Shown in pieces: positions 1-64,000 of a stretch of 64,000 nucleotides of DNA. Position 1 is the stretch's first letter. The number at the start of each line of letters is the position of its first letter. A program made the translations under genes and the position numbers. Source of the DNA: Odiellus spinosus (lineage: Eukaryota; Arthropoda; Arachnida; Opiliones; Phalangiidae); the NCBI GenBank assembly GCA_963920705.1, contig OY987238.1, positions 14,068,183 to 14,132,182 of the forward strand, written 5' to 3'. The notes under the pieces are model-generated. The model searched no databases. It was given only the letters and a program-made list of their open reading frames with translations, and was not told the origin of the DNA.

Positions 1-363
1 GGCGAATGTCCAGTGTGTACTTGTCCTACTAGATCTCCACCTTTAGGTAATTAACTTAGCTACGAACTTCGTATCGAGATTTGTATGTGAGAGTGGACAG
101 TTGATGACTGAAGGTCAACGAAACAACTTTGATTCTTAATTACAGATAGATCGAATAGTGGTAGCTCATCTGGACGGAATCCGACACGTTCTTGTCCTAG
201 CGAATCGTGTCACGGTATCAAATGCAAATTGATCCCTGGTAACAACGGTTGTCAAAAATGCGTTTGCGAAGAACCTTGCCGACACGTCACTTGCGAAAGA
301 CGATGCACAAAAATTGACAATCCGGGAAATGGAAAGTGTCCTTACTGTCTGTGCAATTTTTAA
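1..363 (+). CDS. Antistasin-like cysteine-rich protein, 3' part only
   Basis: Two exons are visible, 1-46 and 146-363, joined in phase 1 by an intron with GTAA at 47 and TACAG ending at 145; the gene starts outside the window. The joined frame gives about 87 residues ending in CLCNF and TAA at 361-363. It reads GECPVCTC, a Ser/Gly-rich linker, then two cysteine blocks: C-x4-C-x4-C-x8-C-x2-C-x-C and a second of similar spacing. That spacing is typical of antistasin repeats, which in leeches and other invertebrates inhibit serine proteases and are usually secreted. The signal peptide and other repeats must lie upstream. The inhibitory target cannot be read from this fragment. Candidate poly(A) signals AATAAA lie at 628-633 and 680-685. 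Another short cysteine-rich family is possible, but the tandem C-x2-C-x-C endings favour antistasin. Confidence 0.72.
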
Positions 364-977
364 TCGAAGTTTCGAGAAAACCAGGATGTCCTTATGTCCA
401 AAATGGTAATTTTTAATTTTTAAATTGATTTTTGACAAGTTTTTGCCAAAAAGGAATTTATAATCTTACGTTAATCATTCGTAATGGATTTAACTAGTGA
501 CTAAAAGTTCAAGAGAAATTCGAAATAAGGCAAATGACAATGGACAAACTATATTGTTTTCCTAAGCCTATTTTCGGGTTAAATTGGAAACACGCTCGTT
601 TGAGTCGTTTGTGAAACCCTCCCGGTAAATAAACTTAATTGTTTGAGGGTCCCATACGCGTTTATTGAAATCCCTTTAAAATAAATTCAAATTTCTATAC
701 AAACAATTTAATATTTCAATAAAAAAATTCCACGATAATTTTATATATATAAATTTTTAACGAGTATATTTCGCAACGGAGCAAGAAAGGATAGAAGTTA
801 CACTGGGTATTCTTATTCTTGGAACATTTTCCGAACTGGGTGTAGGGAACTATAGGTTTTCCGATCTCATTGGTTGTTAGCATCGAAAACGCTCTAGAAA
901 TTTGAAATGTCTAAAAACCATTAAGCAGTTGAACGTAATTTTTATCCTTTCTTGGCATTATTAATTAACTAACTAAA
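364..977. other. Intergenic region between convergent genes
   Basis: This 0.6-kb stretch separates the 3' ends of the antistasin-like gene (+) and FDX1 (-). It is AT-rich and holds AATAAA on the + strand (628-633, 680-685). The complement of AATAAA at 661-666 could serve FDX1. I see no further exon. Confidence 0.5.
590..771 (+). repeat. Diverged dispersed repeat, copy 1
   Basis: The stretch begins AACACGCTCGTTT and ends TTTTTAACGAGTAT. A related stretch occurs at 4297-4446, with the same start, the same end and shared inner pieces (AAACAATTTA, ATTTCAAT). The copies flank FDX1 in direct orientation and differ by several indels. The family is unknown. Confidence 0.5.
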
Positions 978-3900
978 TTATTGGCGAGCGTCATTGATGG
1001 TGTCTGGTACTTTAATTTCCATTCCATCAAGTTCTTTCGTCAAAAAAACTTGACAACCCAGTCTGGAACTGCGAATAAACGTAAATACACATTCACTAAC
1101 TAATTAATCTTTAAGGTAATGCAATTAGTCGTACGTGTCTGTTAAACCGTAGGCCAAGTCGAGCATATCCATTTCTTCGTCACTTGGTTTATCTTTCATT
1201 TTTTGAAAAACTTCTTCGTTAAAAATCAAGTGACAAGTTGAACACGCCAAAGTTCCCTCGCAAGCTCCTATAATAAACTATACGATTAAAGCCTACCAAG
1301 AAGGCAAACATTTTTACGTTAGAGAGAATTTATATTTAATTGAGAATTGGGGGTAAAGTCGGAAATTTACGATGAAATTTCAGGGGCAGCCCTCATTGTG
1401 GTACACTCTTTACACGCCGATCTGCTAAGAGATGTCGCTATCATAGTTACCATTTTGATTCTATTCTGATTTCCTAAGCTATTACGAGTGAGACAAACTA
1501 GGCGGTAGCCCCTCCCTTCGCGCTTCGAGGCGTTTCCCATAGCAACGGGTGTAATACGTGGATAGGTACGAGAAGAGATATAGTGCAGTGCGGGGGCGCC
1601 ATCTATTGTGATAATGCATAATTATATTTGTACTCCAATGGCGTAAAATTCTTCAAATATATGTTACCCATCGGAATCAATATAAATAAATCTCGAAACT
1701 ATTTAAATTACAAAGCAATTGTATGGCCAATCACCGTTAAAACTGAATTAGTCCCGAATTAGGCTTAGAGCTGAAAAAACTTTTCCAAGTGTAAAAGTGA
1801 TCGAACTCGGGTTTCTTGGTTCTATTCTATTAGCAAAAAGTGCAGTTTAAACTGTATTAGAAAGTAGCCAAGGCTTAAACCATTATCGTTAAGGAAAACG
1901 ATTAACAGAAATTATTTACTGGGTAATAACTTTATGCAATCTTTAAAATCATTAAAAATCATTTCCCCAAACTTGTAAATAAAGGTACTTTCTAACTCAA
2001 TCGGGTGGTGTTTTGTTAAACTATATTAAGTCAATATAAATCTCTCTTACTACTACCGATATGGTGGAGGAGTGAAATAACAATGGACGAAAATTTCAAC
2101 CTTCTCTCAAACGTAAAAAATAAATGCCTTCTTGGTCATAAGTTAAGAAATAGGCTGTACCAAATCCATCAATATCAATATTTCTATCAACAACTACGTC
2201 AAGTAAACTATCGCCTTCCTTTCCTTGCGTAGTTATCTTTTCCCCATTCTGTTTAATGAAATTCACAGTAACGCTGAAAACATTACAAAAGAAATTTACT
2301 ATTTAAAACATGGCAGGAAAAAATAAAAAAAATAATATATTAAATGGAGTTATTCCCAACTCAATTGTTTTACACTCCCTTTAAATTTTAACTCTACTCT
2401 GATAATTTTGACCCCTTTTTATGACATGTCAATTTCGATCAAGATAATAGAAAAAAGATCGGAAGGAAAGTGCTTTAGGTGAGTAAATGTTGATTCTTTA
2501 AATTTGAGATAACATATTAGACCTTCACCTAGATGCTGTGATAGCTAAGTGTATTGTTAGGTTTTTTTCAACCTTGGAAGTCGAGAAACTGATAAAATGT
2601 CAAACTAACTCTATAGCAAGGAGAACACATGTACATGGTGTATAAGTCTTAGATACTAGTTTTATGTTAGGGTGATAATAAGTATAGTTGGTAATACATT
2701 TAACATGGATAAAAATAGCGTAGGAACCGGTTGTCTATACTTGTAATAGTTATTAATTTTAAACGTACATATTTAATTTATTGTACTTTTAATCAGGAGT
2801 ATATAAGAACCCTTTTGTCCAAATGGGGTTCTTGTAACTTCTGTATTATCAAAAGGGGATAGGTAGAAAAAAGGGTGCCTCTCGGGGTTCTTCCTAGCCC
2901 AAACTATGAAAGCCATGTAATATGTGAAGCTAAAATCTTCCTCCTCTCCCCCAACTTGAGGCAGCCAATCAGAGCGAGTCGCACGTCATGGTGACGTCAT
3001 ATATATATTGAATTTTTTTTCGTGAAAAAAAGTAGTTCAGTCTTAAAATCGTCTGGTAACTGTTCCACAAACACATGTGATACAAGGCTTAGCAAGCATA
3101 AAATGGATTACGCGCTTCAACTAATAAAGTTAGCAGATTCCGACGAATTTTTTAAAAGTAATGTCAAAAGAAAAGAAATAATAAATTCCATGAGGAACAG
3201 TGGTAGTCTGAAGGAATTGGTGGAAGACATGGACGCGCAGTATAACCTACTATATTCAAAACATGAAGACGATGCTCGTGGGGGCTATACTGTATTTTCC
3301 AAATGTTTGAACACCGATAGTTGTTTTTAAAGCAAACCCAAAGTGGCATTGCGTTTGTTTATTTTTCTGGGGCATTATGCCAAATCACGCCCAACTTCTA
3401 AGTTTCAATTTTATAAATTTCGCATATCATAATAAAAAAATAACCTGTCAACAGTAAATCCATCCAAAACACAAGCACACTAGAGTGACTAGAAAATTTT
3501 CCAAGGACGCCATAAATTCTCGGATGAGCAACTTTTTTAAGACCTATTTTATCGAAAGCCTTTTTACGCCCAAATTTTGCTACGCCGCTATATGTACTCC
3601 TCCGCTTAAGGGGGTCGGCATTTTTCTTGGGAGAAAGGGGGTATTGCATTATTTCAGGTCCGAGGCTAGAAGGCCAGAGGCACCCTTTTTTCTACCTATC
3701 CCCTTTTGGTATTATGTAAAGGTAAAACGATTTTGGATAGTAACATGCGTAAAAAAATAATTTTTATCTTACATTTCCTTTTTCATCGTAGCTTGAGAAG
3801 TATTAATCCAACGTTTAAACTCAATATTACGTAACACATATTTATTAACACTTATTGTTGTACCCGGATTCACCGAGATAATTCTCAGACAAGAAACATC

Positions 3901-3987
3901 ACTATGTAAAGTACGCGGTTTAGCAAAACTCGCGCCATGTTTTAAAAGTCCTTTAAAAGCTTTTCTACTTAGGTGGCTGAGAAACAT
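978..3987 (-). CDS. FDX1: Adrenodoxin-type mitochondrial [2Fe-2S] ferredoxin
   Basis: Four exons: 3987-3773, 2273-2161, 1267-1135 and 1068-978, phases 2, 1 and 2, giving 183 residues (human FDX1 is about the same length). The ATG at 3987 opens a basic, hydroxylated leader without acidic residues early on ([16 protein letters not shown]), as expected for a mitochondrial presequence. The ferredoxin domain starts near residue 73. Fe-S ligands are C112, C118 and C121 in [12 protein letters not shown], and C159 in [25 protein letters not shown] and [18 protein letters not shown] are adrenodoxin signatures that separate FDX1 from FDX2. The protein shuttles electrons from ferredoxin reductase to mitochondrial cytochromes P450 and is also linked to lipoylation in other animals. 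Exon 1 lies 1.5 kb from exon 2 because of a transposon. The acidic helix around [13 protein letters not shown] carries the expected partner-binding residues. Phase agreement at every join makes the model strong. Confidence 0.95.
2850..3708. mobile_element. DNA transposon with 33-bp perfect TIRs in FDX1 intron 1
   Basis: A 33-bp sequence starting CAAAAGGGGATAGGTAG (2850-2882) is repeated exactly as its reverse complement at 3676-3708. Immediately outside, both sides carry the same 7-bp sequence GTATTAT (2843-2849 and 3709-3715), a target-site duplication. The 859-bp body is too short for a full transposase, so the element is probably non-autonomous. TIRs starting with C and a 7-bp duplication recall hAT- or P-like elements, but the superfamily is not certain. 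Confidence 0.85.
3103..3330 (+). CDS. Small ORF inside the FDX1-intron transposon
   Basis: An ATG at 3103 opens a 75-residue frame ending at TAA 3328-3330. The frame stays open upstream to about 3022, just after a TTCAG that could be a splice acceptor at 3050. The product is charged and probably helical ([20 protein letters not shown]). I do not recognise it. Its position inside the TIR-bounded element suggests a remnant of the mobile element's own gene rather than a host exon, but chance is also possible at this length. Confidence 0.3.
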   Translation: MDYALQLIKLADSDEFFKSNVKRKEIINSMRNSGSLKELVEDMDAQYNLLYSKHEDDARGGYTVFSKCLNTDSCF

Positions 3988-4752
3988 GATGAAATTATGA
4001 AACCGGAACTTTAATTAGTTCTACTGCTAGAACAAAATAAAGCGTAATGTGGGTTGACGAAATTGATGCCTTGAATTCAATATAGATTTGACCGTGTTTG
4101 AGAAAGCAGACAATGCATTAGACCTTAGATCAGAAGTATGGGCTGAAAATATTCAACGAATTGGTGAGATAAATGTCGAGTGACTCCAGTCAGTAGTATA
4201 CTTGAGCAGCTAGATCGCCAGCTTTATTTAATTAATCTTAACATAGAATTTAAGTGTAAAGTTCAAGGTTGTTTGTAGGATGATAAGGTTAAATGAAAAA
4301 CACGCTCGTTTTGTTAATTTTTGAGTTAATTATTTTTATTAAAGAAAAAAAGGACTCCAAATTTTAAACAATTTATTATTTCAATTGAAAATTTCACGTT
4401 CATTCTAAATAATACTATAAAATATATATACATTTTTAACGAGTATTTACTACATATATTTAATTACAAAACTGAGGGTCACTGGTTCCAGGAACTAGTT
4501 CTAAACTTCTAATCGAATCGGAGTAAGCACTAAGCAGTTTAGTTATTTTGAAATAAAAAAAAAAAAAAACTTATTTCTAGGCCTACTCGCTGCACAGAAC
4601 CACAGAAAGCCATTGCAGACGACGCCAAGCTGTCGAGGCTTATTTGGCGTTGTATTTTTTGTAAATAATTAAAACATGATTAAAATTAGTTATTTAATTT
4701 AATTAACCCTTACTCTCAATAATTTTGATCGATATTTTTACCAAAGCTGAAA
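3988..4752. promoter_or_regulatory. Shared divergent upstream region of FDX1 and CIR1
   Basis: The start codons of FDX1 (3987, -) and CIR1 (4753, +) are 765 bp apart and point away from each other, so this segment must hold both promoters and 5' UTRs unless noncoding first exons lie elsewhere. It is AT-rich, has an A-run near 4556-4570 and holds a dispersed repeat at 4297-4446. No clear TATA box was assigned. Confidence 0.45.
4297..4446 (+). repeat. Diverged dispersed repeat, copy 2
   Basis: This is the second copy of the repeat at 590-771: it starts AACACGCTCGTTT and ends TTTTTAACGAGTAT in the same orientation. It lies in the FDX1/CIR1 divergent region. Confidence 0.5.
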
Positions 4753-7700
4753 ATGGGAAAGGGATACAACAATTACGTAAATATATAAATTTAGAGTTTC
4801 TCTTACGCGTGGTGTTAATGTTATAGAAAAATTATTATAGTTTACTTTTTAATTTTTCACAGATGTGTAAGAAACCTTTCCACCCTGGCTCAAAATCAAA
4901 CATTAAACGAGTAAGTATTTCATTGATAAATAAATTTAAACTGGTGTATTTTAACGTAGTACTTGAAATGTTATGTACTTTGATTTCAGGCATGGATGGC
5001 GGAACAACGTCTCGACAATGACAAAAAGAAGCAAGATGAACTTCGAGTTCAATACGAGAAGGAGCAAGAGCTTTATAATAACAAGTATATTAATGTCATA
5101 ATTTCAATTAATTTATCTTATTCAAATTTATACCAAAGTTTATCGTTACTGTTTAGGGCTTCGATAAGTAACGAAAGCAAAGACAAACTTGCGCTTAATT
5201 TCATGTACGAAGCGCCACCCGGTGCAAAAAGAGGTATGTAAAAAGCATTTCCTTCAAAATTTGGTTATGTTGAATAAAAATTACATTCCTATTTTCACGT
5301 TCATCTGAAATCAAATTAAAAGAACACCAGGTTAGTTAACTTAGAGGTGTAAAAGAAATAGTTGAATGTAGCTAACGTTTGTCTATTAACTAGAGAGAAG
5401 ATGATGAACCCGAGTACAAATTTGAGTGGCAAAGAAAATACAATGCTCCCAGAGAAGAGTAAAAAACTTTTCAGCGTACTTTCAGCGATGAGTTTTGAAT
5501 AACCGTAATTTCTTTTATACTTCTAGTTTTGCGAAGGATAACAAAGAAATTAGGGACCAACCATTTGGTATCCCAGTTCGAAATGTAAGATGTATAAAAT
5601 GTCATCAATGGGGTCATCTAAACACCGATAGGGAATGCCCCTTATTTAATCAAGCCAGTAAAAATGGAGCCTCATCGTGTATGTAATCGTTATTTTATTT
5701 TCTCTTTCGTTAAGTAAACAAAACTGTGCCATTAATGTCTCCCAATGCCTATCCCAATGTGATCTGACAACTTAATTTTTTTTTAAAGGCCCTTCTATTT
5801 AGGCCAAATTGTTTGGCCAAAATAGTCGCCATTGCTATTTTGGGCCCAAAAACTTCATTATCTCTTAAAATCAATGAATTATCGAGCAATTATAATTATA
5901 TACCTTTACAGATACGTGGAAAAATTTTCTCTTTTTTTAAATTTCAGCTTCAATTGATCCATTTGAATTAATGCGTCAGATGAGGGAAGATGGTTTGCAG
6001 TTGAAGAAGGACGTTATTGGTCATCAGTTTGCCGCCGAATGCGCCAATCAGGTAAAGAGTAATCTTTTGAAGCCTAACAAAGCTATCAATCGAGTAGATA
6101 AGCCTAACGAAGCTATCAATCGAGTTGCTAAGCCTAACGAAGCTATCAATCGAGTTGCTAAGCCTAACGAAGCTATCAATCGAGTTGCTAAGCCTAACGA
6201 AGCTATCAATCGAGTTGCTAAGCCTAACGAAGCTATCAATCGAGTTGCTAAGCCTAACGAAGCTATCAATCGAGTTGCTAAGCCTAACGAAGCTATCAAT
6301 CGAGTAGATAAGCCTAACGAAGCAATCAATCGAGTAGATAAGCCTAACGAAGCTATCAATCGAGTATCTAAGCCTAACGAAGCTATCAATCGAGTATCTA
6401 AGCCTAACGAAGCTATCAACTGATTAGCTAAGCCTAACGAAGCTATCAATCGAGTAGCTAAGCCTAACGAAGCTATCAATCGAGTAGCTAAGCCTAACGA
6501 AGCTATCAATCGAGTAGCGAAGCCTAACGAAGCTATCAACCGAGTAGCTAAACCTAACGAAGCTATAGCCCGAGATTCGAAAGCTAGCCACCCAAAATTT
6601 TCAAAATAAATGTATTTCCTCCACCCCACCCCCACTTAGCCCCCCTTAGAAAATCCTAGCAATGCCCCTGGATGCGTCTCACTAGATATTGATCTTTAAT
6701 AGCAAATGTTAAGCGATGGCGAAGAAGAGGATCCTGAAATGGAATTCCTGAAAACTCTTTCGACTAAACAGAAGAAAAAACTATTGAGGTATGAATGCGT
6801 TCATTTCCCAATAATGTCTAATCTTTCTTTATTTAATTATAATTAAATACACATTGAAAAATAATCTCTTTTATGATAATTTATTCTTATTTAACAGGAA
6901 ATTGAATAAATTGGCTGTGAAACAAAATGCGGAAACATCAGTGGGCGATGATGGAACGAAGAAAAAGAAAAGTAAAAGCAAAAAGAAGAAAGAGAGCAAG
7001 AAAAGGAAAAAAAAAAGTTCAGGTAAGATTTTATCTTTAACCTAAATATACTGAATCACCCGGATGAGGCGCGGATTTCCAAAATGGTGAGAGAAAGGGA
7101 TTTCATTTGGTCCATACAAGAATGACCCTTTATTAATTAAGACTTTTTGCGGCGTCTTAAATTGAAGGTCGCCATCTTAAACGAAAGATTGTTTTGTTCA
7201 AGGCAGTAGGTACTATTCATACTGTTAAGCCTAGTTCATACACAGACCTAAATGGGCTTCGGTTTCTATAACTGGTTATCAAACCAACTTGAGAAATCAG
7301 TTCGTGTTGGTTCGGGAAGCAATTTGCAGGTCAAGTCGCTTCGGTTCAATCTTCTTTGAAAATAACGAGGCGAGGAGACAAATTTGCTGATAAATCTTAA
7401 AATAACGCGAATAAAATTCTATTTTCTGTCAGAAATTATTAACCAACGAGTTGCAAACACGATTTACTAATTAGTTTGAGATAATTATTTAATAATTTTA
7501 AATTCTGGGCATTTTTTTAAAACGACGCTAAGCCTTGGCGTAGGTCGAACCGGGGCGAACGGCCGCGAACCTTCTTGTCAGCGTGTGAACCAGGGAAAAC
7601 GGAAAACGCTTCGTACTGGTTTTGGAAGCGATTTTGGAAGTATGAACGAGGCTTTAGGGTTAAAACTACTGTAGATAGGGTTTTGGCAACTATATAGTTC

Positions 7701-8148
7701 TTTTTCCGGGAACTACAGGCTTCTAGGGGAGTGAGATAGTCGCGCGACAGACCAGTAAGAAATATCACCTCGTTTCTTGGTGACAAAAATGGCGAATTGG
7801 GGGGTGGACCTAAGGGGAACGGGCAAAATGGTAGCGGCAAAAAGTCTAGTGCCGTAACTTTTCTCTATGATCTTCTTGGCATAAACAGATTGCGCCATTA
7901 GAAAGTAGACATTCAAAATAATAATAATTGACATTGTGGCAATCCTTCAAGCTAATTTTAGAATCTACCTTTGTTTCTCAGATTCTGAATGTAATAAAAA
8001 GAAGCGCAGATCTCATTCCGAGAAAGCCGCATCGAGCGAAGAAAGTTCGAGTGATTCCTCTAATTCATCGGACTCTAATTGCGGTAAAAATCGTAAGAGA
8101 AAAAGTGAGCAAAAATATCATAGCGGTAGTAAGAAAAGAAAGGATTGA
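4753..8148 (+). CDS. CIR1: CBF1/RBPJ-interacting corepressor CIR1
   Basis: Ten exons: 4753-4776, 4863-4910, 4990-5084, 5157-5233, 5398-5458, 5527-5678, 5948-6051, 6703-6788, 6898-7022, 7982-8148. All phases agree, giving 312 residues. The start MGKGYNNY followed by [15 protein letters not shown] matches the conserved CIR N-terminus. The Cir_N region continues with [17 protein letters not shown], and [12 protein letters not shown] is highly conserved. A CCHC zinc knuckle (C-x2-C-x4-H-x6-[17 protein letters not shown]) lies at residues 124-139. [20 protein letters not shown] precedes a Lys/Ser-rich tail resembling the RS-like tail of vertebrate CIR1. In vertebrates the protein bridges the Notch effector RBPJ to histone deacetylase complexes and also meets splicing factors in nuclear speckles. 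Intron 7 carries a 30-bp minisatellite that stays in frame with exon 7. AATAAA at 8411-8416 is a likely poly(A) signal. Confidence 0.94.
6070..6579 (+). repeat. 30-bp minisatellite, 17 units, in CIR1 intron 7
   Basis: Seventeen head-to-tail 30-bp units begin AAGCCTAACGAAGCTATCAA and end with variants of TCGAGTTGCT. Internal units are almost identical; variants (GTTGCT, GTAGAT, GTATCT, GTAGCT) form zones. The unit is a multiple of three, so it encodes a decapeptide K-P-N-E-A-I-N-R-V-(A/D/S) in frame with CIR1 exon 7, until a CGA to TGA change at 6421 stops it. Confidence 0.97.
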
Positions 8149-8499
8149 ATTCGGTTCATTTAAAAAAAGAAATATCTGTTTCTTTAGAGGAAGTTTTTAT
8201 TTTTTAAACTCTCGTAATCCTCCGAATATTTCGACGAATGTTTTCAAATTAATTAGAGTCAGCTCACGACTAACTGACCGAATTTAAAGCGATTGCGCAT
8301 TTGGTTTTACAAAAGTAGAGGCATTCTTAAAGAAACGTAAATTGTAAGGTTGTGAAAATTTATGCAAATGTTACGGCGTACTAATATTATGCAATAGTAA
8401 TTAAAAAACTAATAAAAAAAAAACTATGGGGTACTATTTGCAAAATATAAAAAAAAAAAACATCGAAAAAATCTTTGGTCAAGCGTAACAACAAAAAAA
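8149..8499 (+). other. CIR1 3' UTR and A-rich flank
   Basis: This segment follows the CIR1 stop codon. It becomes A-rich from about 8400 and includes AATAAA at 8411-8416. No other gene is visible before the repeats start. Confidence 0.5.
8411..8416 (+). promoter_or_regulatory. Candidate poly(A) signal of CIR1
   Basis: AATAAA lies about 263 bp past the CIR1 stop and just before the satellite region. It is the first good hexamer I see on this strand, but A-rich DNA makes chance matches easy. Confidence 0.4.
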
Positions 8500-8786
8500 T
8501 ATTCCAATGGGTACTTCTTGTAAAAAAATAAAAAAAAATTAAAAAAAAAATAAAAAACAAGGGGTACTCCTTGTAAAAAAAATCAAAAAAAAAAAAAATA
8601 AATAAATAATCAAAAATGTAAAAAAAAAAAAATAAATACACCCCCTGTTAAATAAATAATCAAAAATTTTACAAGGGGTACCCCTTGTAAAATAAAATAA
8701 ATACACCCCCTGTAAAATAAATAATCAAAAATTTTACAAGGGGTACCCAATCTCAATTTTCCCAATCTCAATTTTCCCAATCTCAA
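8500..8786. repeat. Palindromic edge of the minisatellite complex
   Basis: The stretch contains the perfect palindrome TTACAAGGGGTACCCCTTGTAA near 8667-8690, written here in two halves: TTACAAGGGGT and its complement. Related imperfect forms (GGGTACTTCTTGT, GGGGTACTCCTTGT) lie upstream. It also contains the array unit in minus orientation (ATACACCCCCTGT at about 8637 and 8701), before the array proper starts in plus orientation at 8787. Three copies of CCCAATCTCAATTTT-type sequence begin at about 8747. It looks like a fold-back junction or seed of the array. Confidence 0.7.
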
Positions 8787-11700
8787 GGGGGTGTATTTTT
8801 TACAGGGGGTGTATTTTTTACAGGGGGTGTATTTTTTACAGGGGGTGTATTTTTTACAGGGGGTGTTTTTTTTACAGGGGGTGTATTTTTTACAGGGGGT
8901 GTATTTTTTACAGGGGGTGTATTTTTTACAGGGGGTGTATTTTTTACAGGGGGTGTATTTTTTACAGGGGGTGTATTTTTTACAGGGGGTGTATTTTTTA
9001 CAGGGGGTGTATTTTTTACAGGGGGTGTATTTTTTACAGGGGGTGTATTTTTTACAGGGGGTGTATTTTTTACAGGGGGTGTATTTTTTACAGGGGGTGT
9101 ATTTTTTACAGGGGGTGTATTTTTTACAGGGGGTGTATTTTTTACAGGGGGTGTATTTTTTACAGGGGGTGTATTTTTTACAGGGGGTGTATTTTTTACA
9201 GGGGGTGTATTTTTTACAGGGGGTGTATTTTTTACAGGGGGTGTATTTTTTACAGGGGGTGTATTTTTTACAGGGGGTGTATTTTTTACAGGGGGTGTAT
9301 TTTTTACAGGGGGTGTATTTTTTACAGGGGGTGTATTTTTTACAGGGGGTGTATTTTTTACAGGGGGTGTATTTTTTACAGGGGGTGTATTTTTTACAGG
9401 GGGTGTATTTTTTACAGGGGGTGTATTTTTTACAGGGGGTGTATTTTTTACAGGGGGTGTATTTTTTACAGGGGGTGTATTTTTTACAGGGGGTGTATTT
9501 TTTACAGGGGGTGTATTTTTTACAGGGGGTGTATTTTTTACAGGGGGTGTATTTTTTACAGGGGGTGTATTTTTTACAGGGGGTGTATTTTTTACAGGGG
9601 GTGTATTTTTTACAGGGGGTGTATTTTTTACAGGGGGTGTATTTTTTACAGGGGGTGTATTTTTTACAGGGGGTGTATTTTTTACAGGGGGTGTATTTTT
9701 TACAGGGGGTGTATTTTTTACAGGGGGTGTATTTTTTACAGGGGGTGTATTTTTTACAGGGGGTGTATTTTTTACAGGGGGTGTATTTTTTACAGGGGGT
9801 GTATTTTTTACAGGGGGTGTATTTTTTACAGGGGGTGTATTTTTTACAGGGGGTGTATTTTTTACAGGGGGTGTATTTTTTACAGGGGGTGTATTTTTTA
9901 CAGGGGGTGTATTTTTTACAGGGGGTGTATTTTTTACAGGGGGTGTATTTTTTACAGGGGGTGTATTTTTTACAGGGGGTGTATTTTTTACAGGGGGTGT
10001 ATTTTCCCAATCTCAATTTTCCCAATCTCAAGGGGGTGTATTTTTTACAGGGGGTGTATTTTTTACAATGGGTGTATTTTTTACAGGGGGTGTATTTTTT
10101 ACAGGGGGTGTATTTTTTACAGGGGGTGTATTTTCACAGGGGGTGTATTTTTACAGGGGGTGTATTTTCCCAATCTCAATTTTCCCAATCTCAATTTTCC
10201 CAATCTCAATTTTCCCAATCTCAATTTTCGCAATCTCAATTTTACAGGGGGTGTATTTTTTACAGGGGGTGTATTTTTACAGGGGGTGTATTTTTACAGG
10301 GGTGTATTTTTACAGGGGTGTATTTTTACAGGGGGTGTATTTTTTACAGGGGGTGTATTTTTTACAGGGGGTGTATTTTTTACAGGGGGTGTATTTTTTA
10401 CAGGGGGTGTATTTTTTACAGGGGGTGTATTTTTTACAGGGGGTGTATTTTTTACAGGGGGTGTATTTTTACAGGGGGTGGATTTTTTACAGGGGGTGTA
10501 TTTTTTACAGGGGGTGTATTTTTTACAGGGGGTGGATTTTTTACAGGGGGTGTATTTTTTACAGGGGGTGTATTTTTTACAGGGGGTGTATTTTTTACAG
10601 GGGGTGTATTTTTTACAGGGGGTGTATTTTTTACAGGGGGTGTATTTTTTACAGGGGGTGTATTTTTTACAGGGGGTGTTTTTTTTACAGGGGGTGTATT
10701 TTTTACAGGGGGTGTATTTTTTACAGGGGGTGTATTTTTTACAGGGGGTGTATTTTTTACAGGGGGTGTATTTTTTACAGGGGGTGTATTTTTTACAGGG
10801 GGTGTATTTTTTACAGGGGGTGTATTTTTTACAGGGGGTGTATTTTTTACAGGGGGTGTATTTTTTACAGGGGGTGTATTTTTTACAGGGGGTGTATTTT
10901 TTACAGGGGGTGTATTTTTTACAGGGGGTGTATTTTCCCAATCTCAATTTTCCCAATCTCAAGGGGGTGTATTTTTTACAGGGGGTGTATTTTTTACAAT
11001 GGGTGTATTTTTTACAGGGGGTGTATTTTTTACAGGGGGTGTATTTTTTACAGGGGGTGTATTTTCACAGGGGGTGTATTTTTACAGGGGGTGTATTTTC
11101 CCAATCTCAATTTTCCCAATCTCAATTTTCCCAATCTCAATTTTCCCAATCTCAATTTTCGCAATCTCAATTTTACAGGGGGTGTATTTTTTACAGGGGG
11201 TGTATTTTTACAGGGGGTGTATTTTTACAGGGGTGTATTTTTACAGGGGTGTATTTTTACAGGGGGTGTATTTTTTACAGGGGGTGTATTTTTTACAGGG
11301 GGTGTATTTTTTACAGGGGGTGTATTTTTTACAGGGGGTGTATTTTTTACAGGGGGTGTATTTTTTACAGGGGGTGTATTTTTTACAGGGGGTGTATTTT
11401 TACAGGGGGTGGATTTTTTACAGGGGGTGTATTTTTTACAGGGGGTGTATTTTTTACAGGGGGTGTATTTTTTACAGGGGGTGTATTTTTTACAGGGGGT
11501 GTATTTTTTACAGGGGGTGTATTTTTTACAGGGGGTGTATTTTTTACAGGGGGTGTATTTTTTACAGGGGGTGTATTTTTTACAGGGGGTGTATTTTTTA
11601 CAGGGGGTGTTTTTTTTACAGGGGGTGTATTTTTTACAGGGGGTGTATTTTTTACAGGGGGTGTATTTTTTACAGGGGGTGTATTTTTTACAGGGGGTGT

Positions 11701-14700
11701 ATTTTTTACAGGGGGTGTATTTTTTACAGGGGGTGTATTTTTTACAGGGGGTGTATTTTTTACAGGGGGTGTATTTTTTACAGGGGGTGTATTTTTTACA
11801 GGGGGTGTATTTTTTACAGGGGGTGTATTTTTACAGGGGGTGTATTATTTACAGGGGGTGTATTTTTACAGGGGGTGTATTTTCCCAATCTCAATTTTCC
11901 CAATCTCAATTTTCCCAATCTCAATTTTCCCAATCTCAAGGGGGTGTATTTTTTACAGGGGGTGTATTTTTTACAGGGGGTGTATTTTTTACAATGGGTG
12001 TATTTTTTACATGGGGTGTATTTTTTACAGGGGGTGTATTTTTTACAGGGGGTGTATTTTCACAGGGGGTGTATTTTTACAGGGGGTGTATTTTTTACAG
12101 GGGGTGTATTTTTTACAGGGGGTGTATTTTTTGCAGGGGGTGTATTTTTACAGGGGGTGTATTTTTTACAGGGGTGTATTTTTTACAGGGGGTGTATTTT
12201 TTACAGGGGGTGTATTTTTACAGGGGGTGTATTTTCCCAATCTCAATTTTCCCAATCTCAATTTTCCCAATCTCAATTTTCTCAATCTCAATTTTCCCAA
12301 TCTCAATTTTCCCAATCTCAATTTTCCCAATCTCAATTTTCCCAATCTCAATTTTCCCAATCTCAAGGGGGTGTATTTTTTACAGGGGGTGTATTTTTTA
12401 CAGGGGGGTGTATTTTTTACAGGGGGGTGTATTTTTTACAGGGGGTGTATTTTTTACAGGGGGTGTATTTTTTACAGGGGGTGTATTTTTTACAGGGGGT
12501 GTATTTTTTACAGGGGGTGTATTTTTTACAAGGGGTGTATTTTTACAGGGGGTGTATTTTTTACAGGGGGTGTATTTTTTACAGGGGGTGTATTTTTTAC
12601 AGGGGGTGTATTTTTTACAGGGGGTGTATTTTTTACAGGGAGTGTATTTTTTACAGGGGGTGTATTTTTTACAGGGGGTGTATTTTTTACAGGGGGTGTA
12701 TTTTTTACAGGGGGTGTATTTTTTACAGGGGGTGTATTTTTTACAGGGGGTGTATTTTTTACAATGGGTGTATTTTTTACAGGGGGTGTATTTTTTACAG
12801 GGGGTGTATTTTTTACAGGGGGTGTATTTTTACAGGGGGTGTATTTTCCCAATCTCAATTTTCCCAATCTCAATTTTCCCAATCTCAATTTTCCCAATCT
12901 CAATTTTCCTAATCTCAATTTTCCCAATCTCAAGGGGGTGTATTTTTTACAGGGGGGTGTATTTTTTACAGGGGGGTGTATTTTTTACAGGGGGTGTATT
13001 TTTTACAGGGGGTGTATTTTTTACAGGGGGTGTATTTTTACAGGGGGTGTATTTTTTACAGGGGGTGTATTTTTTACAGGGGGTGTATTTTTTACAGGGG
13101 GTGTATTTTTACAGGGGGTGTATTTTTACAGGGGGTGTATTTTTTACAGGGGGTGTATTTTTTACAGGGGGTATATTTTTACAGGGGGTGTATTTTTACA
13201 GGGGGTGTATTTTCCCAATCTCAATTTTCCCAATCTCAATTTTCCCAATCTCAATTTTCCCAATCTCAATTTTCCCAATCTCAATTTTCCCAATCTCAAT
13301 TTTCCCAATCTCAATTTTCCCAATCTCAATTTTCCCATTCTCAATTTTCCCAATCTCAATTTTCCCAATCTCAATTTTCCCAATCTCAATTTTACAGGGG
13401 GTGTATTTTTTACAGGGGGTGTATTTTTTACAGGGGGTGTATTTTTACAGGGGTGTATTTTTACAGGGGTGTATTTTTACAGGGGGTGTATTTTTTACAG
13501 GGGGTGTATTTTTTACAGGGGGTGTATTTTTTACAGGGGGTGTATTTTTTACAGGGGGTGTATTTTTTACAGGGGGTGTATTTTTTACAGGGGGTGTATT
13601 TTTTACAGGGGGTGTATTTTTTACAGGGGGTGTATTTTTACAGGGGGTGTATTTTTTACAGGGGGTGTATTTTTTACAGGGGGTGTATTTTTTACAGGGG
13701 GTGTATTTTTTACAGGGGGTGTATTTTTTACAGGGGGTGTATTTTTTACAGGGGGTGTATTTTTTACAGGGGGTGTATTTTTTACAGGGGGTGTATTTTT
13801 TACAGGGGGTGTATTTTTTACAGGGGGTGTTTTTTTTACAGGGGGTGTATTTTTTACAGGGGGTGTATTTTTTACAGGGGGTGTATTTTTTACAGGGGGT
13901 GTATTTTTTACAGGGGGTGTATTTTTTACAGGGGGTGTATTTTTTACAGGGGGTGTATTTTCCCAATCTCAATTTTCCCAATCTCAATTTTCCCAATCTC
14001 AATTTTCCCAATCTCAATTTTCCCAATCTCAATTTTCCCAATCTCAAGGGGGTGTATTTTTTACAGGGGGTGTATTTTTTACAATGGGTGTATTTTTTAC
14101 AGGGGGTGTATTTTTTACAGGGGGTGTATTTTTTACAGGGGGTGTATTTTCACAGGGGGTGTATTTTTACAGGGGGTGTATTTTTTACAGGGGGTGTATT
14201 TTTTACAGGGGGTGTATTTTTTGCAGGGGGTGTATTTTTACAGGGGGTGTATTTTTTACAGGGGTGTATTTTTTACAGGGGGTGTATTTTTTACAGGGGG
14301 TGTATTTTTACAGGGGGTGTATTTTTACAGGGGGTGTATTTTCCCAATCTCAATTTTCCCAATCTCAATTTTCCCAATCTCAATTTTCTCAATCTCAATT
14401 TTCCCAATCTCAATTTTCCCAATCTCAATTTTCCCAATCTCAATTTTCCCAATCTCAATTTTCCCAATCTCAATTTTCCCAATCTCAAGGGGGTGTATTT
14501 TTTACAGGGGGTGTATTTTTTACAGGGGGGGTGTATTTTTTACAGGGGGGTGTATTTTTTACAGGGGGTGTATTTTTTACAGGGGGTGTATTTTTTACAG
14601 GGGGTGTATTTTTTACAGGGGGTGTATTTTTTACAGGGGGTGTATTTTTTACAAGGGGTGTATTTTTACAGGGGGTGTATTTTTTACAGGGGGTGTATTT

Positions 14701-17128
14701 TTTACAGGGGGTGTATTTTTTACAGGGGGTGTATTTTTTACAGGGGGTGTATTTTTTACAGGGAGTGTATTTTTTACAGGGGGTGTATTTTTTACAGGGG
14801 GTGTATTTTTTACAGGGGGTGTATTTTTTACAGGGGGTGTATTTTTTACAGGGGGTGTATTTTTTACAGGGGGTGTATTTTTACAGGGGGTGTATTTTTT
14901 ACAGGGGGTGTATTTTTTACAGGGGGTGTATTTTTTACAGGGGGTGTATTTTTACAGGGGGTGTATTTTCCCAATCTCAATTTTCCCAATCTCAATTTTC
15001 CCAATCTCAATTTTCCCAATCTCAATTTTCCTAATCTCAATTTTCCCAATCTCAAGGGGGTGTATTTTTTACAGGGGGTGTATTTTTTACAGGGGGTGTA
15101 TTTTTTACAGGGGGTGTATTTTTACAGGGGGTGTATTTTTTACAGGGGGTGTATTTTTTACAGGGGGTGTATTTTTTACAGGGGGTGTATTTTTACAGGG
15201 GGTGTATTTTTACAGGGGGTGTATTTTTTACAGGGGGTGTATTTTTTACAGGGGGTGTATTTTTACAGGGGGTGTATTTTTACAGGGGGTGTATTTTCCC
15301 AATCTCAATTTTCCCAATCTCAATTTTCCCAATCTCAATTTTCCCAATCTCAATTTTCCCAATCTCAATTTTCCCAATCTCAATTTTCCCAATCTCAATT
15401 TTCCCAATCTCAATTTTCCCATTCTCAATTTTCCCAATCTCAATTTTCCCAATCTCAATTTTCCCAATCTCAATTTTCCCAATCTCAATTTTACAGGGGG
15501 TGTATTTTTTACAGGGGGTGTATTTTTTACAGGGGGTGTATTTTTACAGGGGTGTATTTTTACAGGGGTGTATTTTTACAGGGGTGTATTTTTTACAGGG
15601 GGTGTATTTTTTACAGGGGGTGTATTTTTTACAGGGGGTGTATTTTTTACAAGGGGTGTATTTTTTACAGGGGGTGCATTTTTTACAGGGGGTGTATTTT
15701 TTACAGGGGGTGTATTTTTTACAGGGGGTGTATTTTTTACAGGGAGTGTATTTTTTACAGGGGTGTACTTTTTACAGGGGGTGTATTTTTTACAGGGGGT
15801 GTATTTTTTACAGGGGGTGCATTTTTTACAGGGGGTGTATTTTTTACAGGGGGTGTATTTTTTACAGGGGGTGTATTTTTTACAGGGAGTGTATTTTTTA
15901 CAGGGGTGTACTTTTTACAGGGGGTGTATTTTTTACAGGGGGTGTATTTTTTACAGGGGGTGCATTTTTTACAGGGGGTGTATTTTTTACAGGGGGTGTA
16001 TTTTTTACAGGGGGTGTATTTTTACAGGGAGTGTATTTTTTACAGGGGTGTACTTTTTACAGGGGGTGTATTTTTTACAGGGGGTGTATTTTTTACAGGG
16101 GGTGTATTTTTTACAGGGGGTGTATTTTTTACAGGGGGTGTATTTTTACAGGGGGTGTATTTTTACAGGGGGTGTATTTTTTACAGGGGGTGTATTTTTA
16201 CAGGGGGTGTATTTTTACAGGGGGTGTATTTTTACAGGGGGTGTATTTTTACAGGGGGTGTATTTTCCCAATCTCAATTTTCCCAATCTCAATTTTCCCA
16301 ATCTCAATTTTCCCAATCTCAATTTTCCCAATCTCAATTTTCCCAATCTCAATTTTCCCAATCTCAATTTTCCCAATCTCAATTTTCCCAATCTCAATTT
16401 TCCCAATCTCAATTTTCCCAATCTCAATTTTCCCAATCTCAATTTTCCCAATCTCAATTTTCCCAATCTCAATTTTCCCAATCTCAATTTTCCCAATCTC
16501 AATTTTCCCAATCTCAATTTTCCCAATCTCAATTTTCCCAATCTCAATTTTCCCAATCTCAATTTTACAGGGGGTGTATTTTTACAGGGGGTGTATTTTT
16601 TAAGGGGGTGTATTTTTTACAGGGGGTGTATTTTTTACAGGGGGTGTATTTTTACAGGGGATTTATTTTTACAGGGGGTGTATTTTTTACAGGGGGTGTA
16701 TTTTTTACAGGGGGGTGTATTTTTACAGGGGGTGTATTTTTACAGGGGGTGCATTTTTACAGGGGGTGTATTTTTACAGGGGGTGTATTTTTACAGGGGG
16801 TGTATTTTTACAGGGGGTGTATTTTTACAGGGGGTGTATTTTTACAGGGGGTGTATTTTTTACAGGGGGTGTATTTTTTACAGGGGGTGTATTTTTTACA
16901 GGGGGTGTATTTTTTACAGGGGGTGTTTTTTTACAGGGGGTGTATTTTTACAGGGGGTGTATTTTTTCAGGGGGTGTATTTTTACAGGGGGTGTATTTTT
17001 TACAGGGGGTGTATTTTTTACAGGGGGTGTATTTTTTACAGGGGGTGTATTTTTATAGGGGGTGTATTTTTACTGGGGGTGGATTTTTTACAGGGGGTGT
17101 ATTTTTACAGGGGGTGTATTTTTTTATT
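8787..17128 (+). repeat. Left arm of minisatellite complex: 18-bp unit, + orientation
   Basis: The unit is GGGGGTGTATTTTTTACA (18 bp), with a common 17-bp form lacking one T. From 8787 to about 10004 it is almost uninterrupted (about 67 units, very few changes). Further on, runs of 2 to 20 copies of a 15-bp unit, CCCAATCTCAATTTT, alternate with runs of the 18-bp unit. Rare variants (ACAATGGG, GTGTTTTTTT, GGGGTGGATTTT) recur at fixed places and define larger blocks. No host gene lies inside; the long open frames are by-products of a repeat without stops. Confidence 0.98.
10031..15055 (+). repeat. Higher-order repeat blocks in the left arm
   Basis: The junction from a 15-bp run back into 18-bp units (CTCAAGGGGGTG) recurs at about 10031, 10962, 11940, 12366, 12932, 14047, 14488 and 15055. 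The first two are 931 bp apart with the same internal order: ACAATGGG variant, TTTTCACAGG variant, five 15-bp copies, two short ACAGGGGTG units, then a long 18-bp run. Later blocks are shuffled or shortened. The large blocks have been duplicated as a whole. Confidence 0.85.
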
Positions 17129-19550
17129 TTAACATTGCCCATGCTAAATTCTCATAGGAATAACGCTACCATAGGTTTAACATTACCCATGCTAAATTCT
17201 CATAGGAATAACGCTACCATTGGATTAACATTACCCATGCTAAATTCTCATAGGAATAACGCTACCATTGGATTAACATTACCCATGCTAAAATCTCATA
17301 GGAATAACGCTATCATAGGTTTAACATTACCAATGCTAAATTCTCATAGGAATAACGCTACCATTGGATTAACATTACCCATGCTAAATTCTCATAGGAA
17401 TAACTCTATCATACGTTTAACATTGCCCATGCTAAATTCTCATAGGAATAACGCTACCATAGGATTAACATTACCCATGCTAAAATCTCATAGGAATAAC
17501 GCTACCATAGGTTTAACATTACCCATGCTAAATTCTCATAGGAATAACGCTACCATAGGATTAACATTACCCATGCTAAAATCTCATAGGAATAACGCTA
17601 CCATAGGTTTAACATTGCCCATGCTAAATTCTCATAGGAATAACGCTACCATTGGATTAACATTACCCATGCTAAAATCTCATAGGAATAACGCTATCAT
17701 AGGTTTAACATTACCAATGCTAAATTCTCATAGGAATAACGCTACCATTGGATTAACATTACCCATGCTAAATTCTCATAGGAATAACTCTATCATACGT
17801 TTAACATTGCCCATGCTAAATTCTCATAGGAATAACGCTACCATAGGATTAACATTACCCATGCTAAAATCTCATAGGAATAACGCTACCATAGGTTTAA
17901 CATTACCCATGCTAAATTCTCATAGGAATAACGCTACCATTGGATTAACATTACCCATGCTAAATTCTCATAGGAATAACGCTACCATTGGATTAACATT
18001 ACCCATGCTAAAATCTCATAGGAATAACGCTATCATAGGTTTAACATTACCAATGCTAAATTCTCATAGGAATAACGCTACCATTGGATTAACATTACCC
18101 ATGCTAAATTCTCATAGGAATAACTCTATCATACGTTTAACATTGCCCATGCTAAATTCTCATAGGAATAACGCTACCATAGGATTAACATTACCCATGC
18201 TAAAATCTCATAGGAATAACGCTACCATAGGTTTAACATTACCCATGCTAAATTCTCATAGGAATAACGCTACCATAGGATTAACATTACCCATGCTAAA
18301 ATCTCATAGGAATAACGCTACCATAGGTTTAACATTGCCCATGCTAAATTCTCATAGGAATAACGCTACCATTGGATTAACATTACCCATGCTAAAATCT
18401 CATAGGAATAACGCTATCATAGGTTTAACATTACCAATGCTAAATTCTCATAGGAATAACGCTACCATTGGATTAACATTACCCATGCTAAATTCTCATA
18501 GGAATAACTCTATCATACGTTTAACATTGCCCATGCTAAATTCTCATAGGAATAACGCTACCATAGGATTAACATTACCCATGCTAAAATCTCATAGGAA
18601 TAACGCTACCATAGGTTTAACATTACCCATGCTAAATTCTCATAGGAATAACGCTACCATTGGATTAACATTACCCATGCTAAATTCTCATAGGAATAAC
18701 GCTACCTTTGGATTAACATTACCCATGCTAAAATCTCATAGGAATAACGATACCATTGGATTAACATTACCCATGTTAAATTCTCATAGGAATAACGCTA
18801 TCATACGTTTAACATTGCCCATGCTAAATTCTCATAGGAATAACGCTACCATAGGATTAACATTACCCATGCTAAAATCTCATAGGAATAACGCTATCAT
18901 AGGTTTAACATTACCAATGCTAAATTCTCATAGGAATAACGCTACCATTGGATTAACATTACCCATGCTAAATTCTCATAGGAATAACTCTATCATACGT
19001 TTAACATTGCCCATGCTAAATTCTCATAGGAATAACGCTACCATAGGATTAACATTACCCATGCTAAAATCTCATAGGAATAACGCTACCATAGGTTTAA
19101 CATTACCCATGCTAAATTCTCATAGGAATAACGCTACCATTGGATTAACATTACCCATGCTAAATTCTCATAGGAATAACGCTACCATTGGATTAACATT
19201 ACCCATGCTAAAATCTCATAGGAATAACGCTATCATAGGTTTAACATTACCAATGCTAAATTCTCATAGGAATAACGCTACCATTGGATTAACATTACCC
19301 ATGCTAAATTCTCATAGGAATAACTCTATCATACGTTTAACATTGCCCATGCTAAATTCTCATAGGAATAACGCTACCATAGGATTAACATTACCCATGC
19401 TAAAATCTCATAGGAATAACGCTACCATAGGTTTAACATTACCCATGCTAAATTCTCATAGGAATAACGCTATCATAGGATTAACATTACCCATGCTAAA
19501 TTCTCATTGGAATAACGCTATCATAGGGTTAACATTACCATGTTAACTTC
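17129..19550 (+). repeat. 48-bp tandem array, about 50 units
   Basis: Each unit starts TTAACATTACCCATGCTAAA and continues TTCTCATAGGAATAACGCTA then CCATAGGA or CCATTGGA. About 50 units sit directly against the 18-bp array at 17128. A marked variant (AACTCTATCATACG) recurs at 17401, 17785, 18121, 18505, 18985 and 19321. Several of these are 720 bp apart, so a 15-unit higher-order repeat has been copied. The unit is divisible by three and free of stops in one frame. Confidence 0.97.
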
Positions 19551-19734
19551 TCATAAGAAAAATTCTACCATAGGAGGTTTTTGTAGCTGATATAACTCCC
19601 AAAGTTATTAAGGGGCCAATCATATGCCTAGTTGAATCCTTGGTCCAATCATATGTTTGGTCGGAATTGTGGACAGTCGGAATTGCGAACAGTCGGAATT
19701 ACGGCCATAATAAATAATTCTTAATTATTAAAAT
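19551..19734. other. Non-repetitive spacer between the arrays
   Basis: About 180 bp separate the 48-bp array from the right arm. It contains two near-copies of CCAATCATATG (19616, 19646) and three of GTCGGAATTG-type sequence (about 19660-19697), but no long array. It is the only single-copy-looking DNA between the oppositely oriented arms. Confidence 0.6.
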
Positions 19735-22700
19735 ACACCCCCTGTAAAAATACACCCCCTGTAAAAATACACCCCCTGTAAAAATACACCCCATGTAAAA
19801 ATACACCCCCTGTAAAAATACACCCCCTGTAAAAATACACCCCCTGTAAAAATACACCCTATGTAAAAATACACCCCCTGTAAAAATACACCCCCTGTAA
19901 AAATACACCCCCTGTAAAAAATACACCCCCTGTAAAAAATACACCCCCTGTAAAAAATACACCCCCTGTAAAAAATACACCCCCTGTAAAAAATACACCC
20001 CCTGTAAAATTGAGATTGGGAAAATTGAGATTGGGAAAATTGAGATTGGGAAAATACACCCCCTGTAAAAATACTCCCCCTGTAAAAATACTCCCCCTGT
20101 AAAAATACACCCCCTGTAAAAATACACCCCCTGTAAAAATACACCCCCTGTAAAAATACACCCCTGTAAAAATACACCCCTTGTAAAAATACACCCCATG
20201 TAAAAATACACCCCATGTAAAAATACACCCCCTGTAAAAATACACCCCCTGTAAAAATACACCCCCTGTAAAAATACACCCCCTGTAAAAATACACCCCC
20301 TGTAAAAAATACACCCCCTGTAAAAATACACCCCTTGTAAAAATACACCCCCTGTAAAAATACACCCCCTGTAAAAATACACCCCCTGTAAAAATACACC
20401 CCCTGTAAAAATACACCCCCTGTAAAAAATACACCCCCTGTAAAAAATACACCCCCTGTAAAAATACACCCCCTGTAAAAAATACACCTCCTGTAAAAAA
20501 TACACCCCCTGTAAAAAATACACCCCCTGTAAAAAATACACCCCCTGTAAAAATACACCCCCTGTAAAATTGAGATTGGGAAAATTGAGATTGGGAAAAT
20601 TGAGATTGGGAAAATTGAGATTGGGAAAATACACCCCCTGTAAAAATACTCCCCCTGTAAAAATACACCCCCTGTAAAAATACACCCCCTGTAAAAATAC
20701 ACCCCCTGTAAAAAATACACCCCCTGTAAAAAATACACCCCCTGTAAAAAATACACCCCCTGTAAAAAATACACCCCCTGTAAAAAATACACCCCCTGTA
20801 AAAAATACACCCCCTGTAAAAAATACACCCCCTGTAAAAAATACACCCCCTGTAAAAAATACACCCCCTGTAAAAATACACCCCCTGTAAAATTGAGATT
20901 GGGAAAATTGAGATTAGGAAAATTGAGATTGGGAAAATTGAGATTGGGAAAATACACCCCCTGTAAAAATACTCCCCCTGTAAAAATACACCCCCTGTAA
21001 AAAATACACCCCCTGTAAAAAATACACCCCCTGTAAAAATACACCCCCTGTAAAAAATACACCCCTGTAAAAAATACACCCCCTGTAAAAAATACACCCC
21101 CTGTAAAAAATACACCCCCTGTAAAATTGAGATTGGGAAAATTGAGATTGGGAAAATTGAGATTGGGAAAATTGAGATTGGGAAAATTGAGATTGGGAAA
21201 ATTGAGATTGGGAAAATTGAGATTGGGAAAATTGAGATTGGGAAAATACACCCCCTGTAAAAAATACACCCCCTGTAAAAATACACCCCCTGTAAAAAAT
21301 ACACCCCCTGTAAAAAATACACCCCCTGTAAAAAATACACCCCCTGTAAAAAATACACCCCCTGTAAAAATACACCCCCTGTAAAAAAATACACCCCCTG
21401 TAAAAAATACACCCCCTGTAAAAAATACACCCCCTGTAAAAAATACACCCCCTGTAAAAAATACACCCCCTGAAAAAAATACACCCCCTGTAAAAAATAC
21501 ACCCCATGTAAAAAAATACACCCCCTGTAAAATTGAGATTGGGAAAATTGAGATTGGGAAAATTGAGATTGGGAAAATTGAGATTGGGAAAATTGAGATT
21601 GGGAAAATTGAGATTGGGAAAATTGAGATTGGGAAAATTGAGATTGGAAAAATACACCCCCTGTAAAAAATACACCCTCTGTAAAAAATACACCCCCTGT
21701 AAAAAATACACCCCCTGTAAAAAATACACCCCCTGTAAAAATACACCCCCTGTAAAATTGAGATTGGGAAAATTGAGATTGGGAAAATTGAGATTGGGAA
21801 AATTGAGATTGGGAAAATTGTGATTGGGAAAATTGAGATTGGGAAAATTGAGATTGGGAAAATTGAGATTGGGAAAATACACCCCCTGTAAAAAATACAC
21901 CCCCTGTAAAAAATACACCCCCTGTAAAAAATACACCCCCTGTAAAAAATACACCCCCTGAAAAAAATACACCCCCTGTAAAAAATACACCCCCTGTAAA
22001 AAATAAACCCCCTGTAAAAAATACACCCCCTGTAAAAATACACCCCCTGTAAAATTGAGATTGGGAAAATTGAGATTGGGAAAATACACCCCCTGTAAAA
22101 ATACTCCCCCTGTAAAAATACACCCCCTGTAAGAATACACCCCCAGTAAAAATACACCCCCTGTAAAAATACACCCCCTGTAAAAATACACCCCCTGTAA
22201 AAAATACACCCCCTGTAAAAATACACCCCTTGTAAAAATACACCCCCTGTAAAAATACACCCCCTGTAAAAATACACCCCCTGTAAAAATACACCCCCTG
22301 TAAAAATACACCCCCTGTAAAAAATACACCCCCTGTAAAAAATACACCCCCTGTAAAAAATACACCCCCTGTAAAAAATACACCCCCTGTAAAAAATACA
22401 CCCCCTGTAAAAAATACACCCCCTGTAAAAAATACCCCCTCTGTAAAAATACACCCCCTGTAAAATTGAGATTGGGAAAATTGAGATTGGGAAAATTGAG
22501 ATTGGGAAAATTGAGATTGGGAAAATACACCCCCTGTAAAAATACTCCCCCTGTAAAAATACACCCCCTGTAAAAATACACCCCCTGTAAAAAATACACC
22601 CCCTGTAAAAAATACACCCCCTGTAAAAAATACACCTCCTGTAAAAAATACACCCCCTGTAAAAAATACACCCCTTGTAAAAATACACCCCCTGTAAAAA

Positions 22701-25448
22701 TACACCCCCTGTAAAAAATACACCCCCTGTAAAAAATACACCCCCTGTAAAAAATACACCCCCTGAAAAAAATACACCCCCTGTAAAAAATACACCCCAT
22801 GTAAAAAAATACACCCCCTGTAAAATTGAGATTGGGAAAATTGAGATTGGGAAAATTGAGATTGGGAAAATTGAGATTGGGAAAATTGAGATTGGGAAAA
22901 TTGAGATTGGGAAAATTGAGATTGGGAAAATTGAGATTGGAAAAATACACCCCCTGTAAAAAATACACCCTCTGTAAAAAATACACCCCCTGTAAAAAAT
23001 ACACCCCCTGTAAAAAATACACCCCCTGTAAAAATACACCCCCTGTAAAATTGAGATTGGGAAAATTGAGATTGGGAAAATTGAGATTGGGAAAATTGAG
23101 ATTGGGAAAATTGTGATTGGGAAAATTGAGATTGGGAAAATTGAGATTGGGAAAATTGAGATTGGGAAAATACACCCCCTGTAAAAAATACACCCCCTGT
23201 AAAAAATACACCCCCTGTAAAAAATACACCCCCTGTAAAAAATACACCCCCTGAAAAAAATACACCCCCTGTAAAAAATACACCCCCTGTAAAAAATAAA
23301 CCCCCTGTAAAAAATACACCCCCTGTAAAAATACACCCCCTGTAAAATTGAGATTGGGAAAATTGAGATTGGGAAAATACACCCCCTGTAAAAATACTCC
23401 CCCTGTAAAAATACACCCCCTGTAAGAATACACCCCCAGTAAAAATACACCCCCTGTAAAAATACACCCCCTGTAAAAATACACCCCCTGTAAAAAATAC
23501 ACCCCCTGTAAAAATACACCCCTTGTAAAAATACACCCCCTGTAAAAATACACCCCCTGTAAAAATACACCCCCTGTAAAAATACACCCCCTGTAAAAAT
23601 ACACCCCCTGTAAAAAATACACCCCCTGTAAAAAATACACCCCCTGTAAAAAATACACCCCCTGTAAAAAATACACCCCCTGTAAAAAATACACCCCCTG
23701 TAAAAAATACACCCCCTGTAAAAAATACCCCCTCTGTAAAAATACACCCCCTGTAAAATTGAGATTGGGAAAATTGAGATTGGGAAAATTGAGATTGGGA
23801 AAATTGAGATTGGGAAAATTGAGATTGGGAAAATACACCCCCTGTAAAAATACTCCCCCTGTAAAAATACACCCCCTGTAAAAATACACCCCCTGTAAAA
23901 AATACACCCCCTGTAAAAAATACACCCCCTGTAAAAAATACACCTCCTGTAAAAAATACACCCCCTGTAAAAAATACACCCCTTGTAAAAATACACCCCC
24001 TGTAAAAATACACCCCCTGTAAAAAATACACCCCCTGTAAAAAATACACCCCCTGTAAAAAATACACCCCCTGTAAAAAATACACCCTCTGTAAAAAATA
24101 CACCCCCTGTAAAAATACACCCCCTGTAAAAAATACACCCCCTGTAAAAAATACACTCCCTGTAAAAAATACACCCCCTGTAAAAAGTACACCCCCTGTA
24201 AAAAATACACCCCCTGTAAAAAATACACCCCCTGTAAAAAATACACCCCCTGTAAAAATACACCCCCTGTAAAAATACACCCCCTGTAAAAAATACACCC
24301 CCTGTAAAAAATACACCCCCTGTAAAAAATACACCCCCTGTAAAAAATACACCCCCTGTAAAAAATACACCCCCTGTAAAAAATACACCCCCTGTAAAAA
24401 ATACACCCCCTGTAAAAATACGCCCCCTGTAAAAATACACCCCCTGTAAAAAATACACCCCCTGTAAAAAATACACCCCCTGTAAAAAATACACCCCCTG
24501 TAAAAAATACACCCCCTGTAAAAATACACCCCCTGTAAAATTGAGATTGGGAAAATTGAGATTGGGAAAATTGAGATTGGGAAAATTGAGATTGGGAAAA
24601 TTGAGATTGGGAAAATACACCCCCTGTAAAAAATACACCCCCTGTAAAAAATACACCCCCTGTAAAAAATACACCCCCTGTAAAAAATACACCCCCTGTA
24701 AAAAATACACCCCCTGTAAAAAATACACCCCCTGTAAAAAATACACCCCCTGTAAAAAATACACCCCCTGTAAAAAATACACCCCTGTAAAAAGTACACC
24801 CCCTGTAAAAAATACACCCCCTGTAAAAAATACACCCCCTGTAAAAAATACACCCCCTGTAAAAAATACACCCCCTGTAAAAATACACCCCCTGTAAAAA
24901 TACACCCCCTGTAAAAAATACACCCCCTGTAAAAAATACACCCCCTGTAAAAAATACACCCCCTGTAAAAAATACACCCCCTGTAAAAAATACACCCCCT
25001 GTAAAAAATACACCCCCTGTAAAAAATACACCCCCTGTAAAAAATACACCCCCTGTAAAAAATACACCCCCTGTAAAAAATACACCCCCTGTAAAAAATA
25101 CACCCCCTGTAAAAAATACACCCCCTGTAAAAAATACACCCCCTGTAAAAAATACACCCCCTGTAAAAAAATACACCCCCTGTAAAAAAATACACCCCCT
25201 GTAAAAAATACACCCCCTGTAAAAAATACACCCCCTGTAAAATTGAGATTGGGAAAATTGAGATTGGGAAAATTGAGATTGGGAAAATTGAGATTGGGAA
25301 AATACACCCCCTGTAAAAATACTCCCCCTGTAAAAATACACCCCCTGTAAAAAATACACCCCCTGTAAAATTGAGATTGGGAAAATTGAGATTGGGAAAA
25401 TAATAAATACAGCCCCTGTAAAAAAATAATAAATACACCCCCTGTAAA
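19735..25448 (-). repeat. Right arm of minisatellite complex: 18-bp unit, - orientation
   Basis: Read on the minus strand this is the left-arm unit GGGGGTGTATTTTTTACA with 17-bp forms, mixed with runs of 2 to 8 copies of the 15-bp CCCAATCTCAATTTT unit. The proportion of 17-bp units is high near 19735-20420. The arm lacks the long homogeneous run of the left arm and its blocks are ordered differently, so it is not a simple mirror copy. Confidence 0.97.
21399..24000 (-). repeat. 1293-bp tandem duplication inside the right arm
   Basis: Rare variants recur with a constant 1293-bp shift: CCTGAAAAAAAT at 21470 and 22763, and AAGAATACACCCCCAG at 22131 and 23424. The CACCTCCTG variant is shifted by 1308 bp, explained by one extra 15-bp unit in the second copy (five instead of four). 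The start of the block appears a third time just after 24000. Boundaries are accurate to roughly 20 bp. Confidence 0.85.
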
Positions 25449-27187
25449 AAACACGCCTTGAAAATAAAAACACGCCTTGAAAATAAAAACACGCCTTGAA
25501 AATAAAAACACGCCTTGAAAATAAAAACACGCCTTGAAAATAAAAACACGCCTTGAAAATAAAAACACGCCTTGAAAATAAAAACACGCCTTGAAAATAA
25601 AAACACGCCTTGAAAATAAAAACACGCCTTGAAAATAAATACACGCCTTGAAAATAAAAACACGCCTTGAAAATAAAAACACGCCTTGAAAATAAAAACA
25701 CGCCTTGAAAATAAAAACACGCCTTGAAATTAAAAACACGCCTTGAAAATAAAAACACGCCTTGAAATTAAAAACACGCCTTGAAATTAAAAACACGCCT
25801 TGAAATTAAAAACACGCCTTGAAATTAAAAACACGCCTTGAAATTAAAAACACGCCTTGAAATTAAAAACACGCCTTGAAATTAAAAACACGCCTTGAAA
25901 TTAAAAACACGCCTTGAAAATAAAAACACGCCTTGAAAATAAAAACACGCCTTGAAAATAAAAACACGCCTTGAAAATAAAAACACGCCTTGAAAATAAA
26001 AACACGCCTTGAAAATAAAAACACGCCTTGAAAATAAAAACACGCCTTGAAAATAAAAACACGCCTTGAAAATAAAAACACGCCTTGAAAATAAAAACAC
26101 GCCTTGAAAATAAAAACACGCCTTGAAAATAAAAACACGCCTTGAAAATAAAAACACGCCTTGAAAATAAAAACACGCCTTGAAAATAAAAACACGCCTT
26201 GAAAATAAAAACACGCCTTGAAAATAAAAACACGCCTTGAAAATAAATACACGCCTTGAAAATAAAAACACGCCTTGAAAATAAAAACACGCCTTGAAAA
26301 TAAAAACACGCCTTGAAAATAAAAACACGCCTTGAAATTAAAAACACGCCTTGAAAATAAAAACACGCCTTGAAATTAAAAACACGCCTTGAAATTAAAA
26401 ACACGCCTTGAAATTAAAAACACGCCTTGAAATTAAAAACACGCCTTGAAATTAAAAACACGCCTTGAAATTAAAAACACGCCTTGAAATTAAAAACACG
26501 CCTTGAAATTAAAAACACGCCTTGAAATTAAAAACACGCCTTGAAATTAAAAACACGCCTTGAAAATAAAAACACGCCTTGAAAATAAAAACACGCCTTG
26601 AAAATAAAAACACGCCTTGAAAATAAAAACACGCCTTGAAAATAAAAACACGCCTTGAAAATAAAAACACGCCTTGAAAATAAAAACACGCCTTGAAAAT
26701 AAAAACACGCCTTGAAAATAAAAACACGCCTTGAAAATAAAAACACGCCTTGAAAATAAAAACACGCCTTGAAAATAAAAACACGCCTTGAAAATAAAAA
26801 CACGCCTTGAAAATAAAAACACGCCTTGAAAATAAAAACACGCCTTGAAAATAAAAACACGCCTTGAAAATAAAAACACGCCTTGAAAATAAAAACACGC
26901 CTTGAAAATAAAAACACGCCTTGAAAATAAAAACACGCCTTGAAAATAAAAACACGCCTTGAAAATAAAAACACGCCTTGAAAATAAAAACACGCCTTGA
27001 AAATAAAAACACGCCTTGAAAATAAAAACACGCCTTGAAAATAAAAACACGCCTTGAAATTAAAAACACGCCTTGAAATTAAAAACACGCCTTGAAATTA
27101 AAAACACGCCTTGAAATTAAAAACACGCCTTGAAATTAAAAACACGCCTTGAAAATAAAACACGCCTTGAAAATAAAACACGCCTTG
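25449..27187 (-). repeat. 19-bp tandem array, about 91 units
   Basis: On the plus strand the unit is AAAACACGCCTTGAAAATA (19 bp), with a second form GAAATTA. The two forms are grouped in zones. A rare variant AATAAATACACG occurs near 25635 and 26245 and the pattern repeats at 608 bp (32 units), so a higher-order copy exists. The array directly abuts the right arm of the 18-bp complex. On the minus strand it reads TTTTCAAGGCGTGTTTTTA, which aligns with the 18-bp unit. Confidence 0.97.
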
Positions 27188-27257
27188 TCTTTCTTTAACG
27201 AAAACGATACTTTAATTTTAATTTGAAATTTTAAAATAGTAAAACTGCCCATGGATC

Positions 27258-27291
<34 letters not shown>

Positions 27292-27512
27292 TATTTAGTA
27301 AGATTTTTTTTTTTTTTAATTTCAGTAAATTACTTAAATTTATTAACGAAATTCATATTTACATACATTTCAACTTATAGTTGAAAATTGAGATATCAAC
27401 TCGTGTCACGTAAAAACTCAAACCCACGGTTATCGTTAAATAATAAATTAATTAATGAAATAATTATATTTGGCGCTTTTTTTTTTTTCCTCAATTGTTC
27501 TTTCATACTCGT
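27188..27512. other. Protease 3' flank with poly-T tracts
   Basis: AT-rich sequence with T-runs at about 27265-27290 and 27305-27317. The complement of AATAAA at 27339-27344 is a possible poly(A) signal for the protease gene on the minus strand. No exon was found. Confidence 0.45.
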
Positions 27513-29932
27513 TTAACAGTCGGTTAATTTGTCCATAATTTCATTTATCCATGGCACGTATGGCTGAACTCTCGTGTATAAACCGGGCAGCGATTCTCTA
27601 GCGCACCCAATTCCAGCTGATACCACTCCTATTTGTACGAATTTATCTTTAACATCTTTCAGCATTAAAGGTCCACCAGAATCACCCTGAATAGAAGAAT
27701 TTTAAAAAATTGAATTTGTAGATTTAACCTTTAAAAAATTCGCTTTCATTCGCGGCGGAACGGGGGGGACGGACAGGAGGACATATTTTCCTCTCTGTTA
27801 AATAGGGGTGGTAACAAGCAATACACGTGTCCCCCCAAAATTGTTCAATCAATTACTTTCTGAATATAATTGAATTCAATAAATTGCGAGAAAAATCAAT
27901 ATATGTTTTCTTAACTTGTTTGGACTTAAAAAATATAATAAAATAACCAAAAATATAAAAGAGTCTGGTTTTAAATAAGTTATACGATTTATTTCTACGC
28001 AAATACCTCTCCCCTCTCTCTCCCGAAAGCGCCCCAAATAATGGCTAAATGGACTTTATTTCGGAAACCGTGGACTGAGAAAAATCGAAATCATTTCACT
28101 ATCTTATAAACTTGAAGGATGATTAACTCGCAAAATTAGTTTTTAAACTAAAAGGTATCTACCTGACAAGAATCCTTTTTTCCCTCCTTGAATCCGGCGC
28201 ACATTTGGGATCCTTGAAAAACGACACTTTTACCAGCCGATTTGTACCATCCTTGACATTCGCTAGTTTCAATCACGGGAACCGTGACCTTTTGCAGAAT
28301 ATCAGCTCGATTTCCACCTGTAAATGGAAGATTTAGAATGGAATAACTTGGAATTGTACGAAGTTAATACGCCTATTTTCTGGACATACCATCTTTCAAT
28401 TCTCCAGTCCATCCCCAACCAGCTACGATAGCTTCCTTTCCTCGATAATTGGTAGCATTTCCTCGACTTATTTCAGGCAGACATATCCTTTGAATGAAGT
28501 CCGTGTACTTGACGGGCGTTGCTAATTTTAGTAACGCGATATCATTATAGTATTTAAGTGGCCTGGAATAATTTGGATGTAATATGATTTTCTCGATGGC
28601 TACGTCTAATGGAGAATGATTGGCTTCCTTCCCTGATAAAGAAAATTCTCCGAGTCTGGCTTGGAAAAATGACGAGGGATATCTAACAAGAAAGAACAAA
28701 ATAATAAAATTTAGACCATTAAAAAAAAAGCTGTTCTAATTTAATAAATTAGGACCCCATCTTTAAGATCTTTCACAATTTTTTTGAGTGAAAATAAAGC
28801 TAGTTTTGAGAATTTTGACATTTGATTAAGTAGATCCCCACAAGGAAAAATCTAAAATCTAATATTAAAAAACAACACTTTAAATAAATTATTTCTATAT
28901 TCCCAATGGGTGGAGGACCATACGTTGGGTACGTGAAAGAAATGTATTTTTAAGTGTCTTATAGATACATATACTTGGGGAAAACTTGTAGGTCCTTCAC
29001 CAGATCTCTAAAGGATGACCCAAGCTAGGAAATCAACCCTAAATGAACTTGCCTTTGAACGCAATGACCAGCAGTAAGAGCCCATTGTGTGTCGATTAAC
29101 GAGGCTCCGCAATAATGAGTCCCTTGTAAAGTTAAAGATACCTAGAAAATTTAATTATTTTTGATCAAATTCATTTTTAAAGACATTTTTTGTCATTTAT
29201 ACTAACCATCCAGGGAAATTCTCCATCGTACGCGTCATCACCTCCCACGATACGTCCAGATCTAATCAGTTGTCGACCACAGCTAGGAGAAATCGCTATA
29301 AAAATTGAAAGAACAAAATTAAGACGAAATCACGACAAAAATTATGATTAACGAATAAAACTGTCGAAAAAACCACGAAAAGCAACGATTAAACAACAAA
29401 ATCATCGACGAAACCATTGATTATTTCATGGCCCGCCACAATTAGCTAACTTCATTAAGAATTGTTTTGACACCGAACTCGCTTGGGGAAAAAAAAAGGT
29501 CTAGGGACTCCAAAAAGAAATGTTTTAATTATTTGACTGCCAACAGAAAAAAAAAAAAAAAAAAAAACATATATAAATAGATATTAACTATTTTTTTATA
29601 CCTATATAGGCTTTCAAATAGAATTTGAGTGATATTTTCGGGTTGATCGTTAAAAAAACGATTCATAATATATATACATACGTCATAGAACAAAATTACA
29701 GTGACAGTAAAAATACATATTTTAAAATCACCCATTTTCGAATCATTACAGACTTTGGTAATGCTAAATACGTACCGAAATACGTAATCAAAGCTACAAC
29801 TATTAATTAAATATATAATAATATAATAATTATATTAAATATTGGATAATAAGGCTTACCATAGGCATCAGCCTTGAATTGAACATCCAGGGCGTAAATT
29901 ACAACGGCAATTACAATACTTAACAATGACAT
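27513..29932 (-). CDS. Secreted trypsin-like serine protease (S1A)
   Basis: Six exons: 29932-29860, 29295-29207, 29141-29053, 28682-28390, 28317-28163, 27686-27513. Together they give 290 residues. The start [15 protein letters not shown] is a signal peptide. A short propeptide with one cysteine (C30) ends at R39, followed by IVGG at 40-43, the usual activation cleavage. The catalytic triad is complete: H80 in TAGHC (normally TAAHC), D131 in NDIALL and S236 in GDSGGP. D230, six residues before the serine, predicts cleavage after Arg or Lys. The product is a zymogen, perhaps digestive or immune, acting outside the cell. All junctions fit in phase. Exon 3 ends CAAAG followed by GCAAGT, so intron 3 appears to be GC-AG. 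A large 26-bp array lies about 570 bp upstream. Confidence 0.93.
29603..29745 (-). repeat. Dispersed repeat copy in protease intron 1
   Basis: The stretch around TTTCGGGTTGATCGTTAAAA and CATAGAACAAAATTACAG is found in reverse complement at 44395-44525 with only scattered differences. More distant traces (GATCGTTAA with similar flanks) occur near 56510 and 57340. The type of element is unknown. Confidence 0.65.
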
Positions 29933-30024
29933 TGTTTGAATCGTTGAATGGCAAATTATTAATACTTCGGATACAGCAAAATCAGAATTGTGTTTCGTTA
30001 GGTTTAGCTACGAATCAATTTATA

Positions 30025-30063
<39 letters not shown>

Positions 30064-30502
30064 AAGAAATTTCAGACACATTTCACAACACACGCGAGAT
30101 GTGTACTCTGATAAGGATTTGGGTCCGAAATTTTAATTTTTTCTCATAGGGTGTATCTTTAAACCACGCGTGTTTCAACGCGTGTACCTACAGTGGAGAG
30201 TGAAAGTGGTTGGTTTGGGGGTGGTCTAGAAATAACGGGATGCGACCGACCTACTGACCTCGTTTACTAGCAAAAAAAAAAAGGAAATGTGGAAAGTGAG
30301 AGTCAAAGTTAAAATTGATTGACTGATCAGTATTCGCGGTCCGTTCAAGTCCTCAAAAAGGGAAAATAAAATGTCCAATAAAAAAAACCCAGCTTTAACT
30401 ACCCTTTATCTAGCTTATTTAAAAAATATTTTATAGGCTGACTCAATGTCTTAATCGATATTGAGAAAACAAATTGAACAATAATGACAATACATATATC
30501 TT
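29933..30502 (-). promoter_or_regulatory. Upstream region of the protease gene
   Basis: This lies between the protease ATG and the 26-bp array. It includes a 30-base T-run (30030-30060), a TATA-like site at 30019-30024 and a GTGTTTCAACGCGTGT segment near 30170. No coding exon is seen. Confidence 0.45.
30019..30024 (-). promoter_or_regulatory. Candidate TATA box of the protease gene
   Basis: On the minus strand the sequence reads AATATAAATT, containing TATAAA, about 90 bp before the ATG. The spacing suits a short 5' UTR. In AT-rich DNA this may be chance. Confidence 0.35.
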
Positions 30503-32136
30503 TATGGTCAAGACAAGACAGATCTCTTTATGGTCAAGACAAGACAGATCTCTTTATGGTCAAGACAAGACAGATCTCTTTATGGTCAAGACAAGACAGA
30601 TCTCTTTATGGTCAAGACAAGACAGATCTCTTTATGGTCAAGACAAGACAGATCTCTTTATGGTCAAGACAAGACAGATCTCTTTAAGGTCAAGACAAGA
30701 CAGATCTCTTTAAGGTCAAGACAAGACAGATCTCTTTAAGGTCAAGACAAGACAGATCTCTTTAAGGTCAAGACAAGACAGATCTCTTTAAGGTCAAGAC
30801 AAGACAGATCTCTTTAAGGTCAAGACAAGACAGATCTCTTTAAGGTCAAGACAAGACAGATCTCTTTAAGGTCAAGACAAGACAGATCTCTTTAAGGTCA
30901 AGACAAGACAGATCTCTTTAAGGTCAAGACAAGACAGATCTCTTTAAGGTCAAGACAAGACAGATCTCTTTAAGGTCAAGACAAGACAGATCTCTTTAAG
31001 GTCAAGACAAGACAGATCTCTTTAAGGTCAAGACAAGACAGATCTCTTTAAGGTCAAGACAAGACAGATCTCTTTAAGGTCAAGACAAGACAGATCTCTT
31101 TAAGGTCAAGACAAGACAGATCTCTTTAAGGTCAAGACAAGACATGTCTCTTTAAGGTCAAGACAAGACATGTCTCTTTAAGGTCAAGACAAGACATGTC
31201 TCTTTAAGGTCAAGACAAGACATGTCTCTTTAAGGTCAAGACAAGACATGTCTCTTTAAGGTCAAGACAAGACATGTCTCTTTAAGGTCAAGACAAGACA
31301 TGTCTCTTTAAGGTCAAGACAAGACATATCTCTTTAAGGTCAAGACAAGACATATCTCTTTAAGGTCAAGACAAGACATATCTCTTTAAGGTCAAGACAA
31401 GACATATCTCTTTAAGGTCAAGACAAGACATATCTCTTTAAGGTCAAGACAAGACATATCTCTTTAAGGTCAAGACAAGACATATCTCTTTAAGGTCAAG
31501 ACAAGACATATCTCTTTAAGGTCAAGACAAGACATATCTCTTTAAGGTCAAGACAAGACATATCTCTTTAAGGTCAAGACAAGACATATCTCTTTAAGGT
31601 CAAGACAAGACATATCTCTTTAAGGTCAAGACAAGACATATCTCTTTAAGGTCAAGACAAGACATATCTCTTTAAGGTCAAGACAAGACATATCTCTTTA
31701 AGGTCAAGACAAGACATATCTCTTTAAGGTCAAGACAAGACATATCTCTTTAAGGCAACACCAAGACAGACATATCTCTTTAAGGCAACACCAAGACAGA
31801 CATATCTCTTTAAGGCAACACCAAGACCGACATATCTCTTTAAGGCAACACCAAGACAGACATATCTCTTTAAGGCAACACCAAGACCGACATGTCTCTT
31901 TAAGGCAACACCAAACCGACATGTCTCTTTAAGGCAACACCAAGACCGACATGTCTCTTTAAGGCAACACCAAACCGACATGTCTCTTTAAGGCAACACC
32001 AAGACCGACATGTCTCTTTAAGGCAACACCAAGACCGACATGTCTCTTTAAGGCAACACCAAGACCGACATGTCTCTTTAAGGCAACACCAAGACCGACA
32101 TGTCTCTTTAAGGCAACACCAAGACATATCTCTTTA
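30503..32136 (+). repeat. Zoned 26-bp to 30-bp tandem array, about 60 units
   Basis: About 48 units of 26 bp (AAGGTCAAGACAAGACA then GATCTCTTT) are followed by about 12 units of 28-30 bp (AAGGCAACACCAAGACC then GACATGTCTCTTT). Variants are sorted into zones along the array: TATGG with CAGATCT first, TAAGG with CAGATCT, CATGTCT from about 31141, CATATCT from about 31326, and the 30-bp form from about 31755. Each zone is nearly uniform inside, the usual result of unequal crossing-over. It lies upstream of the protease gene. Confidence 0.97.
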
Positions 32137-33713
32137 AAGAAAGGACCTGACCTAGAGAAAAAGCCTATGTAATAAAAATATTCCTCGCTTAGCACGTGTT
32201 GCAGACTTAAATCGATTCGTAAAATTGTTGTAAATAAAACAATCACGATGTTTGTTAATTTTTACTCGAATTAAGCTGGCGTCGAGTCATCAGAGAGCAA
32301 TTAATTTTAAAGAACAACCAAGTCATGGCGTAATTTACGAGCTTTCAGTACGCGCCTGAAATTTTAAGTTACGGTACCAATCTGTCAATTATTCGTTTCA
32401 ATACTAACGAAAAGAATTGACCCACATTGACATTGTTTTTATAATAATATACGATAAATGAAAGCCCATTTTCGATATTAGATTTAACCATGTAAAAATC
32501 TTTTCCCCGTTTAAAATTAGAGGCTCACCTTCAGCCGCGAAACTTTCCAAGAAATGTTGAACCAAGAGCAAGATATTTAAGTTGATAATATAAAACCGGA
32601 AATAGAGCATCTTGTTTTCGTAAAAACTCGAGTAATATTACTAAGGAATTATTTGCCGAAGTAATTAATATCTCAGTGCGTAAAATATCCTGATTCTTAA
32701 ACTTAATCTTTGTTAAACCGGGAATTAACTTAAAGCCGCATTGATTTCGAGTCAACTGCCAAATGAAGAATTCTGATTTTAAACTAATTAATTTTTAAAG
32801 ATTAATTTTTAATTGCAATTGATAAGCAATTTTTAAAGAGAGATAAGATCCCCGATTAGTTGGAGATAATCGTCTTTGTTTTTAATCTAATAGCCTTAAT
32901 TAAATCATAATCCTATTTTTTTTTTATTAATAAGTGTAGCAGAGTAGGTATAAAATTGAGTAGCTATTAAAATGGCTCTCTGACGTCACGAACCTGGTGC
33001 GCAGAACCAGTTAAAATATCAAATTATTACACCCTACAAAATCTAAGGAATTTTTTATGTTTTCGTTTCTATAGCTACGATTATCATGTGATGACAATTT
33101 GAACTTAGCCTATTTAAGGTCCAGGCAGGTTTAAAACCTTAAACTTTGACCTCATTTAGCAATTTGTTCACTTATAATTATAAATTTGGTAATTTTACCA
33201 GAGTAAAATATAGATTACCAATAATTATGGCCACCAAAAATAGCAAATATAAGAATGATAATTTTCGAAAAGAAAATTTCGTGCAAATAAATCCATTTTT
33301 CGTAATTTTATATTCATTTGCATTGTCGTTTCCTTTCAAATAAATTCAATTATCCGTTTAAACAAAGCCCTACGCATTCCTAGCGCCCAATAAACCTTGG
33401 CACCTTTCCACCCTCTATTTCAAATTTAGTGTCAAGAACAGTTGTTATACAATTTGTACTTCCTATCGATAAATTCTGGCTAAAATTCAGATTCAAATAT
33501 TTTTCCGACGAAAACCCTTGAACGGGATTATTATCTATGTAGTACAAATACATATAATGCTATAAAACAATCGCTTTCCTGTGTTTCGTAATCGAACGAA
33601 CTGAAACTTCAAAATGCTAGCACTTTTCACCATTCCTTTACAGGAAGATTCAAATCTTTAGAAGTGTAACACATTTAGAATATTAAATTCCAGTAGTTTT
33701 GTATAAGAAGAGC
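32137..33713. other. Intergenic, nothing recognised
   Basis: AT-rich DNA between the 26-bp array and the first MITE copy. Short open frames are present on both strands but have no splice signals or similarity that I recognise. Confidence 0.4.
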
Positions 33714-34051
33714 CAGAAGTCGACGAAACCCTCCTTTGAAGTCTACTACTCTAATGTACCATATAGCGCTCCTCTCTGTATGGGTAAAATTCACAATTTT
33801 ACGAGATCGTAGGGGTCCTACTTCATACTCCCCTGTCTAAGGAAAATTGGAAATTCTCTCTCTCCACAAACGACGACGTTTTTTTGACGAACTCCGAGGC
33901 TGCTAGAGATATTCGCTCGACGAACTCCCGCTCCGAAAATATCTACCGTTAGGAGGCGTACGAATCGCGCTTTTTGAAACTAACCCATACAGAGAGGGGT
34001 AGACAAGACCGGGGAGTAATAGACTTCAAAGGAGGGTTTCATCGGCTTCTG
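33714..34051. mobile_element. MITE family A, copy 1
   Basis: This 338-bp element is bounded by inverted ends CAGAAGTCGACGAAACCCTC and their complement ending GGCTTCTG. It is flanked by a 7-bp duplication GAAGAGC (33707-33713 and 34052-34058). A second, internal inverted pair (CCTCTCTGTATGGGT and ACCCATACAGAGAGG) lies near the ends. It has no coding capacity. Confidence 0.92.
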
Positions 34052-36364
34052 GAAGAGCGTATAATTTTTTTTTTTTACGTTTAACATAATTGTTCGATAT
34101 AAAAACCCTTAGAATTATTAAAATTATATATTAATATTATACAATAATATTAATTTCACTTCTATGCGAATTAATATTGCAATTGAATAATATTATATCT
34201 GTACTTATATAGATAAGTTTTTTTTCGTCGGCTTTTTTTCAAAGCAAATCGTAATTAAATTAATAAACCCATAATCATTAAGGGGGAAATGGAACGCATC
34301 GGAACACTTTGATCGGAGGTTTCCTATGGATTTATATCAAAAGATGTTTTTCAACCAAATTCTCAAATAAAAAACAAAAAAGGATTCTTTCGAATCAAAT
34401 GTTAATTCAAGTAGAAATTAAATGTCCAAAATTAAATAACTTTAGAACCAATAAAATGATTAAATGTAAAGAATGTAAAAATCAAATTAAAAGATTGTAA
34501 GAACCAAATGTCCAAATCAAAAGGATTTTTTTAAAACTCGTGCATGAGAGGGGTGATAACTTTTTTGGCTATTTTTTAGTGATGGCTATGACGTAAGCCT
34601 AGGTCTTTGCTGATATTATTAAGCTGCCGGGCGTTGTTTATTTTTAATATAAACTTTTGATAAAATATTGATTTAAACTAGAAATTAATTGGTTACGCAG
34701 TTGGCATTTATAGAAAGAAAAAATATTTGACACTTACTTTTATTAAAAATCAATCACGGCAAAGATCTTGAGAATTGCTTGACAATGATATGACGTCACT
34801 CTTATTTCAATCAGTTCGCTACAAAAAAAAGTGATGTTAGTTTTACAGTTAATATTTCCTGTAAAAGATGTTAATTCTAATGTAATTCGTTTTCAACCAA
34901 TAGGAGAACCTATTTTTGTTGATAATAAATAAGAATATTTCCTTATTCGACAATTGTCCAATTATTATTATTATTATTGGGACTTTTTTAAAAATTATCA
35001 TGGAAGTTATTTTTCTTATCAGAGATTTGAAAAAAATCTCAGACAATGTGTTTTGTGCCTACTTTCCGAAGAACATTTTCTCCAATTAAATTTAATTAAA
35101 CTTAAGTAATATATATAAAATTGACTTTTAATTAATTTATCATTAAAGGTCACTATATATTTCAACCACAATAATACATATTGTAATTAATTCTCTTATA
35201 TATAATATTAAACACTTAATTACACTTTTTTACAATACTTACAAAATATATTTATAGTAGATTTTTGCATAATCATTCGTGTAATAAGCGCGCGAAAGGA
35301 AATTCTAATGAAAACGACCTTATTACGTGATTGCAAATAGGTTTTTTTTTTACTTTTGTTTTAAACATGCGCTTAAAATATTTATATTTCAAGCGCTTTA
35401 ATGTTTCGCGTCATTAATTAACCTGGATATACACATTGACCAATTTTAAGCGATTCTCGTTTAGTTGCGAGCTTACGTCAATATCTTTCGCGTCAAAACG
35501 ATCGTCAGTACGCGACGCGACGCATCAAAACGGCCTAGTCTGTACGCGCCTCTCAGCCACATTTACAATAACTTCGAATATTTTCGGAGTTTCAAGAAAT
35601 TGATTCGTGAAAATAATATTTCCCATTCACACGACTTTAGAGAAACGTTTTAATACGGGTTTAAATCAATTCCAAGGCCTAGTATGAACGCGGCTAAATT
35701 GTAAATTTTAAGTAGGACCCAAATCCACTCAAATTGTCCTCGAAAACAAACGAAAAAGGTCTCAAAATCTTCTCAAAAGTGTGCCTCAATTTAGTGTCGG
35801 GAGGGATAGACTCGGGGTCACTTTAAGTTTTGGAAAAAATTAAGTGCTTACTAGCGCCATCTCGTATCAGAGAATGCAGGACGCCAGAAATTCTCCGGTA
35901 GAAGCGTGATTCCCATTTCATCATTTACCTCACAGCGTTCATTTAATTAATTTTTGGTAGAGTATGAGATGACCTTTTGACATAGTCAATATTAGGACAT
36001 CATCCAGGAGTGATTAACCTCGTACGGGACCTCTTAAAAGTCACAAAAATCCCCATCCTTTGAATTAGGGTTAATGGAGGGTGTAAAATAAACACACTAA
36101 GGTTCGTAGGTAAATTTATAGTAACTGTAATAACCAATAGGAAGCGGCGCTATTATTATCGTCCATTACGTTACGCAAACCCAGTTAAAATCACTCATGG
36201 ATGAACTCCGGACCTCGCACGTCGCAATTCAACCACGACAATTCGAAAAAAGCCTAAAAAAGGCAATGTTGGGTAGGGTAACTCAAAAGCCCTCCCGTAT
36301 TAAGTTCACATCCTTTAACTTACAGTCGTGTTAAAACTATTCCCTCTCTTCAGTAGAACCGAAT
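34052..36364. other. Intergenic, nothing recognised
   Basis: AT-rich DNA upstream of the 3' end of the FAM234-like gene. A segment at 35663-35694 (around GGCCTAGTATGAACGCG) recurs in inverted form at about 45138-45173, so it is part of a dispersed repeat. I found no exon. Confidence 0.4.
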
Positions 36365-39300
36365 TCAATCCTTCTCTAAGGGTTTTGGCAAAAACACGCA
36401 ATCTCCTTTGTTTCCGAGATAAGCGGTCCATCCTTGTTGTTGAAACGGTAACAAACCGGGACACACCGTTTTCGAATCACTATCGTCGCAAAAGCAAGTC
36501 AGTCTCGTTCTGTAGACGGTCATTTGACCCATTTGACGATCGAAAGGATTGTATTGCGGCATTTCATCAAAAGTGTCTTCGGAATAATGTCCAGATTCTT
36601 TTAAACACTCTATGGTTACCGCTTCTTCAAAGGCGTCGTTGTCCAGTCCTTCGTAAGGGCCTTGGCGAATGAAAAACATTTTTTTTATTAAGTATGACAG
36701 CCTTAGATTTTGTTTTTCTATTTGCCTATTGAGGTTAAAGTTCATATGATAATCGAATCAAGAATTAAGGATGTTAAAGTACCTTTTTCGAACCTTTCGT
36801 GTTGATCTCTCATTCTTTCGGCTATACATCGTTGATCTTTGGGGAAAAGTAATTGCGTATTTGCTGGATAGAACCAAAAGGTGGCGTACACGACGTCTAC
36901 GCTATGAGGACTGTTAGCACCCTTACCGAATGATGGCGCTAAAGTTCCTGTTAAGGGAAATTAAACCATATCAAAAGTCCATCACTTTATTCCATAAAAG
37001 TAAACGCCCCGTAGCTTAAAACTTATCAGCAAAGGTCCAGTTTTGCCCATTACACAATACTTAAAACTAAACTGAAATAATCAAAAAAATTGTTTACCAG
37101 TTGATATTGTTCTTTGAATTCCACCTCCATCGTGAGCTCCCACGTGTCGTTTACTTAGTTTCCTCGATCCGCGAGATCTTTCTAAAATTTATCCAGGATT
37201 TCAGTTTGCGTATCTACTTTAATAATCAGTTAATCGTTGACTTACCTCGATCATTATAGTCCCGTTTATCCCAAGTACTCGAGTGACCTCTCCTTCCGTA
37301 TTTGCGTTCATATCCCGGTCTTCTACTTCGATACGAAGAAGGAAAAGAGTTGGGTAGCAAAGGCGCCTCTCCGGGACTCATCCAAGAATTGGACGCGGCC
37401 GGTTCTTGGTTTAAATCGGCGCCGTAGTATCTATTGTCCTCGTTGTAACCGTAATCTACCGAAGGTGGTGGTCGTAGTCTTCTCGGTGAGGCAAAATAAC
37501 CACCGCTACTTACGTCGCTTCCAACACGATCTGGGTTTAACGAAGGATATCTGGATTCAGCGTTAATTGGGTAACGATTCATGCCGCCTCGAATCACGTG
37601 ATCATCGTTGTAATTAGGTCTTCTAGGTTTTTCTCGTTGGATACCATCCATATAGTTTTGACTTTGTCTCGAAGGCGCGTCTGGTTTGATAAATGTATCG
37701 TCTTCAACTGGTTGCGTCCTTTGTACGTAGTATTTGTAACTAGGTAATAATTCGGGATGATTTTCCAAGTAATTAAGTCCAATTGACGTGTAGTTTAACT
37801 GGTTACCGAACTCTTGGTCCTTTTTGTAATCTTAATCGAAGTTTTATACGTAATGATTAATTTAAAAATTTAAGAACTTTGAAATCTTACCAGAATCATA
37901 GACAATTGTTCCGGGAACTTCGGTATGACGAGTCATCGCGTACATTCTAGTAAAAAGTTTCTCTTTAAACCGAAGTTTACAAAAATCTGATCTTGATAAA
38001 GCGTGAACAGTCGTTCCTATGTTAAAATAAAGATTTATTTCGTGACGTTTTAAATAAGCCTTGGTTTTAAATTTTTACCTTGTAAGAAATCAAATTCCAA
38101 TTCTTTGTCAGTATAGTCTCCGTGACAATCAGCGACCCAATAAAGAAATACGTCATTTCCGTATCCTTCCGCGCTGATAACTAATGGAGAAGATTGAGTA
38201 CCAACGACCATCCTAACTGGTTCATCCATTAAAGGTTCTCCGGTCGCTCCGTCCAATACGGTTGTTTGAGTGTAATAATAGATAGGAAAACCTGGTCCAG
38301 TTTGATAATTAACAATGAAATCGGGAATTGAATCGTTGTTGTAGTATCCGACACCAGGTGTGCTGAACAATATCGTAAGTAAATTATATTTTAACATAAG
38401 TCTATGAAATAAAGTGATGGACTTTTCTTAATAGATAGAGAAATGAAAAAAAAACCTGAAAAAGCGCCATCTAACGGCCCAAAAGTACGAACTAAAACCA
38501 CGTGACCACGAGTCAATTATTTTTCAATATAGCAGGCACTCTTACCCGCACTGTTTTTGCCGTTAGAGGAAGCCAGGTTTAGTCATTATTCTTTATCAGA
38601 AGCCGATGAAACCCTCCTTTGAAGTCTACTACTCCAATGTTCCATATAGCGCTCCTCTCTGTATGGGTAAAATTCCCAATTTTACGAGTTAGAAGGGGTC
38701 CTACTTCATCCCCCCTGTCTACGGAAAATTGGAAATTCTCTCTCCACAAACGACGACGTTTTTTGGACGAACTCCGAGGCTGCTAGAGATATTCGCTCGA
38801 CGAACTCCCGCTCCGAAAACATCTACCGTTAGGAGGCGTACGAATCGCGCCTTTTGAGAATAACCCATACAGAGAGGGGTAGACAAGACCAGGGAGTAAT
38901 AGACTTCAAAGGAGGGTTTCATCGGCTTCTGTCTTTATCTATTAAGATTAGTGTTCGATGTTAACGTAATTAACCTGTAGGTCTCGGATGAATTGAATTT
39001 TGTATACCATAACTGTTCGAAAGTTAGTCCATTAAAGGCGAAGACAGTTGAATTAAACATTGCCATGACAATATCGGACACACCATCTTCAGTGATGTCA
39101 ACCAAAACGGGAGGTGTCATCACGCCTTTAAATGAATCGTTGTAAATCGCTTTCGCCTACGTATTACCAAGAAAAGAAATTTAGAAAATATATTTTTTGA
39201 AGTGATGTCGTCACTGATTCTCGTGAAAAACCAGCGTCACTTTACGATGTAGTGAATATAGAAATTGACCTTTTGAATATGACCCATCAGTAAATCAAAC

Positions 39301-41258
39301 AACGATATGCACCATAAAGATCCCCCGTGTGTTTCGCCTCCAGTTCCAAATAAAATTAATTCAGAACCTGCGTATTAAATCAATTTTTTGTTTTAATACG
39401 AATGTAATTTAAGTTAATTTAATTATAAGTTAAAGGGAAGGTGAAGAAGAAAATGAAGTGCTTTTAGTTTAAAAAACATTTCATTCTCCCTTTAAGGTAA
39501 AGATTACCATCAGGATGAACCAATCTCTGAGGAGAATAATAGCTTTCTCTTTTATCAGGAACTTCGACCCATTTGATGACGCGTCCAGTCTTGGCACTCA
39601 TAACGATGATTCTGCCGATTAATCTGGTTAAACTACCCGGTTCCTTCATTGGATCGCCTCCGTGGACGACAACCAAATCGGGTATTTGGTCTAAATCTAC
39701 GTCGCGAACGAACAATGGTGTATAAAAATTGGACGTTTTAACTATAACATCTTCATCAATTAATTTCCATATCACGTGACCATCTACGCCGCTCACGGCT
39801 AGAAGACCCTGTTTCAAATAAATCAAAGTTAAAAAGTTAATTTAAAAATAAATAAAATAACAAAAAGTCCGGTTCCTGTGGGCGCGGAGTGAAGAGAGAT
39901 CGTTTTTCATCACTAGACCGTCAGATTTTTTATTGGCTGGCTTTTTTGCGAGAAATATGGTTCAAAATAGAAATAATCTTACAGCCATTCTTCCTCCACC
40001 AATACAATCCTTTATAGCGTCATTATCCAAGTCTTCGTTGCAATTTAAGCCGAATATTTCGTGCGCCGTGTAATGCCTCCACAATTCCCGACCCGTTTTA
40101 CCGTCTAAGGCTAGGAGACCACCTCCGCATTCACGCACACCCGAAAAGTAAACTTCGCAGACAATTGGTGGATATGAAAAGGCATCGGCACCTATAAAAA
40201 TGAACACACGATTCTAATACCATAAGTATATTTAAAAGTTAGTATGACATAAATCCCAAAGATCACGCTATAGTCTTTGAAAACGTTTATAATATTCTTA
40301 GAAAGGTCAAATAGTAAAATTTTGAGGTCAAAGTACATCTCTCAACATATCTCTATGTTGTTGAAGCCGAATTGGTTTAAAATTGGTTTCCGAAGCAGTT
40401 TCGAGAAATCGATTCTGGTTCACCGTTTCAAAACGTTTGAATCCCATCAGTTATAGGTTTGGTAAACTTTATTTCGCGCTAACTCTAATTTAATTCTAAT
40501 TAAATATTTAAGTATTTACCAGTTCCAAATCCCATGACGATGTCGTCAATTCCATCAGAATTTATGTCTAACAGTCTAAGAGCTGATTCGGTAGTAAGCG
40601 TTGGAAAAGTGTGAGCCCAAACTTCTTCGACGCTAATATTATTCAAAGGCTTATAGTTTCTAGTTAGAGAATCGCTAACACTAGTTCTTTGTCCTTGATT
40701 ATGGTGTATTGCAGTGTCGCTATAGCGAAGACGCTCCATAAATGTGTTGATGACTAAAACTACCAGCGCAATGATTCCTGGAAGCCAAAATGAAAAATAT
40801 CATTAGAGATGAAATTCACTTCAGCACGTAACTATTAACAATGGACACTTGACGAATAACAATTTTAACCTGACGTTCACAGAAGTAGGAAATAAAAAAA
40901 CACGACTATTCCCTGAAATGTTTGCCGTTAGAGTACGCTTATGAACCCCGTGTTTTGTTATGGTTCCGTTCTAGGTCCACCATACTTGAAACTAACCTAA
41001 AATTGCTCCTAGCGCGATGAGTGTATACATCAATGGCCCCCAAATGACTCTGAAGGCCGGAACCTTTCTAACTTTGGCGTGTACTAGATCATTGTTATTT
41101 TTATGAGATCTGTTTCTCGGGGCCATTAAAGGTTTATTAACCCCATTCTCTTCGAAAGAGCCTCCTGGTCTTCCGCTTCTGGTAAAAACTTCGTCATCGG
41201 TCAAATCTTCCTCGTCATCCAATCCGTCCAATTCTTTTAAGTCTTTGTACGATGTCAT
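36365..41258 (-). CDS. FAM234-like single-pass membrane protein with FG-GAP repeats
   Basis: Twelve exons: 41258-40997, 40777-40520, 40191-39983, 39808-39508, 39367-39270, 39156-38975, 38362-38079, 38016-37891, 37830-37246, 37181-37098, 36947-36783, 36660-36365. All phases agree, giving 949 residues. The N-terminus is acidic and cytoplasmic-looking (LDGLDDEEDLTDDE). One membrane segment spans about residues 76-99, so most of the protein would be outside the cell or in the lumen. FG-GAP/beta-propeller motifs follow: DINSDGIDDIVMGFG, NEDLDNDAIKDC, DVDLDQIPDLVVVHG and DITEDGVSDIVMAMF. This order matches FAM234A/B (ITFG3), whose biochemical role is unclear. The last 300 residues include an Arg/Pro/Tyr-rich stretch and a conserved-looking end (HDGGGIQRTISTGTLAPSFG). 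The start is uncertain: the frame stays open upstream to an acceptor at 41464-41465 without an ATG, so an upstream coding exon could exist. Confidence 0.88.
38597..38931. mobile_element. MITE family A, copy 2, in FAM234-like intron 6
   Basis: This 335-bp copy of the element at 33714 has ends CAGAAGCCGATGAAACCCTC and GGCTTCTG. The duplication TCTTTAT lies at 38590-38596 and 38932-38938. It lies between exons 6 and 7, outside the splice sites. Confidence 0.92.
39430..39495. mobile_element. Tiny TTAA-ended MITE next to a splice donor
   Basis: A 66-bp segment starts TTAAAGGGAAGGTGAAG and ends TTCATTCTCCCTTTAA, matching the ends of the TTAA MITE family found at 56557 and 59063. Its edge is 12 bp from the exon 4 donor of the FAM234-like gene (39508). 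Confidence 0.6.
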
Positions 41259-47795
<6,537 letters not shown>

Positions 47796-48165
47796 AAAGG
47801 GAGAATGAAACCTAAAACGTGATTTTTTTTATCGATTCCTTATCGTTTAAATAACCCTAATCCAACAGTAAAATAAAAATACAAAAAAATATTAAATTGG
47901 AAATAAATTAAAAACTTAACCCGAAAAATATACTTAGCTGGTTTCACGGAGATCACCCGACCAATGACATTGATCGATGGCTCTAATATGGGAAATACTG
48001 GATCTCCATGATCAATGGTTACTAGTCCTTATAGGAGGAGTTCGTGTGATCTCCATGAATCCAGCTAAGCCTATTTTTTGGGTAAGTTTTAAATTTATTT
48101 CTAGTTTAATATTTGTTTGTAATTTTTATTACTGTTGGTTTAGAACTTTTTAAACGATAGTTATT
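47796..48165. mobile_element. TTAA MITE family B, 3'-truncated copy
   Basis: It starts TTAAAGGGAGAATGAAACCT and contains the family's inner palindrome (GGAGATC...GATCTCCATG around 47950-48060) and TAAGTTTTAAATTTATTTCT. It stops after TTTTTAAACGATAG without the expected closing CATTCTCCCTTTAA. Confidence 0.75.
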
Positions 48166-48187
48166 AACATTGGATGAACACCTAGTA

Positions 48188-48312
48188 TTCATAAGCGCTC
48201 ACTAACGGCAAATCCACACTGTTCGTCTTTCTAATCTTTATCCACAGCAGACACGCAAGAAGTTTTGTTAGTTTACCCTCACTGTTTTGGCCGTTATAGG
48301 AAGCTTATGAAC
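48188..48312. repeat. Short inverted-repeat element
   Basis: Left end TTCATAAGCGCTCACTAACG and right end complementing TTCATAAGCTTCCTATAACG form an imperfect inverted pair of about 30 bp around 65 bp of loop. Similar ends occur near 40925 and 38545 (TTGCCGTTAGAG), so the family is dispersed. Confidence 0.6.
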
Positions 48313-50122
48313 ACACGCAAGATACATCTTTTTCTATCAACGCGTTCATTGTTTTATAATCTTAGCTTTAATTATATTAAATCATTTTTTCTAGCCTTTA
48401 TTATCCCTTTAAATTTAAAGCAGTTAAAAAGCAGTTGAGTATTACACGGGTCGGCATTTTACTTTGATATTCCATCTCTCTAGAGCGTTTGCCGTGTTGG
48501 TAAACACGCGTGGGCCAACTTTACGAGCGCGCCAGTTCACAAACAAAAGATCCCTTTACGGGCCAACAGCGAAGTTCTATAACTCGCGTCCCGGTAGCTT
48601 TACACTACTATCGTAAGCTAAGAAAGCCCTATTACCTCATTCCTTACAGTGTCAGGTAATATCGTTAAAAACGAGCCACGTGTTGCCTCGTAAAAAAAAA
48701 GTCTTCTTCAACACCTTCGCCATCCTCCCCTAAAGTTTGTACACCTCTCGCCTCTCGCACCTCCCTTCTCCAATAATTGCGCGTCTTAAAGCGAAATAAT
48801 GGTATTTAAAGAAAAACACATTTTTCCAGGTTTAAATTAATTAAGTCAGGTTCACATTAGCTTTTTTTAACCGTTTGGAAACAGTTTGAAATGTTTAAAA
48901 TTGAGTACCTTTCAATGTAATAAGTCTGTTTCTCTACAAAATTTTACAGTTTAACTGTTTAAATCTAGATTTTCATCTAACCATCGTTAACAGGCTTCGA
49001 TTGACAGAAAAGGGAACATATAAATTGATTTTATATAAGCTTCTCTTGGAAAAACGAAAGAGTTCGCTTAATGCGAACGAGACTTTAAAGTGACGATGTT
49101 AATGATTTTTCATGAATTATAAATTGAATTTGTAGCTAGCATTTTCGAATATAATGTTAAAAAACGATTCGCAACATCATTAATCTCATTTCAGATACGA
49201 ACTACGTCATCAAGGTGTAAAATTAAAAATATGTTATGTTTTCTTAAAAACGCGTCAACCCAGAGGGACGAGGTGTAATATTTTGAATACTATAGTATAT
49301 ATCAGAAAATAAAAATAAATAGAAAAGGGTGTCACCCTCACTTTAAAAATAATCTTATTTCCAATTACAGCATTTTTCCAACAAATGGTCCAAAAACCTC
49401 CCCAGTTATGGTGTACTTATATTTCGAAACCCCTCTAAGTTTTTAAAAAGGGAGTGGTTTAGAGGGTCCTGATTTAACCAATGACCTTCGCTAAAATAAT
49501 ATCTTTAAAAGACGACCGGAACTGGATGGGGACAGAGAAGTAGCCAAGAAGGGGGATAGACCCAAAAACACCCCATCTTTCTTACAAGCATAGAGTAGAG
49601 AGTACACGGACACTATAGCAATCTTCATAACCTAGAGAGAAACTCGAAGATTTTGGACATCACAGATACTCTTTATCTCGCTTCCCCCTAGACTTTAGAA
49701 AATAGATCCCAAAGCACCCTTTTATGGATTCAAACCTTTCCTAACAGTCAGTGGTGAGGTTTGTCGGGGGCGACAAGTATTAAATGAATTTAACTAAACA
49801 ACGCGAGACATTGAAATTTATCGAAGTGTCGATAAATTCTGAACATCACTAAATAAATTTAATGATATTAAATTTAACTTTAAATCGGGAAATATCTGTT
49901 CGTAAAATTTGACAAATTTTGATCCAAATTTTAAATTTAATTGGTTTTAAATTAAATTTAATTACGAGTCAAATTTAACAAACTTTTAAAAACAACTCGA
50001 AGAGAAAATTTACAAGTGATTGTCGGGAAAATTAATCGTCAAGTATTAAATTTTAGTCGGAATCGGAAAATTTTGCTACAACTCGCGACTTATCACAAAA
50101 CTGAGTCGGAAATCGCGGCCGA
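48313..50122 (+). other. Upstream region of the T-box gene
   Basis: The 1.8 kb before the T-box ATG include a GC-richer patch near 48480-48760 and AT-rich DNA after it. A short motif CGCGTCAACCCAGAGG at about 49252 recurs near 58452 with similar flanks. No exon or clear core promoter was found. Confidence 0.4.
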
Positions 50123-53100
50123 ATGTTACTCGAAATGTCTCGAGCAGTGGTTAAAAATGACCCCTCCCCATCGTCACCAGTTACTAGTAATGTCACCACG
50201 CTTATTCAGTCATCGCGTCCCGAAGAAATTACTTATCAAGTCAGTGCCGGCTCATATCGCGATGAACATCATCAAAATATCAACGATTGTTCGGCGAGTG
50301 TCGGTGTTAAAGGAATTTTATCAGCGGTATCGGCTTCTAGTTCGGGTGCTACTTGCTCTAGTAATTACGAAGATATTTCAACGGCACGAAGTTTTTCGTC
50401 ACATCAAGATAGGAATTCTTACACCGTACCTAGTAATGGTAGCGTCATATTGGAAGAAGCCGATCTATGGGACAAATTTTACGGATGTCAAAACGAAATG
50501 ATTGTCACCAAATGTGGAAGGTAATTAAAACTATTTTTTAGTATAATTTGCAAGACATTTTGATTAATTAATTCACAAGTTCTAGACACTGAACATAAAT
50601 AAATAAAGTTTATTTATCTATTATCGAGATTTCGAAGCAATCAATTCATTATCGGGTCATTAACTATTAGTAATTAACTTATAGTTAATGACCTTAGGAT
50701 GGAGCGATTGCTTTGAAAAGTCGCCCATAAATAAATAAATTTATTAGTTAAAGTACAGTGTTTCCTCGCGAATTAAATTGTAATTAATCAAATTTGTAGC
50801 TTAAGAATATGGATTTTTAAATATAAGGTTTTAATTATATTCTAAATCTAAACATTTAATTTTTGAAAGTTAAGGAGTGAAATTGGTATTTTCAATTTTG
50901 CATCCGCGTGAAAAAATTTAATTAGGATTTTGTAAAAAAGTCTGTAACCAAAGGCTGTTATTTATATTAAATGATTTAAATTTGGATATTTCGCAGAAGA
51001 ATGTTTCCAGTTGTACAAGTAAACGTTCAAGGTTTAGAACCGAACTCGATGTATTCTTTGGTGTTAGAATTTTCTCAGTTGGGTTCGGGTCGATGGAAAT
51101 ACGTTAGCGGGAAATGGACTTCAAGCGGAAAAGCCGAGCCAGCTCCCCGCGAAGGTACTCTTTACGTACACCCAGACTCGCCCAATTTTGGAAACTTTTG
51201 GATGAAGGGCCCAGTTAATTTCGGAAGAGTTAAATTAACCAATAAGACTAATCCTCCACAAGGACAAGTACGTAAGAATAATCGTATCGAGATAATAGAA
51301 GATGAGATAGACTTTGTATCGCCAAGAACCTATTGAAATAAGTGAGAATATTGAAAAGGTATCATATGGTGTCATGACTTGATACTTTTCACGAGGATCG
51401 TCCGCTACTACTTTATAGGAAACACCCTTAAAATTGACACGAAATCTGATTCAATTCTAGCCTTGTTAAATTAGTTGAATTCAATTGGTCTATTTGATCG
51501 AATTCTGGACCAAATTTGACCTTGAACATTTTTATTGATAGGGTGATCCGAATTTTTTCTAAACTTGGTTTGACTCTCGCTACAATTCTATTATCTCGTT
51601 ATGATGTAATATATGTTTAACATTTAACACGTTTAACATAAAATAATACTTTGGATAAACAGATAGTACTAAACTCCCTTCACAAATATCAACCAATCGT
51701 GCACGTCGTCGGTGTTCAACCTGGTGTTCATTTGGGTGAAACCCCACCAATCATGAGCGCCACATTTCCGCAAACGCAATTCATCGCGGTTACAGCGTAC
51801 CAAAATGAAGAGGTATAACAATTATAAAATTAATTTGAATATTTAGAACCATAAAAATAAACCGAAGATATTCAAAAGTATTTGTTAAAAGGGTTCAGAG
51901 TTGCCAGACCCCAATTACCTATATGAAATAATTATTTACTTTAGATTACAGCCTTGAAAGTAACTCATAATCCATACGCCAAAGCGTTTCAGGAATCAAG
52001 AGACAGGTAATGAAGAATTAAAAATAATTATGAAAGTAGTTATGGATGTTTCATAAACAGATCGGAAGGATATATGTCTTCAACCGGAAGTTACGCCGGA
52101 AGCGGTAATACGCTGACAAACAATCCCAGATCTAATCGAAATAGTACTCCGAGTAATTCCAACGAATCACAATCGTACGATTCGCATCAGAACATCTATT
52201 GCCATCGAAGCGACACTCAATCGCCTACCAATTTGACCAACAGGACAGCTTACCCAACTAACACCACTACCAGACATCAACAGCCACCAACGGGTATAAC
52301 ACACTCTGACGTGTTAATTCAAAAATTCAGCCTACAAAATTGATAGAAACTATAACTGGAAAATATCTATTATAGGTTCTTGGTTCATTACGCCAGTGGG
52401 TGGTAGTCCATCGTTTTACCCCCATGGTTCCTCATCGAATAGTAATATGATCGTACCGGAAATAAACCTAACGTCTTCCGGAGGAAGTCCATCACATCAT
52501 AATTCGAAGGTTTCTTCGAACCCGCCTTTGCATAGAGTTCTTGGTCCTTATCCCCAACGAAATGTAAAAAGAGGTAGTCCAGAATGCAACCAATCACGTA
52601 AGTAATCTTGAGTTCGTCTTCCTGTATCGTGACGTAAACGAATTTCTCTTAACTTTAGCGTACCATCAATGTTCGCAAGCGTCATCTCCGTGCGTTTCCA
52701 TTAACGAAGCCAGCAACACGCCAACTAGAGTAACACCGGACTCTCCAGAATGTCACGAAGTGTCGGACAGTCCAGAAGCGGCGCAAGAAAACACCAACTT
52801 CACATCGTGTTCCTTCGCGAGTTCACCTTCCACAATTACTTCATCAGCCGCGACAAACGCTGATAATTACAGTTCCTACGTCACTGATTCGACAAATCCT
52901 GACGTATCTTCAGGATGGTCGCCTTCAACTCTTCATCATCATCCATTCGGACCTTTTCACCACCATCCTTTGCACCATTATTCTCCTCAGGGTGCTGCGG
53001 GTCCCGGTCATTTGCATCATCAAATTCAAATCAATCCTTGGGGATTCGCCGAAGATACCATAAGACCACATCCGGCTTTGTTATACGGTGTTTTTGGTAC

Positions 53101-53299
53101 CAGAAACGCATCTAGTACGGGAGTTGCCCAAACTGTGTTGGCTAATGCTAGAGACTATTTTCAATCGGATTCAACTGGTAGCGTTTGCGAAGGTGATTCC
53201 CCGCCAAACGCGTCATCGCTACAAGAATCGACTCATTCAACTCCATCGAGGTCGCAAAATCAGTGGAGTCCAATTTCACCCGGTTCTTCGGGAAGTTAA
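50123..53299 (+). CDS. T-box transcription factor, Brachyury-like
   Basis: Seven exons: 50123-50520, 50997-51267, 51663-51812, 51945-52006, 52061-52293, 52376-52597, 52659-53299. All phases agree, giving 658 residues. A Ser/Thr-rich N-terminus is followed by the T-box, about residues 115-294: [86 protein letters not shown] and NPYAKAF. NEMIVTK-x-GRRMFP and YQNEEITALK are typical of Brachyury. Other stretches depart from it: [15 protein letters not shown] where Brachyury has EWVPGGKPE, and an unusual loop [20 protein letters not shown]. The C-terminus is rich in Ser, His ([15 protein letters not shown]) and Asn, without a known domain. It should bind T-site DNA in the nucleus and control embryonic patterning. 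A Brachyury paralogue or lineage-specific T-box is possible. AATAAA at 54193-54198 is a possible poly(A) signal. Confidence 0.9.
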
Positions 53300-53337
53300 A
53301 TGTTTACATGGATTGTAATAATTAAACTAAATTGGCT

Positions 53338-53618
53338 CAAGGAGGATTAGACAAGGAGAAGAAATGTGGGGACGGCGCGGTTCCTACTGCGTCGGCCTAA
53401 ACTCCCACTCTGGGAGAACGGGGGTAGAGACGTTTCGTGGTAAAATGTTGTCGCGTGGGTAAAACGAATCCTTTATGAGACGCGCTAGCTAGCGACCACG
53501 TGACAACAGTTTACCTCGAGAATTTCCTATCCCCCCTTTCCACCCGAGTGGGAGGTTGGCTCTTCTCTCTCTAACTCAACGCAGCCCCACATTTCCTCTC
53601 CTTGTCTAATCCTCCTTG
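53338..53618. mobile_element. MITE family C in the T-box 3' UTR
   Basis: The ends CAAGGAGGATTAGACAAGGA (left) and the complement (right) match over 34 bp with one difference. A 7-bp duplication ATTGGCT lies at 53331-53337 and 53619-53625. The 281-bp element starts 39 bp past the T-box stop, so it is probably transcribed in the 3' UTR, where the ends could pair. Confidence 0.9.
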
Positions 53619-54715
53619 ATTGGCTTAAATTTTGGTTCCTTTTCTGATATTAGGTTAAATTTTATGACCTTCTAGATATTATTTTACCTGAAACTTTGCC
53701 TTTGTAATTATTTTTTAATAGAATCTGCGCTTCAAATTATGAACAGTTTTTAGGCTAATTTTATAGCTTAATTTAGATTCGAATTTCACCAATGTATTAA
53801 TCGCGCTTAAGTCTATAACAGTGCTCTATCGTTTTTCTTAAAATTGATTTTTACTAAAATTAATCTATTTTAAACTAAGCCTAGTTCTTCAAACTAGATG
53901 TTATTTTTATTTGCACCTATCGAAGAGTTAAATTTCTTTTTTTTTTTAGAATCTGAATTTATTTATTTGAATACTAGAATTCTTAGTGTTTTAATTGGAA
54001 TTAAATTTCAGTTACGTTAATTTTGTTTTCCCATTTCAAATAATAGAAATTTATTCTTTTTCTAATTTTGTAAATCAAAATCCAAATGTAAAGTTAAGAA
54101 AATGGTTGTGATAGAAAAAAAAAAAAAAAAAAAAAGAAAAATATTTTTGTACCAAATTTAAGTGGTTTTTTTAAATGGAAATATTAAATTAAAATAAAGT
54201 TTTTTGATATAAGTGTAGTTAAAAATATAATTTAAGTTTCCCACACTTCTATTCTTATAACTCCTCCCTAGAGGTAAAGTATACAGCGACCTCCATTGAG
54301 TTTAAATTTAAATTTAAAGACAATGCAATCCACAAATTATTTTCTAACGAATTTTGCTCGTTGGCCGGAAACGAGTATGATATAAAACTTCGCGTGGATC
54401 CTTGTTAAGCCTATTTACCGAGAGATAAGTTCATTTTTACTCGTTTATTAAACAATAAGAGATAAAGATGGGCTTAATTCTCCCTTTATCGCAAGTTTGT
54501 ACATATTCTAGGTCGACACGTACCTCTTTAGACTCAACGACAATGTAAGGGTAAAAAAATTTTGTCACAGGTGTGACTTAATGTAGAGTTAGTCGCGACT
54601 TTCGGGTTCTAGTGAGAAGTGACAAAGGTCTGTAAAACTCCTAATTATAAAAATTGTTTGTAGATTTAATTTAAATTAAGTTATTATTATAATTATAATG
54701 TTTATTTAATTGGAA
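53619..54715 (+). other. T-box 3' UTR and downstream flank
   Basis: AT-rich sequence with an A-run at about 54115-54135 and AATAAA at 54193-54198. No further gene is seen. Confidence 0.45.
54193..54198 (+). promoter_or_regulatory. Candidate poly(A) signal of the T-box gene
   Basis: AATAAA followed by a T-rich stretch, about 895 bp past the stop. The UTR would include MITE family C. Confidence 0.4.
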
Positions 54716-54975
54716 CTAGGCTTAGTTGAAAATAGGCTTAGTTGGATTCATGGAGATCCTGAATTTCTTCGCATTGAAGAGTCAACAACCAATCAAATGG
54801 AATCTAAAGCTCGGCCCTTTGCTCATTGGTTGCTGACCAATTAATGCGAAGTAATTCAGGATCTTCGTGAATAAAACTAAGCCTATTTTCCGGATAAGTT
54901 TTAAATTTATTTCTAATTTAATATTTATAAACTTTTTATCGGTGCGCTATTAGGTTTCATTCTCCCTTTAATTAA
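54716..54975. mobile_element. TTAA MITE family B, 5'-truncated copy
   Basis: It contains the family's inner palindrome (GATTCATGGAGATCCTGAAT and the complement near 54860), then TAAGTTTTAAATTTATTTCT, and closes CATTCTCCCTTTAA. The left end is missing. Confidence 0.75.
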
Positions 54976-55288
54976 GGATATTTCTAAGAAGCGAAAGTTC
55001 TAGCGATGGCTACTAGAGGGCCTCGTACAATTCTTCTGATAAAAATTGAAGAAAACCTCTAGTTCCAACACTCCTATCTCTTTCTCTCTCTCTCTCTCTC
55101 TACAAAAAAATCATATAACAAGTTTATCCCTTTTCCTTAGGTGGTCAAAAAGTGTTTGGAATTCGTCGAGAGTTGGTCGTAATTTCGTCACAAATTCGCG
55201 ACGAAGAATAATTTTCGAATATTTCAATCAAAAAACATTGATGACATTAATTTAAAATAATTAAAATTCGATTAAATAATTAGTCAAA

Positions 55289-55360
55289 ATGACGATTCCA
55301 ACCGATTCAATTTTTCATAAACCACAACTCGCCTTGAAAGATAAATTCAAGCAAAGAGCG
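55289..55360 (+). CDS. Probable first coding exon of an unidentified gene
   Basis: ATG in a CAAAATGA context opens 24 codons (MTIPTDSIFHKPQLALKDKF then KQRA) ending at a strong donor GCG/GTAAGT in phase 0. The upstream 250 bp read like a 5' UTR with a CT run. I found no downstream exon in the remaining 8.6 kb, so the next would lie beyond the window or is too short to spot. The product is not recognised. Confidence 0.45.
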
Positions 55361-56556
55361 GTAAGTTCATCATTTAAATTAAATTTATCTAATTAATGTA
55401 AAGGGTATTTAAATTAAATTTGTATGATTTAAAATTTTAAAAGTTATTTAGAAATTTATCGAACTTTAGCCGAAGAATATTTAAGGTTTTTAAAAACCTT
55501 GAATTTTGAATAAAATTAATTTTTGTACTAAGCAAGTTTATTTAAATTTAATTTGATATTTTAAATATTATAAATTTTTCGTCTAAGTACTTTATATTTT
55601 TAAGTTAAATATATAATTAAATCTAAATTAATCGTATTTAAACACGCATTAATTTCAAGTGATATTTTAAATTTTATTAAATATTTAATTTCAGTTAAAA
55701 CTTTTATTACTAATTATTTTATACTATTAATTAAAATTATATTTAAAGACTCGTTAAATTTAAGTGATATGTCAAAATTATATTAAATATTTAATTTCAG
55801 TTAAAACTTAATTTAATTAAATTAAAATTTCTGGAATTTTATAAGAATTTCCCTAAATAATGTATTCTTTCCCAACTTGTTAAAAACGGTCTGAAACGGT
55901 AACACGCACGCGCGAATGAAAAAGATTTACATATTTGCATCCTTAAAAGTGCCTAAATTTTGCATTATATAACCCTATTTAAAACGAACGATTTAGTCCC
56001 ATTAAACTATGCAAAGCAGTTATTCCGTTCTACAGATCATTTTTAAAGTGGCTTTAGTAGATAATTCATTTTCAAGGGACTTGTAATAAGAAGTAACTTC
56101 ATATAGACCATATCGAGATTCAACGCGATCGAACTTAAAATTATGTAATAATAACGAGTAAGATTACTATATCGCAAGCCTGTAGAAGCGAACATTATAA
56201 CGGATCATTCAAAATGGTCTAGATGATCAAGGGGTCTAGGAAAGTGGGAGGGAATGAAATATATATAAAATAATTCTTCTATCTTGTTAAAAAACTAATT
56301 TGCACGATCGTATGATAATGGTAGAAGGTTGAACGTCAGCTTTTGATTGAACAAGGTCATCTAATAGTCGCTACTATATCGCTTCAAAACTAATAGATTT
56401 CGAGTTTCCACATCGGCGGCTTCGAAAATTTAAAGGGCTGATGAAACACTAATATCTACAAAGTTTTAAAGTATACCTATCACTAATTTTTCATGGAAAT
56501 TGAGTAATATTTTCGTGCAGATCGTTAATTAATAGTATACAGCTTCAATTTACCTA
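55361..56556 (+). other. Presumed intron, AT-rich
   Basis: Very AT-rich DNA with repeated TTAAATTTAA-like words following the donor at 55361. I see no exon. Confidence 0.4.
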
Positions 56557-56998
56557 TAAAGGGAGGATGCAACCTAAAAACAAGTGATTTTTTATCGATT
56601 CCTTATTGTTTAAATAGGCCTAATCCACTATTTAAAAAATTTACGAACAAATATTAAACTAGAAATAAATTTAAAACTTACCCTGAAAATAAGCTTAGTG
56701 GGATTCATGGAGCTCCTGATTTCCTCGCGTGTAAGGTCTAGCGACCAATCGCGCGCGACGTAAGTCTCGTGGAGATCTCGCGCGAACGACGGGCCTTCGC
56801 TCATTGGTCGCTAGACCTTACACGGACGCGATTCAGGGTCTCCACGAATCCCGCTAAGCCTATTTTCAGGGTAAGTTTTAAATTTATTTCTAGTTTAATA
56901 TTTGTATTGTAAACTTTTTATCGGTGGATTAGGTCTATTTAAACGATAAGGAATCGATAAAAAAAATCACATGTAATTAGGTTGCATTCTCCCTTTAA
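56557..56998. mobile_element. TTAA MITE family B, full-length copy
   Basis: It starts ATAAAGGGAGGATGCAACCT and closes AGGTTGCATTCTCCCTTTAA, with long subterminal inverted arms (ATCGATTCCTTATCGTTTAA and complement). A central palindrome around the GGTCTAGCGACCAAT and ATTGGTCGCTAGACC pair folds the whole 442 bp. It has no coding capacity. TTAA at the ends suggests a piggyBac- or Kolobok-type origin. Confidence 0.85.
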
Positions 56999-57480
56999 GA
57001 GAACGTTTTAAATTCAAAACATATTTTCTAGCCTTTTCTTTCCCCTTTCTCTCGTTTGCCCTTGTAAAAGAAGATGACGGAAGCATTTTAGGCCTAATAA
57101 TGGGGCAAGGAAAAATAATACACAGCGAGTGGTTTGGAATTTGGCGCCATCATGGCTCACACCCCCAGGGAATATTAACTAGTTAAATCGCAACTCTTTA
57201 AAAACGCCTTCTACAAAATTGGATTTTTTTTAATTAGATTTTAATTAGTGATACGAGGTCTGGGTTACTAATAGAAATCCCTCCAATTATAATTAACACG
57301 AAAAAAAATTAATAATTGAAATTTAACGGTAAGGATCGTTAAAAAAGATTCATAGAAATTTTTGAAACAAAGATTATAAAACAAAAATTGTTATAAAATA
57401 ATTTAAAAGTTATCTCGAAATAAATTTAGAATTCGCGCCAAATTTTTTTTAAGCCTACATAAATAAAATTTGCATATGGC

Positions 57481-57723
57481 TCAGGTCCAAAAAAGCGAAA
57501 TTCTTTCAATACTAGCTTCAACAATATTCGTTTCATTGTAAGGTTTCAATAGGTACAAACTTAGACTAGCTTTGTTTCTAATAAACGGATGATAAAGATA
57601 ACGGTTTAAGTACCTTTTTAAGTATTGAAAATTTAAATTGAATATCCCATAGCTGCCACTACATAGAAGTGACGTTAAACCCTTTAACAAGTAATTTAAA
57701 TATAAATCATTCTTAAAAGTCAT
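57481..57723 (-). CDS. Hypothetical 80-residue ORF
   Basis: A real ATG at 57723 opens 80 codons in DNA where stops are frequent. An acceptor-like AAACAG lies two bases before the ATG, so it could be an exon. The product (LTSLLCSGSYGIFNLNFQYL) is unrecognised. No donor or partner exon was found, and chance is likely. Confidence 0.18.
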   Translation of the reverse strand: MTFKNDLYLNYLLKGLTSLLCSGSYGIFNLNFQYLKRYLNRYLYHPFIRNKASLSLYLLKPYNETNIVEASIERISLFWT

Positions 57724-58699
57724 AACTGTTTAAGTTACGGCGGAGTAATATCCTATGTTTAACTCAAAGAAATATTAGTACACCATTATTTCAATAATGA
57801 CACGAAGTTCATTAAGAATGAAGTGTTAATAAGCTTTTATAATAATTTAACCACGTGGTTTTGAAGATAAACAATATTATACGCGTTTTAGGGCTGGTTT
57901 TCTACCTAACCAATGAAATGTCTAATCTAAAACCACACCTTTTGTTGAACGTATGTTTTTCGTGCCAAGGTTATTTCTATACTTAAGTTTTGTTAAATTA
58001 ACCACGTGTTGTTATTTAACAAAGGCGAGCGAGTGATAATATCAAAGTTTTAGTTCGTTAATTAAATTACACGATTAATTTTAATAAAGATTAATTTTAA
58101 ATCATAGATAATTAAACAATATTTTCCTTAAATATTAATTTCAATATTTAATTATTAAATAAATTTAAATATTTTAAGATTATTGAAATTTAAGGAAAAT
58201 AATTCTAAATATGATTAAAATTAAATTAAAATTTAGAAGCTAAAAGTTATCTAATTATTAAAACTAATTAATAATTAACCATTGAATTAAGTTGTTAATT
58301 AAATAAATTATAGTTTGTGAATGAATTAAATTTAAAATTAACTATAGTAATTTAAAAATAAGTAAAATAAAAATAAACATTGGAAAATAAAGTTATTAAT
58401 TAGTTTAAATTTAAATATAAATTTTTTTAAAATTAAGTATCTTTCTAACGCGTCAACCCAGAGGTATAAAATTTTGAATATATCATTTTAATAGCGTGAT
58501 ACAATTAAAAATATAATCGTTAATTAGCCTAGCTCATTTCGAAATAATCACTTCTTCCCAATTGAACATCACTTAACACACCCATTTTATTTTAAATCGT
58601 CTATTTAATTCAGTTAGGCGCCTGGGGGAAATTTTTGCATATTATTTTTTAGCTTCTCGAGCTATAGAGTTGCGCAATAACTCGACACATAGTTTAGGA

Positions 58700-58984
58700 A
58701 TGGTTAAAAAAAATTGTTTCGGGACATTCCGACGCCATTCTGTAAAAAGAGATTTCAAATGGCCTTGTATGAAGATTTTTCTTTTTTTAAAAAAATATGA
58801 CCTTTCGTTATTTCGTTCTTTAAGCCGCGATCAGTTGATCGTGTTAATACAGAACCAAATTATATTGAGTAACAAGATAAGGACGCCTTTGATAATACCC
58901 AACCCTTATCTATCAAAATTTTCAAAAAGACGGAAAATAATTTTATATAAGAAGATGAAACAAAATTTTAATAATTTAATGTAG
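58700..58984 (+). CDS. Hypothetical 94-residue basic ORF
   Basis: The first ATG is at 58700 and the frame is open from about 58652, just after a TTTTAG that could be an acceptor. The product is basic (FRRHSVKRDFKWPC, LSRDQLIVLIQNQ). It does not join in phase to the exon at 55289 without an immediate stop. It is unrecognised, either an isolated small gene or chance. Confidence 0.22.
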   Translation: MVKKNCFGTFRRHSVKRDFKWPCMKIFLFLKKYDLSLFRSLSRDQLIVLIQNQIILSNKIRTPLIIPNPYLSKFSKRRKIILYKKMKQNFNNLM

Positions 58985-59062
58985 AAATTAAAGTAAGGTT
59001 CCTTCCTCGTAAACTAACAACAATTAACTTTATTAAATAGTTCAGCTTTTATCAATTTTATA

Positions 59063-59549
59063 TTAAAGGGAGAATGAAACCTAAAAAGTGATATTTTTTA
59101 TAGCTTCCTTATCGTTTAAACAGTTCTAATCCAAGAGCAATAATAAATATCAATGTAGATGAAACCCTCCTTTGAAGTCTATTACTCCCTGGTCTTGTCT
59201 ACCCCTCTCTGTATGGGTTAGTTTCAAAAAGCGCGATTCGTACGCCTCCTAACGGTAGATATTTTCGGTGCGGGAGTTCGTCGAGCGAATATCTCTAGCA
59301 GCCTCGGAGTTCGTCCAAAAAACGTCGTCGTTTGTGGAGAGAGAGAGAATTTCCAATTTTCCGTAGACAGGGGGGTATGAAGTAGGACCCCTCCGATCTC
59401 GTAAAATTGGGAATTTTACCCAGACAGAGAGTAGTAGACTTCAAAGGAGGGTTTCATCGGCTTCTGTAAATTTGTAATTTGTTTTACTGTTGGATTAAGG
59501 TTAATTAAACGATAAGGAATTCACGTATGAGAATGCACTATCCCTTTAA
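59063..59549. mobile_element. TTAA MITE family B copy interrupted by MITE family A
   Basis: The left part starts TTAAAGGGAGAATGAAACCT (59063) and breaks at 59150. The right part resumes at 59467 and closes near TATCCCTTTAA (59549). Between them sits a 316-bp family A element. The central palindrome of family B is absent from this copy. Confidence 0.85.
59151..59466. mobile_element. MITE family A, copy 3, nested and inverted
   Basis: Its internal sequence runs in the opposite orientation to the other copies, with a slightly damaged left end (CAATGTAGATGAAACCC) and right end GGCTTCTG. The flanks TAAATAT and TAAATTT look like a decayed 7-bp duplication. Confidence 0.88.
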
Positions 59550-60106
59550 AATGATAGGGTTATATAGCTCATCTATGAATAAAGCAATTTTTATATTTTA
59601 CCACCCGCGTGCGCGATAAAAAAGAGATTAGACAAAATTTATTGATTTTGAAAATTTCATTTTTTAAGCTGAGTTTTGTAAGATAATATGGAAAAGATAT
59701 CAACCTCATTTGGTGTAAAAAATTCTGTAACTGTAACGTAGTTTTAAGAGTGCTTAGGCTTGTATGAAATCAATTCCTCTACATTCTCTATCGGCCTTGA
59801 AAAAAATAACCAAACCTTATCGACGTTATCAGGAATGAAAAGTTATTACACAATTATTATCAAGGCGAACTTATAGGAGCCATAATTCTTGTATTACCGA
59901 ATTTCAAGAGATGCTTGCGAAGACTATTTTTATTCCTATTAGATTTAATATCGCGTATTAGTCCGCGAAAACTCTTCTCTAATAGAATTTTATAATTGGT
60001 TTATTTTAATAATGTGTAAAAATTAACTAACAGACGTTTATTTTAGTCTAAAGGTTAAAGGGAATCTTGGATTTATTTATTTTCGGAGTCATTATGTTAA
60101 TTAAAT
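59550..60106. other. Intergenic, nothing recognised
   Basis: AT-rich DNA between MITE copies. I see no gene. Confidence 0.4.
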
Positions 60107-60444
60107 CAGAAGTAGATGAAACCCTCCTTTGAAGTCTACTACTCTAATGTTCGATATAGCGCTCCTCTCTGTATGGGTAAAATTCACAATTTTACGAGTT
60201 AGAAGGGGTCCTATTTCATACCCCCCTGTCTACGGAAAATTGGAAATTCTCTCTCTCCACAAACGACGACGTTTTTTGGACGAACTCCGAGGCTGCTAGA
60301 GATATTCGCTCGACGAACTCCCGCTCCGAAAATATCTACCGTTAGGAGGCGTACGAATCGCGCTTTTTGAAACTAACCCATACAGAGAGGGGTAGACGAG
60401 ACCAGGGAGTAATAGACTTCAAAGGAGGGTTTCATCGGCTTCTG
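60107..60444. mobile_element. MITE family A, copy 4
   Basis: 338 bp, ends CAGAAGTAGATGAAACCCTC and GGCTTCTG. The flanks ATTAAAT and ATTATAT agree at six of seven positions. Confidence 0.92.
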
Positions 60445-61126
60445 ATTATATTAATTTCTTGGTAAAATTTGAAGAAAAAAGATATATATAATCTGGCCAA
60501 TCATATAATTTTAGACTTTAACAGCGCTTGTAATGTCCTAACTTTAAAATAATACGCCAGATTTCGATGCCTAAGATTTTAATTATTTTTCGCATCGAAA
60601 ATCGATTGATGAAGAGTTTTAAGTTCCAAATAAAATTACCGCTAATTTAGAAGAATATTTATCGCTGCAAAATAGACTTCGTGGAAATTATTGCCACGAA
60701 AAAAAAATGATGAAAGTTCTCCTATCTGACAACCACATCTATCACGATATGAAACATCACACCCATTTGGCCCGGGGATCGAAACTTAGAAATAGACAAA
60801 CATATTTTGAAGTCTATTAACTGATGATGTAACCAGTACGCAATAGGGCAGTAAATGGATCAGAAAATTCAACACTCGCTAAGATATGGTCATCCTACAT
60901 ACAATACATCAAACAAATGGTAGAAATTTGATACTAACTAACCTCGAAACCTTCTGAAAACTTGACGTGGTTTTCAGTTTGAAAGAATTATATGATCAAG
61001 TGTTTGTTTCAAATGTCTCTCTCGCAAAAAGGATCGTTGAAAAAGGGTTAAAACCCTATATATGTAGGGTTTAGTTACATTCAAGTATCAAATATCCAAA
61101 GACATTATAACGTTTTACATTTACAG
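60445..61126. other. Intergenic, nothing recognised
   Basis: AT-rich DNA between MITE copies 4 and 5 with no convincing exon. Confidence 0.4.
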
Positions 61127-61464
61127 CAGAAGCCGATGAAACCCTCCTTTGAAGTCTACTACTCTAATGTTCCATATAGCGCTCCTCTCTGTATGGGTAA
61201 AATTCACAATTTTACGAGATCGGAGGGGTCCTACTTCATACCCCCCTGTCTACGGAAAATTGGAAATTCTCTCTCTCCACAAACGACGACGTTTTTTGGA
61301 CGAACTCCGAGGCTGCTAGAGATATTCGCTCGACGAACTCCCGCTCCGAAAATATCTACCGTTAGGAGGCGTACGAATCGCGCTTTTTGAAACTAACCCA
61401 TACAGAGAGGGGTAGACAAGACCCGGGAGTAATAGACTTCAAAGGAGGGTTTCATCGGCTTCTG
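61127..61464. mobile_element. MITE family A, copy 5
   Basis: 338 bp, ends CAGAAGCCGATGAAACCCTC and GGCTTCTG. It is flanked by a perfect 8-bp duplication ATTTACAG (61119-61126 and 61465-61472). Short open frames in it are copies of the element, not a gene. Confidence 0.93.
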
Positions 61465-62057
61465 ATTTACAGCTAGAGTAAAACTACAAGCAAAAGTCTA
61501 TAAAAGTAAACAACCCCCGAGATATTGGGTAGAGTAGGGCTTTCTGGACAACCTCAGGGCCCCCAAGTATGCTATATATCACGCGTAACCTACCGCTTAA
61601 ATCTAGAATGATGGTTAAAATACTACAGTTCCATATAACTAATGAAAAATGAGATTATATAAGAGAATACAGCTGTTCATCTTCACGCAGACTCCTACCA
61701 GCCCGGTTAATTTATTATAAAGTTAAACCAATAACTCGTTAGATAGAACAAAGCAATGTATTCAATTTAAACAAAAACAGTAGCTATTTATAGCATTATA
61801 TATATTATCATAGGACTTTGTTTTATGGGGTTATTGATTCCTGACTACTCGATCTCCGTCTTACAATATGACATTCATAAATTATTAACAAAATTGTCGG
61901 TGAAATTCAACGAACTTTGTAAATATAACCAAGATCAATTGCCCATAATGCTATAATCTGACGCGTAATCATACATAATGTTTAAACTCATTGAAAAGAA
62001 AGTAGGACTTCCCAAGTCCTTTTAAAGAGTACGTGTTCGTTATTCAAAGTGATTGTC

Positions 62058-62344
62058 TTAAAAGAGATAATGAAACAATTTCAACAACAATATCTAGCAT
62101 GGATTCCAATTTTGTCAATTTCAACGTTTTTGATTGGTGTACGAGCCTATAATTTCGATTACACTAAAGTTATCGCGTAATAGTGTACGTTTTAGCATTA
62201 TCAAAGGCTGTGATTGGTTAAGGACGCGTGATGCGAATTGATTTTAAATTACCTTTGATTCCAAATACAATTTGGTTAAACGAATGAATAATTAATTTTT
62301 AATCGATAAAAACTAAGATATTTTTCGTTTCATTATCCCTTTAA
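62058..62344. mobile_element. Probable TTAA-ended MITE, related to family B
   Basis: It starts TTAAAAGAGATAATGAAAC and closes GTTTCATTATCCCTTTAA, an imperfect 18-bp inverted pair with TTAA at both ends. The interior does not match the other family B copies closely. Confidence 0.6.
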
Positions 62345-63772
62345 AAACACAAGGTTTATCAAAAACACACCTCCATAGTTCACACAATCAGGCTCTTAAC
62401 GACATTCAAGGTTAAGTATTTACAATGCTCGACGATATTTGATCAATATATGTTCTTTAAAAAGCGTAGAAAATATTCTCAGACTTTCACGTGGGATGAG
62501 AAACATGGCACCTGTTTATATTACATAATTTAGTAGTTATTTAATATTTATGAAGCCTATTTTATTTAGGCCTACTAGCAATGTTTTCTAAAACTCGGTG
62601 TAAATTTACCATTAAAGATGCGGAAGGGCTCATTTTGTAGATTAAGAATGGGGCTATTCGAGGAATACAGGTTCAACTCTCTATGAAAAGATACGACCCT
62701 AATTAGCCAACCACGATAATTAACCTAATTAGACCGTTTTAATTAGAATACTTAAGCTTAATTATTGTACTTATGGTCATATTAAATATAACTCAACTTA
62801 AAGAATTAATAAATAGCTATTTAATAAACTTACGAAAGTTTTGATGAGGAGTTGGGTATCACGCAAAATGCGTCCCAATTACCATCTTCGAGGTCATTAA
62901 TTAAATGTTGAAATTAGGTCAATATAGAACTAATATTGAAAAATTAAAAAGGCGTGAAATTTCTCAATATAATCCTTGTTATTTTAACGTAAGAACTTGT
63001 TTTAAGTATCTTCATCGCCGATTAATTTCGGAAAAGATCGTGAGGCTTGTTCGTATTTGTTAGTTCTTAATTCGCACGTTTACCTTGTCCTAAATGTCTA
63101 AAACGTAACCTTATTAGTATTCTAAAGAATATTGCATTCTCCCTTTAAATTTCCAAGTAAATTTTAGCACCGAAATTACCGTAAAATTAAGGAACCAACT
63201 TGATTTTTTGAAAAAATTCAAACTCGAAATAAGTTGGTTTGATTGAAATTATTGCGGGGTATTGGGTTTTGTAAATTCTTATCACAATTACCTTTACATC
63301 TATATCCTTCGAGCTACGAATGACCCTGAGAAAGGTCATTAATTGAGTGAAATCGGTTAAATTCAACTCCAAAAAAAGTTTGTTCACTGATAACAACTAA
63401 ACAGCTCCTTCTTATTCTCTTATCGAAGTGAAAATTAATACTAATTCGGTAGCCCTAATTATATAAGTTTTAAACATCTTAATTAACTCGTAAGATTAAT
63501 AAAAGTGTGGGCTCAAAAGTTATTTAAGTTTCTGAAGTTTTATCGGTAAATAAAATAGATTTAAATTTCTACGTATTTAATTAATGAAGCGGTCTTTAGC
63601 TATTTTCGTTATATAAATGAAAATTTCAAACAGCAAAACTAATATTTTCCAATTTTTTCGGGCTTACCAAAGAATTTTTGGAAATTTTAAACGTGATAAA
63701 ACCTAATTAATTTATGATAATTTTGTTCTAAAATAAGAATAGTTAAAAATAAAGCTTTTATTACCTAAAAGA
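62345..63772. other. Intergenic, nothing recognised
   Basis: AT-rich DNA. A solo MITE end (GCATTCTCCCTTTAA) sits near 63133-63148. No exon was found. Confidence 0.4.
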
Positions 63773-64000
63773 GCGAAAAAAAAATGATTTAAAGGGAAAC
63801 TAAAGAGCCTAGCGCGCCTGAATTTATTCATTTGGAACTAAAATTGAGCTGGTGACTTATCGTTAAAGGCTAGGGTTGAATCGTGGCTAAATTCTTAAAG
63901 AGAAACGTCTGAGCTACAAAAATCAGCCTGGTGCAAATTCTAAGCACCATCAAAAAGACCGAAAAAAAAAATAATTTAAAGGGAAACTAAAGAGCCCAGC
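63773..64000 (+). repeat. Start of a direct repeat of about 187 bp, cut by the window end
   Basis: GCGAAAAAAAAATGATTT followed by AAAGGGAAACTAAAGAGCC at about 63773 recurs at 63961-64000 with the same order. The shift is about 187 bp. It may continue as a tandem array beyond the window. Confidence 0.6.

Follow-up and report, generated by a model that had tools for sequence, protein, structure and literature searches.

Two oppositely oriented minisatellite arms in Odiellus spinosus appear to have expanded independently from a single fold-back seed

Minisatellites are tandem arrays with units of about 10–60 bp, and unit indels, block duplications and private variants are found in ordinary minisatellites and in satellites with higher-order repeats. 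Foldback-type elements combine tandem repeats with an inverted layout. Tetris of Drosophila virilis has long terminal inverted repeats (TIRs) of up to 1.7 kb with tandem repeats, flanking a variable middle of no apparent coding capacity (PMC4079207), and Tm1 of root-knot nematodes has long TIRs with a tandem motif of ~14 bp (PMC3169594). Both elements mostly carry target duplications of 8–10 bp (PMC4079207, PMC3169594), and a further paper names Tetris among foldback-derived satellites (PMC9659126). Galileo, a P superfamily element of Drosophila with a transposase in the family, is described with TIRs to ~1.26 kb that contain two or three repeats of ~210 bp, the numbers differing between the two TIRs of one copy, which is termed 'independent TIR dynamism' (PMC3573991). 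Finally, short inverted repeats are reported to seed large inverted copies, gene-sized in the human and yeast cases described (PMC3907307, PMC10766186).

The window, i.e. the whole 64,000-nucleotide stretch analysed here, contains a 19-kb complex of short repeats between two genes, in their convergent 3′ region, with left and right halves oppositely oriented. The left arm (8786–17124, plus strand) was segmented into 489 units of AGGGGGTGTATTTTTTAC (18/17 bp) and CCCAATCTCAATTTT (15 bp), and the first 15-bp units (CCCAATCTCAATTTT) form its outermost end at 8746–8785 on the plus strand. The centre holds 51 plus-strand copies of a 48-bp unit (17129–19575) that is unrelated to those of the arms, followed by a spacer (19576–19729) that includes a 16-bp repeat in 2.6 copies. 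The right arm (19730–25447, minus strand) consists of the left-arm units in the opposite orientation, 337 in number. Tandem Repeats Finder returned the same three arrays, i.e. 479 copies of 18 bp with 91% match at 8786–17124, 51 copies of 48 bp at 17129–19575 and 321 reverse copies of 18 bp at 19730–25242, with 15-bp runs nested within both arms. Of the 826 arm units, 708 match one of seven prototypes exactly. The core GGGGTGT/ACACCCC has counts of 369/0 (left arm), 0/238 (right arm) and 0/0 (2605-bp centre), and the 15-bp motif gave plus/minus counts of 92/0 and 0/72 in the left and right arms. These pure counts confirm the first-pass annotation in placing the units on the plus strand on the left and the minus strand on the right of an unrelated 48-bp array, with the G-rich and C-rich strands switching at the centre. 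Its limits for the complex, 8787–25448, were too narrow, as the flanking units are relatives and the related sequence spans roughly 8410–27187.

The locus consists of tandem units as a minisatellite does, and shares unit indels, block duplications and private variants with ordinary minisatellites; it differs from them in having two strictly opposite arms flanking a third array. Tandem repeats inside long inverted repeats are common to the arms and to FB, Tetris and Tm1, the middle array would correspond to the variable, non-coding middle of Tetris, and the unequal arms are like the unequal repeat numbers in the two inverted repeats of Galileo. The earlier claim that no described element has such a layout was thus too strong, since FB, Galileo, Tetris and Tm1 share it. 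The layout resembles that of foldback transposons, yet its scale is far greater and the signs that usually attend transposition are missing. The arms measure 5.7–8.3 kb against reported figures of up to 1.7 kb for Tetris and ~1.26 kb for Galileo, and Galileo further differs in its longer repeats (~210 bp, two or three copies) and its family transposase. No inverted satellite layout was found in the literature by a narrow query combining all or most terms, and text matches to the unit sequences, consisting of one or two of four strings, once each, in five papers, included none under titles concerning repeats. Exact matches in viral and prokaryotic sequence collections, which are little informative for a eukaryote, numbered zero.

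To compare the arms, we considered their unit variants and joints. Of 54 unit variants, 42 are confined to one arm, including 18 singletons that are necessarily private. Among the 17 variants with at least four copies, 8 occur in one arm only, compared with a mean of 0.93 and a maximum of 4 in 2000 shuffles of the arm labels. Private variants occur repeatedly within their own arm, in one to four contexts; AGGGGGAGTATTTTTAC, for example, is present nine times in the right arm, between 0.02 and 0.94 of its length, and zero times in the left. This scatter along the arm suggests block duplication inside each arm. In contrast to the variants, the joints between unit types are largely common. The 18-to-15 joint AGGGGGTGTATTTT appears in 13/13 cases on the left and 12/15 on the right, where the three exceptions are 15-bp-type units starting with T. 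The 15-to-18 joint ...ATTTTAC is found in 15/15 cases on the right and 5/13 on the left (two of these five with one base change), while the other eight have a form confined to the left arm. Joints and building blocks common to the two arms suggest that the composite is older than their split. Both arms have 15-bp units at the outer end, and 16/17-bp units are biased toward the centre in both, with mirrored polarity (rho −0.32 and −0.31, reached by 1/376 and 6/247 circular shifts, the unshifted order being counted).

Unit order gave some indication of being shared between the arms, although controls came close to it. Alignment of one arm with the other by unit order scored at best 23.8, over 8 units, compared with 18.3 for reversed unit order and 12.3–15.9 in 8 shuffles, while each arm aligned with its own reversal at 67.6 (left) and 24.6 (right). 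The best ungapped inverted DNA match was 323, compared with 328 for reversed unit order and 137–217 in six unit shuffles, and exact non-trivial inverted matches of at least 60 bp numbered 620 (longest 235) against 400 (longest 213) in the reversed-order control. A pair of 430-nt stretches is 95% complementary between the arms, with an equal score in the reversed-order control. Conserved palindromic arms are therefore unsupported by the 8-unit alignment and the 323 versus 328 ungapped match, and the lack of a clearly shared unit order may be another difference from foldback elements. The long uniform run was correctly assigned to the left arm, with 62 consecutive identical 18-mers compared with at most 14 on the right. 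The 1293-bp duplication of the right arm (21403–23819, minus strand) is real, with 1124 bp identical at offset 1293 and continuation beyond a one-unit (15-bp) indel; it is not a right-arm peculiarity as had been proposed, since the left arm has block duplications of its own, e.g. 785 bp identical at offset 931.

The flanks contain relatives of the 18-bp unit. On the left, a palindromic motif recurs in degenerate outer copies within A-rich DNA at 8410–8623, as ~53-nt repeats starting at 8410, 8490 and 8543 with 66–75% identity, followed by 1.9 copies of a 65-bp tandem unit (8624–8748) with a C-rich and then a G-rich half-unit. The 65-bp unit holds an intact, 100% complementary palindrome of 28 bp at 8666–8693, ATTTTACAAGGGGTACCCCTTGTAAAAT, whose left half is the G-rich (plus) and right half the C-rich (minus) version of the 18-bp unit, so that the halves are oriented as the two giant arms are. 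Only 18/28 bases of a second palindrome copy are left before the left arm begins, just beyond that copy's centre; the sequence changes abruptly at 8746, with CCC as overlap. A hairpin is predicted for 8624–8760 (z −4.3). On the right, the arm ends in C-rich units with a ATAAATACA spacer (25398–25447, minus strand), which occur in the same orientation in the left flank and not in the remaining arm sequence, and is followed by a 1.7-kb, 92-copy array of the 19-bp unit AAAAACACGCCTTGAAAAT (25447–27187, minus strand), a diverged relative of the 18-bp unit. The relationship to the 18-bp unit scored 39 for the 65-bp unit (0/200 shuffles) and 23 for the 19-bp unit (1/200). Because the right flank scores higher against arm sequence (65–71) than against the 65-bp unit of the left flank (59), continuity between the two flanks depends on a single motif. 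Sequence comparison found no similarity of the 15-bp and 48-bp units to the 18-bp unit.

These data lead us to favour, with some reservation, a local non-coding minisatellite complex that arose by palindrome-seeded fold-back duplication followed by expansion within each arm. First, an older series of ~53–65-bp units would have borne the palindrome. Second, replication that folded back or switched template at an inverted repeat of this kind may have set a short 18/17-bp and 15-bp composite on either side of a centre, in opposite orientations. We infer these two steps from one locus, in which no intermediate was seen. Third, the arms, which do show private variants, private higher-order blocks and unequal lengths, were presumably enlarged separately by slippage and block duplication, and the 48-bp array would be an independent central expansion. 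The putative short inverted-repeat seed resembles that of fold-back/ODIRA inverted duplications, and a candidate for the corresponding junction feature here is the 28-bp palindrome of the flank unit with its second copy cut just beyond the centre by the left arm; in contrast to the gene-sized human and yeast cases, the arms are minisatellites and have since diverged. The palindrome-seed account does not explain where the 15-bp and 48-bp units came from. Comparison of variants and unit order detected no exchange between the arms, as expected if homogenisation is by unequal exchange, which requires the same orientation, and we infer little or no exchange between them during within-arm expansion. 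Neighbouring arms of the same units in opposite orientation, each with private variants, allow two modes of satellite homogenisation to be tested directly against each other: exchange and slippage, which depend on orientation, and gene conversion, which is blind to it. Such an origin also suggests that foldback-like inverted repeats could emerge from a local palindrome without transposition.

A stronger and less probable version is a fold-back minisatellite that amplifies itself independently of any transposase, in which a palindrome flips a short repeat cassette and the arms are two homogenisation domains 2.6 kb apart without exchange. If true, it would be a natural test of the idea that homogenisation depends on orientation, through unequal exchange or slippage, and is not by gene conversion.

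A non-autonomous foldback-type DNA transposon, with the arms as TIRs and the 48-bp array as the variable middle domain, appears unlikely. The layout agrees with the descriptions of Tetris, Tm1 and Galileo, and the 15-bp units at the external end of both arms would fit such an element. However, there is no target duplication above chance at the locus: the longest direct repeat at the inner edges is 5 bp (6 bp including A/T-only words), a length reached in 290/290 controls, and at the outer edges it is 8 bp, in one pair at 8393/27235, which 126/290 controls also reach. The 20 frames of the window scanned with Pfam include no transposase. The specific core motifs ACA[AG]GG[GC]GT and ACCCC[CT]TGTA were not found outside the complex within the 64 kb, no second copy was seen in the window, and the looser ACA[AG]GGGG occurs four times elsewhere, inside an unrelated dispersed repeat. 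We do not assign the complex to the foldback transposons.

Inversion of part of a single long array, with one breakpoint inside it, is improbable. It would explain private variants and unshared order without any duplication, and the abrupt left junction at 8746 with its CCC overlap is in keeping with it. A flip of the right part should, however, leave the ancestral left inner end beside the right outer end, and in unit-length composition the two inner ends instead resemble each other, as do the two outer ends; a variant in which a separate left array was flipped in place escapes this objection. Although long tandem repeats are difficult to assemble, a fold-back chimera or mis-joined repeats are very improbable given the private variants, including 8 of the 17 with at least four copies, the unlike block and unit orders, the 154-bp non-array spacer and zero N bases, in agreement with the earlier judgement against a simple fold-back artefact.

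Two 300-nt arm pieces are predicted to form an RNA duplex of −547 kcal/mol, compared with −119 for a single shuffled piece, making the huge stem envisaged in the first-pass annotation physically plausible. Transcription across the complex, if it occurs, would yield a hairpin RNA of unusual length where the 3′ regions of two genes converge. The searches for structured RNA found no Rfam match at gathering scores and no tRNA. The mean G4Hunter score is 0.79 in the left arm and −0.74 in the right; a G-quadruplex array is a weak candidate, with 0 canonical sites in the left arm for loops of at most 7 nt and 94 for loops of at most 15 nt. The very long open frames of the arms (up to 2354 aa) were rejected as coding, since both unit lengths, 18 and 15, are divisible by three and several frames stay open simultaneously. 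The 48-bp array is at most a candidate coding sequence: a single frame of its six is open and the three codon positions show 24/25/82 changes, but only 8 sites vary strongly, four of which, as judged by eye, carry silent third-position changes.

Tandem Repeats Finder places an 18-bp array in plus orientation at 8786–17124 (the left arm) and one in minus orientation at 19730–25242 (right arm), with 15-bp runs nested within both, and a 48-bp array at 17129–19575 in the centre. The arms have opposite and pure orientation, as the first-pass annotation had proposed, with plus/minus core motif counts of 369/0 on the left and 0/238 on the right, and none in the centre. Segmentation gave 489 units in the left arm and 337 in the right, of which 708/826 fit one of seven prototypes exactly. 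The long uniform run described for the left arm is a run of 62 identical units. The 1293-bp duplication is present in the right arm, with 1124 bp identical at that offset, but block duplication is not restricted to this arm, as the left has its own (785 bp at offset 931). One of the six reading frames of the central array stays open over 17132–19546, with LTLPMLNSHRNNATIG repeated, and changes in the array number 24, 25, and 82 at the three codon positions.

Twelve of the 54 unit variants are common to both arms, while 42 are private, including 18 singletons. Seventeen variants are present in four or more copies, and 8 of these are confined to a single arm, compared with a mean of 0.93 and a maximum of 4 in 2000 trials with shuffled arm labels; this shuffle assumes independent units, an assumption that fails because the private variants come up repeatedly, within one to four contexts. 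The same recurrence shows that block copying, by which the private variants have largely spread, stayed within one arm.

Common unit order between the arms was not demonstrated by unit-string, exact-match, or ungapped comparison against reversed-order controls. The unit-string alignment scored 23.8 over eight units, i.e. seven plain 15-bp units and a joint (18/15-bp transition), compared with 18.3 for reversed unit order and 12.3–15.9 for eight shuffles; each arm against itself reversed gave 67.6 (left) and 24.6 (right). Exact non-trivial inverted matches of at least 60 bp numbered 620 versus 400 in the reversed-order control, the longest being 235 versus 213. The longest good ungapped inverted pair, 15752–16181 with 23846–24275 (430 nt, 95% complementary), is made of 18/17-bp units in register, and the best ungapped score was 323, compared with 328 for reversed unit order and 137–217 for six unit shuffles. 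As the reversed-order controls score about as well, common order is not established, and a weak remnant of it may persist. The joint types common to both arms point to descent from a common ancestor.

Opposite arms would also result from simply flipping the right-hand portion of a single array, but this is less favoured, since the share of 16/17-bp forms among 18-bp-type units rises from the outside to the centre in both arms (by thirds, 0.10, 0.15, and 0.37 on the left; 0.22, 0.41, and 0.52 on the right). The rank correlation is −0.32 in the left arm, equalled by 1/376 circular shifts, and −0.31 in the right, equalled by 6/247, both counts including the unshifted order. This mirrored polarity favours a mirror-like origin of the arms. 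Two published accounts describe short inverted repeats as seeds of inverted duplication, either when a broken end folds back on itself (PMC3907307) or when strands are switched at the replication fork (ODIRA; PMC10766186). For the mirror-like origin, a fold-back or ODIRA-type event at a short inverted repeat would have inverted a short cassette, and slippage and block duplication would then have expanded each arm. We infer this seeding event and its timing relative to the 48-bp array, and the opposite orientation may be the cause of the apparent lack of exchange between arms.

The layout had been thought to match no described element; however, the foldback elements Tetris, Tm1, and Galileo have the same overall plan. 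Tetris has terminal inverted repeats (TIRs) of up to 1735 bp with tandem repeats of about 220 bp and a variable middle (PMC4079207), Tm1 has composite TIRs with a motif of about 14 bp (PMC3169594), and repeat number is unequal between the two TIRs of Galileo (PMC3573991). Target duplications are 8–10 bp in Tetris (PMC4079207) and mostly 9 bp in Tm1 (8–10 bp in 45/53 complete elements; PMC3169594), whereas none above chance was found at the inner and outer edges of the complex against 290 control pairs. Direct repeats at the inner edges are at most 5 bp long (6 bp with A/T-only words), equalled by 290/290 control pairs, and those at the outer edges at most 8 bp, equalled by 126/290. The complex resembles foldback elements in architecture, yet we do not class it as a member.

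The 18-bp unit has relatives in both flanks, the 65-bp unit on the left (8624–8748; local score 39, equalled by 0/200 shuffles) and the 19-bp array on the right (25447–27187; score 23, equalled by 1/200), and these two are also related to each other (28, 0/200). In local alignment, the window's 15-, 48-, 26-, and 30-bp units showed no relationship to the 18-bp unit. Inside the 65-bp unit lies a perfect 28-bp palindrome (8666–8693), and none of 200 shuffles folds as well as 8624–8760 (z −4.3). The halves of the palindrome match the arm orientations, G-rich left and C-rich right. Of a second copy, 18/28 bases are left before the left arm starts with its first 15-bp unit, four bases beyond the centre of that copy. 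Plus-strand copies of the spacer motif ATAAATACA[CG] lie at 8632, 8697, 25403, and 25429, with two more in the 19-bp array and none in the rest of the arms. Based on flank relatedness, palindrome, and spacer motif, the flanks may be read as an older repeat series inside which the arms grew; counter to this interpretation, alignment scores of the right flank are higher against arm sequence (65–71) than against the left 65-bp unit (59).

The window is eukaryotic, with an arthropod as its probable source, and contains T-box exons (Pfam T-box, 2.2e-26 and 1.1e-14), trypsin-type exons (Pfam Trypsin, 2.4e-12, 4.2e-06, and 4.9e-13), and a CIR-like exon whose Cir_N match (E 0.00023; 21.8 bits) lies slightly below the curated cut-off of 22.6. 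A Lys/Ser-rich plus-strand frame at 7909–8145, which we take to belong to the CIR-like gene, ends at 8145, the apparent 3′ end of that gene, and the right-hand neighbour of the complex is the protease last exon (27516–27701, minus strand). As these two genes face the complex, it apparently occupies convergent intergenic space. In the CIR-like gene region, a 30-bp tandem array (6070–6566, 16.6 copies) translates as 10-residue repeats, with an in-frame stop at 6421–6423.

Predicted duplexes of 300-nt arm pieces reach −547 kcal/mol (outer) and −489 kcal/mol (inner), compared with −119 kcal/mol for one shuffled piece, and RNA transcribed across the complex could fold on itself. The predicted G-quadruplex potential is modest. 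Our default reading of the complex is selectively neutral repeat growth.

With two further minisatellites at 30486–32182 (50 copies of a 26-bp unit, and 30-bp units at 31676–32182), the number of distinct tandem arrays at the locus comes to seven or more within 26 kb. Outside the complex, ACA[AG]GGGG has only four copies in the window, all in a dispersed repeat, 300 bp or longer, located at 33708, 38588, 60101, and 61121 (plus) and 59143–59434 (minus); some of its copy pairs are 94–99% alike over about 190–300 bp, others down to 62%. An inverted pair at 56588–56964 (162 nt, 85% complementary, 53 nt apart) has relatives at 48.0 and 54.9 kb, and a perfect (CT)46 microsatellite lies at 45380–45472.
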